Below are positions 1 through 64,000 of a stretch of DNA of 64,000 bases, in pieces. A program made the position numbers and the translations under genes. The notes below the pieces were generated by a model. That model saw only the letters and a list, made by a program, of their open reading frames with translations, was not told the DNA's origin and did not search any database. Numbering within the stretch: position 1 is the stretch's first letter; every line of letters begins with the position of its first letter. Origin of the DNA: Planctomycetaceae bacterium (lineage in GTDB: Bacteria; Planctomycetota; Planctomycetia; Pirellulales; UBA1268); contig WTHB01000147.1 of NCBI GenBank assembly GCA_011523305.1, positions 1 to 64,000 on the forward strand, read 5' to 3'.

Positions 1-62
1 CCCCAGAGTCGCTCTTGGCTGAACCGTGGACGGTGCGGGATACTGCCGAGGAATCAATAACG

Positions 63-959
63 ATGCGTGGTAGCACCCGCCACAGGAACGCGATGCAAGC
101 AGAACCCAGCCTTCTCTGGATCGGTGACAGCGAACAGGCAGACGAATTACGTCTGACCGTAGCAAGCCTGCAGCCAGTCATCACGACGTCCTGTCTGCCA
201 ACCGCCGCCGCTGCGTTCGGTGCTGCGGGGTACCAACTCAAGCCACCGACCGTCATCTGCCTGGCCGAACGGAGGCCAGGGCAATACACCGCTGCCGAGG
301 CGATCGCCCTATCTCGCCAATGGCCCTTGGCCCGGCTAATCGTGGTGGCGACCTGCCTGGCCGACGGCCGCAGACGCAGCGGACCGCCGCTGCCGGGGGT
401 CACCGATGTTTCCTGGCACGACCTCCCGTCGCGGGTCCGCTTCTGGGTAACCGAACTTACGGCCGGCCGTTCCGGCAGCCTGGGCACGCCGCTGACAGCC
501 CGCCGCGATGAACGCTGGCTCGAGACACCACCGCTCGGTTATCCGGCTCAGCCGAGTGATTCCGCAAATTCAGAGGCAGTCGTTCCTCAGCCCCGCGTCA
601 GCGTCACCGCAGCCTCTGATACGGCGGCAGAAGCCGTTGCTGATCTGGTGGCAACCGCCGGTGGCCGAGTCGTTCAGCAGCAGACGGGACGGCCACCACT
701 GATCGATGAAGCCGAACTCATTGTCTGGGATACGGCAGACACCCCCACTCCCCACCTCAATTGGCTCCGCCTGCTGACCAGTCAACGGCCCGAGCGGGCA
801 GTCGTGCTGCTCACCTCGTTCCCGCGAGGCGATGCCGTGGTGGACGCCCTTGAGGCTGGCGCGCTGGCCGTGTTGGGCCGGCCCGTTGACCGTGAGGCCC
901 TCAGCGGCGTGCTCCGCCAGCGGCAAACCGCCCTGTCGGCCACCGCAGGCGTCCGCTAA
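63..959 (+). CDS. Receiver-like protein with two degenerate receiver-type halves
   Basis: About 298 residues, cytoplasmic, no signal peptide or membrane segment. The N-terminal half (LLWIGDSEQADELR) and the C-terminal half (ELIVWDTADTP, then VVLLTSFPRGDAVVDALEAGALAVLGRPVD) both resemble response-regulator receiver folds. The second half keeps the typical hydrophobic strand followed by GA and a K/R-P-like end (GRPVD), but neither half shows the full set of acidic pocket and Lys residues, so phosphorylation is doubtful. I chose the ATG at 63 because GAGGA lies about ten bases upstream. The frame stays open to the window edge, so a longer protein cannot be excluded. Its stop overlaps the next start (TAATG), implying translational coupling. 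Function is inferred from fold resemblance only. Confidence 0.55.
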   Translation: MRGSTRHRNAMQAEPSLLWIGDSEQADELRLTVASLQPVITTSCLPTAAAAFGAAGYQLKPPTVICLAERRPGQYTAAEAIALSRQWPLARLIVVATCLADGRRRSGPPLPGVTDVSWHDLPSRVRFWVTELTAGRSGSLGTPLTARRDERWLETPPLGYPAQPSDSANSEAVVPQPRVSVTAASDTAAEAVADLVATAGGRVVQQQTGRPPLIDEAELIVWDTADTPTPHLNWLRLLTSQRPERAVVLLTSFPRGDAVVDALEAGALAVLGRPVDREALSGVLRQRQTALSATAGVR

Positions 960-1918
960 TGTTCGGCCGGTCGGTGTACTCCTCCCACTTCATTAGTCGC
1001 ACCATGCGCGTTCCTGCCGGTCTCCGGATGCCGTCGGTCTGTCTGCTGACAACTCTGCTTGCCAGTGCGACTGCCGGCTGCGCCCACACCATGCTTGCTA
1101 ACGGTCGCCCAACGCTCGACGCGTTTGATGACGTTTTCTCGGGCAGCAGGCAATTCACCGACGCTGCCGGCCTGCCGCCGCTCTCCATGGCCAACGACCT
1201 GCCAAAAAAGACTGAGCGTCGAGTGGGCCAACTGCGCATTCATGCCGACTTCCTCCTGGCCGGACAGCATCGGCTGATTCGGGAACTCGATACCCTGCGG
1301 GTGACGCTCAGCCAGGAACTCGACCTGCCGGTTTCAGATGAGCCGATTCATCTGTACCTGTTTGCCGACCTGAGCGATTACCAGACGTTTGTGCAGCGGC
1401 ACTTCCCCGGCTTTCCGGCCCGCCGGGCCTGCTTCATTGAGACCGACACCACGCTCGCGGTCTTCGCACCGTGGCAGGAGCGAATTGCCGAAGATCTCCG
1501 CCACGAGACCACCCATGGCTACCTGCATGCCGTGGTGCCTGGCATTCCGCTCTGGCTTGATGAGGGCCTGGCTGAGTTCTTCGAACTGCCACAGCCAGCC
1601 GACGGCCGACACCAGCCTCATGCCGATCACCTGGCGGGCCGTCTGCTGGAAGGCACCTGGCAGCCGCGGATTGAACGGCTGGAGGCCCTCGAAGATGCCG
1701 CCGCCATGTCGCAGGATCACTATGCGGAGTCCTGGTGCTGGACACACTGGCTGTTGCGAACGACGCCGGCCCGGCGGCGGTTGCTGGAAACCTACCTCAG
1801 CGATCTGCGGCATGACCCGGTCACGCCACCCCTTTCGGCACGGCTCCGTGACATGGAGGGCCCACCGGCCGTCACCACGGCCGCGGTCCGTGACCATGTT
1901 CGCGACTTGGTTGAGTAA
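959..1918 (+). CDS. Secreted/lipoprotein metallopeptidase-like protein (DUF1570-like)
   Basis: 319 residues. A hydrophobic segment at about 25-40 ends in TAGC, a weak lipobox with Cys41, so it is probably exported and perhaps lipid-anchored. HETTH at 182-186 followed by DEGLAEFF with Glu202 is the HExxH plus downstream Glu arrangement of gluzincin metallopeptidases, as in the planctomycete DUF1570 family. The C-terminal part (SWCWTHWLL) also fits that family. The start overlaps the previous stop by one base. An internal ATG at 1004 would still retain the signal segment. Substrate unknown. A terminator hairpin follows the stop directly. Confidence 0.7.
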   Translation: MFGRSVYSSHFISRTMRVPAGLRMPSVCLLTTLLASATAGCAHTMLANGRPTLDAFDDVFSGSRQFTDAAGLPPLSMANDLPKKTERRVGQLRIHADFLLAGQHRLIRELDTLRVTLSQELDLPVSDEPIHLYLFADLSDYQTFVQRHFPGFPARRACFIETDTTLAVFAPWQERIAEDLRHETTHGYLHAVVPGIPLWLDEGLAEFFELPQPADGRHQPHADHLAGRLLEGTWQPRIERLEALEDAAAMSQDHYAESWCWTHWLLRTTPARRRLLETYLSDLRHDPVTPPLSARLRDMEGPPAVTTAAVRDHVRDLVE

Positions 1919-1947
1919 GCCCGCTGCGGCTCACTCGGCGGGCTTTT
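1917..1947 (+). terminator. Rho-independent terminator after the metallopeptidase-like gene
   Basis: AAGCCCGC at 1917-1924 pairs perfectly with GCGGGCTT at 1938-1945, followed by a short T run. It starts within the stop codon of the plus-strand gene and reaches into the 3' end of the convergent acetyltransferase gene. Confidence 0.6.
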
Positions 1948-2884
1948 CGAAGATGGTGCCCCGCTCAACCTGGGTGAAGCCGAGCTTTTCAAGCAGCTTC
2001 GCCGCTGGCACGTTGGCATCCGTGGTGTGTCCCTCCACCAGGGCCACGCCCTCTTCGGCGAGATCATGCATCGCCTCAGCCACCAGGTATTGAGCCAGCC
2101 CCTGCCGCCGTCTTGGCCCTTCAATGTCAACATGCAACAGGCCAGCAGCCACCACGCCCCAACTTTGGGACAGCGGCTGCATATCCCAAAACGTTGCGCT
2201 GCCGAGCAGTTCACGTTCCTTGTTCCGCAGTTCATACCGCCGCAGGGCCACGCCCGTCGTGGTGGCAGCCTCCCACCAACTCCGGCGTTCGGGCTCATCA
2301 ATCACGTGCATGACGGTCTTGCGACGAATAGCCATGTGCAACCGATTGACCGGCACCCGAAACCCGTCGAGCGAACGCCGCAACACGGTGACCCGTTCAC
2401 AGTTGCGGTAGCCCGCCCGCAGAAAAACCTGCTGCATCGCCGGCGTCGAGTCGAGAATGCCCGGCAGGTCCGAGCCGCCGTAGAGCCCCAGGTAAAACCC
2501 GCGGAAGTGTCCGTTGCCGCCCCCGATCAGCCGGGTCGCACCACGTTCCTGCAGATAGGACTCGCTCCGCCGCAACAGCTCGTCGCCAATCGCTTGTTCG
2601 GCTGTATGGGGGACTACTACCACCAAGAGTGTCGAGCCAATGCTGGTATCGATCGCCGATCGATCAGCTGTCGGCCCGAAGCCCGCATGGGAAAAGCCGA
2701 CCACGCGGCCCTCATCGACCGCCACAATCACACCCTGGCGATCGAAGTAGGGCTTGGAGAAAACCGCCGCCTCTAAAACCGAGGTCGTCATCGGTTGCAC
2801 CGCAGACTGTCCCAGCGCAGCAGCCCGCCAGGCGTCGGCGAGACGCGGCGGATCCTCGTTGCGAAAGCAGCGGTATTCAATCAC
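1931..2884 (-). CDS. Tandem GNAT-family N-acetyltransferase
   Basis: 317 residues with two GNAT folds. The first spans about 1-165, with the strand VVVVPHTAEQAIGDELLRR and the hallmark end FLRAGY. The second spans about 190-317, with the acetyl-CoA loop GPRRRQGLAQYLV and the end LLEKLGF. Tandem GNATs of this layout are known, for example mycothiol-synthase type enzymes, but nothing here fixes the acceptor. The start codon is GTG at 2884, overlapping the Rieske stop as GTGA. The two genes are therefore co-translated, with the Rieske gene upstream. Confidence 0.8.
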   Translation of the reverse strand: MIEYRCFRNEDPPRLADAWRAAALGQSAVQPMTTSVLEAAVFSKPYFDRQGVIVAVDEGRVVGFSHAGFGPTADRSAIDTSIGSTLLVVVVPHTAEQAIGDELLRRSESYLQERGATRLIGGGNGHFRGFYLGLYGGSDLPGILDSTPAMQQVFLRAGYRNCERVTVLRRSLDGFRVPVNRLHMAIRRKTVMHVIDEPERRSWWEAATTTGVALRRYELRNKERELLGSATFWDMQPLSQSWGVVAAGLLHVDIEGPRRRQGLAQYLVAEAMHDLAEEGVALVEGHTTDANVPAAKLLEKLGFTQVERGTIFEKPAE

Positions 2885-3216
2885 ACCTGTGGCTCTCCTG
2901 CACCAGTTGCTGCCTGACGAACCAGGACCCGGCCCGCTTCAACACGAACGTCATACACCTGCTGCCTGACTGTCGCCGAGTAGCGATGCCTCCCCGTGGT
3001 CACGTCAAACTGCCAGCCATGCCAGGGGCAGGTCAGAACTGCTCCGCAGAGCATACCAGTGCCGAGTGGCCCACCCTGGTGAGGACAGAGCCCATCGATG
3101 GCATGCAGTTGCCCCTCGACATTGGCCAGTGCCACCATCCGCTCACCCGCCACCCGTTCGATGCTGGTGCCGGGCGGACAGTCCTCCACTGCTGCGATAT
3201 CAATCCACTCGTCCAT
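2881..3216 (-). CDS. Rieske [2Fe-2S] ferredoxin-type protein
   Basis: 111 residues, cytoplasmic. CPH at 44-46 and CPWH at 63-66 form the two Cys/His pairs that bind a Rieske [2Fe-2S] cluster; the segment DGLCPHQGGPLGTG is typical. It resembles the small soluble electron-carrier subunits of dioxygenases and of NirD-type nitrite reductases. No oxygenase or reductase subunit lies nearby, so its partner is unknown. ATG start at 3216. It is first in a two-gene unit with the tandem GNAT. Confidence 0.88.
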   Translation of the reverse strand: MDEWIDIAAVEDCPPGTSIERVAGERMVALANVEGQLHAIDGLCPHQGGPLGTGMLCGAVLTCPWHGWQFDVTTGRHRYSATVRQQVYDVRVEAGRVLVRQAATGAGEPQV

Positions 3217-3356
3217 ACCAGCCAGTCAGTAAAAATCTTCTCAGTCAGCCACACCGGGCAAGGGAACGCTCTAGTCTGCCATGTTTCCCGAGCGCACCAT
3301 GCGTTTTGCGCAACCACCACGAGTCCGCCGGTTTCCACAGGCCCTCCTCGGGGCGT

Positions 3357-4307
3357 TCAGGCGACGGCCCGAGGCGGCTTCTCACCCGGTTTCGGCGGTG
3401 TTTTCTCGAAACACCGCCACCGCCGATGCACCCACCAATACTGGCCCGGTTGCCGGCGGACCGCCTGCTCAAGCAGCGAGGTGTACCACTGAGAAAGAGC
3501 CGCGAGGTTGGCCACCTCGGGCCGATCTTCGCGGGGATCGACCACGCCTTCAACCCGCACATCGATACTGAACAGCCCTGTCCGCCGGGTCGCTGAAAAG
3601 ACGATGACTGGTGCTTCTGACGAGAGCGCAAACACGCCAATTGCCTTGTGGACACTCGCCGGCCGACCGAAGAAATCAACCCGGCAGCCCTTCCGGCCCG
3701 CGGCCTGATCACCAAGCAGGCCAATCGCCCCCTGTTCCTCGAGCACCGCCGTGACATCCGGGGCGCTGCCCCGCTTGGGCAGGATCGTCTGCCCCCGCGA
3801 CTCCCGAAAGTCGGTGACAAACCGGTCAAGCAGCGGATTGTCGAGTTCCCGAGCCACCGAAAAGAGTTTGAAACCGAACACACCGAAGATATAGGCGGCC
3901 AATTCGAAATTGCCGTAGTGCCCAGAGAGCACCACCTTGGGACGATCCTGCCACATCGTTCGCACGCACTGCTCCATGCCGATAATCCGCAGATGCCGCC
4001 GCCAGGTGGTCTTTCGAATCACCCGCGGGGCATGCGCAATTTCAATCACCATCAAGAGCAGGTGCTCCCACATAGCCCGGCCTGCATCGCGGCACTGCGA
4101 TTCGGTCCATTCAGGAAAGGCCTGCCGCAGATTGTCACGGACGACCGTGCGGCGGATCTTCACCCGATTGGCCAGGAAATCACTCCAGGCGTGAGCCTGC
4201 CGCTCGAGGAACGGCCGCGGCAACGCCTGCACGATGCAGATTGCAACCCGCACTGCGATATAGACAAGGCGATCGGTCAGGGCCGTGACCAGCGTGCGTT
4301 TTGCCAT
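3357..4307 (-). CDS. Lysophospholipid/lipid A acyltransferase, LpxL (HtrB) family
   Basis: 316 residues counted from the ATG at 4307 (MAKRTLVTALTDRLVYI); the reading frame is open upstream, but that extension overlaps the CPBP gene and has non-natural composition. SGHYGNFE provides the HX4(D/E) acyltransferase motif, and QGAIGLLGDQ, the basic patch RKGCRVDFFG and the tail QYWWVHRRW are LpxL-family signatures. It should transfer an acyl chain onto a lipid A precursor or related lipid at the inner face of the cytoplasmic membrane. It follows the CPBP gene by about 50 bp in an envelope-lipid cluster with pgsA. Confidence 0.85.
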   Translation of the reverse strand: MAKRTLVTALTDRLVYIAVRVAICIVQALPRPFLERQAHAWSDFLANRVKIRRTVVRDNLRQAFPEWTESQCRDAGRAMWEHLLLMVIEIAHAPRVIRKTTWRRHLRIIGMEQCVRTMWQDRPKVVLSGHYGNFELAAYIFGVFGFKLFSVARELDNPLLDRFVTDFRESRGQTILPKRGSAPDVTAVLEEQGAIGLLGDQAAGRKGCRVDFFGRPASVHKAIGVFALSSEAPVIVFSATRRTGLFSIDVRVEGVVDPREDRPEVANLAALSQWYTSLLEQAVRRQPGQYWWVHRRWRCFEKTPPKPGEKPPRAVA

Positions 4308-4357
4308 CGGGGTGTCTCTCTCCGCCTTGGAAGTGCCGCCGTGCGGCAAGCCGGCAT

Positions 4358-5236
4358 TTATGGTGTCGAATTCGCCGACACTTTCACCAGATCGGTTTTT
4401 TCGTCGACATCGTTCAGCCGCCCCCCCGGGGTGGATGGTGGCGGGAGCAGCAACAGGGCGACGCTGACGGCATTGAAGAGCGCATGGACGACAATACCCG
4501 GCAGAATCGTGCCCCGCCGCCGAGCCAGGTAGCCCGTCGCCAGCCCAAACCCAATCAGCGGAATCCAGCCCAGCCCGTGGCCAAGGTGCGCCAGCCCAAA
4601 GCAAACGGCCGAGACAACGATGGCCTGCTCCCCAAGCCGAGTTTCGAGCCAGCCCTGCAGCACCCGGCGGAAGAAAAACTCCTCAGCAATCGGCGCCGCC
4701 ACGACGGCTGTCAGCACCACAAGCCCAACCGCCGGCAGGCTGCGGTCGGCCCGCAAGAAATCGACCACCGGATGGCTGTAGGAGACAACAAAGCGATCGA
4801 GGAACGCCGCCACCGCCAGCAGCGGCGGCACGATAATCACCCAGGTGCCGACAGCCAACCGCAGGCCCGCCGCCGGCTGCGGATCACGAAACCCGAGGCT
4901 GCCGGCAGGGGCACCACGGAGCCGCAACACGACCATGCCGAGCAGGGTAAAGACAAGCATCGCCACGGCACTGGCCGCCAGCCCGGCATTGGTCACGACC
5001 GGCGTGGCCCCAGCCGTGGTTGGCGTCACCAGACTCACCAGTACCCCAACGCCTACCTGGCAGGCCATGAACAGGACAAACAGGGCCGCGACATCGAGCC
5101 CGTCCCAAGGGACAGGGTTCGCAGGTAGTGCCGGAACAAGCGGCTCACCCCGGCGGAGCCGACCGACCAGCCGGCTGATGCCCACCCCACTGGCCAGGCA
5201 GGCCACCACCGCAATCGGCCCCAGCAGTGCCGTCAT
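4358..5236 (-). CDS. CPBP family intramembrane glutamic endopeptidase
   Basis: 292 residues, about eight hydrophobic segments. All three motifs of the CPBP (CAAX protease/bacteriocin-processing) family are present: EE at 185-186 with R190 (IAEEFFFR), the HLGHG stretch with H217, and HALFN with H251 and N255. Expected role is proteolysis within the membrane; the substrate is unknown. The ATG at 5236 overlaps the pgsA stop as ATGA, so translation is coupled to pgsA. It sits upstream of the LpxL-like acyltransferase. Confidence 0.88.
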   Translation of the reverse strand: MTALLGPIAVVACLASGVGISRLVGRLRRGEPLVPALPANPVPWDGLDVAALFVLFMACQVGVGVLVSLVTPTTAGATPVVTNAGLAASAVAMLVFTLLGMVVLRLRGAPAGSLGFRDPQPAAGLRLAVGTWVIIVPPLLAVAAFLDRFVVSYSHPVVDFLRADRSLPAVGLVVLTAVVAAPIAEEFFFRRVLQGWLETRLGEQAIVVSAVCFGLAHLGHGLGWIPLIGFGLATGYLARRRGTILPGIVVHALFNAVSVALLLLPPPSTPGGRLNDVDEKTDLVKVSANSTP

Positions 5237-5826
5237 GTATCGACCCTCAACAGCGGCCGAGCAGCGACAATATAGTCCACGCCGGACGAGATCGTGGTGA
5301 CCACTGCTAGCCAGGCAACTCCGACGGCGGCTAGATGGATGGTGACCCCAGACACTGCCAGCTCCGGCCAGGTGCGACTGCCCAATTCCAGGGCGATGGC
5401 AACACACTGAAACACCATCTTGAGTTTTCCCATCAAGCCAGCAGAGAAGTCGCGACCAGCCCGTTCCATTTCAGCCCGAATGGCAGTCACCACCAGTTCG
5501 CGGACCACGATCACCACCGCCATCCAGGGCAGCAACGCCGACCCCGTTCGATCGGCCAACAGCACGAAGGTGCCACAGACAATCACCTTGTCGACCAATG
5601 GATCAAAAATCCGGCCCAGCCGACTCACTTGACCGTACCGGCGGGCATACCAGCCATCGACCCAATCGGTGGCCGCCGCCACCACAAAAAGAATGAGTGC
5701 GGCCAACGGCAGTTCGCCCCCAACGCCCTCAATCACGGCGAACAGGATGATCGCCAGCACCAGCCGGGCCAGCGAGATGACGTTCGGGACCGTCCAGATA
5801 CGATCGAGTGCGGCTGGCTGTGTCAT
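5233..5826 (-). CDS. pgsA: CDP-diacylglycerol-glycerol-3-phosphate 3-phosphatidyltransferase
   Basis: 197 residues from the ATG at 5826 (MTQPAALDRIWTVPNVIS). It contains the CDP-alcohol phosphatidyltransferase signature DGWYARRYGQVSRLGRIFD followed by PLVDK, with both Asp pairs intact. It converts CDP-diacylglycerol and glycerol-3-phosphate to phosphatidylglycerol phosphate, the entry to phosphatidylglycerol synthesis. N-terminal NVISLARL is typical of PgsA. The upstream extension of the frame runs into the metzincin gene and is not protein-like. A related CDP-alcohol transferase specificity cannot be excluded. First gene of the pgsA-CPBP-acyltransferase cluster. Confidence 0.88.
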   Translation of the reverse strand: MTQPAALDRIWTVPNVISLARLVLAIILFAVIEGVGGELPLAALILFVVAAATDWVDGWYARRYGQVSRLGRIFDPLVDKVIVCGTFVLLADRTGSALLPWMAVVIVVRELVVTAIRAEMERAGRDFSAGLMGKLKMVFQCVAIALELGSRTWPELAVSGVTIHLAAVGVAWLAVVTTISSGVDYIVAARPLLRVDT

Positions 5827-6004
5827 CAGCAGTGGCCCCTGAGGGGAATCCGAACAGAAAGATTCACGCAGGAACAACCATACCGCAGTCGGCATCTGAC
5901 TGGCTATCCGGCTCCACAGACAGGCTCCCGGTGACGGCGACCGGTCGAGGCTGCCCGACGCTCCAGGCGTCGTCACTGAGAACCGACAGCGCCAGCCACC
6001 TGGC

Positions 6005-8722
6005 TCAGGCTGCAGGCAGGTCGGCCACGATGATCGCGCCCCAGACAAGGGGGTCGGTCTCGCTCTGATAGAAAAGTTCAGCTGGCGCATCGGCCGCAAT
6101 CTCCCAGACGATCGTGCCAGCCTCCGCACCTCCGCCGCTGACGCCGATGGTGTAGGCAGCCGCGGCGTCATAGCCGCCGGAGGTCGTCTGCAAATGCAAC
6201 GGCTGCCCGGGGGCATCGACTGCAAAGGTGAAGGTGGTGCCTCGGTAGACCGTCAGTGTCGGGTTGAGGCTTCCGAGAATGGCGTAGTCACCAGACTCCA
6301 CCGTCACTGCAACGGCATGGTGACTACCCCGACCGAGACGATCGAGCGCACCTGAACTGGGCCCCGACAGCGAGTCAAAACTGAGCGCCCGCAGCGAGTG
6401 AAACAGGCTGGTGATCGCCCATGTTTCATCCGCAAGGACGCGGGCCTCACTGCCTCGCCTGACCCGCAGATAGTTTCCCTGGGCTGTTGCTTCCGCACCC
6501 ACGGCCTGCCAGCCGGCAAGGCTCACCTCTGCGTGCTCACCATTCAAACGCACAGGTGTCATCTCCACATAGAGCCGACCAGCGGCATCCTTGGCCAGCG
6601 GCGACTCACCCTGGTCAGGCAGCACCTGCAACACCGTCACCGCAAAGGCCTCGGTGGCAACGCTGTTGTCCTCTGGTGTGGTGAGATCACCATCGAGCCC
6701 TCCGCTGGTCAGGGTGACTGAAATCACAGCCGTGCCCGGCTGCGTGGCACCGGGCGTGAAGGTCAGGCTGCCCGTCTCACCCGATGCGGTGTAACTCACC
6801 GCCGGCGTGGGCACCACTGCTGTGTCGCTACTGACGGCGGTCACTTGAACAGCCTGCACTCCGCCGCCCACGGGCGGACTTCCGGCCAGAATGCCCGTCA
6901 GCGCGACCACCTGTTCCGTCCCGTCCCCGAGCACCAGCAGGTCAGCGATCGGGTCAACCGCAGGTGGTTCGTAGGTTTCCGAGATGACCAGCCGCAGCGT
7001 TTCATCCGGAAATTCCTGGAAATACCCTGGGGTTCGCGACTCGCGGGCGGTCACCTCGAGCCACTCCTCCCCCTCGACCCGGTCGTCACCGACAATCGTG
7101 ATGTCGACGTAGGCAGTAACTTGGTCAACTGCAAAGACCACCTGCGCTGGGTACGGATCGCTGAGCAGGACATCCTGGTACCAAGCGGGACTTTCTGACT
7201 GATAGCCCCAGTACAAGTCAGTCGCGAACTCCCAGTCGAGAAAGACCGTCGCCTCGCTTCCGACAAAGCCGTCATACCGGGTGAGGGCAAGCCGCTTGAC
7301 CACGGTGCCCGTCTGCGGCTCAGCCACCACGTTCCCATCTTCAAAAGCCATCCGCAGCGACGGGGTCTTCCAGGTCTGTTCGGTATCGAACGGCCCCATG
7401 TCGAGCACCAGTTGGCCCTCGGCCGGCGCTGCCGTCGCCCCAGTTTCTGCCCCATGAATATGAATGGCTGCCTGCTCATCAAGCCAGGTAAACCCAGGGT
7501 CACCATCGGCATCGACTACCTGCACGTAGGACATCACCGTTGTGTTGGTATCGATGTCGGCGTTCACGTCGCCGTCGTCTGGTTCATGCGAGTGCTCAAA
7601 TCCGATCGCATGGCCGAGTTCGTGGTAGGCAACCGACTTCCAGCCCGCCTCGTCTGAATCTCCAAAGCGAATCGAATGGCTTGTGGCACTCAGGGCCAAG
7701 TCCAGTCGGGCTTCGGACGTCCGTTCGACCCGGCCGTCGTCCCAGATGGTGGCGGAGGGCCCGATGTAAACGCCCGCTGACCCAGACGAGGTCGACTGGG
7801 TCGACAGTTGATAGATCGTCAGTTGCGAGAGGCTGCTGCTGGCTGGCACGACTGCAAACTCAGGTTCGATAATCGCATCCACGTCAGCCAGCACCTCAAG
7901 CCACCACTGCTCCAACGTCGGCGTAATCGAGGAGTCAAAGGAGACGTAGATCACCCCACCGTCGCTGTGGAGAAAGCCAGCCCTGAGTTGGGTCTCGGTG
8001 AGGGCTGACCCTTCGGCCACAATCACATCCCGCATGCTCACCAGACTGGCGATCGTGTCAGTCGCGCCGCTCACAACGGTTTCGGTGCTGCCCTGCCCAT
8101 CGGTGTGGGCCGCTGCAACCGTGACTGCCGTGCCGACCTCTGCCGCTGTCAGGGCGTAGGTCTCGCTGGTTGCAGACTCAATCGGTACGCCGCCAGCAAA
8201 CCACTGCCAGTTGACGCCCCCGAAGCCGTCAAGGTCGACCAGCGTGTGTGATGCTGTCAGCGTCGCCCCCTCGATCGGCACGCCAGTGATGCCCACACTG
8301 CCGACGGGGGCAGCGTTGCGAACCTCAATCGTAAACGCCATCTCCACCGCCGCGCCAGCGGCGTCAGTCGACTGCACGCGAATCTGGCGACTCCCCTGAC
8401 CCTCATGATCAAAGGAAACCGCTGTCTGCAACTGGCTGCCTTCGAGGACGAAAGCCGCGTTATCGGCATCGCCCTCTCCTGCCACGAGCGCGTAGCTGAA
8501 TACATCACCCGCATCGGGATCGACGGTACTGAACTCGCCCACCACCGTGCCGGCGGGCTCGTGTTCGCTGACGAACGCAGCCGACAGAACAACGTCCGTC
8601 GGCGCTGCATTGAAGGCGAGCCGCGGTTCCAACTGCTCAAGCCAAAGCGAGCGGGAAGACCGAACCGTTCGTCGAGAGCGTGGGCCACGCATCATTCCAT
8701 TCCTTGCGGCAGAACGCCTCAT
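6005..8722 (-). CDS. Large secreted LEPR-motif metzincin with cadherin-, Ig-, Calx-beta- and cupredoxin-like domains
   Basis: 905 residues. The N-terminus carries a basic stretch and LEQLEPRLAFNA (about 29-40), the LEPR-type export/surface motif of planctomycete giant proteins. Next come a cadherin-like repeat (about 41-138), an Ig-like repeat (about 140-225), and a metalloprotease domain with HELGHAIGFEH at 367-377 and a Met-turn VMSYV near 397, diagnostic of metzincins such as matrixins. A Calx-beta-like segment follows (ending VDITIVGDDRVEGEEWLEV), then another beta-rich domain, and a C-terminal cupredoxin-like segment (about 810-905) with YRGTTFTFAVD, PLHLQT and ELFYQ. The protein is probably a secreted protease on the cell surface. 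It stands alone between rimO and pgsA. Confidence 0.85.
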   Translation of the reverse strand: MRRSAARNGMMRGPRSRRTVRSSRSLWLEQLEPRLAFNAAPTDVVLSAAFVSEHEPAGTVVGEFSTVDPDAGDVFSYALVAGEGDADNAAFVLEGSQLQTAVSFDHEGQGSRQIRVQSTDAAGAAVEMAFTIEVRNAAPVGSVGITGVPIEGATLTASHTLVDLDGFGGVNWQWFAGGVPIESATSETYALTAAEVGTAVTVAAAHTDGQGSTETVVSGATDTIASLVSMRDVIVAEGSALTETQLRAGFLHSDGGVIYVSFDSSITPTLEQWWLEVLADVDAIIEPEFAVVPASSSLSQLTIYQLSTQSTSSGSAGVYIGPSATIWDDGRVERTSEARLDLALSATSHSIRFGDSDEAGWKSVAYHELGHAIGFEHSHEPDDGDVNADIDTNTTVMSYVQVVDADGDPGFTWLDEQAAIHIHGAETGATAAPAEGQLVLDMGPFDTEQTWKTPSLRMAFEDGNVVAEPQTGTVVKRLALTRYDGFVGSEATVFLDWEFATDLYWGYQSESPAWYQDVLLSDPYPAQVVFAVDQVTAYVDITIVGDDRVEGEEWLEVTARESRTPGYFQEFPDETLRLVISETYEPPAVDPIADLLVLGDGTEQVVALTGILAGSPPVGGGVQAVQVTAVSSDTAVVPTPAVSYTASGETGSLTFTPGATQPGTAVISVTLTSGGLDGDLTTPEDNSVATEAFAVTVLQVLPDQGESPLAKDAAGRLYVEMTPVRLNGEHAEVSLAGWQAVGAEATAQGNYLRVRRGSEARVLADETWAITSLFHSLRALSFDSLSGPSSGALDRLGRGSHHAVAVTVESGDYAILGSLNPTLTVYRGTTFTFAVDAPGQPLHLQTTSGGYDAAAAYTIGVSGGGAEAGTIVWEIAADAPAELFYQSETDPLVWGAIIVADLPAA

Positions 8723-8942
8723 CCGTCAGGCGACCGGCGTGCCCACACAGCAGCGTCGCTTGCTGCGTCCACGGCCTCCTGACAACAGTGAATCTCCTGA
8801 AAGCCTTTCAAATTGCTCTCGTTTGGTCAACAAACGAATACTGGCTTCTGAAAGTGACCGGAAAAAAGCCCAGTCGAATCGATCTCCCTCAGACAGTTGG
8901 TCCGTTCACCCGTTACCTTGCCTTGTTGCGATGAAAGGCCGG

Positions 8943-10403
8943 TCAGCCCGTCATCACCCCTGCCAGGTCATACCCAGCAGCGGCCACCATCTGGACGGGC
9001 ACAATCTGGCCGGCCAGCGGAGTCTGCGGCGTAGTCTCCGGCGCGGTGACATAGACAGCACAGTCGATGTCGGGTGCGTCGGCTGCCGTGCGGCCAATCC
9101 AGACGTCGTCCCGCTGGCCACTGTGGCTGTCGATGATGCACGGCAGCGTCTTGCCGACCTGCCGCTGGGTGTGTTCGTGGGCGATTGCCTGCTGCACCTG
9201 CATCAGTTCATCCCGCCGGGCGAGCTTGACCTCTTCCGGCAGGTGGCCATCGAGCCGCGCCGCCGGGGTGTCGGGCTCCAGGGAATAAGGAAACACACCG
9301 AGCCGCTCAAACCGCCACCGCTGGACGAACTCGACCATCTCGGCGAACTGCTCATCGGTCTCGCCGGGAAAGCCGGTGATCATCGTGGTCCGCAGGACGA
9401 CGTCCGGAATCCGGTCGCGGAGTTTGGTCAGCAGTTCTTCCGTCGGCCCGCGAGCCACCCGCCGCTGCATCCGCTTGAGCACCGGGTCGCTCGCATGCTG
9501 CAGTGGCATGTCGAGATATGGCAGAATTTTTCCACTACCGGAAATCGTGTCGATCAGCCGGTCACTGAAGTACATTGGATAGAGGTACATCAGCCGAATC
9601 CACTCGATGCCGTCAATCTGCTCCAGGGCCTCAAGCAACTCAACCAGCCGGGGCTCGCCGTAGAGATCGCGACCGTAATAGGTCGTGTCCTGGGCGACGA
9701 TAACCAACTCTTTGAGGCCGTCGGCTGCCAGTTCGGTCGCCTCGGCCACGACCTGCTCCAGCGGCTTGGTGGCATGCTTCCCCCGCATTTTCGGAATCGC
9801 ACAGAAGGTGCAGGTCCGGTCGCAGCCCTCCGAGATTTTGAGATAGGCCATATGCCGCGGCGTCACCCGCATGCGGTTGCCGTCGTGCAGGGCCGTCGCC
9901 GGAGCGGGCTGAAAGACGCTCCGCTGCTCCCCGAGGCTACCGATCAGTCGGTCAGCCGCCCGGGCCACCTCGTCCCGTGAAAAAACGCCGATCACGGCAT
10001 CAACGCCCGGCCGCTCTTCCAGCAGGGTCTCCTTCTGCCGCTCGGCCAGACAGCCGGCCACGATCACCCCGCGGGTGCCGCCGGCAGCCTTGAGTCCGAC
10101 CATTTCGTCGATCACGCCGTACGACTCAGCCCGCGAGGAATCAATGAAGGCGCAAGTGTTGATGATGACCAGATCCGACCCTTCCGGCTCGGGCACAAAC
10201 TGCCAGCCATCGTCCCGCAACAACCCGAGCATCCGCTCGCTGTCGACGAGGTTCTTGGGGCAGCCGAGGCTGACCAGCGAAAAGGTGCCCCGGCAGTTCG
10301 CCGGGTCGATCGCGGCAACCTCAAGGCCCGCCCCCAGGCCGACGGTCACGCCACCACTGCTACAGCCGTCGGCGGGCTCCCCAACAATCGGAAGCTGCTG
10401 CAT
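8943..10403 (-). CDS. rimO: Ribosomal protein S12 methylthiotransferase
   Basis: 486 residues. The N-terminal UPF0004 domain has the auxiliary cluster cysteines C48 (SLGCPKNLVD), C84 (INTCAF) and C118 (AGCLAE). The radical SAM core has GCDRTCTFC (C194, C198, C201), and a TRAM domain ends the protein. SLGCPKNLVDSE separates RimO from the tRNA enzyme MiaB. It methylthiolates a conserved Asp of ribosomal protein S12. About 38 extra N-terminal residues precede the first motif, so translation could start later. It lies 3 bp after ispG and is presumably co-transcribed, a sensible pairing of two [4Fe-4S] enzymes. Confidence 0.95.
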   Translation of the reverse strand: MQQLPIVGEPADGCSSGGVTVGLGAGLEVAAIDPANCRGTFSLVSLGCPKNLVDSERMLGLLRDDGWQFVPEPEGSDLVIINTCAFIDSSRAESYGVIDEMVGLKAAGGTRGVIVAGCLAERQKETLLEERPGVDAVIGVFSRDEVARAADRLIGSLGEQRSVFQPAPATALHDGNRMRVTPRHMAYLKISEGCDRTCTFCAIPKMRGKHATKPLEQVVAEATELAADGLKELVIVAQDTTYYGRDLYGEPRLVELLEALEQIDGIEWIRLMYLYPMYFSDRLIDTISGSGKILPYLDMPLQHASDPVLKRMQRRVARGPTEELLTKLRDRIPDVVLRTTMITGFPGETDEQFAEMVEFVQRWRFERLGVFPYSLEPDTPAARLDGHLPEEVKLARRDELMQVQQAIAHEHTQRQVGKTLPCIIDSHSGQRDDVWIGRTAADAPDIDCAVYVTAPETTPQTPLAGQIVPVQMVAAAGYDLAGVMTG

Positions 10404-10406
10404 GGT

Positions 10407-11570
10407 TCAGGCTCCCGCCGGCGTACTGGCCGGGCCACGCTGGGCAATCAACTGATCAAGCTCTTCCCGCAGCCGCGGCAAAATGGCGTCATAGGCAAAC
10501 GCCCCGAGCGGCTCGCTCCCCTTTTTCAGGTTCACGTGGGTCGGCCCACACCAGAGGCCCAAGTCGGCATCGTCGGTCTCGCCCGGGCCGTTCACCCGGC
10601 AGCCCATCACGGCGATGGTGATCGCATGGTCCTTGGCGTAGGCGGTCATCCGTTTGACCTCCTCGGCCAATTCGATGAAGGCCTCATTTTCGACCCGCGA
10701 GCAGCTCGGGCAACTGATAATATTGAGCGACTCCATCCCAAAGTCGACCACACTCCGCACCCGGCCGGCTGCGATGTCGGCCAGGATGCTGTTCGCTGCC
10801 TCAATCTCCTCGGGCTTCCGGTCGTTGGACACCGTCAGGGACACCCGCACGGTGTCGCCAATACCCCGGCTGACCAACTGCTCAAAGGCGATCCGGGTCT
10901 TGATGATGCCATCGGGTGGCATGCCCGCCTCGGTCACGCCGAGATGCAGGGGCACATCGGGCCGCTGCTCGGCAAACCGGCGATTGACCTCGATCACCTT
11001 CTGAGGATCTGAGTCTTTCAGTGAGACCACGTACCGGGTGAAGCCAATTGTGTCGAGCAGCTCGCAGTGTTCCAGGGCGCTGGCCAGCATCGGGCCGATC
11101 GAGTCGTCGTCGGCAAACTGTTCCTTCTTCGCCGGATCAACACTGCCACAGTTCACGCCCACCCGCAGGGCACAGTCGTTGTCACCCGCCACACCGGCAA
11201 TGAATTTGACCTTCTCCTGCCAAGGTTTTTCGGTCTCGTGGTGGTAGAGATGGCCCGGGTTGTAGCGGAGTTTGTCGACGTACGCGGCCACCTCAGCCGC
11301 CAGCCGGTAGTTCTCCTGAAGATCGATCGCCAGGTTGGCCTGGGTACCCGCCCGGATGGCCGGCAGGGCGGCGGCGTCCTTCTTGCTGTCGACGGCAATC
11401 CGCACCACGCCGGCGCCAGCGGCATGAAGGGCGTTGACCTGCCCAAGCGTCGCCTCCACATCCTGAGTGTGGGTGGCGGTCATGCTCTGCGGGGCGATCG
11501 GGTTTCCGGCCCCGACCGTGATGCTGCCGATGCTGACGGCCCGCGTGGGGTTTCGTTCGATGCTGACCAC
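10407..11570 (-). CDS. ispG: 4-hydroxy-3-methylbut-2-en-1-yl diphosphate synthase
   Basis: 387 residues. IspG (GcpE) of the MEP isoprenoid pathway reduces 2-C-methyl-D-erythritol 2,4-cyclodiphosphate to HMBPP. The [4Fe-4S] ligands are C287 and C290 in ISCPSC and C324 in [11 protein letters not shown], with the following Glu also in place. It is the short bacterial form, without the central insert of the plant type. The start is GTG at 11570, preceded by AGGAG six bases upstream. It diverges from trmL across about 107 bp and leads the ispG-rimO unit. Confidence 0.96.
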
Positions 11571-11677
11571 TGGATCTCCTGCTACCTTGCGGGCTGTTGC
11601 CCCTGCGACACGGGCCGCTTTTCACCGCGGCAATTTCCTTCAAAATAGCAGGAAACCCTTCCCCCGGCGATCCACCT

Positions 11678-12160
11678 ATGCGGTACGAGCCCTGCCTCCA
11701 CATCGTCCTCTACGAGCCCGAAATTCCACCCAATGCCGGGAACATCGGTCGGACCTGCGTCGGCATCGGTGCAAAAATGTGGCTGGTTGAGCCGCTCGGC
11801 TTCACGATCAACGACTATTACCTGCGGCGGGCGGGCCTCGATTACTGGGATGAATTGGAGTGGGACGTGGTGCCCAACTGGGACACCCTGGTCAGCCGCG
11901 TAACGGCCGAAGGGGGAAATCTGGGCTGGTTCTTTTCCGCTCATGCCACCCGCTCCTACACCGACGTCTCCTACCAGCGGGGCGACGTGCTCGTCTTCGG
12001 CAGTGAATCGAGTGGGCTGCCGCAGTCGATCAAGCAGCCCCACAGCGATCGACTGCTGACGATTCCGTCACGGCCGCAGATCCGCAGCCTCAATCTGTCC
12101 AACACCGCAGCTGTCGTCGCCTTTGAGGCGATCCGCCAGTGGGGCGGACTGCCGGGTTAG
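11678..12160 (+). CDS. trmL: tRNA (cytidine/uridine-34-2'-O)-methyltransferase, SpoU family
   Basis: 160 residues, the minimal single-domain SPOUT enzyme length of TrmL. Signatures are YEPEIPPNAGNIGRTC at the N-terminus, LVFGSESSGLP, and RSLNLSNTAAVVAFEA near the C-terminus, which forms the trefoil knot and S-adenosylmethionine site. It methylates the 2'-O of the wobble base in tRNA-Leu isoacceptors. The ATG at 11678 was chosen because the family begins directly with this sequence; the upstream extension lacks similarity. The last four bases overlap the convergent toroid-protein gene. Confidence 0.92.
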   Translation: MRYEPCLHIVLYEPEIPPNAGNIGRTCVGIGAKMWLVEPLGFTINDYYLRRAGLDYWDELEWDVVPNWDTLVSRVTAEGGNLGWFFSAHATRSYTDVSYQRGDVLVFGSESSGLPQSIKQPHSDRLLTIPSRPQIRSLNLSNTAAVVAFEAIRQWGGLPG

Positions 12161-14046
12161 TCGCCTGCCTTGTCTGCAAACAGTGGCAGGTGCCGGTAGT
12201 AGGTTTCAAGCATGCAGGCCGACAGGGCCGTGGTGAAAAGCCGCCCGCCCTTCACCCCAAACAGGTCGCGGACCGGCGACCAGCTCCCCTTGTCGGGGCC
12301 ACGCTGCTCCTGATGGGCAGGCAACAGTTCCCGCATGCTGGCATTCCACTCCCGCCAGGGCTGCCCGCCGAGATGGTGGCAGACCTGTGTGATGTAGTAC
12401 CAGGCATAGACGTTCTGGTCGTGCCGGACCAACGATCGCCGCGGCATGTCGACCAGGTTCACCATCGTGCCCCCACCGCCTGGCGGCCCGGCGAAGGCAA
12501 TCGGTGAGTCCGTCAGCAGCCGGCCGACGACTGCCACAACATGCGGATCGTCCGGGGACGTTCCCAGGAAGAGCCGCCCCAGAATCGCCTCGGCAGAAAT
12601 GGCCGGCTGAAATTTTCGCAAGCCGCCATAGGGATTGAACTGATAGTCATAGCCCCACACGGTATCGGCGAGGGCTTCAGCCTGCGGTTGCTCTCCCACG
12701 CCCGCCACCGCAGCCGGTTTCTTGATCAGCTCCGGCCTGATCTGGAGCTGATCAAGGAATGCCTCAACCCGCCTGTAAGCCTGCTCAACTGCGGGACCAG
12801 AAAGGCCTGCCATCTCAGCCGTCTTGAGAGCCAGGATGAACCAGCCGGTCACTGACAGGTCGCCTTGGTTCTTCCAGCTTACGCGCAGCCCGTCCACATT
12901 GGCATCGGGCAGGTGATACCGCCAGCCCCCGTCGGGCAGCTGGGCGTCGAGACAATACTGCACTGCCCGCTGTGCGGCCTGCTCCAGCCGCGGCTCACGC
13001 GTCATGCCATAGGCCTCGCAGAGGGCCATGGTGGCCTGCCCATGGGCGTACATCCGGCCGGCTGCCGAGGTGTGGTCGTCCGAAGAGATGAAAAACCGGC
13101 CTGCTGGCGTCTGGGTTTTCAGCAGGGCCTGCCAGGCGTTGGCGACCGCCGCGGCATGCTCCCCTGCGACTGTCGTGTTCCCAGCACCCTGCAAGGCAAG
13201 CAGCGCCATCGCGGTGGCTGCCACTCGATTCTCTTCGGACCCGCCATCAGGGTACGGTCCTTCCAGGCTCCAGAGCCCAGCGTGCGGCCCTCGCTTTTCT
13301 TGTTGCTGAACGAGCCAGCGAAGCGCCAACTCAACTGCACGCTCGGTCTGGTCTGAGCCTCCCCCTACCGCCACCAGCCGGCGACGGCTTCCCTCCTGCC
13401 GTCCCGTCAACAGGGTTCCCACAGCCATCCGCCGGCGTGGCGCCGCCTGCTGCTCAGCCGCGGGCGTGAGTTGCTCATGCGCCGGTGACGACGCCGGGTC
13501 ATCCACCGCCGGCTTGTCGCTGATCGCGACTTCGTTGGCTGTCGCCTCAGGGTCAGCAGCATCTGGAGGAGCAAGCAGCAGCGCTACCGTTGGTGGCCCG
13601 GGGGGACCCGGCTGCTGTGCAAACTCGAGGGTCAGGGCAAGCCGACCGGTATCGACAACTCGCGCCGACATCAGCACCAGCACAAGAATGATGACGACAT
13701 GCACCATCAGGCTGACACTCCAGACGGGGCCCGAACGAACCATGGCAGCGACGGTCTGCCGCAGCGGAATGCGGCGGAGCAGGTCGAGTGGTCCAACCGC
13801 CGCAGTCTCATCGAACAACCCCCCCGATCGCTGCCGCCGTGGCCGTTCGGCCTCAGGGGTGACCACCACCGCTCGCTCACCCGGCGACTGACCCGTAGCT
13901 GCCTCAGACGCCTGCTGCTGCCACGGCAGCCCCCCGACCAGTTGCTTCGACCCTACCGTTGCCCGGCGCCTGGCCCCAGGCAACGAGCCACCGCCAGCAG
14001 AGGCTGGCTGCTCTGGCATCCACGGTGGCGGGTCTGGTCTGGTCAT
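12157..14046 (-). CDS. Membrane-anchored protein with prenyltransferase/squalene-cyclase-like toroid domain
   Basis: 629 residues from the ATG at 14046; an upstream TTG at 14118 is possible. A proline- and charge-rich cytoplasmic N-terminus (1-105) is followed by one hydrophobic segment at about 109-130, a linker, and a large alpha-helical domain (about 240-600). That domain has repeated motifs such as AVELALRWLVQQQ, ALLALQGAGNT, DAQLPDGGWRYH and QGDLSVTGWFILAL, which look like the alpha-alpha toroid of terpene cyclases and prenyltransferases. The acidic DxDD motif of squalene cyclases is not evident, so enzymatic activity is doubtful. Similar proteins are common and uncharacterised in planctomycetes. 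Confidence 0.75.
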   Translation of the reverse strand: MTRPDPPPWMPEQPASAGGGSLPGARRRATVGSKQLVGGLPWQQQASEAATGQSPGERAVVVTPEAERPRRQRSGGLFDETAAVGPLDLLRRIPLRQTVAAMVRSGPVWSVSLMVHVVIILVLVLMSARVVDTGRLALTLEFAQQPGPPGPPTVALLLAPPDAADPEATANEVAISDKPAVDDPASSPAHEQLTPAAEQQAAPRRRMAVGTLLTGRQEGSRRRLVAVGGGSDQTERAVELALRWLVQQQEKRGPHAGLWSLEGPYPDGGSEENRVAATAMALLALQGAGNTTVAGEHAAAVANAWQALLKTQTPAGRFFISSDDHTSAAGRMYAHGQATMALCEAYGMTREPRLEQAAQRAVQYCLDAQLPDGGWRYHLPDANVDGLRVSWKNQGDLSVTGWFILALKTAEMAGLSGPAVEQAYRRVEAFLDQLQIRPELIKKPAAVAGVGEQPQAEALADTVWGYDYQFNPYGGLRKFQPAISAEAILGRLFLGTSPDDPHVVAVVGRLLTDSPIAFAGPPGGGGTMVNLVDMPRRSLVRHDQNVYAWYYITQVCHHLGGQPWREWNASMRELLPAHQEQRGPDKGSWSPVRDLFGVKGGRLFTTALSACMLETYYRHLPLFADKAGD

Positions 14047-14356
14047 CAGGCGAAGAACATTTTGTGTAAAGGCGGTCCTGGCAAACGGCTCCGGATGTCC
14101 GTCACCACCACCACTCAATCGAACCCAGAACCCCGCATAACCGCCACAGGGCTTTTTTTCGGTCTCGGCTCAGGTTATGCTTTCAGTGGTCCGAAGATAG
14201 TTGTCGGCGGTTCGCCGTTGGCATCGCGACCGGAAGGCCGATCAGAGCGGTTCAACCGGTTACGCGACGGAAAAACTTCGTGCTGGCAGCACACTGCGTG
14301 TTCTCCGGCTCGATGGGATGTCGGCAGGCCATCTTCGGACGCCCAAAACACCATGT

Positions 14357-14430
<74 letters not shown>

Positions 14431-14440
14431 CTTTCTTTAC

Positions 14441-14480
14441 GCCCGCAGGGCCATCCTGGCCCCTGCGGGCTTGTTTTTTC
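14441..14480 (+). terminator. Strong terminator after initiator tRNA (repeat copy 1)
   Basis: GCCCGCAGG at 14441 pairs with CCTGCGGGC ending at 14470, extended inside by GCCA/TGGC around a TCC loop, and is followed by TTGTTTTTT. It lies ten bases after the tRNA and is the most complete of three copies of the same hairpin. Confidence 0.8.
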
Positions 14481-14650
14481 GGCGTCCTCCTGCCGCCGTG
14501 GCGTCAACCGTGCAGCCGGAGGCAGGGCCATCCTGGCCCCTGCGGGCTTATTTTTTCGGCGGCCTCCTGCCGCCGTGGCGTCAACCGTGCAGCCGGGGGC
14601 AGGGCCATCCTGGCCCCTGCGGGCTTGTCTTGCAGCGACCTCAGCCGTCG
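14446..14650. repeat. 77-bp tandem repeat carrying a terminator hairpin, about 2.5 copies
   Basis: CAGGGCCATCCTGGCCCCTG recurs at 14446, 14523 and 14600, a strict 77-bp period. Copies 1 and 2 are almost identical over the whole unit, including the T run and GCCGCCGTGGCGTCAACCGT. Copy 3 keeps the hairpin and GCGGGCTTGTCTTG and then diverges, with weaker similarity (CCTCAGCCGTCGTGG). The array fills the 270 bp between the tRNA and the DUF1552 gene. No open frame or spacer structure supports a gene or CRISPR. Confidence 0.9.
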
Positions 14651-14700
14651 TGGAGAAAATCGTACTGCAATGGCACGGTCACTGCTGCCAGCACAAACGA

Positions 14701-16047
14701 CTATCGAAGCCAGGCGTCAACAATCCCTGTGCTGTCAGCGAACTGGTTTGCGGGCAAACCGAGCAGTTGTCCTTGCGTAAGCCACAGGTTTGCCAACGGC
14801 GTCCCTTCGGGCATGTTGATGTGCAATCCAGTCTGAACCCGCTGGCCTCCACCAGCAACAATAATCGGCAGATCGTTGTATTGATGGGTTGACCCATCGC
14901 CAAGACCTGAACCATATGTAAGCAACGTATTGTCAAGGAGCGTCTTGCCATCTGCCTCCTCAATTGCATCCATTCGCTCAACAAGAAATGCGAATTGTTC
15001 CATATGGAACCGATCCAGCTTGAGCAGATCATCAATGGCTTCGGTCTGATTGTGTGACATTTGGTGGTGACTCCGAGGCTTATCAAACACGCTCTCATAG
15101 AGGAAGGGCGTATCCCACCGCTCTGGGCCGACCATGAATGTCGCGACATTTGTCAGTCCGGCCTGCAACGCAACCACCATCAAATCGCCCATCAACCGAA
15201 TGTACTCGCCACGGGGCAGGTAGGCGTCGGGCGGCTCCTCGAGCGATACGGCAGCGAGCTCCGCCTTCATCTTCTCAAGCCGCTCGGTTTTTCGCTCGAT
15301 GGACCGAATCGCCTCAAGATACTCGCCGAGCTTATGCCGGTCACCTGCAGCAAGCTGACGATTCAGGTCGCGCGCATCTTCGAGGACTAGGCTCGTGACC
15401 TCACGGTACCGGTCTGACTCAGAACGAGAAAAGAGCCGACGATACATTGCCCGAGGATCGCGGATCGAGGGTGCCACATGACCGGTTCCATACCAGGAAA
15501 TATTATCGAAGTAGATCGACTCCCGATTGTCTTTGTGACTATTACAGCTGAACTCAAGTGTCGGAAAAGGTGTCGTTTTTCCAATCTCATCGGCAACCAA
15601 ATGGTCAAGCGTCCGATCGAGAGGCCAAGCAGTCCCTTCAATCGTGTACGGCTTCGCGCTACTCAAATAGCACGAGGCACACTGCGCATGGACGTCAGTT
15701 CCCTGCTGAAAGGTGCGGTCCATACCTGTAATCAGAGTCACTTTTGCTTTGCTTGCCTCAAGGGGCTGCATTGTCGGCGTGAGATTTGCAAGCGGGCGAA
15801 CTGAAAAATCCGGGTCCTGCCGGCCGAGCGACCTCATCTTGTTGCCCAAGTTTCCCTTGGGAATAACATGATCCGCTTCCCCCGGAAAAAAGCCTCGTCG
15901 CACCACGCCGATCGGAACATAGAAATGCGCCATACGGAGTGGACCGGCACGGTTTGGGGCGGCAGCAACGAGGCTCTCTAACCACGGCAATGCCAGACTT
16001 GAGCCAGCGATACCACGCAAGAACCCCCGCCGTGTTGATAACTGCAT
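14701..16047 (-). CDS. Tat-exported DUF1552 domain protein
   Basis: 448 residues. The N-terminus TRRGFLRGIAGSSLALPWLE is a twin-arginine signal, so it is exported folded. The body matches the DUF1552 family of planctomycetes and relatives (AHFYVPIGVVRRGFFPGE, LITGMDRTFQQGTDVH, LLTYGSGLGDGSTH). DUF1552 genes usually sit directly after a DUF1587/1592/1588/1585 cytochrome-like gene, as here, with a 45-bp gap. The biochemical role of the pair is not established; an export-linked oxidative function is inferred from the partner's heme motifs. The TTCGTAGTCGTTTG-like codon use and lower GC of this pair contrast mildly with neighbours. Confidence 0.88.
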   Translation of the reverse strand: MQLSTRRGFLRGIAGSSLALPWLESLVAAAPNRAGPLRMAHFYVPIGVVRRGFFPGEADHVIPKGNLGNKMRSLGRQDPDFSVRPLANLTPTMQPLEASKAKVTLITGMDRTFQQGTDVHAQCASCYLSSAKPYTIEGTAWPLDRTLDHLVADEIGKTTPFPTLEFSCNSHKDNRESIYFDNISWYGTGHVAPSIRDPRAMYRRLFSRSESDRYREVTSLVLEDARDLNRQLAAGDRHKLGEYLEAIRSIERKTERLEKMKAELAAVSLEEPPDAYLPRGEYIRLMGDLMVVALQAGLTNVATFMVGPERWDTPFLYESVFDKPRSHHQMSHNQTEAIDDLLKLDRFHMEQFAFLVERMDAIEEADGKTLLDNTLLTYGSGLGDGSTHQYNDLPIIVAGGGQRVQTGLHINMPEGTPLANLWLTQGQLLGLPANQFADSTGIVDAWLR

Positions 16048-16092
16048 CAGAGCGTGTCCTTTGCCTATGAAACGAAGACCGAAAATATTCCT

Positions 16093-18150
16093 TTAGCGAT
16101 CTCCTGCCGTCTGAAATGGCTCACTTGCAAGCACCTCACGAACCAAGGTCTGCATGCGGTCACCATCGGCCGCCGTTCGCCGTGCAATAGTGCGAATGGC
16201 CTCCCTATCAGCGACGGTCAACTCCCGCGCGACCGCGAAGGCCAACAAGTGCCCCGCGAGGGCCTCAATAAAACGCCGTTTCTCTGCAAGCACAGCGTCC
16301 TTGAACTCCACCGGAGTGCGGAACAGCCGGAATCGAAAAAGCTCTCCGGCAGCATCAACGACCCGACCATTTGTATAGACATCTCGCCACGCCCCAACCG
16401 CATCGTAGTTTTCGAGTGCGAAACCAAGCGGGTCAATGCGTTCATGGCACCCTCGGCAATCAGCTCGCTGACGGTGCATCGCGATCCGCTCGCGGAGGGT
16501 ACGTTCCGCCTCAGCACCGATCGGGTGTTCAGCAAGAGGTGCAACGTCCGCAGGAGGTGGAGGAGGAGGTGCATTGAAGATCACACTGGCCACCCAAGCC
16601 CCACGCGAAATCGGCTTCGTTTGTTCAGAACCAGATGTCATCGTCATGACAGCGGCATTCGTAATCAGCCCACCTGTACGCCTGTCGGTGACTGGCACCC
16701 GGTAAAACGTGAGCTGTGTGACCTGATTTGCCTTGCCTCGCGGACGCAGGTCCCGAGGGGTTGCCAACTCGCCATATGCCCGCTCGAGATGTTCCGAACG
16801 ATAGGTGAAGTCCGGGTCAATGAGCTGGGTAATCGGCCTGTTCTCCACGAAGATCGTCTCGAACAGAAGCAGTGGCTCAAGCATCATGTGCATGCTGGCA
16901 CGATACTTGGAGAAGTAAAATCCTGGGAACTTCTCGCGGTTTGGCACCGATGAGATAAGCCGTTCAAGCTGCAGCCACTGTCTCGGAAAACTGTCGAGGA
17001 ATCGCTTTATCTTTCGATCGGACAGCATCCTCGTGATTTCAGCATCAAAAACGTGCTTATCCCGCAACTGTTCCTTTGACGCCAGGCTGAGCAGCCGCTC
17101 GTCAGGCAAACTGCCCCAAAGAAAAAAAGAAAGACGTGAGGCGAGCGCAAAGTCTCCACCTGTCGAGTCATCGTGCAAATAGAGAAACCGGGGAGAGGCC
17201 AGAATTGCCGCCGCCACTGACTTCATTACATCCGTAAATCCGGCACCTTCGGAAAGCTTTGCGTGAGCAAATGCTGTGTACCGCTCAAGCGTTGCAGCAT
17301 CGACTGGCTGCCGAAAGGCCTTTGCAAGAAATGGTTCAAGTCGCGGCTTGATAACGTCATGATAATCTCCTGGCTGTGCTGGGGGCTTGAAGAAGGTATC
17401 CCACACACCAACGTTTTTGCGCGTAAAATCTGGACTCGTCGTGATCGACTGCCCGAGATTGAGCAAGGACTCAAGTAACAGCGGGGAAAGTGAGAGATGG
17501 TCCGCCCGGTTGTCATAGCCATGCTCCGCGCGGAGGTCTTGCGGAAATGCCGCCACACCCGCAAGTCGCGGCTCGATCAACTGCGACTTTCCCAGCGGAC
17601 GATTGCCGACATGCACGGTGTCAGGCATGGCACCGGACTCGGGCTGAAAAGAGTCTCGGTAGTACCGCAAAATCTGCTCAGGAAGCGTGAAGACGGCACA
17701 CCGCAGGCCAAACAAGTCGGTGACGGCATTGCTGTATTGAAATCGGTTCATACGACGGATTGGTGTCGTAGCCCGCTTGATGTGCGAGACGGCATCTCGC
17801 TCGATCTCATACAGGCTTTCAAGCACTTCGACGCGGAGCTCCTCAGGCAAAGGTTCCATATCCTGTGGTGGCATCTCACGACGATCGAGCACCCCGACAA
17901 TGCGGGTCAACAACTCCGTGTCTGTTCGCAACGCTGTCTCTTTGAATGCGGCAAACGACACACCCAGTACGTCTTCACCACCTTCTTCATGACAGTCAAT
18001 GCAGTGGTGCTGAATGGCTCTTTCCAGAACTAATTCGGCATACGTGGGCGTTGCAACCAACCCCACGAACAGCACATGCACATACCGCATGAAGCCCCAC
18101 CAGGAGCCCCCATCGCGTCGCATGTTCGTAGCCGAAATCTGAGAAGCCAT
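16093..18150 (-). CDS. DUF1587/DUF1592/DUF1588/DUF1585 cytochrome c-like protein
   Basis: 685 residues, with a hydrophobic export segment at about 21-38. Two heme-attachment CxxCH motifs are visible: CIDCH at 50-54 and CRGCH inside CRGCHERIDPLGFALENYD, the DUF1588 hallmark. Between them PIRRMNRFQYSNAVTDLFG (DUF1587) and LASRLSFFLWGSLPDE (DUF1592) follow the family order. Protein is expected in the periplasm or on the surface, passing electrons through c-type hemes; substrate unknown. The ATG at 18150 was chosen because GAAGGAG precedes it by five bases; the longer frame to 18336 has no ribosome-binding site. It is followed by its usual DUF1552 partner. Confidence 0.88.
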   Translation of the reverse strand: MASQISATNMRRDGGSWWGFMRYVHVLFVGLVATPTYAELVLERAIQHHCIDCHEEGGEDVLGVSFAAFKETALRTDTELLTRIVGVLDRREMPPQDMEPLPEELRVEVLESLYEIERDAVSHIKRATTPIRRMNRFQYSNAVTDLFGLRCAVFTLPEQILRYYRDSFQPESGAMPDTVHVGNRPLGKSQLIEPRLAGVAAFPQDLRAEHGYDNRADHLSLSPLLLESLLNLGQSITTSPDFTRKNVGVWDTFFKPPAQPGDYHDVIKPRLEPFLAKAFRQPVDAATLERYTAFAHAKLSEGAGFTDVMKSVAAAILASPRFLYLHDDSTGGDFALASRLSFFLWGSLPDERLLSLASKEQLRDKHVFDAEITRMLSDRKIKRFLDSFPRQWLQLERLISSVPNREKFPGFYFSKYRASMHMMLEPLLLFETIFVENRPITQLIDPDFTYRSEHLERAYGELATPRDLRPRGKANQVTQLTFYRVPVTDRRTGGLITNAAVMTMTSGSEQTKPISRGAWVASVIFNAPPPPPPADVAPLAEHPIGAEAERTLRERIAMHRQRADCRGCHERIDPLGFALENYDAVGAWRDVYTNGRVVDAAGELFRFRLFRTPVEFKDAVLAEKRRFIEALAGHLLAFAVARELTVADREAIRTIARRTAADGDRMQTLVREVLASEPFQTAGDR

Positions 18151-18382
18151 TCTGCTCCTTCTTCTTTTAATTCTGCCCGACGCATATGGAGCGAGAAACC
18201 CCGGCTCCAGCACTCCTCCGTCGCGATGTTGTACTGCGTCGTTGGTGACGAGAAAACGAACTGTCCTTGACGTCCGCTCAAGCAACAAATGCTGGGGAAC
18301 GATCTTGCCCCGCCACCCCAGCCGCCACCATATCAATTAGCCCTAAAGAACGCGGCTCCCGGACGGACAACAGTTCTTCCAC

Positions 18383-19825
18383 TTAACGCTGCCGAAAGGC
18401 GAACACTCCGCGCTTATTCGCCACCACGATGTCTCGCTTACCGTCACTGTCCAGATCGGCCACGGTGACTTGGGTCCCCACACCGCTATCATCATCGACG
18501 AGATGCGGCTCAAAACTGGCCTTGCCCGTGGCGTCGTCGCGGACCAGTTGAAACCAGTAGAGCACTGGCGCTGCATTGGGCTCCGGGTCTTTCATCGGCC
18601 CATGCGCCCACCGGCGTTTCCCGGTCACGAAGTCGGTCAGCCCGTCGCCGTTTATGTCGGCAGCCGCCAGCGCATGCGGCTGCGTGAAGCAGATTCCCTG
18701 TGGATGCTCATCCGCCGAGGTGCCGAGGATCTGATGCTCACGAAACCGGCCGTCAGCATCCTGCCGGAACCAGCCGATGCCATACCCATGAGCGTCGTAG
18801 CTCGTCACCACGTCGTTTCGCCCATCCCCATCGACATCGAACACAAGCATCTGTGCACCCCCGCGGGCATCAGCCGGCCCAAAGGGCCCTGGATGGAATG
18901 GCCAGATTGCATTCTGATCGATGTTTGCCGGCTGCTCGAACCAACCGTCCTTTGAAAGGATGTCGACCCTGCCGTCACTGTTGACGTCACCAGCGCCCGC
19001 GCCGTGTGTATAGCGAAAATACTTCTTGTCGTTCTCGGGACTGCGGGGGGTGATGGGCCTGAATCTGGCCGGGGCAAAGGGGGTAGCCCAATCGATTTCG
19101 GCAAAGCCAAGCCGGCCGCCGAGTTCCGGTCCGCTCGACTGGCAAAAAAGTTCCGGCCTCCCGTCGCCGTTGATATCGACGAGCCCCGGTGATTCCCCGT
19201 CGGCAACATCGAACACAGCGTGCCTCTGCCACTCCCCGCCGCCCGCACCGGGATTGACAAAGACCGCTGCTGGCTCACCCGGCAGGTCATAGACGAGGAT
19301 GTCCGGCCGCTCATCCGCATTGAAGTCATGGGCAAACATCAGAAAGTAGTTGGAGTAACCACGGGCTGGGTCGTAGGGGGTCTTGGCAGGCCCCTTGGCG
19401 TTCTCTCGCGGCGGGGTGTACTCCGTGCGGCGTGAAAACCCGGGGCCGTGCCAGATCAAGTTACCCGCCGCTATGTCGACGTGGCCATCTCCGTCAAAAT
19501 CGGCCACGGCGCAGCCCTCAGCTACGAACCGCTCTGTAATCACGTGCTTGTCAAAGGTGACGTCGGCCGCCTCCAGCGTTGCCGCCGCACCACCAAGACA
19601 GATGGCAAGCGTCCCTGTTACCACGGCTTTGAACCGGCAGCGTTCCTGGGACCAAACCTCTCGGCCACTCACACGACGCTGCTCACCCCGCTCTCCTGCA
19701 TGCACGGAGGCACCGTTGACTCGCTGAAGCGTCTCCCTCCTCCCATGCTGGAACGGAGTGGTTCGCTGCGTGGCCAACTGGCAGACCGCCTGATCGGTGC
19801 TGCGGACAGGGTTTACACGCGTCAT
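18383..19825 (-). CDS. Secreted FG-GAP/VCBS repeat (integrin-alpha-like propeller) protein
   Basis: 480 residues from the ATG at 19825. Repeated calcium-loop motifs DFDGDGHVDIA, DINGDGRPELF, DVNSDGRVDIL, DVDGDGRNDVV, DINGDGLTDFV and DLDSDGKRDIV mark a seven-bladed FG-GAP beta-propeller. A hydrophobic segment VVTGTLAICLGGAAATLEA at about residue 69 is the probable signal peptide, preceded by a long polar stretch, so the true start may be an internal GTG near 19671. Function in planctomycetes unknown; such proteins bind calcium and ligands outside the cell. It starts 10 bp after the HEAT-repeat gene ends, so the two appear co-transcribed. Confidence 0.82.
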   Translation of the reverse strand: MTRVNPVRSTDQAVCQLATQRTTPFQHGRRETLQRVNGASVHAGERGEQRRVSGREVWSQERCRFKAVVTGTLAICLGGAAATLEAADVTFDKHVITERFVAEGCAVADFDGDGHVDIAAGNLIWHGPGFSRRTEYTPPRENAKGPAKTPYDPARGYSNYFLMFAHDFNADERPDILVYDLPGEPAAVFVNPGAGGGEWQRHAVFDVADGESPGLVDINGDGRPELFCQSSGPELGGRLGFAEIDWATPFAPARFRPITPRSPENDKKYFRYTHGAGAGDVNSDGRVDILSKDGWFEQPANIDQNAIWPFHPGPFGPADARGGAQMLVFDVDGDGRNDVVTSYDAHGYGIGWFRQDADGRFREHQILGTSADEHPQGICFTQPHALAAADINGDGLTDFVTGKRRWAHGPMKDPEPNAAPVLYWFQLVRDDATGKASFEPHLVDDDSGVGTQVTVADLDSDGKRDIVVANKRGVFAFRQR

Positions 19826-19835
19826 CGAAAAACCC

Positions 19836-21770
19836 TCATCCCGGTTTCTTCACTGGCTGAATCTTGTTTTTGATTTTGTTCACCGTCTTGTTGGCAGCGG
19901 CCTCCAATCCAGGAGTTTTGGCCGCTTCTTCAGCCACCGCAAGCGTTGCCGGGCTCGGATATCGCACAAGGATCTCAAGCACTGCCTTACGGTCCTCTTG
20001 TGCGGTAGCCGCAGCGAGTGCCTCGCGGCACATGGCCGCACGCTCTTCGTCGGAAAGGACAAACTGCCGGGCAATCCGCAGATACCCTCGCAAGGCCCGG
20101 GTTTTGAAGGTTCCACCGGGCTCAGCGGTCGCAATCTCCAAGAGCACAGGCGCGGCATCCGCCGTCATCCACTTGCCCAACAAGCGGGTGGCGGCGTCCT
20201 CAAGAAACTGCTCGCCGGAGCTGCCAGCTTTGGCCATCGTCTCTACCGCCTTTGTCCCGCCAACCTCAGCGAGCACCTCGAGCAACATCACCTTCATTCC
20301 GGTTGGCGTTGCAGCCAGAGCAGCGGCGAGTTTGGCCGCACAGCCCTCGCGATCCGGCATCCGCACACTCGCTTCTCGTAGCGCCGTCCGGGCGGCTTCC
20401 CCCTCGGTGTCGCTCTTCGGTGTCGTCGCCGCCCCAATCAGGAGGTCGAGATGCTCAAGGTCAATGATCGAACCCAACGCCAGGATGGAAGCGGTACGCA
20501 CGTTTGCATCGGGATGGTCGACCAGCGGCAGCAGGTCGGTGATGGCGTCGATCCGGCGGCGGCCGATCAGTTCCACAATTGCAGGCAGGGTGTCCGCGTC
20601 CGCTTTGCTCAGTTGCTGGGTGATCACGAGATCGACTGCCTCACCGGGAAGCACAGCAACCGCCGACCGCGCTGCCTCAGCGATCTCGTGATCGTCATCG
20701 GTCATCACCGCCAGGAGGGTTCTGGTCACGGCAGCATCACCCATCTGCCCAAGCCCCCTGATTGCGGCGAGCCGAACCGGCTTCTCGCCCGTTCCGGCTG
20801 CCTTGGTCAGCGGTGCGAGCACAGACTCTCTTGCGTGTCCCGCACTTCGCTCGACGAGCACGTCGATCAGAATTGTCGCCCGGTCCATGGCCCCTTCGGC
20901 CGTGGACCGCTCAAACTGCTTCACAAGTGCTGCGTCGACCGCGGCGGCCAACGCCTCGTCTCGTGCATCACTGCGGCCAAGGTCGCGGGCCGTGAACACC
21001 GCCATGTTGGCAAGCCGCCGATTGGGCGACTGAAGTGCTTCAACCAGCAGCGGGATCCCAGCAATCCCCTTGGCAATAACCATGCCACGGATCGCCTCGG
21101 CCCGACGCTGATCAGACACCGCTGCCGACTGGATACGGTCAAAGAGCGCGAGTGCCTCATCGGTCCTTCCCGCCGACTGGAGATTGGCCGCGCAGAGCAC
21201 CGCAGCTCGCGCTAGGCTATCGAGCCGCTCTGCTGATGACGCCTTTCCAATGGCCCCAGCCAACGCGGCCGCCGCTTTCTCACTGGCAATCTGTCCAAGT
21301 GACCAGGCCGCCGCCCCGGCTATTTCAGCGTCGTCTGCAGCCAGTTTGTCGGCCAGCAGCGGCACGGCCGCGGCATCCCGACGGACGCCGAGCGACGTCA
21401 GCACCCCCACCAGCAGCCGTCCGTCAAGGTTGCCCGCAGCCTCACGCAGTGCTGCTGATGCCTCATCACCAGGAATTGCCTCCAGGGCAATCCGAGCCCA
21501 AGAGGCGAGCCGTGGATTCGCGAGGAGTTCGGCCAGGTCATCCACCGCTGCGGCTGAGCCGTTCACGGCCAGAAACTTGCAGGTAATCGCCTTGTCGGCC
21601 TCAGGAGCATCGCTCCGTAAAACCGCCAGCTGTTCCGCCTCGGTTGCCTGCGGCCCTGGAGCAGCAACCGCAGGCACCGCCACCAGCACCACGAAGGCCG
21701 CTACCAGCCCCGGCACGATCATCGACGTCAGGAATCTTCCTGTGTGTTTCATTCTTGTGTTCCCATTCAT
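19836..21770 (-). CDS. Secreted HEAT-repeat protein
   Basis: 644 residues. A signal peptide (FLTSMIVPGLVAAFVVLVAVPAVAA) is followed by about fifteen degenerate HEAT-type helical pairs, for example AGAAAWSLGQIASEKAAAALAGA, AIRGLGQMGDAAVTRTLLAVM and TASILALGSIIDLEHLD. Such superhelical scaffolds mediate protein-protein contact; none of the catalytic signatures of lyase-type HEAT proteins is evident. ATG at 21770 overlaps the Gfo/Idh/MocA stop as ATGA; an ATG at 21752 would equally keep the signal. It lies between the oxidoreductase and the FG-GAP gene in one unit. Confidence 0.82.
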   Translation of the reverse strand: MNGNTRMKHTGRFLTSMIVPGLVAAFVVLVAVPAVAAPGPQATEAEQLAVLRSDAPEADKAITCKFLAVNGSAAAVDDLAELLANPRLASWARIALEAIPGDEASAALREAAGNLDGRLLVGVLTSLGVRRDAAAVPLLADKLAADDAEIAGAAAWSLGQIASEKAAAALAGAIGKASSAERLDSLARAAVLCAANLQSAGRTDEALALFDRIQSAAVSDQRRAEAIRGMVIAKGIAGIPLLVEALQSPNRRLANMAVFTARDLGRSDARDEALAAAVDAALVKQFERSTAEGAMDRATILIDVLVERSAGHARESVLAPLTKAAGTGEKPVRLAAIRGLGQMGDAAVTRTLLAVMTDDDHEIAEAARSAVAVLPGEAVDLVITQQLSKADADTLPAIVELIGRRRIDAITDLLPLVDHPDANVRTASILALGSIIDLEHLDLLIGAATTPKSDTEGEAARTALREASVRMPDREGCAAKLAAALAATPTGMKVMLLEVLAEVGGTKAVETMAKAGSSGEQFLEDAATRLLGKWMTADAAPVLLEIATAEPGGTFKTRALRGYLRIARQFVLSDEERAAMCREALAAATAQEDRKAVLEILVRYPSPATLAVAEEAAKTPGLEAAANKTVNKIKNKIQPVKKPG

Positions 21771-23053
21771 GCCTGCCACGGCTCCCGCCGCGCCTCCGAG
21801 CGCAACCGGTTGGCGGCCTCATCATCGATGAACCGGTAGGTCTCCAGGTCGAGCTTCACCGGTCGTCCAAGATAAATCGCGATATTGGCAGCGTGACAGG
21901 CGAGATGAGCATTGCAGGCTGCCACAGCATTGCCCTTGGGCTTGCCGCGTGTCTTGACACAATCCAGAAAGTCACGGACGTGGAACGTGGCCGGGTACCC
22001 ACCGATCTCCTCGACCTTGCGGCCGGCGAGTAGTTCCGGGGAGGACAGCACCATCTGGCCGCTATCACCGGCCTCAACCCAGCCTTCAGTTCCCTCGAAC
22101 CGCACGGGGCAGGAGCCCAGCGGTATCCAGCCCTTCTCGCGAAACACGAGTTCCACCCCATCGGCATAGCGACAGACAAGCTCGTCTTTCTTCGGTGGTG
22201 CATAGTCCACCGGTGGTGGGCAGTCGTTGACCGCCCACTGGCAGAGATCCACACAGTGCGAGCCCCACTCGAGCACCCCGCCCCCCACTAGGCCGCCACC
22301 CTTCTCAAAGTTAAACCCATCCGCAAACGTGCGGGCGTTGAACGGCCGCCAGGCAGCGGGACCAAGATACATGTCCCAGTCGTCGACCGATGCATCGGGC
22401 ATGGGCTGGGCCGGCAGCCAGCCGCTGGTCTTTGCCGTCATGCCTCGGGGATGGGCGTAGACGCGAGTCAGCTTGCCGAGCCGGCCGGTCCGGGCCAGTT
22501 CACAGGCAAACGCAAAGTGAGGCAGGTTCCGCCGCTGGGTGCCCGCCTGAAACACCGTGCCACAGCGGTGCATCGTGTCGCGGTGGGCAAGCGTCTCAAC
22601 AATGTTTTTTGTACAAGGCTTTTCGCAATAGATATCCTTGCCCGCAAGCGCCGCCTCCATCGCCATCAGGGCATGCCAGTTGGGACCGGTGGCGATCAGG
22701 ACCGCGTCGATATCGTCGCGATCGAGCAGGTCCCGAAAGTCGCGGTAGGTTGTGCAGGCCGTTGTGCCATGGTGCGCGTCGACCTTGGCCTTAAGATGGC
22801 TGCGGCGGCCTTCCTTGACGTCGCAGATCGCAGTGAACTGCACGTCGGGCTGTTCGAGAAAGCAACCGAGGTCATACTCGCCACGACGACCAATGCCGAT
22901 TCCACCGACGACAATCCGCTCACTCGGCGGCACGGCACCGTCGAGCCCGAGAGCCGTAGCAGGGATAATCGTGGGGGCAGCGATGGCTACTCCACTTGCC
23001 AGGCTTCCGCGAATAAAGTCGCGGCGGCTCGGTGGATGTGATGCAGGCTGCAT
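21767..23053 (-). CDS. Tat-exported Gfo/Idh/MocA family oxidoreductase
   Basis: 428 residues. SRRDFIRGSLASGVAIAAP is a twin-arginine signal. VVGGIGIGRRGEYDLG is the Rossmann dinucleotide loop and EKPCTKN contains the family's EKP signature. The C-terminal alpha/beta domain includes GGGVLEWGSHCVDLCQWAV. These enzymes oxidise or isomerise sugars and related polyols with tightly bound NAD(P). ATG at 23053 is preceded by AAGGAG nine bases upstream, which rules out the longer frame. It heads a minus-strand run Gfo-HEAT-FG-GAP. Export of such an enzyme is common in planctomycetes; the substrate is unknown. Confidence 0.9.
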   Translation of the reverse strand: MQPASHPPSRRDFIRGSLASGVAIAAPTIIPATALGLDGAVPPSERIVVGGIGIGRRGEYDLGCFLEQPDVQFTAICDVKEGRRSHLKAKVDAHHGTTACTTYRDFRDLLDRDDIDAVLIATGPNWHALMAMEAALAGKDIYCEKPCTKNIVETLAHRDTMHRCGTVFQAGTQRRNLPHFAFACELARTGRLGKLTRVYAHPRGMTAKTSGWLPAQPMPDASVDDWDMYLGPAAWRPFNARTFADGFNFEKGGGLVGGGVLEWGSHCVDLCQWAVNDCPPPVDYAPPKKDELVCRYADGVELVFREKGWIPLGSCPVRFEGTEGWVEAGDSGQMVLSSPELLAGRKVEEIGGYPATFHVRDFLDCVKTRGKPKGNAVAACNAHLACHAANIAIYLGRPVKLDLETYRFIDDEAANRLRSEARREPWQA

Positions 23054-23255
23054 CGGAATGGACTCCTTCTGATTGGAGGCTGGTTTCCTGGACATCACCT
23101 CTCTTATGTCCTCCCCCTGGCGACCTTACGAGCAACCCACGTGGCCACGCTCTTCAAAAGCGAAGCCGGTGGGGCGTACCCAGAGGACGAGTACCGTAAC
23201 CCCGGGTTGACGCAGCGGTCAAACCAGCGAGCCAGCCTGCGTTCCGGCGTGCCTC

Positions 23256-24875
23256 TTAGGGTTCAATCAAGCCCTGCTCACGTCGCTCGGCATTCAGTTC
23301 TCTGACGATTTCTGTGATCTTCGTAGCCTTGCTTGGATCAGGCTTGGACACCCATTCACCAGAACCTTTCCAGTCAGGGCGAGACCATGCACGAACATAG
23401 TCGATGCGATAGGTTGCGGGAAATTCCTGGTCCTTTGGAAACGGCAGCCAGCCCATGAATTCCATATCAAAGATCATGCGTTCCGGAACGTGCCATGCGA
23501 CGTTCCGCGTGGTCCGAATACAGTGGCCGTCAACGAAGGAGCGAATCCATTCCGGGGACCAGACGAAGTTGATCGTGTGGTAGCCCTCGTGCCAGACGAA
23601 GGGAGCCTCCCAATTCGCCCAGTTCGCCCAATGGCGATCGGTCTCGGGCTCCTTGCTCACGTGCATGTTCATACCAAACCGTTTTTCATGACCAGGGCAG
23701 CCGGCTGGGAGCTCAAACACATCCAGTTCATTCCCTCGAACAATCGGCTTGCCACCTGATTCTGACTCTTTCTGCGCACTGCCGATGAACCACCATGAAC
23801 TGGTGCAGGTGGTGTTTGCCACCTTGACGCGAACCTCGAAGCATCCGTAGGTCACCGCTGTCTTGGATACAACACTCGACGCCGAATAATCTTCATATCG
23901 GCGAGTTTGTCCCTCATAGAACGTCACGCTGGGAAGCGTGGGATCCTTTTTCACCATCAACTGCAATTCACCATCACGAACGCGAACGTTTTCTGGGAGA
24001 AATCGGCCCGGAATGCGGCCATGCCAAAGCGGATTGTGGTCCCACCATTTCACCGCATCGAGGGCATCGCCAGCAAACTCATCCGTCATCGCATCGTACA
24101 CCTGCCAATTGCCGACGTTGGCCTGATCGATGAGCGGCAACGCAGGATTGTTGTGCGAGGGCGTGGCCGGAACTGGTCCTCGATGCGTCCAGCCTCCAAC
24201 GTCACGGGCGGCATCGACGCTCCATTTGCGAACCAGATAGTCCTGCACCGCCTCAAAATCAGCAGGATTTCGAAACGCGTGATCATAGATTAGCAACTCG
24301 GCAACATCGGCCTGCATGCCCACGGATTTGTTCTCGCTGGCCAAACCACCAATCACAACAGGCAGTCCGGCGACGTCCATTTTTGACGTGGAATAGATGG
24401 CGAACTCGAATGCTTCCGCACTGCCGCGTGGTGGCATCGACATTGCCAGTCCGTTGCCTTCATTGTCATTTTTGCCGCTCTCTGCCGCGCTGATGAGTCG
24501 CTGCCACTTCTTCTCGGACGCCTGCTCAGCAGTGCGTCGGGCAACAACGAACACCGTAACTGGTCCAGTCGCATCTCTCAGTTTCGGTGTCCGCAGCAGT
24601 GTCGGCTTGCCGTCGAGAGCAAAGCGGACCATTGGTGGCTGTTCGTTCAAAAGCGTGGGACCAATTCCTTCCGCTTCTGCGTGATGTCCCTTCGGCGACT
24701 TGTCCCGCCACTGCGAAATCCGGCTCACCCCATCCTTTCTCATTGACTCCGCATCCGCAGCATCCAGCCAGAGCACCAGCCTCTCCTGCGGCGGAGCTTC
24801 AGCCCGCACTGGCGTGCTTCCACACCAGACACACAAGAACAGCAGCACCCAGTGTCGTGCCAGCAGTTTCGTCAT
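23256..24875 (-). CDS. Secreted glycoside hydrolase family 16 with N-terminal LamG/concanavalin-like domain
   Basis: 539 residues from the ATG at 24875, after signal MTKLLARHWVLLFLCVWCGS. Residues about 30-215 form a concanavalin-like beta sandwich (RLVLWLDAADAESM, SQWRDKSPKGHHAEA). Residues about 250-500 form the GH16 domain. ELDVFE at 383-388 is the ExDxxE catalytic motif, with both Glu and the Asp present. GH16 members cleave beta-1,3/1,4-linked glucans and galactans (laminarin, agar, carrageenan, porphyran); the layout with FMGWLPFPKDQEFPATYRIDYVR resembles agarase/porphyranase-like branches, which is inference. The gene stands alone on the minus strand, upstream of 520 bp without a gene. 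Confidence 0.88.
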   Translation of the reverse strand: MTKLLARHWVLLFLCVWCGSTPVRAEAPPQERLVLWLDAADAESMRKDGVSRISQWRDKSPKGHHAEAEGIGPTLLNEQPPMVRFALDGKPTLLRTPKLRDATGPVTVFVVARRTAEQASEKKWQRLISAAESGKNDNEGNGLAMSMPPRGSAEAFEFAIYSTSKMDVAGLPVVIGGLASENKSVGMQADVAELLIYDHAFRNPADFEAVQDYLVRKWSVDAARDVGGWTHRGPVPATPSHNNPALPLIDQANVGNWQVYDAMTDEFAGDALDAVKWWDHNPLWHGRIPGRFLPENVRVRDGELQLMVKKDPTLPSVTFYEGQTRRYEDYSASSVVSKTAVTYGCFEVRVKVANTTCTSSWWFIGSAQKESESGGKPIVRGNELDVFELPAGCPGHEKRFGMNMHVSKEPETDRHWANWANWEAPFVWHEGYHTINFVWSPEWIRSFVDGHCIRTTRNVAWHVPERMIFDMEFMGWLPFPKDQEFPATYRIDYVRAWSRPDWKGSGEWVSKPDPSKATKITEIVRELNAERREQGLIEP

Positions 24876-25395
24876 CGGATTGTTTCTCGCAGTTGATTCA
24901 CCATGACAGCCCGTCCACGAGGATGAGCCTTCTTCAATGGAGACCCTGCCCTCGACACCTGACCCGTTCGCTTCAAGGAGACCATATCGAAAGCAAGAAT
25001 CCAGGTGGGGCTGCAAACCATGGGGAGGCAACGGTGCTACCACGGGGCACGGGAGGTAAAGGGTTTTTTAGTGACACGACCCACCCACGGAGGTGACACT
25101 CAGCTCCTCTGCCGTCAAGCAGACATGCGTGGGGGCTGGCAATCTCTTGGTCCGCTCTGGGCGATTTGCTCGACCCGTTCGGCTGGGTGTGAGCGAAAAC
25201 GTCGAGTTCGCATCGCTCGGTCTCGATGCTGACGGGCACCCAATCGGGGTTGTCGTCACTCCTCCGCGCTCGCAGGCTCGCGAGGCTCCTCGCTTCTGAT
25301 GTAGTCTGGCTGGAAAACATCCCTGTTCAAAAGGCGAGGCGTGCCTCACTGTTGCGTCGTGCCGACGGCTGTGCCTTGCGAAGGAAATTTCGGTT
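24876..25395. other. Gene-free stretch between GH16 and the secreted EEP gene
   Basis: About 520 bp. Short open frames occur on both strands, but none has a ribosome-binding site, a recognised domain or convincing composition. It must hold the divergent promoters of the GH16 gene and the EEP gene, though no clear -35/-10 pair stands out. CG-rich palindromic segments occur around 25265-25300 (CTCGCAGGCTCGCGAGG). Confidence 0.5.
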
Positions 25396-26346
25396 ATGAG
25401 CAAGAAACCAAGACAGATGCGTATCGTCGCTGGCCTGCTGCTGGCTGTTTGGTTGACACAGGCACCTCCTCTGCACGCACACTCTCAAGACGCCAGCCTG
25501 AAGGTCATGTCATACAACATTTTCCGCGGCGGTACGCAGCGTGGGCAGCCACTCTCGCAGACTGCCAAGGTGATTCAGCACGCGAAGGCCGACGTGGTCG
25601 GCGTCCAGGAAACGCGTTCCCCGCGTGGCGATAACGCGGAACAATTGGCGGAGTTGTTGGGCTGGAATCACAGCGTGGGCAACAAGGTCACGATCTTGAC
25701 TCACTATGAGATTGTCGAGCAGCTTCGCAGTGGCATCAAAGTCAAACTGCCTACCGGCAAGGAGGCCTACGTCTTCAACCTGCACCTGCCGTCGAACCCT
25801 TACCAGCCCTACCAACTTCTAGGCATTCAGCCGAAGTGGCACAAACACAAAAACACTCCTTTCATCACAACAGAGGCGGAGGCAATCGCCGCCGCCAGCG
25901 CGGCCCGTGGGAAAGAGATCACAACCCTGCTTCAGGAGATCCGTTCACTGCCCGACCAACAGGCACCCGTGTTTGTCGTCGGCGATTTCAACGAACCATC
26001 CCACCTCGATTGGACCGAAAACGCGGCGAAGGCCGGTCGCCACCCACTTTCAGTGGCCTATCCCACTTCCCGGAAGATGGCCAGCGCCGGCTTTGCCGAT
26101 GCCTGGCGAGCAGTGCATGCCGACGAGATGACCCGACCGGGCTTCACCTGGTCCCCGCTCACAGCAGCCGATGACCCAAAGGATCACCATGACCGCATCG
26201 ACTTTGTCTACTTCAAAGGCGAAGGAGTTGATGTGACGGAGGCGAAGATTGTCGGTGAAAACGAGGCCCATGCAGACATCGTGGTCTTACCCTACCCATC
26301 TGACCATCGGTCCGTGGTGGCGACTTTTGTATTTCGCAGTCCATGA
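25396..26346 (+). CDS. Secreted endonuclease/exonuclease/phosphatase (EEP) superfamily protein
   Basis: 316 residues. Signal peptide MRIVAGLLLAVWLTQAPPLHA. EEP hallmarks are SYNIFRGG, GVQETRSP (metal-binding Glu), VGDFNEPSHLDW (Asp and Asn), RIDFVYF and the C-terminal SDHRSV with catalytic His. Relatives are phosphodiesterases acting on nucleic acids, phosphoinositides or sphingomyelin; the export signal suggests phosphate scavenging or lipid attack outside the cytoplasm. Start at 25396 has AAGGAA upstream. It is the only plus-strand gene in this part of the window. Confidence 0.88.
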   Translation: MSKKPRQMRIVAGLLLAVWLTQAPPLHAHSQDASLKVMSYNIFRGGTQRGQPLSQTAKVIQHAKADVVGVQETRSPRGDNAEQLAELLGWNHSVGNKVTILTHYEIVEQLRSGIKVKLPTGKEAYVFNLHLPSNPYQPYQLLGIQPKWHKHKNTPFITTEAEAIAAASAARGKEITTLLQEIRSLPDQQAPVFVVGDFNEPSHLDWTENAAKAGRHPLSVAYPTSRKMASAGFADAWRAVHADEMTRPGFTWSPLTAADDPKDHHDRIDFVYFKGEGVDVTEAKIVGENEAHADIVVLPYPSDHRSVVATFVFRSP

Positions 26347-26387
26347 ACCATGGCAACGTCGAACTGACCGACCGTGCTCGGCATGGT

Positions 26388-27752
26388 TCACTGAGCCAAC
26401 GCGGCCCCTGCCAGCCGATGCCTCCAGCCCACCGGCTGGGTCCAGGCCTCGGCTCGCTGCTCCGGCCACACCGGATCCCGCGGAGGCTGACTTGAGGTCA
26501 CCACCGCCCGCACATACAGCTCTTCCCCGGTCAGCTGATACTCCGCCGCCAGTCCTTCAACTCGCCCCACCTCAATTCCAATACGGGGTGCCTCAGCGTC
26601 ACCCTTGGGGAAGGAGGCGATAAATCGCGTCGTGAAGGTGGCGTCATCATCGGGCTCAATCGTGAGGCTAAGCCTCTGGCTTTCCAGATCATAGTCACAC
26701 CGGGTCAGCGTAATGCCGGTCGATGCATAGAAGGAACCAGCCTTCATCGCTCGCAAAATTTTTTCTGGGGTCAGGTAAGTTGCCTGAACCATCACCCACC
26801 CCCGCCCCGGCCGTGAAAAGTTTCCTTCCTGCTCGGCGGCGTGATAGTTGTGGCAGTCGTCCGTGGCCACGCCAAACAATGGTGGTGTTTGCAGGTCATC
26901 AAGCCGAATGGTGTTCGCGATATCCCAGAGCGTTTCAACAGACGGGTGATCCTTGTCACCCCGCTGATTGACCCCCGGATGCCCGTTGAACACCTCCACA
27001 TGGCGTTCCAGGGTTGCCTGGGCGAGGTCAGCAGCGGTCACCCCCCACCCGAAGTTGGGATGGTTGAGATGGGCAAGGATCTCCCGGCCTGACCGCTCCG
27101 CCTGATCCTGCACCGCCCGAAGATTGGCCTGGATCGCCTCGGCCACGGTTTCTCCACCAACCGGCTGAATCGCCTCCTCAATATTACTGGCGTTGATGTG
27201 CAACGGCTTGCCCGCCACGCGATCGCTGATCTCCTCCCCAGGAATCATCAAAAAACGTCCCCGCTCCTCTACCAGACAGCGAAACTCATCGAACGGCTTG
27301 AGTCGAATCTCGGCTGTCTCATTTCGCGTCCGCCGCTCAACCCAGGCAGGCCCAAAACGCTCGAGATAGGTTTCAATCACCTGGTCTCCGCCCCGCTTGA
27401 TGACTTTTTTCTCGGCGATCCAGCGTTTGCCTGACGCGAAGATGTTGTGATCCGACAGTGCCAGGAAGTGGTATTCATGATCGCGGTACCAGGCGGCCAC
27501 CATCTCCGGAAAATCATCCCCGTCACTCCAGAGCGTGTGGGTATGCAGATTACCCTTCCACCACTTTGGTGCTGCGTTGGCCAGCTCCGGATCAGCAGCA
27601 CCCGCCACCCGCAGGGCCGCGACCACCAGGGCGAGCCCGAAGCATGCCGCCCGTAGACCGCCCCGCACCGCCAGTGACGCATGGTCTCCAGATTGTCGCG
27701 GGGACCGCGATGGTTCGTATTTTCTCAAAACCCGCATCGACTCTACCCGCAT
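26388..27752 (-). CDS. Secreted PHP-domain phosphoesterase-like protein
   Basis: About 454 residues from the ATG at 27752; a second ATG at 27737 follows a 13-bp direct duplication (ACCCGCATCGACT). Signal segment GLRAACFGLALVVAALRVAGAA. GNLHTHTLWSDGDDFPEMV carries the first PHP motif (HTHT) and FLALSDHN the second; later His residues (LAHLNHPNFGWG, VFNGHPG, ATDDCHNYHA) supply the rest of the metal site. PHP proteins hydrolyse phosphate esters with a trinuclear metal centre. Convergent with the EEP gene across 41 bp. Substrate unknown. Confidence 0.85.
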   Translation of the reverse strand: MRVESMRVLRKYEPSRSPRQSGDHASLAVRGGLRAACFGLALVVAALRVAGAADPELANAAPKWWKGNLHTHTLWSDGDDFPEMVAAWYRDHEYHFLALSDHNIFASGKRWIAEKKVIKRGGDQVIETYLERFGPAWVERRTRNETAEIRLKPFDEFRCLVEERGRFLMIPGEEISDRVAGKPLHINASNIEEAIQPVGGETVAEAIQANLRAVQDQAERSGREILAHLNHPNFGWGVTAADLAQATLERHVEVFNGHPGVNQRGDKDHPSVETLWDIANTIRLDDLQTPPLFGVATDDCHNYHAAEQEGNFSRPGRGWVMVQATYLTPEKILRAMKAGSFYASTGITLTRCDYDLESQRLSLTIEPDDDATFTTRFIASFPKGDAEAPRIGIEVGRVEGLAAEYQLTGEELYVRAVVTSSQPPRDPVWPEQRAEAWTQPVGWRHRLAGAALAQ

Positions 27753-27899
27753 CGACTGAAGTTGAACCGGTGTCACAGTGGGCCCCTCGTTGCTTGCGTC
27801 ATACCGTGTTGCCTCTGCCGTCGCGGACCATGACCGCCGGGCGAACACAGGCGTACCCTACCGTTGCACCCAGCGGCGGGCAACCAAACCGCTCACCCG

Positions 27900-28811
27900 T
27901 CACAGCCCCGGCGGCTTCTCACCGAGAAGCCGCACACGGCCGGGCAGCACACGAATGTCCAGCGGCAGTTCCCCACCCGGGTCACCATCAAGCTGATACG
28001 GCACCGAGGCCTCTGACTCAAACCGCAGCCAGGTCGCCCGTTCAATGTGCGTGTCGTCCCAGGCGTGATGCCCACCCCAGACCACACCATAGAGATATCG
28101 CAGGCCGTTCCACCAGTGCCCTCGGCGGAAGCAGCAGACATCGAGCAGCCCGTCAGCCGGATCACCTGCTTTCACAAATTGTAGTCCGAGGGCATACCGG
28201 GGAAGATTGAAGACGTACGCCCAGCGGGCCACCACCGGTGGCCCGCCTTCCGACGATGCCATCCGAATCACTGGATACCGATACCGGGCAACAGCCTCGA
28301 CAATCGGGCCCAACCATGTGCTGTGCCGAATGTGACCAGTGCGACGGGCGTCAACCAACCGAACCACCTCAGCATCGAAGCCAAGCGAAGCGACTGACAG
28401 AAAGAGGCGGCCATTCGCTTCACCCGCGTCGATCGTGAAGTTCTTCCCTTTATCAATCCGTTCACAGAGGCGGTCAATGTCACGATCGAAGCCAAGCTGC
28501 CGTGCCAGCAGGTTCTCGGTCCCCAAGGGCAACACCGCAATTGGAAGCGAACGGTCCGCCCAGTTCGCAACCATGCCGACCGTGCCATCACCACCAGCGC
28601 AGACCACACACGTCAACTCGGCAGACTGCTGGTCTACCTGATTCGGCATTGTCTGGAGGCACCGCCTGATCGTCTCCGGATCACACTCCCGACTTACCCG
28701 GAAGCCACGCTCCGCAAGACCTCGCACTAATTGGTCGAGCAGCCGACCTGCATCAGCCGCCCCGGCCCGCGGATTCTCCGCAATCAGTACGGTCCGTTCG
28801 CTGCTCGCCAT
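27900..28811 (-). CDS. Lipid/diacylglycerol kinase family protein
   Basis: 303 residues with the DAGK catalytic domain: VCAGGDGTVGMVANWA is the GGDGT nucleotide-binding motif, followed by LPLGTENLLARQLG. The C-terminal half (TIDAGEANGRLFLSVASLGFDAEVV, DGLLDVCCF, GDPGGELPLDIRVLPG) matches the YegS/LCB5 second domain. It should phosphorylate a diacylglycerol or similar lipid at the membrane. No signal peptide. ATG start at 28811; about 240 bp of divergent space separate it from the serine protease gene. Confidence 0.9.
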   Translation of the reverse strand: MASSERTVLIAENPRAGAADAGRLLDQLVRGLAERGFRVSRECDPETIRRCLQTMPNQVDQQSAELTCVVCAGGDGTVGMVANWADRSLPIAVLPLGTENLLARQLGFDRDIDRLCERIDKGKNFTIDAGEANGRLFLSVASLGFDAEVVRLVDARRTGHIRHSTWLGPIVEAVARYRYPVIRMASSEGGPPVVARWAYVFNLPRYALGLQFVKAGDPADGLLDVCCFRRGHWWNGLRYLYGVVWGGHHAWDDTHIERATWLRFESEASVPYQLDGDPGGELPLDIRVLPGRVRLLGEKPPGL

Positions 28812-29052
28812 CCGTTCTCACCCAACCAACGAGTCCCAAGAGCCATCTGCTGCGGCCTCCTAGCCGCCATTGTGCCACGCCACGTGAAAACGGTGCCATC
28901 TGACCACCACCGACCCAACCAGTCCGCGAAACCCTGTGGCCTGGGTGATGCCACCCGGTTCGCACGATTCGCCACATTCGCCGCGAAGATTTTTTCATTT
29001 TCCGGCCACTCGCTTCGAAACCAGCGAGCCGAGTAGTGCGTATGTTTGAAGC

Positions 29053-30003
29053 ATGACCACACCTCTCCAGGCCAGCCGACTGATCCGCAATCACATAAGC
29101 CTCAGCCTGCTCTGGCTCGTGCTCATGAGCGGCATCAGCCCTGCAGCCAGCCCGGCAGGCGTTGTTGACGACACTGCGCTGGCTCGCCGCTTCGTCGAGG
29201 GTCTTGCGGCCGTCGTCGCGGCGGGTGACAACTTCACGCTCACCTCTGAACAGGCTGCCCGACAACTTGCCACCGCTGCAGGCAACCAGGCTCCCCTGCC
29301 ACTCACAGAAACCCTCTGTACCCTCCAGGCCGACCGATCACTCTACAAGGCGGTGACGCCGGCGATCGTGGTTGTCGGCTCAATCTACAAATGCGGCAAC
29401 TGCGCCGACTGGCATCTGGGAGGGATGGCCAGTGGCTGGATCCTCTCCGCAGATGGTCTGGTGGTGACCAATCATCACGTTCTGGGCGAGTCTGCCTCGC
29501 ATCGGTTTGGAGTGATGACTGCCGACGGCACGGTCTACCCGATCTCCAGGGTCGTCGCGGCTGACGAAGCCGGGGATGCGGTCATCGTTCGCATCGACAC
29601 CGGAGGGAGCCGGCTGCCGTCCCTGATGCTGGGCACACCTGCCGACTGCGGTGACGACGTCACCGTCATCAGCCATCCGGCCGGCCGCTTCTACAGCCTG
29701 ACCACTGGCGTTGTGTCGAGATACCACCGCCAGCCACCGGAGCCGACGAAATTTACTCCCGACCAGCCAGCGGGGCAGACCATTCGCCCCGTCTGGATGA
29801 GCATCACCGCCGACTATGCCGTCGGCAGCAGTGGCGGTCCGGTCTTTGACGAGGCTGGTCGCGTCGTCGGCATGGTCTCTCGGACCTATTCCAGTCAGGC
29901 AGGCCGCAACCACCGCCGGCAGAGCACCCTTGGCGAACAGATGGTCTTCAAAGATTGCGTCTCACTCGACACGCTGCAGAGACTCATCCGTCCCGCACCC
30001 TAA
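29053..30003 (+). CDS. Secreted trypsin-like serine protease
   Basis: 316 residues with signal peptide (ISLSLLWLVLMSGISPAASPA). The S1 catalytic triad is readable: His142 in VVTNHHVLGES, Asp175 in DEAGDAVIVRID and Ser260 in AVGSSGGPVFDEAG. A CGNC pair at 114-117 may be a disulfide or metal site. No PDZ domain follows, unlike the HtrA gene at 40.9 kb. Start ATG at 29053. Probable role is extracytoplasmic proteolysis or quality control. Confidence 0.88.
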   Translation: MTTPLQASRLIRNHISLSLLWLVLMSGISPAASPAGVVDDTALARRFVEGLAAVVAAGDNFTLTSEQAARQLATAAGNQAPLPLTETLCTLQADRSLYKAVTPAIVVVGSIYKCGNCADWHLGGMASGWILSADGLVVTNHHVLGESASHRFGVMTADGTVYPISRVVAADEAGDAVIVRIDTGGSRLPSLMLGTPADCGDDVTVISHPAGRFYSLTTGVVSRYHRQPPEPTKFTPDQPAGQTIRPVWMSITADYAVGSSGGPVFDEAGRVVGMVSRTYSSQAGRNHRRQSTLGEQMVFKDCVSLDTLQRLIRPAP

Positions 30004-30035
30004 CGGCATTCTGTGGAGTGCTCGCTGCCCCCTGC

Positions 30036-30749
30036 TTACTCCCCCAGCCCCAGGTCCATTCTCCGTTTTTCAAGCTGCTCGGTGCCCCCCTCGACCACAT
30101 AGCCCGCTGATTCAAGCGCAATTCGCAGGTCAGCCTCGGCCATGAGGGCATCCTCCTGACAGAAAAACGTCTGCGTGAACTCCTCGGGCACGAGGTCAAA
30201 GCGGGGACGAACGAACCGCCGATGGCAGGTCTGGCTGTGGAGCCGCTGGCCACGAACCGTGCGATGCCCTTCCCGGTGCTGGCGGATGCGGTCCTCAAGC
30301 AGCTGGCTCGTCTGGCCCACGTAGAGGTGGCCAACCACGGACAAGGACGAGACACCCTCAGAGGGCGGACTCAGTTCAATCACGTAGAGGTGCCAGACTG
30401 ACAAATCGCCATTCACCGTGTATCCGTCACAGCGGAGTCGCTGCCGCAATCGCTTTTCGGCTGCCTTGATCGTGTCCCGTTGACTGGGACTGAGAAATGG
30501 CTGATCCCGTCCGCCTGGCTGACCCGCCGCTGGCATCGCCTCATAAACCACATTGACCACCCGCATCCGTTTCGCCCGCCGCGAGGTCTTCACCCAGCGG
30601 TCCAGATCGAGGCCCGGACGGGTTGGCAACGACTTGACCACCACCCGCGGTCGCTCAGGATGCCGCCGGGGCCCCACTAGGTCACAGGTCTTCAGGACAC
30701 AGAGCCAGACCCGCCGGCTCTCAGTTGGCAGAGATCGTTGTCGAGCCAT
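30036..30749 (-). CDS. GIY-YIG nuclease-like protein
   Basis: 237 residues from the ATG at 30749. The central part has HLYVIELSPPSEG, then GHLYVGQTSQLLEDRIRQH, the GIY-YIG strand-turn with the following Arg-containing helix, and a conserved Glu in QEDALMAEADLRIAL. An N-terminal basic extension of about 120 residues (QRSLPTESRRVWLCVLKTCD) is not recognised. GIY-YIG proteins are DNA-cutting or repair nucleases. No mobile-element signs surround it. Divergent from the TauE gene with 81 bp between starts. Confidence 0.65.
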   Translation of the reverse strand: MARQRSLPTESRRVWLCVLKTCDLVGPRRHPERPRVVVKSLPTRPGLDLDRWVKTSRRAKRMRVVNVVYEAMPAAGQPGGRDQPFLSPSQRDTIKAAEKRLRQRLRCDGYTVNGDLSVWHLYVIELSPPSEGVSSLSVVGHLYVGQTSQLLEDRIRQHREGHRTVRGQRLHSQTCHRRFVRPRFDLVPEEFTQTFFCQEDALMAEADLRIALESAGYVVEGGTEQLEKRRMDLGLGE

Positions 30750-30830
30750 CAGGTACCATTTCCAGAGTGCTGTCCCCCGTGACACGCCCCACCGCTGCGG
30801 TGGTCCGGCCCTCGCAAAACAGTCGGTCCC

Positions 30831-31604
30831 ATGTCGTATCTCATCATCTGTATCGTTTCCCTCGCAGCCTCAGGCCTGACTTTTTTCTCGGGGTTTGGCC
30901 TGGGGACCCTCCTCCTGCCCGCCTTTGCCCTGTTTGTACCGGTCGAGCAGGCAATCGCCCTGACCGCCATCGTTCACTTTCTCAACAGTCTTTATAAGGT
31001 GCTGCTCGTCGGCCGGCTCGTCGACCGACGGGTGCTGCTTTGGTTCGGTCTTCCGGCGATCGCCGCTGCGGTATTCGGTGCCTGGGTGCTGGGGCAACTG
31101 GCGGCTGTACCCCCACTTGCCGAATACACGCTCTGGGGAAGACACTGCGTCGTCACGCCGGTGAACCTGGCGATTGGCCTGCTTCTGTGTGTCTTTGCGC
31201 TGCTCGAAATCGTCCCCGCCACCAGTAGCCTCAGCTTTGCCCCCCGGTGGATGACACTTGGTGGCGTGGCCAGTGGTTTTTTCGGAGGCCTCTCCGGCAT
31301 GCAGGGCGCCCTGCGGTCAGCCTTCCTCATTCGGGCTGGGCTCTCGAAAGAAGCATTCGTGGCCACGGGGGCCGCAATCGCCTGCCTGGTCGACCTGTCT
31401 CGGCTGAGCATCTATGCCACCCGGCTCTCCGCAGTCGCCGACAGCCTCGATCTCCCACTGCTTGCCTGCGCTGTCGGTGCAGCCTTCGTCGGTGCGACTC
31501 TTGGCCGCCTGGTTCTTGCCAAGGTGAAACTGGTAGCCGTGCAGCGCATCGTCGCCGCCATGATGCTCGTGGTTGCCGTCTATCTCATCGTCGGGCTCCG
31601 CTGA
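30831..31604 (+). CDS. Sulfite exporter TauE/SafE family permease
   Basis: 257 residues, about eight membrane segments. The two related halves each carry the TauE/SafE signature: GFGLGTLLLPAFALFVPVEQAIALTA near the start and GGVASGFFGGLSGMQGALRS in the second half. Family members move sulfite, sulfoacetate, taurine breakdown products or organic anions. Given sulfatases elsewhere in the window, sulfite or sulfate export is conceivable but not supported by adjacency. Start ATG at 30831. Confidence 0.85.
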   Translation: MSYLIICIVSLAASGLTFFSGFGLGTLLLPAFALFVPVEQAIALTAIVHFLNSLYKVLLVGRLVDRRVLLWFGLPAIAAAVFGAWVLGQLAAVPPLAEYTLWGRHCVVTPVNLAIGLLLCVFALLEIVPATSSLSFAPRWMTLGGVASGFFGGLSGMQGALRSAFLIRAGLSKEAFVATGAAIACLVDLSRLSIYATRLSAVADSLDLPLLACAVGAAFVGATLGRLVLAKVKLVAVQRIVAAMMLVVAVYLIVGLR

Positions 31605-31764
31605 CACGGGACTGCTGCCGGAGGCACCGCCCTACGACACCACCCGGCTTGGTTGCCTGGCTTCAATCTCCTCACCTACCTTGCACCGATCACCAGCCAT
31701 ATCAGGGACCAGCCCGCTACTGATCCCATTCCTTCAATCTTTTTTCTCTCATCGGATTCCCCTC

Positions 31765-32199
31765 ATGCTCTGCCGCCTTATTTACCGCAGCACGGTTGTT
31801 CCACCGTTTGACTTTGACGACCTCCGGTCGATCCTGGCTGCGAGCGAACGCAATAACCCTCCGCAGGGCATCACCGGCGTCCTGATGACGGCTTCCATGC
31901 AATTTTTGCAGGTCATGGAGGGCCCCAGCGACAACATCAACGAACTCTACCGGACCCTCCAACGGGACACCGGGCATGAACACCTCCGTCTGGTCGAATT
32001 CACTGCCATCCAGCAGCGGCTATTTGATGGCTGGGCCATGCGTGGCGTTCACCGGCGGCTGATGAGTGATGAGCTGACCACTTTCCTTACCAAGAAGTAC
32101 GGCTCCGATGAATCGGGACACCTTACCCTTCCCAGCACTGCCTTCCTGGCAACGAGCCTCCTTTTTGATGTTGCCAACACCGACATCATCGGCACCTAA
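31765..32199 (+). CDS. Stand-alone BLUF-domain blue-light photoreceptor
   Basis: 144 residues. The BLUF fold covers residues 1-95, and all key flavin-site residues align with exact family spacing: Tyr7 (LIYRS), Asn31 (ERNNPPQGITGVL), Gln49 (MQFLQVMEGP), Trp90 and Met92 (DGWAM). It should bind FAD and switch hydrogen bonding in blue light. A C-terminal helix region of about 50 residues follows and there is no effector domain, so it must act on a partner protein. The ATG at 31765 was chosen because the family begins M-x-x-RLIYRS; the upstream frame is not protein-like. Neighbours are TauE, an SDR and the SDR-DUF2867 fusion. Confidence 0.92.
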   Translation: MLCRLIYRSTVVPPFDFDDLRSILAASERNNPPQGITGVLMTASMQFLQVMEGPSDNINELYRTLQRDTGHEHLRLVEFTAIQQRLFDGWAMRGVHRRLMSDELTTFLTKKYGSDESGHLTLPSTAFLATSLLFDVANTDIIGT

Positions 32200-32221
32200 A
32201 GGCTTCGCCTGATGCCTCCAG

Positions 32222-33001
32222 TTAGGTTGGCTGCTCGGTCGGACGCATTAGAATGTCGTGGACCTGCACATGCGGCGGGCATGACAGCATGTAGACGACT
32301 GCCTCGGCTACGTCAGCAGCCTCCAGCACCTTGAAGCGGGAGTAAATCTCCTGTGCCTGGTCCTCTGATTTCATGTAGTGGGCAGCAAAGCCGGTCTCAA
32401 CAAACCCCGGGCAGATTTCTCCCACACGAATCGGGTCGCTGGCCTCGCGGAGTTCCATCCGCAGTGATTCAGTCAGTGCCCGCACCGCATGCTTTGTCGC
32501 CGCATACAGTCCTGCCCCCGCCGGCACCCGCTGCCCCGCCATTGAGCCGATGTGAATGATCTGCCCTCGCCCCCCTCGGGCCCGCATGTCAGCCAGCGCC
32601 TCCCGCGTACAGATACAAAGCCCGAGCACGTTGACCTCAAGCATTTCCTGCCACTCGGCCACCGTGCCCTCGGCGAGTAACGCAGCATGGCCGAGGCCCG
32701 CGTTGTTGATCAGAACATCGACCCCACCAAACCGCTCCCGAGCCGCCGCAAACGCAGCCTGCACAGATTCTTCATCGCGGACATCACACCGAACCGCCAG
32801 TGACTGCTCGCCAAGTGGATCACTCGCAGCCAGCACCTCAGTCACCCGGTCCCGCCGGCGGGCACAGGCCACCACCCGCATGCCCTCGGCGAGTAAGCGA
32901 CTGACAATCGCAGCCCCGATGCCACTGCTGGCACCGGTGACCAGAGCCGTCTGTCCGCTCCACTGCTGCACTCCATGGTCCGTCGAGGAAACTGTCGTCA
33001 T
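32222..33001 (-). CDS. Short-chain dehydrogenase/reductase (classical SDR)
   Basis: 259 residues. TGASSGIG is the NAD(P)-binding loop, NNAG and the YAATKH motif (YxxxK) follow at standard spacing, with GGRGQIIHIGSMAG before them carrying the catalytic Ser. The Arg-containing CARRRDR after strand 2 suggests NADPH preference. It resembles YdfG/serine-dehydrogenase type classical SDRs; substrate unknown. Convergent with the BLUF gene across 22 bp. Divergent from the fusion gene across about 110 bp, so a shared regulatory region is possible. Confidence 0.9.
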   Translation of the reverse strand: MTTVSSTDHGVQQWSGQTALVTGASSGIGAAIVSRLLAEGMRVVACARRRDRVTEVLAASDPLGEQSLAVRCDVRDEESVQAAFAAARERFGGVDVLINNAGLGHAALLAEGTVAEWQEMLEVNVLGLCICTREALADMRARGGRGQIIHIGSMAGQRVPAGAGLYAATKHAVRALTESLRMELREASDPIRVGEICPGFVETGFAAHYMKSEDQAQEIYSRFKVLEAADVAEAVVYMLSCPPHVQVHDILMRPTEQPT

Positions 33002-33111
33002 GCCTGCTCTTCTTCCTGTGTGCTATCGTGTCCTCATGCGCAGCTGCGCACCGCCCTCCCACCTTACCATGGTGCTACCCAGTCCAGTCACCGTCCCAGG
33101 GCCTGACCTTT

Positions 33112-35784
33112 ATGCATTCACCAGCAGCTTCCTCGTCACCCGAGAGCGAGCAGACCATTTTTGTGACCGGGGCCACCGGCTACGTCGGCGGCCGGCTTGT
33201 CCCCGCCCTGCTTGAAGCAGGCTTCCGTGTTCGCTGCCTCGTCCGGGAACCCCGCAAACTCGACGCCCGGCCGTGGCGGCAGCACCCCCACCTGGAAGTC
33301 GTGGCAGCCGACCTCGAGGATCGTGAAGCAGTCACCAGAGGGCTCACTGGCTGCGCTGCGGCCTACTATTTGGTTCACTCCATGGTGGCCACTGGCGGAA
33401 CCTATGCCGACCGTGACCGCGAACTCGCCCGGAGTTTCGCGAATGCTGCCCGGGCTGCCAGCCTGCCCCGCATCATCTACCTCGGCGGCCTCGGTGAGAT
33501 GGGGGCTGATTTGAGTGAACATCTCCGGTCCCGTCGCCAGGTTGAAGAAGAACTGGCCTCATCCGGGGTGCCGGTGACGACCTTTCGCGCGGCGATGATC
33601 ATCGGCTCAGGCTCGGCCTCCTTCGAGATTCTCCGCTACCTCGTCGAGCGTCTGCCGATCATGGTGACTCCCAAATGGGTTGCCACCGAATGCCAGCCGG
33701 TCGCGATCGCCGACGTGCTCCACTGGCTGGTCCGCTGCCTGAGCGTGCCGGAGACGACTGGGAAGACGCTCGAAATTGGTGGGGCCGACGCCCTGGTCTA
33801 TCGCGACCTGATGCAGGTGATGGCTGAAGAACTCGGCCTCCGGCAACGCATCATCATGCCGGTACCGGTCCTGACACCCCGGTTGAGTTCCCTTTGGATT
33901 AATCTCGTTACGCCCGTCTCGTACCGAATTGCCCGCCCCCTCGCAGAAGGCCTAAAAAATCGAGTCGTGGTTACCGACGGCACCACCCAGAAGCTCATGC
34001 CACACCAACCACTCGGAGCACGTGAAGCAATTCATCGCGCGCTTACCAAGATCGAACAGCATGCCGTTGAGACGCGGTGGAGCGTGGCTGGCCCCGTACC
34101 AGGCGATCCTTCATGGGCCGGTGGGACGGTCTTCAAGGACCAACGGACGGTCGACATCGAAGCGAGTCCAGCGAATGTTTATGCCGCAGTCTGCCGCATC
34201 GGTGGTGGCAATGGCTGGTACGCCGGTGATGTTCTCTGGCGGCTCCGAGGATGGCTTGACACGCTTGCCGGCGGCCCTGGATTGCGTCGCGGCAGACGCC
34301 ATCCGGAACAGGTCGAATTTGGCGAGACGCTCGATTTCTGGCGGGTGGTCGGAATTGACCGTGATCGTGCCCTTTCTCTTCGAGCCGAGATGAAGTTGCC
34401 GGGCGAGGCACAGCTTGATTTCCAAATTGAACCGATTGCCACCGAACGAAAGCCACCACTCACGCGGCTCGTGATGACCGCCCGTTTTCGTCCCCGTGGA
34501 CTTGCTGGGCTTCTCTACTGGTATGCCGTCGTGCCTCTTCATGAGGTGGTTTTTGGGGGCATGCTGCGGGGCATTCGCAAAACAGCTGAGATTCTTCATC
34601 GCGCAGGGGCAGTCACCCCCGGACCATCCTCTGCTGAAAAAGAACTTCCCGGCTACGGACGAGCTCGGCTCTGGCTTGGCATCAGTGGCGTTGGCAGTCT
34701 CGTCACCCTCTCAACAGCAGGTCTCATCCTCCAGCTCCCGCAGCGACTTCTTCCCGCCACGGAAAACACGCTCGGGCAGGAGGCCATGATCCTCGCCAGC
34801 TTCTTCGCCGCCTACGCCCTCTTCCACGTGCCGTTTGACTACTTTGGTGGCTATCTTTTGCCGCGTCTTTATCGCCGCCAACACCCTTCACGAACAGCGT
34901 TTTTCCTCAGCATGGCTCGTGGCGCAGGCATCCACGCCGCTCTCCTGTGGGGCATAGGCATCTGTCTGCTCGCAGCGGCTCGGACTGCTGGCGTTGTCGG
35001 CGTCATTGCAGCAACGGCCGGGATCACCCTCATGCTGCTCCGCACGAGAATCACTCTGGCCCGAGCAATCGCTCATCTGGAACTCACTCCGAGTTCACCT
35101 ATTCTTCAAGAAAGCCCCGACCTACCGAACCTCCCGACGTACATAGCAGAGACAAAGGACGAAGGCTTCACGGGGGCAGTGTCTGGCGTCCTCTCTCCAC
35201 GAATTCAAATAATTCCCATTCGCTGGCAGGAGATCCTCGACAACACTGCTCTTTCGGTGGCGGTGCAACGAAGACAGATGGCCATTCAAACTGGCAGCTG
35301 GTGGCGAGGCCGCGTTCTCGCCATATTGTTTTCGTTGACGGGAACTGCTTGTGTCGCAAATCTCATCGGAGCCACTCGGCTCGCAACCGCTGAGGGCATT
35401 ATTACCCTCAGTCTCGGCTTCACGATCTGGTCATTCCTGGGTCTCTTGACCCTCCCAACGGTAAGCCGCCGTGGGGTCGCCGAGGTTGATCAAGCGCTTC
35501 TGAAAACCGGCTGCGGCCGTGAAACCCTGGAACGCACGATCGAATCGCTCGACCTCTTACAAGACCGCGAACGACAACGGCTGCCGGTGATCGAAACAAT
35601 CTTCCACCCGATACCAAGCGTTGAGTCGCGTCTGCGGGGTCCTCATGCGACTGGCATCAAGGGCACCTGGGACGCTGCCCGAACAACCGTATTCCTCAGC
35701 GCTGCCGGCCTCAGCCTGCTCGGAAGGGCCGTCCACTGCAATTGCGGAAGACCGGCGTTGTGGGTTTTTCTTCCGATTGACTGA
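33112..35784 (+). CDS. SDR (NmrA-like) - DUF2867 - membrane fusion protein with degenerate M48-like tail
   Basis: 890 residues from the ATG at 33112. Residues about 12-300 form an extended/NmrA-like SDR domain (VTGATGYVGGRLV), without a recognisable YxxxK. Residues about 335-520 match DUF2867: GGNGWYAGDVLWRLRGWLD, GPGLRRGRR, TLDFWRVV, RAEMKLPGEAQLDF and RPRGLAGLLYWYAVVPLHE. About five membrane segments follow (545-700). The C-terminal about 200 residues look like an M48 peptidase tail: SRRGVAEVDQALLKTG, LDLLQDRERQRLPVIE and FHPIPSVESRLR. The catalytic HExxH is absent and the usual SRxxExxAD has Val in place of Glu. The SDR-DUF2867 pairing is known; the full fusion I do not recognise. Confidence 0.85.
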   Translation: MHSPAASSSPESEQTIFVTGATGYVGGRLVPALLEAGFRVRCLVREPRKLDARPWRQHPHLEVVAADLEDREAVTRGLTGCAAAYYLVHSMVATGGTYADRDRELARSFANAARAASLPRIIYLGGLGEMGADLSEHLRSRRQVEEELASSGVPVTTFRAAMIIGSGSASFEILRYLVERLPIMVTPKWVATECQPVAIADVLHWLVRCLSVPETTGKTLEIGGADALVYRDLMQVMAEELGLRQRIIMPVPVLTPRLSSLWINLVTPVSYRIARPLAEGLKNRVVVTDGTTQKLMPHQPLGAREAIHRALTKIEQHAVETRWSVAGPVPGDPSWAGGTVFKDQRTVDIEASPANVYAAVCRIGGGNGWYAGDVLWRLRGWLDTLAGGPGLRRGRRHPEQVEFGETLDFWRVVGIDRDRALSLRAEMKLPGEAQLDFQIEPIATERKPPLTRLVMTARFRPRGLAGLLYWYAVVPLHEVVFGGMLRGIRKTAEILHRAGAVTPGPSSAEKELPGYGRARLWLGISGVGSLVTLSTAGLILQLPQRLLPATENTLGQEAMILASFFAAYALFHVPFDYFGGYLLPRLYRRQHPSRTAFFLSMARGAGIHAALLWGIGICLLAAARTAGVVGVIAATAGITLMLLRTRITLARAIAHLELTPSSPILQESPDLPNLPTYIAETKDEGFTGAVSGVLSPRIQIIPIRWQEILDNTALSVAVQRRQMAIQTGSWWRGRVLAILFSLTGTACVANLIGATRLATAEGIITLSLGFTIWSFLGLLTLPTVSRRGVAEVDQALLKTGCGRETLERTIESLDLLQDRERQRLPVIETIFHPIPSVESRLRGPHATGIKGTWDAARTTVFLSAAGLSLLGRAVHCNCGRPALWVFLPID

Positions 35785-35795
35785 TCAACCAGCGG

Positions 35796-36569
35796 CTAGT
35801 CACGGCTGTTGAGTTTGGCGAGCAGCCGGAGAATCTCGAGGTAGAGCCAGACCAGTGTCACCATCAGGGCGAAGGCCCCGTACCACTCCAGATACTTCGG
35901 GGCACCCCGCTCCGCAGCGTTCTCGATGAAGTCAAAGTCGAGCACCAGATTGAGCGCGGCGATGACCACCACCACCAGACTGAAGCCGATGCCGATCGGA
36001 CCGGCACCATGGATGAAGGGAATCTGGAACCCGAAGAAGCTGCCGAGCATCGACACCAGATAGACCAGGCAGATCCCGCCTGTAGCGGCCACAATCCCGA
36101 GTTTGAAGTTCTCTGTCGCCCGGATCAGGCCTGACTGATAGGCCAGCAACAGCGCCGCCAGCGTCCCAAAGGTGCCACCCACTGCCTGAATGACGATGCC
36201 CGGGTACTGCGCCTCGAAACTGGCTGAGACGCCCCCGAGAAACAAGCCCTCGGCCAAGGCGTAAACGGGTGCGAGCATTGGCGCCCAGGTCTGCTTGAAA
36301 CAGATCACCAGCGCTGTGATGGCCCCGACAATCAAGCCGCCGAACACCCAGGGCATCGCTGCGGCAGCATCACCCTCCATCGCGGAGGCTGTTCGCGACC
36401 AGGTGAAGCAGGCCGAGCAGAAGGCAAGCCCCAGCAGGAACATCGTCTTGGTCGCCGTGCCGTTCACCGTCATCGTGGTGACTGGCGCATCCTCGGCTGC
36501 CAGATCGCGGCGCTGGAGGCCAAAGGTTTCAAAGGTGCGGGCGTTGAGAACCGGGTTGCCACTCCGCAT
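35796..36569 (-). CDS. Bax inhibitor-1/YccA family membrane protein
   Basis: 257 residues with seven hydrophobic segments. The N-terminal MRSGNPVLNARTFETF and the ending YLEWYGAFALMVTLVWLYLEILRLLAKL are typical of the bacterial Bax1-I (YccA/YbhL) branch; the Asp pair in LVLDFDFIENAAERGAPKYLE is the conserved C-terminal acidic site associated with pH-dependent calcium flux in homologues. Likely role is ion leak or membrane-protease modulation. Convergent with the fusion gene across 11 bp. ATG start at 36569. Confidence 0.9.
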   Translation of the reverse strand: MRSGNPVLNARTFETFGLQRRDLAAEDAPVTTMTVNGTATKTMFLLGLAFCSACFTWSRTASAMEGDAAAAMPWVFGGLIVGAITALVICFKQTWAPMLAPVYALAEGLFLGGVSASFEAQYPGIVIQAVGGTFGTLAALLLAYQSGLIRATENFKLGIVAATGGICLVYLVSMLGSFFGFQIPFIHGAGPIGIGFSLVVVVIAALNLVLDFDFIENAAERGAPKYLEWYGAFALMVTLVWLYLEILRLLAKLNSRD

Positions 36570-36724
36570 GAGTGCGTTGCCTTTCTTCGCGAGCGAAACA
36601 TTTCAAGATGCGATACGCATCGACTGGGGAAGCACTGGGACTCACCCCAACCGCCTCACAAGCGGGTCCCCATCATCATAGACAGCCAAGCGGAGCCCCG
36701 TCGGCGCCAATTCCACGGGCCCGG

Positions 36725-37837
36725 CTAGGATTCGCGGCGAACCTCGGTGCGAGCCTCGGACCAGTTCCGACCAGCGGCCGCGTCGGCGATGCAGAGCAGG
36801 TGCAGGATCACACCAGGAATCACAAACCGATAGCCGGCCGCGACCACACAGAACCAAATAACACCGGCGAGATACTGCTTTTTGTACACCTGGCCAAGCC
36901 CCGGGCAGACGCTGAGGGCACCGGCAGCCGGACGGCTCCAGAGTTTGATGGAAGGCTCGCGGATCACAACCATCCCTCGCAGCGAGTCATGCTCGTAGCG
37001 GGTCACGGTGCCGGCCTGCAGCGGGCCAGCCGGTTGTGTCTCCGTCGCATCTGCCTCCGTTTCCGAACCGCGACCCTGCCGCCTCAACGCAGCCTCTCGC
37101 AGGGCCACATCCTGCTGAGCTTGCGACCGCTGCCGAGCGGCCCGAAAAAGGTCAACACCCTGGAGCAGGCCGTGGCCCACCGCCATGCCCAGTAACCGTC
37201 CGAGCCGGCCGATTTCTGGCGCGAGACAGACGAAGAGCAGCGGACCACCAAACGCCAACAAGGCGGTCGCCAGCGGCGTCGGCCGCACCAGCATGAAGAT
37301 GCCGCCAAGCGCAGCCAAGAGAAGCCCGCCGAGGGCAAACAGATAGCGTGGCGGAAGCGTCTCCAGGCTCAACTGCACTTCAGCCGACTCACCTGGCACC
37401 GGCTCCTCGGCTGTCACCACCCGCTCTTCCGCGCCAGTCGCTGCAACGTGGTCAACCGATAACTCTGGATCTGTGAGCGTCTGAGCAAGTGTCGGGAATC
37501 GCCCTCCTTCGGCCTGCTCAATCTGGCCTCCCTGCTGGTGAACTTGCGCTCGACGCCGGCGGATGCCGGCCAGCCCAACCAACGCCTGATCCACCTTGCG
37601 AACAACCCTCCGCAGGCGACTGCCAGCAAACAACTCCGGGCCATCACCAGCCGGGATCCAGCCTGGCAAGTCGTGATGCCAGATGAGGTCGTCCGTGGCC
37701 AGCCAGCCTTTCTGTGCCAACTTCCGCAGCCGGTCCAATGAGACCGGTCCTTGTCGGCCCCCTTGGTGGCCAGTCCGAGCATAGAACCAGCCATCTCGGG
37801 GAACTGCCGCACCGGTCTTGCTCATAAGCCGCCCCAT
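36725..37837 (-). CDS. GYF-domain membrane protein with C-terminal TM2-like segment
   Basis: 370 residues. A GYF_2 domain at about 14-68 (GWFYARTGHQGGRQGPVSLDR, LPGWIPAGDGPELF) is followed by a charged linker, two hydrophobic segments at about 165-220, a basic region rich in Arg/Gln, and a C-terminal pair of hydrophobic helices (YLAGVIWFCVVAAGYRFVIPG). GYF domains bind proline-rich peptides. The ATG at 37837 has GAGGAG eight bases upstream and is preferred over the ATG at 37825. Function unknown; the layout is common in planctomycetes. Confidence 0.75.
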   Translation of the reverse strand: MGRLMSKTGAAVPRDGWFYARTGHQGGRQGPVSLDRLRKLAQKGWLATDDLIWHHDLPGWIPAGDGPELFAGSRLRRVVRKVDQALVGLAGIRRRRAQVHQQGGQIEQAEGGRFPTLAQTLTDPELSVDHVAATGAEERVVTAEEPVPGESAEVQLSLETLPPRYLFALGGLLLAALGGIFMLVRPTPLATALLAFGGPLLFVCLAPEIGRLGRLLGMAVGHGLLQGVDLFRAARQRSQAQQDVALREAALRRQGRGSETEADATETQPAGPLQAGTVTRYEHDSLRGMVVIREPSIKLWSRPAAGALSVCPGLGQVYKKQYLAGVIWFCVVAAGYRFVIPGVILHLLCIADAAAGRNWSEARTEVRRES

Positions 37838-38030
37838 GAGAGTTGCTCCTCACCAGCCGTATCGCCTGCGTGTGGGCCTGCTTCCACTGGAGCGGCCGAG
37901 CCGCCATTGCCGCTGACGGCAGCAGGAAACGGGCGGCTTTCCCAGGACGCGAATGATAGAATAGCAATGGCCGGGCTTTTCCGGAGCGCGCTAGCCAAGG
38001 CAGTTCAGCGGCTTTCTCAGAGGATCACCG

Positions 38031-38333
38031 ATGCCCACTTACGTCTACGAAGTGATCGAGCCTGACGGCAGTGGCGGGGAGCGGTTTGAAGTGGTCCAGC
38101 CGATGTCGGCCGACCCCCTCGACGCGCACCCGCTCACCGGCAAGCCAATTCGGCGGGTGATCACTGGCTTCAATGTCGCCGGCAAGTGGTCCGACGTCGG
38201 CATGCAGGGCAAACTGTCCGACAAACATCTCGACCGGATCGGGTTCACCAAATACGTCCGCGCCGGAGACGGCCACTACGAGAAAACGGCCGGGAGCGGC
38301 CCCGACCTGATCTCGGGGAACGGCCCCGACTGA
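38031..38333 (+). CDS. FmdB-like small protein without zinc-ribbon cysteines
   Basis: 100 residues. It begins MPTYVYEV and continues GERFEVVQPMSADPL and GKPIRRVITG, the frame of the FmdB/YhfH regulatory zinc-ribbon family, but it has no cysteine at all: both CxxC knuckles are replaced (by EPDGSG and HPLTGKP). The ribosome-binding site GAGG sits seven bases before the ATG. Role unknown; the FmdB family name derives from a formamidase-operon regulator. Confidence 0.72.
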   Translation: MPTYVYEVIEPDGSGGERFEVVQPMSADPLDAHPLTGKPIRRVITGFNVAGKWSDVGMQGKLSDKHLDRIGFTKYVRAGDGHYEKTAGSGPDLISGNGPD

Positions 38334-38353
38334 CCGAAGCGCTGGGCACCCAC

Positions 38354-38815
38354 CTAGGTCAGTTCAAAAATTGCCTCAATCTCAACGGCCACTCCGGCCG
38401 GCAGGGACGCCACTCCAAAGGCGCTGCGGGTGCCGACACCGCGATCGGTTCCCCAGACCTCAGCGTAGAGTTCACTGCAGCCATTGATTACCGCGGGCTG
38501 CTGCGTGAAGTCGGCTGGGGCGTTGACCATGCCGAGCAGTTTGATCACGCGGCCGATGCGGTCAAGGCTGCCAAGTTCATTGGCGAGGGTGACCAGGCTG
38601 GCAAGTCCAGCCCGTCGAGCAGCCGCCTTGCCCTCTTCAACGCTGAGGTCATCTCCGACTCTACCGGTCACCAGACTGCCGTCGGGAAGCAGGGGCAGAT
38701 GCCCCGAGATGAAGACCTGACTCCCCACAATTAGACAGGGCTTATAGAGCCCAGCCGGTTTGGCCACTGGAGGCAGCTCATCGGCGAGTGATTCAAAGGT
38801 GCGTTGGGCAGACAT
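38354..38815 (-). CDS. RidA (YjgF/YER057c/UK114) family protein
   Basis: 153 residues from the ATG at 38815, which has GAGGG upstream; the longer frame is rejected. Signature GVGTRSAFGVASLPAGVAVEIEAIF contains the Arg that binds the substrate carboxylate in RidA, so an enamine/imine deaminase that removes reactive 2-aminoacrylate is plausible. It is longer than RidA (about 130), matching the YjgF-like TIGR/PA5083-like subgroup with an N-terminal extension. Convergent with the FmdB-like gene across 20 bp. Confidence 0.9.
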   Translation of the reverse strand: MSAQRTFESLADELPPVAKPAGLYKPCLIVGSQVFISGHLPLLPDGSLVTGRVGDDLSVEEGKAAARRAGLASLVTLANELGSLDRIGRVIKLLGMVNAPADFTQQPAVINGCSELYAEVWGTDRGVGTRSAFGVASLPAGVAVEIEAIFELT

Positions 38816-39036
38816 GGAGGCTTTCCCTCGGGACGAGAAACATTTCCGACGTGCAGACTGGATCAACCTGAGATCATACCCGGTGCTGTCAGGTTTTCAC
38901 CATCACGGGAGACCGCGGTGCAGAACCAGCGGCGGTGGATGGGTTGATGGTATGCTCAACGCGTTCGGGTCGTGCCACGGGAGTTGGCACAACCAGTCGA
39001 CTCGTCCATCGTGTCCAGCCAGCCTCGGAATGCTTC

Positions 39037-39606
39037 ATGAACAACTCCACCCTGACCGGCCGCCCGCACCTCCCGACGACCACCAAACTGCTCGGGCTTA
39101 CCCGCTGGTTCAGCATTGTCACGGTCATCTCCTCACTGGTCGGCGCCTTGCTGATGTTTGTCATCGGTGCCGCCAATACCGCCGAGGCCGTCTATCGATA
39201 TTTCGCGGTTCAGATCGATCCCGTTTCAGGGGTCGCGGCCAACCCGCGGCCAGCGGCCAACCTGCTGCTGCTGGAGTCTCTCGACAACGGGCTGACCGGG
39301 CTCACCTTCTTGTACTTCGCCTACGGCATCTATGCCCTGTTTCTGACCAGTTCCCAGACCATGGCCGAGGCCCCCCGCTGGCTCAAGGTTGACAACATCG
39401 CCACCCTGAAAAAGACCCTGCTGGAAGTGGTGGCGGTGCTGCTGGCCGTGATGTTCGTGCGTACCCTGGCTGAAAAAATGCTGACGGCTGGACCCCGCTG
39501 GGAAATGCTGATCATGCCGGCCGGCGTCGTGGCGATCGCGATTGCCAGCCGGCTGATGTTTGTGCACGGAGCCGCCCCGGCTGCGGCGGACCACGACACC
39601 CCCTAA
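39037..39606 (+). CDS. YqhA family (UPF0114) membrane protein
   Basis: 189 residues with four hydrophobic segments. LTRWFSIVTVISSLVGALLM and LDNGLTGLTFLYFAYGIYALF match the UPF0114/YqhA family, which has no assigned biochemical function. ATG at 39037; an upstream open frame is not protein-like. Its 3' end converges on rnc, and the terminator hairpin at 39647 lies between them. Confidence 0.85.
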   Translation: MNNSTLTGRPHLPTTTKLLGLTRWFSIVTVISSLVGALLMFVIGAANTAEAVYRYFAVQIDPVSGVAANPRPAANLLLLESLDNGLTGLTFLYFAYGIYALFLTSSQTMAEAPRWLKVDNIATLKKTLLEVVAVLLAVMFVRTLAEKMLTAGPRWEMLIMPAGVVAIAIASRLMFVHGAAPAAADHDTP

Positions 39607-39637
39607 CGCACGGCTGCCGTCCTTCCGGGCAGGCCTT

Positions 39638-39677
39638 AGAAAAAAGAAAGCCCACCCCGGATGCCGGGATGGGCTTT
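39638..39677 (-). terminator. Rho-independent terminator of the rnc transcript
   Basis: On the minus strand AAAGCCCATCCCGG (from 39677) pairs with CCGGGGTGGGCTTT (to 39647) around a CAT loop, followed by CTTTTTTC. It could also work weakly for the plus-strand YqhA gene, though one C/A mismatch appears in that direction. Confidence 0.8.
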
Positions 39678-39847
39678 CGAGTTCACGCCAGGGCCTGAGT
39701 ACCACCCGCCAGAAGGTTCGACAGGTACGGGCCATTGCCCTACAGCGGCGTGTTGGCACTTCACCAAGAAGACTTTTTCGTCTTCGGCACGCTGGCGGAA
39801 AAAATTCAGTCAGCCAGCACCCACGATGGCACTGAGGAGTTCCGGCC
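39678..39847 (-). ncRNA. Candidate structured RNA or long 3' UTR after rnc
   Basis: About 170 bp between the rnc stop and its terminator, with no open frame. On the minus strand CCGCCAG (near 39798) can pair with CTGGCGG (near 39708), and GAAGAC/GTCTTC form a hairpin around GAAAAA (39767-39785). CACGCC/GGCGTG offers a further pairing. This is more structure than an ordinary UTR needs. I do not recognise 6S, tmRNA, SRP RNA or RNase P RNA motifs. Low confidence as a gene. Confidence 0.3.
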
Positions 39848-40615
39848 TCAGGCGTTCGCAGTCCGCCCGCGATCGCCAGGGAGGTGATGGTCTGGCTCAA
39901 TGCCCTCCTCACCGAGCGCCTCAAGAGCGTTGCTGGCGGCCCCCTGCTCTGCCTCTTTCTTGTTGCGGCCCCACGCCGGTGGATACCGCCGCCTCCCAAT
40001 TTGGGCCCGCACCTGGAATTCCTTGTTGTGATCGGGGCCGACCTCGTCAATCACCTCGTAGGTCGGTGCAACACCGAATGCCCCCTGGGCCAGTTGCTGC
40101 AGCAGCGACTTATGATTGCACCCCTCCTTGCCACTGACGACCTTGGCAATTTCGGGGAACACCCAAGTGGCCAGAAAGGCCCGTGCCGGCTCAATGCCAC
40201 CATCGAGGTAGATCGCGGCCACCAACGACTCAAACATGTCCGAAAGCACCGAGGTCGGCACCGCCCGATCCGTCGACATGCCCTTGCCGACCACCAGAAA
40301 ATCGACCAGCCCCAACTGACTGCTGATCCGGCTACAGGTTTCCCGGCTGACCACCGCTGACTTGATCCGGGTGAGGTCGCCTTCCAGCGAATCTGGGAAC
40401 TCCTGGTAAAGCCGGGCACAGACGACAAAGCCCAGAATGGAGTCACCGAGAAACTCCAGCCGTTCATTGGACGCCAGCCGATGCTGGGCCCCCGAGGCAT
40501 GCGTCACCGCAGCCTGAAGCAGGCTGCGATCGCGGAACCGGTAGCCGATTCGCTCCTCGCAGGCCGCCAGGCCATCGACCGGCGCAGCGGTGTCGAGGGT
40601 CGGCTTTTCGGGCAT
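39848..40615 (-). CDS. rnc: Ribonuclease III
   Basis: 255 residues. Residues 15-160 form the RNase III domain with the signature NERLEFLGDS (50-59) and the second acidic site SDMFESLVAAIYLDGG. A double-stranded RNA-binding domain fills the C-terminal third (CNHKSLLQQLAQG, VGPDHNKEFQVRAQIG, NKKEAEQGAASNALEAL). It processes rRNA precursors and regulatory duplex RNA. The ending GDRGRTANA is a non-conserved tail. ATG start at 40615. A long structured stretch lies between its stop and the terminator. Confidence 0.96.
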   Translation of the reverse strand: MPEKPTLDTAAPVDGLAACEERIGYRFRDRSLLQAAVTHASGAQHRLASNERLEFLGDSILGFVVCARLYQEFPDSLEGDLTRIKSAVVSRETCSRISSQLGLVDFLVVGKGMSTDRAVPTSVLSDMFESLVAAIYLDGGIEPARAFLATWVFPEIAKVVSGKEGCNHKSLLQQLAQGAFGVAPTYEVIDEVGPDHNKEFQVRAQIGRRRYPPAWGRNKKEAEQGAASNALEALGEEGIEPDHHLPGDRGRTANA

Positions 40616-40931
40616 TTCATGTTCCCAGATGCTTCTGGCAGCCTAAAAACCCGAGGCATCCCCTGTCAAACCAGCGTTCGTCCCGGTCCCGCTCCAGCGG
40701 CCCCCGCAGAAAATTGGTGCCGCCGACTGAACCGCCACCGCCGGGCGTTCGTATTCAATGTCTTGGAGGCAGTCTGCCGGCAGAGCCCAAGTCCTGTTGT
40801 GTGGGATCGTCCGGCTGGCCCGGATCGGCCTATGATGACGGAAACGGCAGCATCCGTATGCCGACTTGTCTCATCTGGCAGGTGCCCTTCAAACTCAGAT
40901 GCTGACCGATTGATCAAAGGAGGAAGACAAC
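40616..40931. promoter_or_regulatory. Divergent intergenic region between rnc and htrA
   Basis: About 316 bp without a coding feature. It must hold both promoters; I see no convincing consensus pair. Just before htrA lies AAAGGAGGAAGACAAC, a near-perfect ribosome-binding site that fixes its GTG start. Confidence 0.45.
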
Positions 40932-42458
40932 GTGTCTACGCATGAAACCCCAGATGGTGCGGTGGCCACCAGCCGCCGCGTTCGCACCCTGTTTTTTCCG
41001 CTCGTGGCGAGCGCCGCCCTGCTGATGACGGTTCCGGCTGAATCGCTGGCTGCCGAGCCGGCCGCAGGCCCTGTCGCCGCAGCCAACGCCCTTTCCCGGG
41101 CGTTCCGTGATGCAGCGGGTAAAGCCACGCCCAGCGTGGTGGTGGTCCGAAGTGAAACCAAGGCTCGCAACGTCACCGCCAATGGTGGCCGCCGCGGCCC
41201 GATGGACAACCCGTTCCGCGGCACGCCGTTTGAAGACTTTTTCCGGGACGGCATGCCGGAGGGGTTCGGTGCCCCCAACGGCCGAACCCCGCCGCGTTCC
41301 GGGATCGGCTCAGGTGTGATTGTCGATGCTACCGGCATCGTGCTGACCAACAACCATGTGGTTGAAGGTGCCGATGAGGTGACGGTCGAACTGACCGACG
41401 GCCGAGAATTCAAGGCGGCCGACATCAAAACCGATCCCGACAGTGACATCGCTGTGATTCGCCTCGCGGATGCCACAGGCCTGCCGACGGCCGCTCTGGG
41501 CAATTCCGATGAGCTCGAGATCGGCGACTGGGTGATCGCCATCGGCAACCCGTTTGAATTGGAGACGACGGTCAGTGCCGGCATCATCTCGGCGAAGGGG
41601 CGTGAACTGGGACGGATTCGCCGGTCCAAGTTCCTCCAGACTGATGCGGCGATCAACCCGGGCAACTCTGGTGGCCCACTCGTCAACCTGGCTGGTGAAG
41701 TGATCGGCATCAACACTGCCATCGCTTCCAACAGCGGTGCCTATCAGGGCATCGGCTTTGCCATTCCGATCAACCAGGCCCGCTGGGTAAGCGATCAGTT
41801 GATAGCCCGGGGAAATGTTGAGCGTGGCTACCTGGGCGTGTCGATTGCTCCGCTCGACACTGACATGGCGGAAAAACTCGGGGCAGCCGGCCGGAAGGGT
41901 GTCCTCGTCACCGAGGTCATGCCTGGCACGCCGGCAGCCGAAGCCGGTCTCCAGGATCTCGACCTGGTGTTGTCATTTGACGGCAAGCCGGTGGACAGCC
42001 CCCGGACGCTTCAAGAAGTGGTCGAACGAGCTTCCATCGGCAACAAGCACACGGTTGTCGTGCTGCGAGACGGCAAGGAAGTGACGGTCAACGTCGAGGT
42101 GAAGACCCTGCCTGATCAGTTCGGCCAGCGGCAACAGGGACGGCGCATCGCCCCCGGCGGTGCAGAGACTTTCTATTCGAAGGCCTTCGGGCTTGAAGTT
42201 CGCGAGAAGGGCTCGATTGCTGAGGATGCCTATGAAGGGTTTGACGGTGTGCTGGTCGACCGCGTTGACCCCGATGGCTTGGCGGCCGAAGTCGGCCTCA
42301 GCCCCGGCGTGCTGATCCGCAAGGTGGGCAAAACGCCCGTCACGTCCATCGATGAGTTTGCAGCGGCCTTGGAGCAGGAGACGCCTGAAGCAGGAGTCGT
42401 ACTGCAAATCCGCACGCCTCGCGGCAACGCGGTCATCCTCTTGAAAAAAGAGGTCTGA
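40932..42458 (+). CDS. Periplasmic Do/HtrA-type serine protease with two PDZ domains
   Basis: 508 residues. A GTG start at 40932 with AAGGAGG seven bases upstream. Hydrophobic export segment at about 19-41. The protease domain has His142 (LTNNHVVEG), Asp172 (DSDIAVIRL) and Ser246 (INPGNSGGPLVN). Two PDZ domains follow (about 270-370, and 410-505 with GLAAEVGLSPGVLIRKVG), the DegP/DegQ layout. Its LA-loop insert (VTANGGRRGPMDNP to RTPPRSGIG) is Gly/Arg rich. It degrades or refolds damaged envelope proteins. An 11-bp stem hairpin separates it from pdxJ. Confidence 0.95.
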   Translation: MSTHETPDGAVATSRRVRTLFFPLVASAALLMTVPAESLAAEPAAGPVAAANALSRAFRDAAGKATPSVVVVRSETKARNVTANGGRRGPMDNPFRGTPFEDFFRDGMPEGFGAPNGRTPPRSGIGSGVIVDATGIVLTNNHVVEGADEVTVELTDGREFKAADIKTDPDSDIAVIRLADATGLPTAALGNSDELEIGDWVIAIGNPFELETTVSAGIISAKGRELGRIRRSKFLQTDAAINPGNSGGPLVNLAGEVIGINTAIASNSGAYQGIGFAIPINQARWVSDQLIARGNVERGYLGVSIAPLDTDMAEKLGAAGRKGVLVTEVMPGTPAAEAGLQDLDLVLSFDGKPVDSPRTLQEVVERASIGNKHTVVVLRDGKEVTVNVEVKTLPDQFGQRQQGRRIAPGGAETFYSKAFGLEVREKGSIAEDAYEGFDGVLVDRVDPDGLAAEVGLSPGVLIRKVGKTPVTSIDEFAAALEQETPEAGVVLQIRTPRGNAVILLKKEV

Positions 42459-42484
42459 CCTTCAAGGCTGAGTACAGTGTACGC

Positions 42485-42514
42485 GGTGGCCCCGGTCGTT
42501 CGGCCGGGGCCACC
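42485..42514. promoter_or_regulatory. GC-rich hairpin between htrA and pdxJ
   Basis: GGTGGCCCCGG at 42485-42495 and CCGGGGCCACC at 42504-42514 form a perfect 11-bp stem with an 8-base loop. No T run follows, so it may be an mRNA-stabilising or processing stem rather than a full terminator. The pdxJ ribosome-binding site (GGAG) lies 14 bases after it. Confidence 0.6.
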
Positions 42515-42536
42515 TGCATATTCCTGGAGACCCGTC

Positions 42537-43253
42537 ATGGCCACGCTTGGCGTCAATATTGATCACGTTGCCACCGTTCGACAGGCCCGCCGCACCATCG
42601 AGCCTGATCCAATCTGGGCTGCAGCCGCCGCCGAACTCGGCGGCGCTGACGCGATCACGGTACATCTGCGTGAAGACCGCCGTCACATTCAGGACCGCGA
42701 CCTCGACCTGCTCAAGCAGACCGTGCAGGTGAAGCTCAATCTTGAGTCAGCAATCACGCCAGCGATGACCGCAATCGCGTGCCGAGTCAAACCTGACCAG
42801 GTCACCCTGGTGCCGGAAAACCGGGCCGAGGTCACAACCGAGGGGGGGCTCGATGTCGTTGGTCAGCGCGAGGCTGTCGCCATCGCCGTTGGGCAGTTGC
42901 AGGATGCCGGCATCACAGTTTCGCTCTTTATCGACCCCGATCCAGACCAGATCGAGGCCTCAGCCGCGCTCAATGTGGCTGCCGTCGAACTCCATACCGG
43001 CAGCTATGCGAATGCCTCTTCCGAGGCTGCCCGCGACCATGAACTGCAAGCCCTCGCCCGAGCCGCCACCCTCATTCGACAGGCCGGACTCACACTCAAT
43101 GCCGGCCACGGCCTCACCTACCGAAACGTCGTGCCGGTCGCCGAGTTGGAGGGCATGCATGAACTTAACATCGGGCACTCCATTGTCGCGCGGGCCATCT
43201 TCACCGGCATGACCACAGCTGTCCGTGAGATGAAGGCCCTTATCAGCGGCTGA
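42537..43253 (+). CDS. pdxJ: Pyridoxine 5'-phosphate synthase
   Basis: 238 residues. N-terminal [16 protein letters not shown] and [28 protein letters not shown] are PdxJ signatures, along with [15 protein letters not shown] and [11 protein letters not shown]. It condenses 1-deoxy-D-xylulose 5-phosphate with 3-amino-2-oxopropyl phosphate to make pyridoxine 5'-phosphate (vitamin B6). ATG at 42537 with GGAG upstream; the upstream frame contains the hairpin and is excluded. Located between htrA and ppc on the same strand. Confidence 0.96.
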
Positions 43254-43421
43254 CCAGCAGGTGGCCCCGCAGCGGTGAGCACGGCTGAGACTTCGGGCCA
43301 GTTCGCCATCTGATCGCTGCCGCCAGACGCACCTCGCTTGCCAAAGCGATCTCGGCCCGTATTCTGAAGATGGTACGGCGGACAAACCACTCAAGCCCCC
43401 TTCGAACCGCTTTTTCCGCCA

Positions 43422-46181
43422 ATGGTCAACGACGAACTGCTTCGCCGGGATATCCGCCTCCTCGAGGGTGTGCTTGAAGGGGTCATCGTCGAACTCGCTG
43501 GGCAGGAAACCTTCGACCGCCTGGCGGTGATTCGCCGGCTGGCTCGGGAACGCCGCAGCGGAGAACATGCCGCAGAGCAACCGCTGGCTGAGCGAATTGA
43601 GTCACTCGACACAGCCACCGCCAGTGACATTGTTCAGGCGATGACAATCTATTTCGATCTGGTCAACATCGCCGAAGACCGGCAGCGGGTCCGCGTCCTC
43701 CGGGATCGGGAGCGAGCGAGCTTTCCTGAACCGATTGGCGAGTCGCTCGCTGCGGGGCTGAACGAACTGAAGAGCCTCGGGCTGGGTGCCGCCGAGGTGC
43801 AGCAGGCGCTCGACCGGCTGTCGATCGAACTGGTCTTCACCGCCCACCCCAGCGAGGCCAAACGCCGCAGTATTCGGGCCCGGCTGCGGCGGATGCGAGC
43901 CTGCCTGAAACGGCTCGACACCGCCGACATTCTCCCCCGCGAAAAGGCCGCCCTTGAAAGCGAACTCCGGAGCGAACTGGCGATTCTCTGGCAGTCTGAC
44001 TTCCTGCGGCCAACACGCCCGTCGGTGCTCGATGAAGTCAACCGTGGCCTGTCGATCATGCCCCGACTCTGGACCGCGGTCACCGACGTCTACGCCGCCC
44101 TCCGCCGTGGTCTCGCCGAAGCCTATCCAAACGCCCACTTTACCATCCCCCCTTTTCTCACCTTCGGCTCATGGATGGGTGGTGACCGCGACGGCAATCC
44201 CTTTGTCACGACTGAGATCACTGCTCAGACACTGGTGCGGCTGCGGCAGGCAGCCATCACCACGCACCTCCAGTGGTGTCAGCGGCTTCATGACATGCTA
44301 ACGATCTCCCTGACCTCGGCAGCCGGCGCTCACGAACTGCTCACGCGTTTGACTGATCTGCATCAGCAGTGGCCTGACCTAACGCCAGCAGACAGCGGCA
44401 TTCCTCCCAACGAGGCCTACCGTCAGTGGCTGCGAATGATCCGCTTCCGTCTGGAAGCCTCACAGGCTGCCTCGCTGGATGCCCCTCCGGCTCTGCACGC
44501 CTACACCGACCCTGCTGACTTTGAGGCCGACGTTGCCCTGATCGTCGACTGCCTGGAACGTGACCACGGACTGTCACTCGATGCTCCGGCACGTCGGTGG
44601 CTCGATCTGGTCCGAACCTTTGGGCTCCACATGACCCGACTCGACATCCGCCAGGATGCCCGTCGGTATGAAGAGATTATCGGGGACATTTTTGCAGCCC
44701 TCGGGCACCTGCCGGAGAAGGCTGCCTACGCGGCGCTCCCTGACGCTGACCGGAGTCGACTGCTGATCGAAACGATGGGCACCGCCACCGAACTCCCAGA
44801 AGATGGGCTCGAACCGCTCACCATCGACACGCTCCGGCTCTTTGCCACGCTTCAACAGGCATCGGTTCGATTCGGACATGCCTGCCTGGGCGGCGCAATT
44901 ATCAGCCTCACCCGGACGCCGGCCGATGTGCTGGCGGTTCTCTGGCTCTGGCGGTGGGCCGTCAGCCGAGCCAATGCAGAAGGCAAGCCGATCTCAGCCC
45001 AGACCATCGCCATTGTCCCGCTCTTCGAAAAGATCGGTGACCTGGCCAGGGCCGAGGAAACGCTCGGTGCGATTCTCGATGAACCCGCCTACGCCGAGCA
45101 CCTGGCCCAAAGCGGCAACCGGCAGATTGTGATGGTTGGATACTCCGACAGTACCAAGGACGGTGGTTACCTGGCTGCCTGCTGGGGACTGCAGGATGCC
45201 CAGCGGAAACTCCACGATGCCGCGGAACAGCGGGGAGTCGGCCTCACCTTCTTCCACGGTCGTGGCGGCTCTCTCGGTCGCGGCGGCGGGCCGGCAGCTC
45301 GCGGCATCCTCTCACTACCGGCCAAGAGCCTGGACGGCTCCCTCCGACTGACCGAGCAGGGTGAGGTTCTGGCTGAGCGGTACGACGACGCCGAAATTGC
45401 CAGCCGGCATCTCGAGCAGGTTTCATGGGCAACCCTGGTGGCCTCCAGCGTTCGCCGGGTCGACCCTGCCCCAGAGTGGACCACCTTGGCGGAACGGATG
45501 TCGGACCGCAGCCGCGCGATTTACCGCGACCTGGTCGATCAGCCCGGCTTCATCACCTACTTCTCCCAGACCACACCCATCGAAGACATCGAGAACCTGC
45601 CGATCGCGTCGCGGCCCTCCCGCCGCCGGGGCGAACGCAGCCTCGACGACCTGCGGGCCATTCCCTGGGTCTTCGCCTGGACGCAGAGCCGCTGCATGAT
45701 CCCCGCCTGGTACGGCCTCGGCACCGCGCTCACCGAAATCAAGTACGACGACCGGCAGCACTGGCGGACCGTCTGCGACATGTATCGCAGCTGGCCGTTC
45801 TTCCAGGCAACGATCGACAACGCGACGCTCGCCCTGGCCAAGGCCGACATGGTGATTGCCCAGCGATACTCCGAACTCTGCGGCGATGACGACGTCCGGC
45901 GGCGGATCTGGCAGCGGATCGCCGCCGAACGGGACAAGGCCCGCCAGGCGATTCTCGACATCGTTGGCGGTGGTGAACTGCTGTCGCATACGCCCTGGTT
46001 CCAGCGGTCGATCGAGGCCCGCAACCCGTCGATCGACCCACTCAATCTAATTCAGATCGAGTTCATGCAGCGTCGTGCCGCGGCCCCACCGGCGGATGGT
46101 GGCCAACCCGACCCTGCCGTCGGCGACCTGCTGCGACTCTGCGTGCAGGGCATCGCCGCTGGCATGCGAACCACTGGCTGA
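43422..46181 (+). CDS. ppc: Phosphoenolpyruvate carboxylase
   Basis: 919 residues, the usual bacterial length. Family landmarks occur in order: VFTAHPSEAKRRSI with catalytic His142 (the usual TAHPT has Ser in place of Thr), FGSWMGGDRDGNPFV, GYSDSTKDGGYLA, FFHGRGGSLGRGGGP, IPWVFAWTQSRCMIPAWYG and the C-terminal GMRTTG. It adds bicarbonate to phosphoenolpyruvate to form oxaloacetate, an anaplerotic step. ATG at 43422. The only odd point is TAHPS instead of TAHPT, a conservative change. Confidence 0.97.
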   Translation: MVNDELLRRDIRLLEGVLEGVIVELAGQETFDRLAVIRRLARERRSGEHAAEQPLAERIESLDTATASDIVQAMTIYFDLVNIAEDRQRVRVLRDRERASFPEPIGESLAAGLNELKSLGLGAAEVQQALDRLSIELVFTAHPSEAKRRSIRARLRRMRACLKRLDTADILPREKAALESELRSELAILWQSDFLRPTRPSVLDEVNRGLSIMPRLWTAVTDVYAALRRGLAEAYPNAHFTIPPFLTFGSWMGGDRDGNPFVTTEITAQTLVRLRQAAITTHLQWCQRLHDMLTISLTSAAGAHELLTRLTDLHQQWPDLTPADSGIPPNEAYRQWLRMIRFRLEASQAASLDAPPALHAYTDPADFEADVALIVDCLERDHGLSLDAPARRWLDLVRTFGLHMTRLDIRQDARRYEEIIGDIFAALGHLPEKAAYAALPDADRSRLLIETMGTATELPEDGLEPLTIDTLRLFATLQQASVRFGHACLGGAIISLTRTPADVLAVLWLWRWAVSRANAEGKPISAQTIAIVPLFEKIGDLARAEETLGAILDEPAYAEHLAQSGNRQIVMVGYSDSTKDGGYLAACWGLQDAQRKLHDAAEQRGVGLTFFHGRGGSLGRGGGPAARGILSLPAKSLDGSLRLTEQGEVLAERYDDAEIASRHLEQVSWATLVASSVRRVDPAPEWTTLAERMSDRSRAIYRDLVDQPGFITYFSQTTPIEDIENLPIASRPSRRRGERSLDDLRAIPWVFAWTQSRCMIPAWYGLGTALTEIKYDDRQHWRTVCDMYRSWPFFQATIDNATLALAKADMVIAQRYSELCGDDDVRRRIWQRIAAERDKARQAILDIVGGGELLSHTPWFQRSIEARNPSIDPLNLIQIEFMQRRAAAPPADGGQPDPAVGDLLRLCVQGIAAGMRTTG

Positions 46182-46347
46182 AGCCCCACGCAGCTCTTGA
46201 ACCCCTTGCCCGGCATTCCGCTGGGCCGGTTGTGACGGCTGCACCGCCTTCACCCCACAGCAGGATCGACCACTTGGCATTTGCCCATCGGCCGACGTGG
46301 TCAATAGTTGGGATGTGCCGGCCCTCCTCGCACCCCTCTCGATTCCC

Positions 46348-46626
46348 ATGCGCACGCTTTTCTGCCTCGCCCTGCTTGCGGCTTCGGCCGTGGGCACCAC
46401 CGTTTTGGCTGCGAACAATCCTGGCGTCATCGCTTCCGGTGATGAGCGAGCCCGCCTTCAAAGTACACCAATTGAACAGCGGCCCTACCGCCCCCTGCAC
46501 TTTTACGGCAACGCCGTACGAAGGCGGCACTACCGCTCCACAGGGCGGCCAAGTCGTTCATCATCGCAGCAGATCCGAACAACCCGTCAATCAAGCTCAA
46601 CCCGGGTCACGCGAGCAAGGCCGTGA
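46348..46626 (+). CDS. Small secreted protein of unknown function
   Basis: 92 residues from the ATG at 46348. MRTLFCLALLAASAVGTTVLAAN is a good signal peptide, followed by a basic tail rich in Arg, Ser and Tyr (GNAVRRRHYRSTGRPSRSSS). No domain recognised. It overlaps the SprT-like gene by 40 bp in convergent orientation, which lowers confidence. Small secreted proteins of this kind are common in planctomycetes. Confidence 0.5.
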   Translation: MRTLFCLALLAASAVGTTVLAANNPGVIASGDERARLQSTPIEQRPYRPLHFYGNAVRRRHYRSTGRPSRSSSQQIRTTRQSSSTRVTRARP

Positions 46627-47267
46627 ACACGGTACTCAACTCCAGTCGTTGATTCGATACAGCGATAGCGGCTCCGGAGCCGATTGCCTAGCAAGAAACG
46701 TCGTCCACTCTCCGTTTCGAAGAGTGACCCAGGGCATAGTTCTTCCACTCGGCAAAAGCCCCCCCCACCTGCGTCATACCGTGACAGCACCAGTAACAGT
46801 TGCCGATCGCTGCAGGTCGCTGCCCGAGGCCTCAGCGCGGCCCGGTTCAGCGCAGCAACCACATCCTCAGGCAGCAGGCTCTTCTCAATGACTGGTTGCA
46901 AGAGAGAGGCAAACTGCTGCTGCCACTCCCGGCCATGAGGCCGGAGCCGGCGGTGGCGACCGGCGTGCTCAACATGGGTGGTCAGATGGGCAATCTCATG
47001 CAACAGGGTCACGCAGAAAGCCTGCGGGTTGAGGTCGTCATTGAGGGTGATCCGATGCCAGGGAACGGCAGGTGTGGGGGGACGGTAATCGCCCAACTTG
47101 GTCGCCCGCCGCGGCACGATCCGCACCTCGGCTGGATACTGTTGGCAAAGCTCATTGACATAGTTGCTCACCCCCTCAGGGAGACGAGCCATCACCCCAG
47201 CTAGATCGGTGGCCACTGGTGACCTTTGGGAAGACTGCATCCTGGTCAGTGCACTTAGAATGCTCAT
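46587..47267 (-). CDS. SprT-like zinc metalloprotease-domain protein
   Basis: 226 residues from the ATG at 47267. LLHEIAHLTTHVEH holds HExxH, and RPHGREWQQQF provides the third His of the SprT-like zinc site. The N-terminal part (LPEGVSNYVNELCQQYPAEVRIVP) is characteristic. SprT-like proteins of this family relate to Spartan-type peptidases acting on proteins bound to DNA, but the bacterial role is unsettled. A Cys-containing C-terminus may bind additional zinc. Overlaps the small secreted gene convergently. Confidence 0.82.
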   Translation of the reverse strand: MSILSALTRMQSSQRSPVATDLAGVMARLPEGVSNYVNELCQQYPAEVRIVPRRATKLGDYRPPTPAVPWHRITLNDDLNPQAFCVTLLHEIAHLTTHVEHAGRHRRLRPHGREWQQQFASLLQPVIEKSLLPEDVVAALNRAALRPRAATCSDRQLLLVLSRYDAGGGGFCRVEELCPGSLFETESGRRFLLGNRLRSRYRCIESTTGVEYRVHGLARVTRVELD

Positions 47268-47409
47268 AACGATGAGGCCACCATGCTTCGCATCAGGCAC
47301 GCTTAGACAGACATAGCAAACTGATATCTGGCGGGATGCCCTCTCTCTAGAGCACGCCGCGTCGCCAATCACACAGGACTGGCGGGGCGTTTGGCCTGCT
47401 CACTTCCTG

Positions 47410-47784
47410 TCAAACATTCGCCTTGGCTGGGCCGGCTGCTGCAGCCTGCGCCTGCCACGGCAATCGTCCTTCGACCTCCATCTGCAGGGCCAGGCTGAGA
47501 AAGGTCCGGATGATCACGATGAGACCCAGCACCAGCACACTCTCAAGCGTTGGCGTCACGGCGACCGTTCGAATGATGTCGGCGGCCACCAGAAACTCCA
47601 AGCCAAGCAGAATGCCCCGCCCCAGATCCTGCCGGAATTGCCGGTATCGGCCCAGCGGTGAGGCTGGCCGCAACAGCACCCGCCAGACCGCCGCAATGAT
47701 ACCCAGCACCACCACGAGCACCCCACCGGCATCAATCGCCAGCCCAACTTGCTCGACCGCTGCTCGAAACGAATCAATGCTCAT
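47410..47784 (-). CDS. DUF1622 membrane protein
   Basis: 124 residues with three hydrophobic segments (AIDAGGVLVVVLGIIAAVWRV, GLEFLVAADIIRTVAV, VLVLGLIVIIRTFLSLAL). The layout matches DUF1622, a small family with an Arg-rich loop (RYRQFRQDLG), of unknown function. ATG at 47784 preferred; a GTG twelve bases upstream is possible. It lies directly after the ion-channel gene on the same strand. Confidence 0.85.
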   Translation of the reverse strand: MSIDSFRAAVEQVGLAIDAGGVLVVVLGIIAAVWRVLLRPASPLGRYRQFRQDLGRGILLGLEFLVAADIIRTVAVTPTLESVLVLGLIVIIRTFLSLALQMEVEGRLPWQAQAAAAGPAKANV

Positions 47785-47846
47785 GCTCTCTCCCACTGAA
47801 GTTTCGGAACAGGTCTCGAATGACGGCTCACCAGGTCCTTCATCTC

Positions 47847-48578
47847 TCAGCCACCCCGATCCTCTGACAGGGAAGCAATTCTGGCAATCAGGGTCGCCGG
47901 AAAGAGGAGCCCACAGAGTCCCTCGAGAGAAGCAATTGTCAGCGGAACAGAACCCACCGGCACAAGATCGCTGTAGCCTGCAGTCGTCAGGGTGGCGAAG
48001 GAAAACCAGATGTAATCGACCCAGCGGATTTCCCGTTCCCCTTCAAACTCACTCGGCAGGCCGTACGTGCCAAATTCATGCAAACTGACAAAGGCGTGAA
48101 TTCCAGCGAAGATAACCCCCAGCATGATGAAACTCGCGGCCCCACAATAAATCCGCTGAGTCGCCGGTACATTTGACCGGAACGCCTGCCTGATACAAAT
48201 CGCCACGCAAATCACCTTGACGACCAGGAACATCAAGATCGGCGGAGGACGCACACCTGTCGTGACGGCAAACCCAAACAGAAACCAGCCGCCAGCAATT
48301 GCACTCGTCGCGACTAGAAGAAGGGTTAACCGTTGATACCCCAAAATCCAGACAATGGCGATGGCCAGTGCGAGGCTGAAAAACACATAGTCCGGAGGAG
48401 CTATCACCTGCCCACGGTCAAAAAAAGGCACGGCAGCGATCGACAAAATCTGACTGAGAAAAATCAGCATGCCGTGACGGGCAAGCCTGGCTTTGTGGCC
48501 GTAGACCCGCTCCCCGAAGGAGCCCGCGTCTTGAGATTCATTCTGCTGCGTCAGGGCACGAAAGAACCGAACAATCAT
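47847..48578 (-). CDS. Two-pore-helix potassium-type ion channel
   Basis: 243 residues, about six hydrophobic segments; the last two frame the pore helix WFSFATLTTAGYSDLVP. The selectivity filter reads TAGYSD rather than TxGYGD, so the last Gly is Ser; permeation may be altered or less K+-selective. It resembles short membrane proteins with an Ion_trans_2 pore and extra upstream helices. A strong ribosome-binding site (AGAGG) precedes the ATG at 48578. Followed by the DUF1622 gene 63 bp downstream. Confidence 0.82.
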   Translation of the reverse strand: MIVRFFRALTQQNESQDAGSFGERVYGHKARLARHGMLIFLSQILSIAAVPFFDRGQVIAPPDYVFFSLALAIAIVWILGYQRLTLLLVATSAIAGGWFLFGFAVTTGVRPPPILMFLVVKVICVAICIRQAFRSNVPATQRIYCGAASFIMLGVIFAGIHAFVSLHEFGTYGLPSEFEGEREIRWVDYIWFSFATLTTAGYSDLVPVGSVPLTIASLEGLCGLLFPATLIARIASLSEDRGG

Positions 48579-48734
48579 CTGACTTTACCTCTCTGACCAC
48601 CAGGTGACGACCCGCAGGCCACTTCGGTGCAAATCAATCTTCACCTGGTGTGAATCAAGTCAGTATTCTGCCACGGCTCCCGCTCCTCTGGGGAGGGGAA
48701 AACTCTCCGCACCTACCCTGCCTTAGAAAACCCA

Positions 48735-49643
48735 ATGGCCACCAGCCTCCTGCTCCTCCTTGACGACATCGCTAGCGTCCTTGACGACGTTTCGGTGATG
48801 ACGAAGGTCGCTGCCAAAAAGACTGCGGGTGTTCTCGGGGATGACCTGGCCCTCAATGCCAAGCAGGTCACCGGCCTGACCGCTGACCGAGAACTGCCGG
48901 TGGTCTGGCGGGTGGCCATGGGGTCGCTGTTAAACAAGGTCCTGCTTGTTCCAACAGCTCTCCTCCTCAGCTGGATTTTGCCAGCCGCGATCACCCCCCT
49001 GCTGATGGCTGGCGGGCTCTACCTCTGCTACGAGGGTGCGGAAAAGGTTATCCACACATTCCTGCACCGCTCCCCCGCCAACCAGCATCCCCCGGCACGC
49101 GCAATCGAACCAGACTCGGTCTTACACGATCCCAGCACCCTTGAACGGGCACGTGTTCATGGGGCAATTCGGACTGACTTCATCCTATCGGCTGAAATTA
49201 TCGTGATCACCCTTGGAATTGTGGCTGCGCAATCTTTTGCTGTGCAACTTGGTGTTCTTGTGATGATTTCTTTACTCATGACGATTGGCGTTTATGGACT
49301 CGTCGCCGGTATCGTGAAACTTGACGACCTCGGGATCTGGCTGCTTCGGCAATCGGCGGTCGCGAGTCAGACCATCGGCCGGGGCATCGTGACAGCAGCC
49401 CCTTGGCTGATGCGATTCCTCACTGTCGCGGGCACAACTGCCATGTTTCTCGTTGGGGGAAGCATTGTGCTACACGGAATTCCGGCCGCACATCACGCCG
49501 CAGAGAACCTAGTACACCATGGCCCGGCAGGCCTCGCGCCCCTTGCCCAGATGGTTCTCAATGGGCTCGTTGGACTGCTTACGGGCGGTCTACTGCTGGC
49601 CGTGACACAGGCTGGACGTGCCGCCTTCGGGCGACACGCCTAG
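48735..49643 (+). CDS. DUF808 (YedI family) membrane protein
   Basis: 302 residues with seven or so hydrophobic segments. MATSLLLLLDDIASVLDDVSVMTKVAAKKTAGVLGDD is diagnostic of DUF808, homologous to Escherichia coli YedI, whose function is not established. GLYLCYEGAEKVIHTFLH is the next conserved block. ATG at 48735. Divergent from the ion-channel gene, convergent with the low-complexity secreted gene. Confidence 0.9.
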   Translation: MATSLLLLLDDIASVLDDVSVMTKVAAKKTAGVLGDDLALNAKQVTGLTADRELPVVWRVAMGSLLNKVLLVPTALLLSWILPAAITPLLMAGGLYLCYEGAEKVIHTFLHRSPANQHPPARAIEPDSVLHDPSTLERARVHGAIRTDFILSAEIIVITLGIVAAQSFAVQLGVLVMISLLMTIGVYGLVAGIVKLDDLGIWLLRQSAVASQTIGRGIVTAAPWLMRFLTVAGTTAMFLVGGSIVLHGIPAAHHAAENLVHHGPAGLAPLAQMVLNGLVGLLTGGLLLAVTQAGRAAFGRHA

Positions 49644-49664
49644 CCCACGAACACGCCAGATCTA

Positions 49665-51095
49665 TCACGATCCAGCGTTCGGATTGTCGACCCGAACGAG
49701 CAGATACGTCTTGGTCCCCTGATCAGCGAAGTGAACCAACACCTGCGTCTCGTTCATGGTCAGATTCTGAATGCCGGTTTCGACAATTGGTGAAGTTCTG
49801 CCGCTAAAAGTCCAGGCGGCACGCTGTGAATCCTGATCAACCATCCCCTCAACGCCGGCCGTCTCGCCCGTCTTTTTGTTCTGGTATGTCCCCGCAATTA
49901 CGCCATCATTGCGGATCGCCAACTGCAGGAACATCGTCGGCGTAGCGGCTCCCTCACCTTCCTGAGCGACTGCAAAGACACCAAGCGGCAGCCAGTCATC
50001 ACTGGCTGCATCGGATGCTTCTGCATTGTCGTCCGGCACGCTCAACGCCAGGTCTTCCGCCTGCTGGGCATACTCCTCAACCGGAACAGCCTCTCCGTCA
50101 GCCATGACCGACGAACCGTCGTAGTAACTGCCACCGCCAGTGCCATAGTCGTAGTAGCGGCCTTCGCCCCAGTTCCACGGCATCAGCCGAGAGACCGTGC
50201 TAAACCCAACCCAGCTCCAGAAAATCGGGTTCTTATCAAAGTAGTAGTGGCCCGTTTGCAGGCCAGACCAAAAGTCTTGGTGCAGATCGTTGTTGTACGC
50301 GGAATTGAGCTGCGAACGAATGCTGTCAGCCTGGGCGCCCAGGGTCTGCTGACGCGTCGTCCGGCGGTCCGATCGACCCGCCGCCAGATCGGTCCGAACA
50401 TCGCCCCGGTTCTCCACGCGGACAGCCTGCCGATCCCCCCGAGAGGAAACCCGCTGCTGTCGGTTCTCTGAGGCAAACTGCCGATTGTCCCCTCGGCTTC
50501 CTCGGGCGTCGGTTCGCACGTCGGTTCGATTCGAAATTGCATCGGACCGGGCTCCTGCCACATTTTTAGGGGCGGTCGATGCTGCTGCCGCAGCACCTCC
50601 ACTCTTGTTGAGAAAATCTGACACCGCCGTTCCTGATGCGGTCTTTCCAGTTTCAATTCTGCCAGCCGCTTTTCCTGTGGCAGCGCCACCGCCAGAGGCT
50701 TTCAAAAAGTCCTGCACCTGCCCTTGCGTCGGCCGTGCGGCTGCTCGGGTACCGCCGCTCCCAGCAACCTTTCCCGCCCCGGCATTCACCTTCCCAGCAG
50801 CCGCACCTGAAAGATTCTGACCAGCCTTCCCCGAGAGATTCTTTCCGGCATTTCCGCCAGGACTTGGTCGTGAGGCAGCCGAGGGCTTCGCCGCAGGCGC
50901 GGGCCGACTCGGAGCCGGACGACTTGGCGCACTCGGTCGGGCACCACCGCCGGATGGCCGCCCCCCACCACCACTAGGCCGACCACCACCGCCCGGGCGG
51001 GCAAAACTTGTGGCTGGCAGGCAGAGGGCTCCAGCAGCCGCCAGGACACCAACGACACACCAACGCACCAGCATCTGCTTCGGGCGAGTATTCAT
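49665..51095 (-). CDS. Low-complexity secreted protein (planctomycete mu-protocadherin-like)
   Basis: 476 residues. Signal peptide (WCVVGVLAAAGALCLPATSFA), then a Gly/Pro/Ser/Arg-rich stretch with GGGGRPSGGG repeats, an Ala/Gly/Lys-rich part with two DFL repeats (VQDFLKASGG and VSDFLNKSGG), a basic RNG-type central region, and a C-terminal beta-rich domain (LQLAIRNDGVIAGTYQNKKTG, WTFSGRTSPIV). Similar proteins in planctomycetes are labelled mu-protocadherin-related; function unknown, extracellular or wall associated. It starts 21 bp after the HAD gene ends and is presumably co-transcribed with the sulfatase and HAD genes. Confidence 0.8.
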   Translation of the reverse strand: MNTRPKQMLVRWCVVGVLAAAGALCLPATSFARPGGGGRPSGGGGRPSGGGARPSAPSRPAPSRPAPAAKPSAASRPSPGGNAGKNLSGKAGQNLSGAAAGKVNAGAGKVAGSGGTRAAARPTQGQVQDFLKASGGGAATGKAAGRIETGKTASGTAVSDFLNKSGGAAAAASTAPKNVAGARSDAISNRTDVRTDARGSRGDNRQFASENRQQRVSSRGDRQAVRVENRGDVRTDLAAGRSDRRTTRQQTLGAQADSIRSQLNSAYNNDLHQDFWSGLQTGHYYFDKNPIFWSWVGFSTVSRLMPWNWGEGRYYDYGTGGGSYYDGSSVMADGEAVPVEEYAQQAEDLALSVPDDNAEASDAASDDWLPLGVFAVAQEGEGAATPTMFLQLAIRNDGVIAGTYQNKKTGETAGVEGMVDQDSQRAAWTFSGRTSPIVETGIQNLTMNETQVLVHFADQGTKTYLLVRVDNPNAGS

Positions 51096-51116
51096 GGGTT
51101 TCTCTCTTTTTAAAAT

Positions 51117-52163
51117 TCAGGGTTGTGGGCCAAAAAATGTTTTCCAATCGTCCTGCATATCAACAACCGTCCAGCCATGCTCAGAAGCTGCCTCAAGGGC
51201 GGAGACTAACCTCCCACTCACCAGCGGCTGTTTATCATAGTCATATTCTCGGGTCTCATCCGTATGGCGAACCAAGACGCCGAGTGATCGGTAGTGATTA
51301 CCAATTGTCGTGTATTCCATCATCGACTGATCACCGTCGGAGTTTCCGAAACAGGCAATCGGCCGCCGACCAAGTTGCTGATAGATCCGCACCGACTTTC
51401 CAACCTTATCGTTGACGAAGAATCCGCTTGGCTTCTTGAAGAACTCCGGCCTGCCGTCTCTGATCTCAAAAGCGACGTCTGCACTTGACCCAAGCACCCA
51501 CTCCGGCTCAACACCATACACCCGCTCAGCAAACTGCCTCATGAAGTCGACGCCCCCGCCTGACACGATGGCAACCTTAAATTGCTTCTCTCGCAGCAGC
51601 GCAAGCACCTCCTGCATGGGACGGTAGGTCAATTGTTCGTATGGCACACCGAACCGCGGGTGCCGGGCCTTGGCAAGCCAGGCTTCCACGCGGCGAGCGA
51701 ACTCGTCGCTGGTCATCCCCGCATGGGTAAGCGTAAGAACTTTCACCAAACCGGCGTGTTGCTCGCCTGCAACGAGCCGTTTCAGGTCTCCCTCAATTGC
51801 TGCCTGCACCAGCGGTTCGGCGGCCAAATCGGGATCTTCAGCGGCAAGTCGCCGAACTTCGTCCAACGTAAACGCCAACTCAAACGGCAGTGGACATTCC
51901 GGCCAGAGGGTACCGTCGTTGTCAAAAACAGCGAGCCGCTCTTGGACAGGCACGAAGGTTTCGCTTCCCTCCTGGGTCACAGCAGACACAAACGAGAGGA
52001 TCGCCTCTTTCGAGGCTCCGTCATGCCATGACGCAAGTGGCTCCCCTGCCTGGAGCAGCGGCATACCGGCCGCAAGAACACACACCAGCCCACAGGCAAG
52101 ACGGCAACTGCGCTGCGAACGAACAGCTCTGCAAAATAACCGCACCCAGCCTCTCCCCAACAT
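51117..52163 (-). CDS. Secreted HAD-superfamily phosphatase
   Basis: 348 residues from the ATG at 52163. Signal segment SCRLACGLVCVLAAGMPLLQA. HAD motifs are FDNDGTLW (I, with nucleophile and acid Asp), VSGGG (II) and the later KVGKSVRIYQQLGRRPIACFGNSDGDQSMM (III/IV, with Lys and the Asp pair). It is probably a phosphatase acting outside the cytoplasm. The upstream open frame extends into the sulfatase gene and is not used. It begins 1 bp after the sulfatase stop, so translation is tightly coupled. Confidence 0.87.
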   Translation of the reverse strand: MLGRGWVRLFCRAVRSQRSCRLACGLVCVLAAGMPLLQAGEPLASWHDGASKEAILSFVSAVTQEGSETFVPVQERLAVFDNDGTLWPECPLPFELAFTLDEVRRLAAEDPDLAAEPLVQAAIEGDLKRLVAGEQHAGLVKVLTLTHAGMTSDEFARRVEAWLAKARHPRFGVPYEQLTYRPMQEVLALLREKQFKVAIVSGGGVDFMRQFAERVYGVEPEWVLGSSADVAFEIRDGRPEFFKKPSGFFVNDKVGKSVRIYQQLGRRPIACFGNSDGDQSMMEYTTIGNHYRSLGVLVRHTDETREYDYDKQPLVSGRLVSALEAASEHGWTVVDMQDDWKTFFGPQP

Positions 52164-52164
52164 C

Positions 52165-54663
52165 CTACTGTCTCCCAAACATCGCCCGCACTGCGTCCTC
52201 TGGCCGGACCAGCCGGCCCTTGCCCGCGTCACCCTCGGCGATTGAGAGTTGCACACCCTTGATTTCGCCATTGAAGTGATTGCCAACCGGTCCATAGTCA
52301 GGCGACACCGGAGCACCTGAGTCTTCTCCAACGTCCAGGCCATCGTCAGCTGAATAGATGTTTGAGAGCGTCGCCTTCAACTCCCCCTGGCCGACAGGGT
52401 TCGCGTCGACGCTGAGCGTCACCGTTCCACCCTTGCCAAGACCATCACCCGCATATGCAAAATCCATCTGTACTTGATGTTCTCCGGGTGCAAGTTTTTC
52501 AGCCGAGGTCACAAAGGTGTTGCCAAACCCGCCGTAGTTGTAGCAATACTTCAGGTTGCCCTCATGCATGTAGAGCGACCAGCCACCAATGTTGGCACCC
52601 TGGCAGATGATGACGCCCTCTCCCCCCTGCTCAGGCACAACAATATTTGCCGTCACCGAGTGCGACTTGTTCTTGATACTCAGCACACAGTTTTCAAGCA
52701 GCCGCCCCATCCCCGGAAACAGCAATTGCGTTGTCCCCTGCACCAAGACTGGACGGCCTGCCGTGTCAGGATTCAGCTTTTCAAACACTCGGTCATCAAG
52801 CGGCAACACCTTGTAGCGGGCCGCCTCGATGAGGAACAACTGCTGAAGTTCGTGAAGCTTCTCCGGCATTTCCACAGCCAGGTTCTCCGCCTGCGTCCAG
52901 TCGGTGTCTGCGTACAACTCCCAAACATCATCCTCAAACGCCGGGAGTTTTTGGGTTGGCGGGGCCCACGGCGTGCGATGCTTCGTGACGGCAGTCCAAC
53001 CATTGTGGTAAATCCCGCGATTACAGATGATCTCAAAATACTGGGTCGCATGACGCTCCTTGGCCCGTGGGTCATCAAACGAATACCGCATGCTGACGCC
53101 TTCGATCGGGTCCTGCTGAACCCCGTTGACGAACCGGGGTTCCGGCAGATTAGCAGCATCGAGCACGGTCGGCGCGACGTCAATGACGTGACAAAACTGC
53201 GACCGGACCTCACCCTTGGCCGAAATGCCCTTGGGCCAATGCACCACGGTTCCGTTACGGGTACCGCCCCAATGCGATGCCACCTGCTTTGTCCATTGAT
53301 AGGGCGTGTTCATGGCACAGGCCCAGCCCACCGCATAGTGATTGTACGAGTCCGGGCCTCCTAAGTCGTCCATCCGCTCCGTCAGATACGCTTGCGTTTC
53401 AAGGTCCTGAATGCCATTGAAATAACTCATCTCGTTGAAACAGCCATTCAGTCCGCCCTCGGCTGACGCGCCATTGTCACCAACGATGTAGTAGATGAGC
53501 GTGTTGTCCAGAATCTGGAGTTTGTCCAGGGTATCGACAATCCGGCCGACGTGATGGTCGGCATGTTCAACGAACCCGGCATAGACCTCCATCTCCCGCG
53601 CCAGCACCGGCTTGAATTGCTCGGGAATGTCCTGCCAGCGGGGCACCTCGTCATTCGCCGCGGTCAGCACGCAGTCTTTGGGCACAACACCCAGTTGCTT
53701 TTGCCTAGCAAAAATCTCCTCCCGAATTGCATCATACCCTTCGTCAAACTTTCCAGCGTACTTGTCAGCCCATTCCTTTGGTGCGTGGTGTGGAGCATGG
53801 GCTGCCCCCGGAGCGAAGTACATGAAAAAGGGTTTGTCGGGTGCCAGTGACTTCTGCTGGCCTATCCACTTGATCGCCTTGGAGGCCATGTCTTCCATGA
53901 AGTGGTAGCCCTGCTCCGGTGTCTTCTTGTTTTCGACCGGCGTGGTGCCCTCGTAGAGCGTGGGGTACCACTGGTTGGCCTCGCCACCAATGAATCCATA
54001 GAAATACTCAAAGCCACCGCCCCCTGTTGGCCAGGCGTCAAAAGGCCCCACGGGGCTGGCCTGCCAGACGGGAACCTCATGGCATTTCCCAAACTGGGAT
54101 GTGCAGTAGCCGTTGAGCTTAAGTGTTAGAGCAAGCGGTGCCATCGAGTTTGGCAACACCGAACTGTAACCAGGAGCACCCGTGGCGAGTTCTGTAATCG
54201 CCGCCATGCCCGCTGAGTGATGATTGCGGCCAGTCAGCAACGCCTGTCGTGTCGGTGAGCACAACGCCGTCGTGTGGAATCGATTGTATTTCAACCCTCC
54301 CTGCGCCAGTCGCTCAAGCGTCGGCGTCTGACATGGCCCACCAAAGGCACTTGTTGCTCCAAAGCCAACGTCGTCAAGGAGCACAATCAGCACATTGGGA
54401 GCATCCGCTGGTGGGCGCACCTGCGGAATTGGTGGAAAGGTCGCGTCGGGGCTTTTCGCATCATAGACAACCAGATCCGGCCGCACGGTATTGGGTAGTG
54501 GCAGCACGGAGCGATCCGGACCATCTGTCTCCGCAGCAGTCACACCAGCAACTACAACCGCGAGCAGGAGCCCCCCAATGGCACTGACCGCCACTGTCCG
54601 CCGTCGCCGCACAACGCTTGCCTGCGCACCCGCTCCATGCCTTCCTGAACTCAGTGAAATCAT
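52165..54663 (-). CDS. Secreted arylsulfatase (type I, S1_4-like)
   Basis: 832 residues from the ATG at 54663. The hydrophobic segment AVSAIGGLLLAVVVAGVTAAET is the signal anchor. The active site is LLDDVGFG with metal-binding Asp, and CSPTR at 135-139 whose Cys is oxidised to formylglycine. Further sulfatase blocks are MYFAPGAAHAPHHAP, YIVGDNGASAEGG and TKQVASHWGGTRNG. The size and C-terminal beta domain (MDFAYAGDGLGKGGTVTLSVD) fit the long arylsulfatases of the S1_4 type. It removes sulfate esters from glycans. No sulfatase-maturing enzyme lies in the window. First gene of the sulfatase-HAD-protocadherin-like unit. Confidence 0.92.
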   Translation of the reverse strand: MISLSSGRHGAGAQASVVRRRRTVAVSAIGGLLLAVVVAGVTAAETDGPDRSVLPLPNTVRPDLVVYDAKSPDATFPPIPQVRPPADAPNVLIVLLDDVGFGATSAFGGPCQTPTLERLAQGGLKYNRFHTTALCSPTRQALLTGRNHHSAGMAAITELATGAPGYSSVLPNSMAPLALTLKLNGYCTSQFGKCHEVPVWQASPVGPFDAWPTGGGGFEYFYGFIGGEANQWYPTLYEGTTPVENKKTPEQGYHFMEDMASKAIKWIGQQKSLAPDKPFFMYFAPGAAHAPHHAPKEWADKYAGKFDEGYDAIREEIFARQKQLGVVPKDCVLTAANDEVPRWQDIPEQFKPVLAREMEVYAGFVEHADHHVGRIVDTLDKLQILDNTLIYYIVGDNGASAEGGLNGCFNEMSYFNGIQDLETQAYLTERMDDLGGPDSYNHYAVGWACAMNTPYQWTKQVASHWGGTRNGTVVHWPKGISAKGEVRSQFCHVIDVAPTVLDAANLPEPRFVNGVQQDPIEGVSMRYSFDDPRAKERHATQYFEIICNRGIYHNGWTAVTKHRTPWAPPTQKLPAFEDDVWELYADTDWTQAENLAVEMPEKLHELQQLFLIEAARYKVLPLDDRVFEKLNPDTAGRPVLVQGTTQLLFPGMGRLLENCVLSIKNKSHSVTANIVVPEQGGEGVIICQGANIGGWSLYMHEGNLKYCYNYGGFGNTFVTSAEKLAPGEHQVQMDFAYAGDGLGKGGTVTLSVDANPVGQGELKATLSNIYSADDGLDVGEDSGAPVSPDYGPVGNHFNGEIKGVQLSIAEGDAGKGRLVRPEDAVRAMFGRQ

Positions 54664-54899
54664 TTTTTTCTCCGCGGTCTCTGCTACCAATTGCCACAAC
54701 CAACACCACCGGAACCGGGCCCGACGCACACATCCGGCCAGCATCACTTGACTTAGGTTTAACACGGCAAGAACGGGCCGCCATGCAAATTGCGCAGGCT
54801 ACCCATGAAAAAATCTCGCGAGGGGCGTGCTTAACCTTGCGACCAGCACGCTGCCCCCCAAGGCGGGGCACCACGACCGACCCTGGCAGACATCTCTTT

Positions 54900-56330
54900 T
54901 CACCGTGGCTGGGAAGCTGCCCGGAGGCGGCTGAGCCGAATCACGGGCACCACAAGATCCGCACTGCCCTTCGGCAGGTGGATGCGCAACTTTCCATTGG
55001 CACGCTCACTCATTAGCGACTCCGTTGTGCCGAGCAGAACCGCATCACCCCACTCTTTCGGTGCATCGTCAATAGCGAGAACGCCGTCCTCTGGCCGCTG
55101 AATCACACAGAGATAGCATGCATCGCCGTCCCGGCGTTCGGTCACCCGCCCCCACTCAGGGCTCGGAAGCTGACTCACCGTTGCCCCGTGGATCGCCTCG
55201 CCATTGACCGCCATCCATGCACCGATCGCCTGGAGCCGCTCAACGCTTTCAGCAGGTACTGTCCCATCCCCGGTCGGCCCAATGTTCAGCAGATAGTTCC
55301 CTCCCTTACTGACGATCTCCACCAGTTTGTGAAGAAGCGTCTCGGTCGACTTCCAAGCATCGTCGTGCTCGCTATAGCCCCAGGTCGTGTTCATCGTCAT
55401 GCAGGTTTCCCAGTCGATGCCAGGCATGCCTTCGTCGGGAACATGCTGCTCGGGTGTAATGAAGTCACCGTAGGTCGGGTCGAGTTGCATCGTAAATCCA
55501 TCGGTTCCCATCCCCTTCCAGCCAGCCTCAGCCGAGCGGAATAATCGGTTATTCATGATCACCTGAGGCTGATCCTGCCGGACTTTTTCCATCAATGCGA
55601 ACGCCCGCCAGGCCTCATCACCCTGAAAATCAGTCGCGCTGTAGTCCCACCACAGCACATCGACCGGGCCATAGCCACTCATCAACTCCTTCACCTGATC
55701 ATGCAGGAAGGCAACGTATGTGGCGTGATCACGCTCACCGTTGGGATAGGGCTTCTCCCGCAGCGGGTGCGGAAGAATTTTTGACTTCGCATAGGCATAC
55801 TGGTCATGGTGCCAGTCAATGACTGAGTGATAGAAGCCAACCCGCAGGCCCTCGGCTCGGCAAGCCTCAACAATTTCTTTGACCAGGTCTCTGTCAAGAA
55901 TCGAGCCTGCATCAAAGTCACTGACTGCTGAGTCATGGAGTGCAAACCCGTCGTGGTGCTTGGTCGTGAAGACCAGATACTCGCAGCCAGCCTGCTTCGC
56001 CAGTTTCGCCCAGGCCGTCGCGAAGCCGGCTTTTGGCTTGAACAGCGGAATCGCTCGCTCGGCATAGGTGTCTGTGTCAGCCTTCACACGATTCTGAATC
56101 CACTCCATCCCCCCGCGCTTGGCCACCGGCTTTCCGTCCCAGGTCCCCGCGAGCCCAGAATAAAGCCCCCAGTGCACAAACATGCCGAAACGGGCCTCTC
56201 GCCACCACTGCATCCTTTCTTCCCGTGCCTCCGCACCAGGAGGATCTGCCGCTTGCACAGCTGACCGGGAGAAACCAGGGAAGAGCAAAAGAAAACAGAG
56301 AAAGAACCACGAGCGGTAGCAGATCAACAT
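54900..56330 (-). CDS. Secreted alpha-L-fucosidase (GH29)
   Basis: 476 residues. Signal peptide LICYRSWFFLCFLLLFPGFS. GH29 blocks are MQWWREARFGMFVHWGLYSG, TTKHHDGFALHDS, DLVKEIVEACRAEGLRVGFYHS and VDVLWWDYSATDF, where Asp229 is the expected nucleophile. It releases L-fucose from glycan ends, here probably sulfated fucose polymers (inference from the neighbouring sulfatases). GGGGAG precedes the ATG at 56330 by about seven bases. It has its own promoter region, with a perfect palindrome over a potential -35 element. Confidence 0.93.
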   Translation of the reverse strand: MLICYRSWFFLCFLLLFPGFSRSAVQAADPPGAEAREERMQWWREARFGMFVHWGLYSGLAGTWDGKPVAKRGGMEWIQNRVKADTDTYAERAIPLFKPKAGFATAWAKLAKQAGCEYLVFTTKHHDGFALHDSAVSDFDAGSILDRDLVKEIVEACRAEGLRVGFYHSVIDWHHDQYAYAKSKILPHPLREKPYPNGERDHATYVAFLHDQVKELMSGYGPVDVLWWDYSATDFQGDEAWRAFALMEKVRQDQPQVIMNNRLFRSAEAGWKGMGTDGFTMQLDPTYGDFITPEQHVPDEGMPGIDWETCMTMNTTWGYSEHDDAWKSTETLLHKLVEIVSKGGNYLLNIGPTGDGTVPAESVERLQAIGAWMAVNGEAIHGATVSQLPSPEWGRVTERRDGDACYLCVIQRPEDGVLAIDDAPKEWGDAVLLGTTESLMSERANGKLRIHLPKGSADLVVPVIRLSRLRAASQPR

Positions 56331-56430
56331 CGATATCTCCCCAGGCTAATTGAACCACCTCGAACCGATGACACATGACACGAACAAAATCGACTCCGTG
56401 TTTGTGGAAGGAGCATGCGCGAGTCGATGT

Positions 56431-56472
56431 ATCATATACGATGGTCTCACCCCAGTGTCCAAAAATTGGACA
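56431..56472 (-). promoter_or_regulatory. Candidate GH29 promoter with palindromic operator
   Basis: TGTCCAA-AAA-TTGGACA at 56456-56472 is a perfect 7-bp inverted repeat. Read toward the fucosidase gene, TTGGAC at 56462-56457 could be a -35 element and TATGAT (56436-56431, spacer 20) or TATATG (56438-56433, spacer 18) a -10 element. The start codon lies about 100 bp downstream. The palindrome would cover the -35, the place for a repressor or activator. Confidence 0.4.
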
Positions 56473-56556
56473 TTGACAACCTCGCACTGGTTCGACGCTC
56501 GACAGCATCTGAGAGCATGGCCCTGGTACATCCCTCCCCGTTCTAGGCTTGTCAGC

Positions 56557-57972
56557 TCAACTCCCAACCCCAGTGCGATACTTCGAAAACACTGGGCCTG
56601 TCGGTTTTGCTGGCAGACTCGCCTGCCAGGCTTGCAGCATCGTCTTCAATGCCGTCACCTGCTCAGGTAGGCGTGAAGCGAGGTTGGTCTTTTCCAAAGG
56701 ATCCTCCTCAAGGTTATACAGCTCCACAAAACTCAGATCCTTATTGGCCACCAGTTTCCAATGATCATCAACCACCGCCCAGGCAGCCCAGTGGAAGGGC
56801 TTGTTCTTGGGAGCTGGCCACGGTGAATCTGCTTTCCAGAACAGTGGTCGCTCTCGCCGTGGCGCGGGTGTCCCCTGCAGGGCACGCACCTGGCTCACAC
56901 CATCAGCGGTATAGCCTTCGGGCAACGCCGCCCCGGCCACCTCACAAAAGGTTGGCAGCAGATCAACTGCCGAGATCAGCGTCGCGTCATCAACACCTCC
57001 GGCAGCCACCTTGCCAGGCCAGCGAACGATAAACGGCACCCCGATGCCCCCTTCAAACAGGGCGGCCTTATAGCCCTTGCGACCGCCGGTAATACCTTTT
57101 GACGCGGCAAGCCCAAAGCCAGCTCCCGTTGCTGTGTCATACGACAGCTCCAGTTTTGCTGGTCCTGCCGCCCGGGCCGGACCATTGTCCGAACTGAAGA
57201 CAACCAGCGTGTTTTCCGTCAGCCCGAGCCGGTCAAGGGTATCGAGCACCTGGCCGATTCGTTCATCGGCGTGGGCCAGTGTCGCCGCATAGATCTCATC
57301 TTCCTCGCTGAGTCCCGAATCGCGGAACCACCAGCGGTACTTGGGAATCACATGAAACGGTGTGTGCGGCTCATGGATCCAGAGATTGACAAAAAAGGGC
57401 TTCCCCGCAGTGACAGCCTGCTCGATAAACGCGATCGTCCGCCCCGCATCGTCATGCACAGGCATCTGCTCACCGGCGCAGTTGAAGGCTCCGCAGTCGT
57501 CATAGCCATAGTCACCCGGCAGCGGCGAATCGGGAATCATGTCGTTGGCCAGATGCCACTTGCCGTAGTGGGCCGTTGCGTAGCCCGCCTGCTGCAGCAT
57601 CCTCGGCAGGGTGGGAGCCCGTAGATCGAGCCAGTCGGGCATATTCCGCTTGGCATTCTGATCAACCCAGGCAAAGTGGCCGTCAATGTTCCAGCGGGCT
57701 GGGAACTGCCCCGTCATCACCGCGGTACGACTGGGCGAACAGACGCCGCTGGCGACCGTGAACCGGTGGAAGTCCGTCCCCTCGCGAGCGAGCCGATCGA
57801 TGTTCGGCGTTCGCACATAGGGATGACCGTGGCAACTGAGGTCTCCCCAGCCCCAATCGTCCGCGAAGATGAACAGAATGTTCGGCTGCTCGGCAGCCAC
57901 GACAGGCCTTGCTCCCACAAGACAGCACAGCACCAAGATTCCCCATACGAACGCCTGCACTCCGCATCGCAT
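56557..57972 (-). CDS. Secreted sulfatase (type I)
   Basis: 471 residues from the ATG at 57972, with GGAGGG eight bases upstream; an upstream in-frame TTG is less likely. Signal peptide VQAFVWGILVLCCLVGARPVVAA. FADDWGWGDLSCHGH carries metal-binding Asp residues and CSPSR at 78-82 the formylglycine Cys. HEPHTPFH, LDTLDRLGLTENTLVVFSSDNG and WRGPGKV-like segments complete the family. It is shorter than the 832-residue sulfatase and belongs to a different subfamily. It follows the esterase by 77 bp. Substrate inferred to be a sulfated glycan. Confidence 0.92.
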   Translation of the reverse strand: MRCGVQAFVWGILVLCCLVGARPVVAAEQPNILFIFADDWGWGDLSCHGHPYVRTPNIDRLAREGTDFHRFTVASGVCSPSRTAVMTGQFPARWNIDGHFAWVDQNAKRNMPDWLDLRAPTLPRMLQQAGYATAHYGKWHLANDMIPDSPLPGDYGYDDCGAFNCAGEQMPVHDDAGRTIAFIEQAVTAGKPFFVNLWIHEPHTPFHVIPKYRWWFRDSGLSEEDEIYAATLAHADERIGQVLDTLDRLGLTENTLVVFSSDNGPARAAGPAKLELSYDTATGAGFGLAASKGITGGRKGYKAALFEGGIGVPFIVRWPGKVAAGGVDDATLISAVDLLPTFCEVAGAALPEGYTADGVSQVRALQGTPAPRRERPLFWKADSPWPAPKNKPFHWAAWAVVDDHWKLVANKDLSFVELYNLEEDPLEKTNLASRLPEQVTALKTMLQAWQASLPAKPTGPVFSKYRTGVGS

Positions 57973-58049
57973 CACAGCACCCTCCAAACCATTCTGTTCC
58001 GCCCGCTTCTATCGCGAGCCCAAAGTGGCCACCCCGGCCACCCTTGTGA

Positions 58050-59885
58050 TCAGTCAACAAGCCTGATTGCCTGCACGTACGTCTGGCCTTCTTCCGACCC
58101 CAGGGGCAGCGTTGCTTTGCCCTGCACATCGACGAGGGTCACCTGGAACGTCGCGATCTTGGCCCATTGAAGTGTCTTTCCCTCCGGCCCCTGGAAATCT
58201 TCCCGCCGAATAATTACCTCCTGCGGGCCGTTTCCCGACACCTGCTTCGTCAGGGCAAAGCCTTCCTGACTGTCTGCCGGAGCAAGGAACTTGCTGTCGG
58301 TTCGCAGCCGCAACACCAGCGACTTTCCGTGAGAGTCAATCGTGAAGACCAGCTTGCGGTTATCTCCCCGATCGAGGCTTGGGTCCTGAAATTTATAGGT
58401 CGTCAGGGTACGGCCATCACGGGTGCTCCAGTCGGCTGCTCCATTCGCAAAGTCTTCGAAGAGGTCACTGTCGATCACAAGTTTCGTGAGCGAACTGCGC
58501 CTGACCGTTTCCGGCAGCCAGACCTGCTCAACCGAGTTCAGCACAAACGTTGCTGTCTCGCCCCGCTCAAGCTGCCGAGACTCATCGAGGCGATACCGGC
58601 ACAGTGCGAAGACATAAAGCGGCAGGTCAGCATGAACCGGCAACTCAACAGACCAGGTGCCACCTGCTCGGATTGCATCCGCCCGCTTCCAGAACCGCGT
58701 CCGGGCGTTGGAGTCATAGCTGTAGTAGACCTCGGTCGCCTGCAACCGCTCAGACTGGGCGGGCGTCACTGCAAATGTTGCGTGACGTCCATCAACCGTG
58801 AACGCCGACGGCGGCGTGACTGGAATCTGCTGATTGATCCCCTTCAGGTACTGGTCGAACCAGAGATTGAGCAGCACCCACTGCTCAGGCCCGGGGCCGT
58901 GGTTGTGGTGAATGTTGGTGGTCACCCGCCAGTTACTGTGCGGCAGTAGCGCCATCGAGCGATAAATTCGATCGAACGCAGAATGAAAATCATTGGATGA
59001 ACTGATGAAACAGACCGGGCACTTCACCAGCGGCCAATAGCCAACCGGATCAACCATCGCCTTATACAGCTCAAGTTCCTCGGGCTGAAAATGCACACGG
59101 AGGCTGCTCCGTTCAACCCCAGGAAAGTCGACGTATTTAAAACCTGTGCCACCAACGAACGGCACAACCGCCTTCAGCCGTGAATCGATCGCCGTCAGGG
59201 CCGTGATCATGCCTCCCATCGAAAACCCCGAAAAGCCGATCCGCTCGGCATCCACCTCAGGCTGTTGCTCCAAAAACGTAATGGCCCGTCGCGCGGCGAC
59301 CGTGAGCAAAAACCAGTTGCTGTTGCGGGGGCTGACAACAGGATCGAGCGTATAGGCATCCGGCCGCAGGCCCCGCTTCCAGCCCTTCCGCAAGGCCTTG
59401 GCGTAAAACCGAGGTCCCTGGGTTGGATCGACCTTGCCCCAGTCGGTATTGATCTCAATGCCTTCCTCAAGCGGCCGCCCCAGCCAATTGATATCAACGG
59501 TCGCGTAACCCTGCTTCGCAAAATAGATGCCACGACTCCGCTCGGCCCGCTGCCCTCCCCCATGACTCCAGACAAAGGCGGGCCGTTTCCCACCGGCATC
59601 CGGGAAGGAATAGTATGCCGCGATCCGCGACTCAGCCCCTTTGAAGGTGCCAACGGTAAAGGTGACATAGCGTGTCGTCACGCCGTCAGTCTGCCACTCT
59701 TTGACCACCTTCACATCAAGTGGCTCGCGCCGGGCGTCATAGCCTTCCCATAACTCGGCCACGGACTTCGGCACGTCGCCCGGACCGTAGGGTACAAACG
59801 TGTCAGCCGCAGAGCCGACTGCCTGACTTCCCCACAGGCAGAGTGCAGCAAAAACCGCAACTCCTGCGTCACGATACTTCTTCAT
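58050..59885 (-). CDS. Secreted alpha/beta hydrolase, acetyl-esterase type, two-domain
   Basis: 611 residues from the ATG at 59885, with GAAGAG upstream. Signal peptide AGVAVFAALCLWGSQAVGSA. The hydrolase core (about 40-400) has oxyanion region HGGGQRAERS and nucleophile elbow SGFSMGG with Ser222; a His in NIHHNHGPG is a catalytic candidate. It resembles acetyl xylan esterase/polysaccharide deacetylase-type hydrolases. A C-terminal beta-sandwich of about 180 residues (AADWSTRDGRTLTTYKF to VTLVDVQGKATLPLGSEEGQ) may bind carbohydrate. It lies between the cytochrome gene and the sulfatase in one minus-strand unit. Confidence 0.85.
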   Translation of the reverse strand: MKKYRDAGVAVFAALCLWGSQAVGSAADTFVPYGPGDVPKSVAELWEGYDARREPLDVKVVKEWQTDGVTTRYVTFTVGTFKGAESRIAAYYSFPDAGGKRPAFVWSHGGGQRAERSRGIYFAKQGYATVDINWLGRPLEEGIEINTDWGKVDPTQGPRFYAKALRKGWKRGLRPDAYTLDPVVSPRNSNWFLLTVAARRAITFLEQQPEVDAERIGFSGFSMGGMITALTAIDSRLKAVVPFVGGTGFKYVDFPGVERSSLRVHFQPEELELYKAMVDPVGYWPLVKCPVCFISSSNDFHSAFDRIYRSMALLPHSNWRVTTNIHHNHGPGPEQWVLLNLWFDQYLKGINQQIPVTPPSAFTVDGRHATFAVTPAQSERLQATEVYYSYDSNARTRFWKRADAIRAGGTWSVELPVHADLPLYVFALCRYRLDESRQLERGETATFVLNSVEQVWLPETVRRSSLTKLVIDSDLFEDFANGAADWSTRDGRTLTTYKFQDPSLDRGDNRKLVFTIDSHGKSLVLRLRTDSKFLAPADSQEGFALTKQVSGNGPQEVIIRREDFQGPEGKTLQWAKIATFQVTLVDVQGKATLPLGSEEGQTYVQAIRLVD

Positions 59886-59950
59886 GGGCGTTCTCTTCTC
59901 CACACCAAAACCTACCAACGTTTCCGACCAGCGGCATTATGACAGGCAAC

Positions 59951-60919
59951 TTAACTTCCACTAGGCTTCAGGCCCTTCAAGAAGGCGACTAGGGCCTCAA
60001 TCTGCTGCTCATTCAGTGTCTGCGTGATATCCACCATGCGATTGGCGTTTTCGTAGCCTTTGACGATGGCTGCCTGCGGCTTGAGGATCGACTCCCGAAC
60101 ATATGCCTCATCTGCCACCATGCTCTCAAGTTGACCGTTTCGGCTGACAATCCGTGGGGCGGTCCAGAGATCAGCAAAACTTGGCCCAATCCGCTTTCCG
60201 CCATCCAGCGTGTGGCACGACATGCAGTGCACGGCGTAAAGCAGGCGACCATTGGTGGTCGGCTGCTGCCGCACAAATGATTCCTTCGTCGGCTTCAATT
60301 GCAGTCGGATCTGCGCCCAGGATTCTGTGGCAGGAATCCTGACAAACCCTGCCGCCGGTTGCTCGAGCCGGTCACTCAGTTCACACTGCTCAACAGCAGT
60401 CATCTCCATGCAATACAACCGAGGCTGTGTTCCCGGTGTAGGAAAGGCCAACTCAATCGTCACCTGGCCTGGGCCAAATGACAGGACCCGTTGCTCAATC
60501 GGAACGCCATCCACTGCAAAAAGAAATGCAGGGATTCCCGTTGCCGGCTCGATGCGATACCCCGCGAACTCAACCGCTTCAGGGATCCTGTCCTCGGCCC
60601 CAATCCGAATTGGCACCTCGGCAGTTCCCAGGTTTCGCCGCACTCCAAGCGGTACCAGCGGCTGGCCGCCGCGGCCAGTCGCCTCCGGCCGGAAGTCGAG
60701 AAAGTCCCCAAACCACACGCTGACCAGACGGCAGCGGACCGGATCGAACAGATAGTTGAAGCCACCCGGCATGCCCACGGCAATGCTTCGCGGCAGCCCC
60801 TTGGTTACACAACGCTGCACAACCGCGCGGTCGGTCACCTCAATGTCGAACTGCTCGCCCGCAAACGCTGTGGTACTACAACTGATCAGGAGCAGAACGG
60901 CCAACACCTGCCTGTTCAT
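59951..60919 (-). CDS. Secreted c-type cytochrome with N-terminal FDPxxCxLVSxW domain
   Basis: 322 residues. Signal peptide RQVLAVLLLISCSTTAFA. An N-terminal beta-rich region (about 22-215) contains MPGGFNYLFDPVRCRLVSVW. Heme motif CMSCH at 232-236 and a likely axial Met at 295 (NANRMVDIT) form a class I cytochrome c at the C-terminus. The N-terminal region repeats a segment of the neighbouring 874-residue protein (ALPNGICYSFDPNACHLVSIW), suggesting a shared domain. Start ATG overlaps the stop of that neighbour as ATGA. Presumed partner in electron transfer from the propeller protein. Confidence 0.85.
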   Translation of the reverse strand: MNRQVLAVLLLISCSTTAFAGEQFDIEVTDRAVVQRCVTKGLPRSIAVGMPGGFNYLFDPVRCRLVSVWFGDFLDFRPEATGRGGQPLVPLGVRRNLGTAEVPIRIGAEDRIPEAVEFAGYRIEPATGIPAFLFAVDGVPIEQRVLSFGPGQVTIELAFPTPGTQPRLYCMEMTAVEQCELSDRLEQPAAGFVRIPATESWAQIRLQLKPTKESFVRQQPTTNGRLLYAVHCMSCHTLDGGKRIGPSFADLWTAPRIVSRNGQLESMVADEAYVRESILKPQAAIVKGYENANRMVDITQTLNEQQIEALVAFLKGLKPSGS

Positions 60920-63540
60920 GGCAGCACCTCGTTGAGCGTATAGAAGGCCACGTTGTTTTCCAGGACTGCCCCCGACTCCGCTTCCACGTAGCCAAGGTCA
61001 AGCTCATAGACCTTGCCGGCCTTCACTGGAAGACGAAGGCTGAGCACCGTGTGATCCTTGGAGAGGTCTGCCTGCTCAACCGGTCGCCCACGCACCTCCT
61101 GGCGGTCTGAGCCATACTCTGCCCAGTACAGATAGTGGAACTCTCGCACGGTCACCGCATCACCACCCACGGCATCAGCCACGGGCTGGGTGAAGTAGAT
61201 GTCGAACCCGTGGGGTGTCAACGCAACTCGCTGCATCTCAAACGGCGTGCTTGTGTTGTCGTAGCTAACCGTCTCGATGATGGGTTCTCCAGTCGTCCAC
61301 CCCCGACCGACTGAACCGACCCACAGCCGGCCATCCGGACCAAAACAGGTGGAATACGACGCACTCGCCAAAGGCCGAATGAACGGGAACACCGCCCCCT
61401 GATAGACCCCGTTTATCCTTTCCAGCGCAACCCGAATGATCGCCCGATGCGAGATGTCAGCGAGAAAAGCCTGCCCGCCAAATGGGCCAAAGCCGCTGGC
61501 GGGAGCAAACGCCGGATTTCCCGGTGAGTTGGCCAGGTCGCCATGAATAAGCCAGACCGCCGGCGGCTTTCGCTCTGCCCGGTAAGACACCTCATCCAGT
61601 GGCGGCACGGTCTCGACGGTCGCTTCGACCGAGCGATAATCCAGTTGCCGGGGCGTCAGCCCGTACTCAGGCCGATCCCAGAGCGTGGCTGGATGGCCGA
61701 GGAAATCGCCCTCCTCAACATGAGCCAGATACGACGAGGCCACCCAGTCGCCTTGGTTATCGGTCACAAAGAGTTCGTCGTCAGCATTTATGCCGATTCC
61801 AGCAGGAGAGCGCAACCCACTGGCAAAGGGCGACAGATTTCCCTGTGGGTCAACCTTCATCACCCAGCCACGGTAGCCAAGCGGTGACGACATCTGGCCG
61901 GTCTTCGATTCCTTCGCCTCGTGGTGACCCGAGGCCGCCAGCCCTGTTGAGAAGAAGAGGTTCCCAGCCGTGTTCCTGACCGGTCCATAGGCGAACTCGT
62001 GGTAATTACCCGTGAATCGAAAGCTGTTGGCAACGGACTGATACAAATCTGCCCGGCCATCACCGTCGGTGTCCTCGAGCAACGTCAGTTCCGGCTTCTG
62101 CATGGTGTAGACGTCACGCCCGTTTGCCGCCACCCGGACCCCCAGCGTCTCATGTAACCCTTCGGCGAATCGTGTCCACACTCCGTTCAACAGTCGCCAA
62201 ATATGGCCGGTCCGGGTTGAGACGAACAACGATCCATCGTCAGCGAAACTGAAGCCGGTCGGCTCAAAGAGGAAAGGTCGGTCTGGCGCAGGTCCTTCAA
62301 CCTGATCCACCCTATAGCCTAAAGGCAGAACCTGCCCCCGCTTGCGGCGGACCAGGTCGATCTCAAACAGCGTCTGCCCCGGCTTGAGAAACTCCAACTG
62401 GTTTCGCTGGGCCTGCTGGCCGTTGGTGCCGACGCTGCGGTAGTTGGTCTGCTGCAGCCAATAGGTCAGCACCTCAGCCGACCCTTTCGGATGGGTGATC
62501 TCGAAGCGAATCCGCTGCCGCAGCGGCGACCGCACTTCAAGCGTCTCGGCGACAACCCACGCTCGCTGCTGCTCTTTGTCTGACATTCGATACCGAACGA
62601 CTACTTCATCGCCAACGACTTCGTACCCCAGCCACATATAGTCAAACTCAACGCGTCCAACATTGTGGCCAACAGCCATCCGCCAAGGCTTTTCCCGAAC
62701 AAAGAAGGACTCCGTGGCAACTTCATTGAGCGTCACCGCACCAGCCGCATCGGCCCATCCCAGCGGCCCCTCCCAGATCGACACCAGGTGACAGGCGTTC
62801 GGGTCAAAGCTGTAGCAAATGCCGTTCGGCAGGGCGATGGCCAGCAGCGGGTGCGATACGCCGGGCTGCGGCACCTCCTTGACGACAATCTTCCCTGTGG
62901 CCGTGATCGGTGTGCCTCTCTTCCCAGCTTTCTGTTCGCTGAGAAACGCGATCAGATCATAGAACTCCTGCTCGCTTGCCAACTGATCGGTGAGCCCTTC
63001 AGGCATAGCCGATGGGGCCGGTTGCATCGCCTCAATATCGACCCGGGGAATCTCCGTTGTCTTGCCAGTTTCTGGGCTGATGAGCACGACGGCCTCAGGA
63101 GATTCCGATACCACGACACCTTTGTGCACCATGCCGGCGTCGGTCAACACGACAAACGCAGCGTAGCCCTTGGCAATGCTGCGATTCGGATACAGCACCG
63201 CTTCAACAAGCTGCTTCGGGGTCAGACGGTCACCGATGGTTGTCTGCTCAGGGCCAATTGACCGCTGCCCTTCGGCCCGGGCCTGTGGGGAGACAACATG
63301 GCACTTCACACAGCCAAGCGTGTCGCGGCGGTAAATGGCCTCACCGCGGCTGGCATCTCCCGACTGGATGGCGGTACCCGCAAGTTCTGCCGTCGCCCTT
63401 GCCCGTAACGCTGTTGTCAACGACGCGGCTGCGTCAGCAGCCCAGACCGCAGGGGAAGAAAGAGCCATGCCGCTCATGGCCCCGAGGAGAGCCAGAACCG
63501 CTGGGTGGAACCGCCGCAACAGACGCAGGGTGTACTTCAT
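60916..63540 (-). CDS. Secreted cytochrome c - shared domain - PVC-type beta-propeller dehydrogenase-like protein
   Basis: 874 residues. Signal peptide AVLALLGAMSGMALSSPAVWA. An N-terminal heme domain has CVKCH at 77-81. A middle region holds ALPNGICYSFDPNACHLVSIW and the following beta strands, shared with the next gene. The last part (about 395-870) is a beta-propeller with FADDGSLFVSTRTG, LLEDTDGDGRADLY, GFSPFA-type blades and GIGINADDELFVTDNQGDW, typical of the PVC membrane-bound dehydrogenase group of quinoprotein glucose-dehydrogenase relatives. A role in oxidising a sugar or polyol with electrons passed to heme is inferred. ATG start at 63540; heads the polysaccharide unit. Confidence 0.83.
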   Translation of the reverse strand: MKYTLRLLRRFHPAVLALLGAMSGMALSSPAVWAADAAASLTTALRARATAELAGTAIQSGDASRGEAIYRRDTLGCVKCHVVSPQARAEGQRSIGPEQTTIGDRLTPKQLVEAVLYPNRSIAKGYAAFVVLTDAGMVHKGVVVSESPEAVVLISPETGKTTEIPRVDIEAMQPAPSAMPEGLTDQLASEQEFYDLIAFLSEQKAGKRGTPITATGKIVVKEVPQPGVSHPLLAIALPNGICYSFDPNACHLVSIWEGPLGWADAAGAVTLNEVATESFFVREKPWRMAVGHNVGRVEFDYMWLGYEVVGDEVVVRYRMSDKEQQRAWVVAETLEVRSPLRQRIRFEITHPKGSAEVLTYWLQQTNYRSVGTNGQQAQRNQLEFLKPGQTLFEIDLVRRKRGQVLPLGYRVDQVEGPAPDRPFLFEPTGFSFADDGSLFVSTRTGHIWRLLNGVWTRFAEGLHETLGVRVAANGRDVYTMQKPELTLLEDTDGDGRADLYQSVANSFRFTGNYHEFAYGPVRNTAGNLFFSTGLAASGHHEAKESKTGQMSSPLGYRGWVMKVDPQGNLSPFASGLRSPAGIGINADDELFVTDNQGDWVASSYLAHVEEGDFLGHPATLWDRPEYGLTPRQLDYRSVEATVETVPPLDEVSYRAERKPPAVWLIHGDLANSPGNPAFAPASGFGPFGGQAFLADISHRAIIRVALERINGVYQGAVFPFIRPLASASYSTCFGPDGRLWVGSVGRGWTTGEPIIETVSYDNTSTPFEMQRVALTPHGFDIYFTQPVADAVGGDAVTVREFHYLYWAEYGSDRQEVRGRPVEQADLSKDHTVLSLRLPVKAGKVYELDLGYVEAESGAVLENNVAFYTLNEVLP

Positions 63541-64000
63541 AGATAGAGCGACCAGTTTATCAGTTCATACCCCATTCATGTCACCCACCGGCAGCCACTT
63601 ACAGGCTGCAATTCCCCGCATTGACTCAGGTGCCATCACCGCTTGCACGCGGAGACCAGTTGAGTGTGGGCTCTTTTGCTTGCCTCCCACCATAGGCTCG
63701 GTTGGCCTCCCGCAACCGGCTGTTCCCGGTTGCGTAGGCTGGTGGGTCATCCGGCTCGGCGAGCAGTGTTTCGGCTGCCTCCATTGCAGCAGACAGTGGC
63801 ACACGGTCAACGCTTGCTCCCCCCGGCTCCGCCGCTGCTCGGCAGCTTGTCGTTCATCGAAAAGCTCTGTCTTATTATTCCTGCCCAGTCGGCCGCAACG
63901 CATAATCAACACCAGTCAGACTAAGCTCGACTGACTGCTTCCATGCATTCAGACATTCGGCCATCGCACGCACTCGTTCTGAGTGCTGCGACGCCACATT
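63541..64000. other. Gene-poor end of window
   Basis: About 460 bp without a convincing gene. It contains a perfect 9-bp inverted repeat CGCAACCGG/CCGGTTGCG at 63711-63734 with a 6-base loop, and at the edge an ATG at 63943 whose frame stays open to the window end. The promoter of the upstream minus-strand unit should also lie here. Confidence 0.5.
63943..64000 (+). CDS. Possible start of a gene truncated by the window edge
   Basis: ATG at 63943 begins MHSDIRPSHALVLSAATPH and remains open to base 64000. No ribosome-binding site precedes it and the piece is too short to judge. Listed only so that the edge is not overlooked. Confidence 0.2.
   Translation, partial: MHSDIRPSHALVLSAATPH

Follow-up and report, generated by a model that had tools for sequence, protein, structure and literature searches.

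A homologous DUF6797-like domain in two adjacent planctomycete cytochrome proteins and its association with a putative sugar-oxidising propeller

Two adjacent genes in the window, by which we mean the whole 64,000-nucleotide stretch of planctomycete DNA analysed here, encode cytochrome proteins in which one short motif recurs, once behind and once in front of the heme domain. This arrangement raises the question of whether the two proteins share more than the motif, how the opposite domain order came about and what such a pair might do. The larger protein, P0001 (60916..63540, 874 amino acids), consists of a signal peptide, a TIGR02603-type heme domain (residues 61-202, 62935..63360), a DUF6797-like domain (residues 208-412, 62305..62919) and an sGDH-like propeller (residues 413-874, 60919..62304). 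P0002 (59951..60919, 322 amino acids) consists of a signal peptide, a DUF6797-like domain (residues 22-215, 60275..60856) and a cytochrome c domain of the caa3/CoxII type (residues 216-319, 59963..60274). The two genes overlap by 4 bases (60916..60919), and all features located in this paper lie on the minus strand. Each protein carries a single CxxCH motif, which is CVKCH in P0001 (residues 77-81, 63298-63312) and CMSCH in P0002 (residues 232-236, 60212-60226). A preliminary description of this DNA had given the gene coordinates, the overlap and the heme motifs, together with the order heme domain, shared domain, beta-propeller for P0001 and shared domain, heme domain for P0002, and we confirmed all of these assignments.

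The motif had been written as LPxGxxYxFDPxxCxLVSxW. It is present in both proteins, as LPNGICYSFDPNACHLVSIW in P0001 (residues 237-256, 62773-62832) and as MPGGFNYLFDPVRCRLVSVW in P0002 (residues 50-69, 60713-60772), but the P0002 copy starts with MP and not with LP. Its identity between the two proteins (11 of 20 residues) is by itself barely above chance, the best of 60 shuffles having reached 10 of 20. The motif cysteine is conserved among the P0002 orthologs (C63) and variable among those of P0001. When the genome of this bacterium was searched with a degenerate DNA pattern of the motif, which ignored codon variety and spacing, no match was obtained. BLASTP of P0001 against P0002 gave an E-value of 1e-6 over 47 residues. 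For a more sensitive comparison, profiles of the two domains were built from separate sets of relatives, and here hhalign aligned 150 of about 200 columns (Prob 96.9, E 1.4e-10); eight column-shuffled control profiles yielded Prob values of 0.1-1.0. Because the likeness spans the entire surrounding domain, we counted the motif as real. No convincing hhalign match was found between the domain profiles and those of the heme domains and propeller, and two low E-values in these comparisons came from 10-13 residues common to the cut ends.

The two regions were also modeled with AlphaFold2, each domain alone and on the basis of domain-only alignments. An initial full-length alignment of P0002 had misplaced the C-terminal halves of related domains onto the heme region and was discarded. 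The model of the P0002 domain reached a pLDDT of 93.7 and a pTM of 0.89, and that of the P0001 domain, which was calculated from only five sequences, a pLDDT of 83.2 and a pTM of 0.81. We compared the models by strand order and by their Foldseek neighbours. Although predicted separately, both are all-beta with the same strand order, and both end in a short helical turn, a long strand, two short strands and another long strand. Their PDB neighbours overlapped and included Bl_Man38A, YgjK, kojibiose phosphorylase and the periplasmic domain of YidC, with modest scores of which none passes E 0.001. We take these neighbours to represent the beta-supersandwich of the galactose-mutarotase kind. The comparison and structure prediction proposed in the preliminary description thus yielded a domain-wide profile match and matching models, and the predicted structural similarity extends beyond the short motif: P0001 and P0002 share a complete homologous domain of about 200 residues with the same predicted fold.

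This domain is related to Pfam DUF6797 (PF20601). P0002 matched the family with 12.8 bits, which is under the curated cut-off of 24.9, and P0001 gave no match. Profile comparison with the DUF6797 domains of larger fused proteins yielded an E-value of 1.8e-11 for the P0002 copy and a weak match (E 7.6e-5, Prob 62) for the P0001 copy. We therefore call the domain DUF6797-like, neither copy reaching Pfam's own cut-off. Pfam and NCBIfam alone proved unsuitable as detectors, the domain being invisible to them in P0001 and below the cut-off in P0002. A PDB sequence search with the P0002 domain profile returned no relatives, and literature searches on DUF6797, DUF7133 and 'PVC-type heme-binding' returned no paper.

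The heme domains, in contrast to the shared domain, belong to different families. That of P0001 matched TIGR02603 with 69.6 bits (cut-off 68.15), and P0002 reached 22.9 bits, below this cut-off. Outside its orthologs, the P0001 heme domain is most similar (E 4e-34 and weaker) to the first of the two hemes in fused heme-heme-DUF6797-propeller proteins, one of which is encoded in the same genome (L091, contig C168). For the heme domain of P0002, the best matches (E down to 3e-23) were to the cytochrome c that CoxII/caa3 oxidases carry at their C-terminus. In most of its closest relatives a CuA motif precedes the cytochrome c domain, and the combination of COX2 and cytochrome c was confirmed in the three CuA-motif proteins scanned. 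It matched PDB entry 1w2l with an E-value of 1e-14 and five-heme proteins with E-values above 1 only. With subunit II of caa3-type cytochrome c oxidase, P0002 has in common a cytochrome c domain at the C-terminus, but the COX2 transmembrane and CuA domains are lacking and a DUF6797-like domain stands in their stead. The heme of P0002 comes last because this is the place of cytochrome c in that subunit. Since the hemes are of different families, the opposite domain order looks like the outcome of separate events and is best read as two separate domain recruitments.

The preliminary description had suggested a duplicated module, and one might imagine that a single unit of heme and domain was duplicated in place, that one copy was inverted and that both were adapted to electron exchange with each other. 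The domains are indeed homologous and the genes adjacent, but a copied and inverted unit does not agree with hemes of different families and different nearest kin. In a 52-row tree the P0002 domain grouped with three copper-type domains (99/98), and the P0001 domain stood elsewhere, on a long branch and weakly beside two pentaheme domains, so that the best tree does not join the two copies. In AU tests, a joint clade of both copies, as expected of in-place duplication, was not rejected (p 0.19), and neither was joining the P0001 domain to the fused DUF6797 group (p 0.18). Weighing these data, we regard duplication of a whole module in place as quite improbable and prefer the reading of separate recruitments.

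The search for the shared domain elsewhere, which the preliminary description had also proposed, was productive, and we found it in five-heme, blue-copper and fused planctomycete proteins. Proteins with five CxxCH motifs and a PA14 domain end in a related domain, and their gene is directly followed by that of a heme-less propeller. Some of these pentaheme relatives exceed the Pfam DUF6797 cut-off (for example L067, 25.9 bits). A gene for carrier and domain followed by a propeller gene was seen at 24 loci, the copper-type ones included, and this adjacency is partly one of selection since many of these loci were fetched through the propeller. Of the loci retrieved through the domain and not the propeller, ten could be tested, L166 being left out because it is cut by a contig end; in 9 of these 10 the propeller came next, and the domain of the tenth (L164) has no adjoining propeller. 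The carrier of four genomes (L156-L159) is instead a type-1 copper domain of the plastocyanin/azurin type with the ligand motif C-x-x-P-G-H-x-x-x-M, and here, too, the propeller gene is next. Heme is thus exchanged for copper in the carrier, with domain and propeller retained; this exchange argues that the partners of the domain carry out electron transfer and is the best evidence for such a function.

The pair in the window resembles two of these arrangements. The two-gene system, in which a five-heme and PA14 or type-1 copper protein with a DUF6797-like domain precedes the propeller, uses the same propeller family and includes the nearest kin of the P0002 domain, and its genes are adjacent, often with a 4-bp overlap. 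However, the order there is domain gene and then propeller, which is the reverse of that in the window; moreover, the propeller of the window bears a heme and a domain of its own, and the heme of P0002 follows the domain and is of the CoxII type. The fused proteins, in which a TIGR02603 heme, a cytochrome c, DUF6797, in some cases LamG, and a propeller follow one another, have the order of heme, domain and propeller in common with P0001. They contain two hemes per chain of about 1000-1300 amino acids and pass the DUF6797 cut-off, whereas P0001 has one heme, a domain below this cut-off, a propeller nearer to the stand-alone type and a second protein alongside. Judging from these sequence relationships, the pair is most likely a rare rearranged variant of the known and widespread planctomycete two-gene toolkit.

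What the propeller might do can be approached from its relatives. P0001 matched the DUF7133 propeller (PF23500) with 37.3 bits, above the cut-off of 27, and TIGR02604 (PVC-type heme-binding CxxCH protein) with 49.3 bits, below the cut-off of 122.2; both matches back the assignment as a propeller, and its closest relatives are stand-alone, heme-less propellers. Over 32 propellers the polar residues H514, E515, R557, R577, D594, Q596, R703 and R746 (P0001 numbering) are near-invariant. R577 could be matched to R228 of sGDH via a fused relative, although it is followed by Ser where sGDH has Asn229. In sGDH, His144 and Arg228 are the residues proposed to act, and equivalents are used in the AA12 family (PMC6881810). 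Fungal AA12 proteins (CcPDH, TrAA12) offer an analogue that combines a propeller with a heme, and in CcPDH electrons pass from L-fucose at the PQQ domain to the heme domain (PMC4332668). P0001 appears to keep the Arg228 motif, and H514 is a candidate for the catalytic His, but the sequence similarity to sGDH and AA12 is distant, CcPDH involves a b-type AA8 cytochrome and PQQ use by P0001 is putative. Most likely, the P0001 propeller acts on sugars, as an aldose or pyranose dehydrogenase of the broad sGDH/DUF7133/TIGR02604 kind.

Alternatively, the propeller might be a non-enzymatic structural or sensing platform and the pair an electron relay or redox sensor without catalysis. This would agree with the PDB matches of the propeller profile, which were only generic NHL propellers (designed and kinase-sensor proteins), and with the outcome of our searches for PqqC, which was found neither in the genome of this bacterium nor in 79 genomes of the class. 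These searches matched nowhere and are thus uncalibrated, and because of the negative outcome PQQ use stays uncertain. However, a near-invariant polar set is what one expects of an active site, the fused relatives show weak matches to sGDH itself and to the GSDH family, and throughout the phylum the propeller is associated with a heme or copper carrier. We consider a propeller without catalytic function unlikely, and a dehydrogenase is the preferred reading.

The gene neighbourhood bears on the putative substrate. Next to the pair follow genes for an AXE1-like esterase (58050..59918; Pfam AXE1, 28.8 bits), a sulfatase (56557..57987; Pfam Sulfatase, 164 bits), a GH29 alpha-L-fucosidase (54900..56330; Pfam Alpha_L_fucos, 277 bits) and a second sulfatase (52165..54765; Pfam Sulfatase, 212 bits). 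Similar neighbours recur where the pair is found in other genomes. Sulfatases neighbour it in G007, G004, L113 and L114, and in the last three of these the adjoining gene is an ortholog, 69-78% identical, of the sulfatase at 56557..57987. An esterase homolog follows the pair in G007, and in G245 a GH29 gene follows with an esterase homolog nearby. This gene cluster suggests fucose-containing sulfated glycans as a target. Beside sulfatases and glycoside hydrolases, the genomes of planctomycetes and related bacteria code for numerous uncharacterised proteins of the cytochrome and propeller kinds, and for those with PSCyt and PSD domains near sulfatases, roles in carbohydrate use have been proposed (PMC5615132). 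Like the pair in the window, the PSCyt1-3 cytochromes with PSD domains are PVC-group cytochrome proteins that adjoin sulfatases (PMC5615132), but P0001 and P0002 contain no PSCyt or PSD Pfam domains.

Such a neighbourhood also invites the reading that the shared domain is no redox adaptor but binds carbohydrate or presents substrate, holding a glycan near the propeller or the heme. Among its Foldseek neighbours, supersandwich domains from glycoside hydrolases, phosphorylases and mutarotases prevail, its relatives carry PA14, which is often carbohydrate-binding, and sulfatases and GH29 lie close by. On the other hand, the periplasmic domain of YidC has the same fold although it is not an enzyme domain, so that the fold alone gives no function, and the domain stays beside or fused to the propeller and the electron carrier while the carrier goes from heme to copper. 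A carbohydrate-binding or substrate-presenting role is possible, if on the unlikely side.

In the explanation that fits the data best, and to which we give about an even chance, the propeller oxidises sugar and is served by two heme carriers and a DUF6797-like adaptor. P0001 and P0002 would be co-translated periplasmic partners, and the P0001 propeller would oxidise a sugar that the enzymes encoded nearby (sulfatases, fucosidase and esterase) release. From the propeller, electrons would reach first the N-terminal heme of P0001, next the caa3-type heme of P0002 and finally the respiratory chain. The DUF6797-like beta-supersandwich of about 200 residues may serve as an adaptor and keep each heme carrier in contact with the propeller, and the adaptor domains possibly also hold the two proteins together. 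Such a pair could have arisen by rearrangement of the system of carrier, domain and propeller, with a TIGR02603 heme recruited before the domain of P0001 and, separately, a CoxII-type cytochrome c behind that of P0002. Putative electron transfer between the two proteins, as put forward in the preliminary description, finds indirect support in the co-occurrence of the pair, the 4-bp overlap and the exchange of hemes for blue copper in relatives. What we observed are the homology of the domains, their predicted folds, the heme families, the pairing and neighbourhood of the genes and their distribution, whereas we infer the enzyme activity, the substrate, the cofactor, the electron path and the docking of the pair; the proposal of a dehydrogenase is based on the exchange of heme for copper, the near-invariant H514 and R577, the fucose-type cluster and the CcPDH analogue.

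Extending this proposal, the DUF6797-like supersandwich might be a general docking adaptor by which one propeller dehydrogenase is combined with interchangeable carriers (one heme, five hemes, caa3-type cytochrome c or blue copper), the two copies in the window, one per protein, pairing into a relay of two hemes that connects sugar with the respiratory chain. In this general form the idea is rather unlikely. The exchange of the carrier on a constant domain nevertheless hints at the purpose of DUF6797, and since domain and propeller stay constant while heme gives way to copper, a redox role is directly testable. For this purpose the two-protein, two-heme version in the window is a small and convenient system.

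Finally, the pair has a narrow distribution. We found it intact in six genomes, which are that of the window, G007, G004, G245, L113 (an uncultured Rubripirellula) and L114/G625; in G004 and L114 the P0001 gene runs into a contig end. Of 397 genomes sampled from the order, 4 contained the pair, as did few outside the order, and in no genome searched was the P0001 domain found without P0002. The propeller gene always precedes the domain gene, and a 4-bp overlap is possible in five of the six intact pairs, the window counted. In the congeners G002 and G003 the sulfatase and esterase genes are kept and P0002 persists only as a broken remnant. Since the pair was lost where congeners keep the sulfatase genes, it is not needed for the cluster, and it is both patchy and dispensable. 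Another decayed copy was observed in G631.

In four of the sampled loci, the DUF6797-like protein has no hemes but instead a copper domain of the plastocyanin/azurin type (L156:5208-7055, minus strand; L157:4428-6029, plus strand; L158:5110-6243, minus strand; L159:4830-5933, minus strand), and in each of them a propeller gene comes next after the copper-DUF6797-like gene. At L157, a separate gene with a second, clear DUF6797 domain (3665-4381, plus strand; Pfam E 2e-24) is located immediately upstream of these two genes.

Decayed copies of the gene pair, which encodes the 874-residue heme-propeller protein P0001 and the 322-residue cytochrome P0002, were detected in three genomes. In G002 and G003, which belong to the same genus as the window genome, broken remnants of P0002 (L063:6844-7133 and L064:3434-3601) adjoin esterase and sulfatase genes that are intact and orthologous to those in the window, and P0001 is absent at both loci. 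These remnant sites also hold a gene whose product combines 3-keto-disaccharide hydrolase and PhoD domains. The copy in G631 (L155:8769-9581) retains the terminal part of the propeller, together with a P0002 gene damaged by an internal deletion and frame breaks, and it is adjoined by an intact sulfatase gene.

The G+C content at window positions 48000-64000 was 0.58-0.60, as compared with about 0.62 in the remainder of the window. Together with the patchy distribution, this lower value would fit acquisition of the cluster by gene transfer. The distal end of the gene run holding the pair is formed by the gene (49665-51095, minus strand) of a Gly/Ala/Pro-rich 476-residue protein without any Pfam match.

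Outside its heme site, P0002 has two cysteines, C37 (window 60809-60811) and C63 (60731-60733), which are invariant across the five aligned orthologs and possibly form a disulfide.
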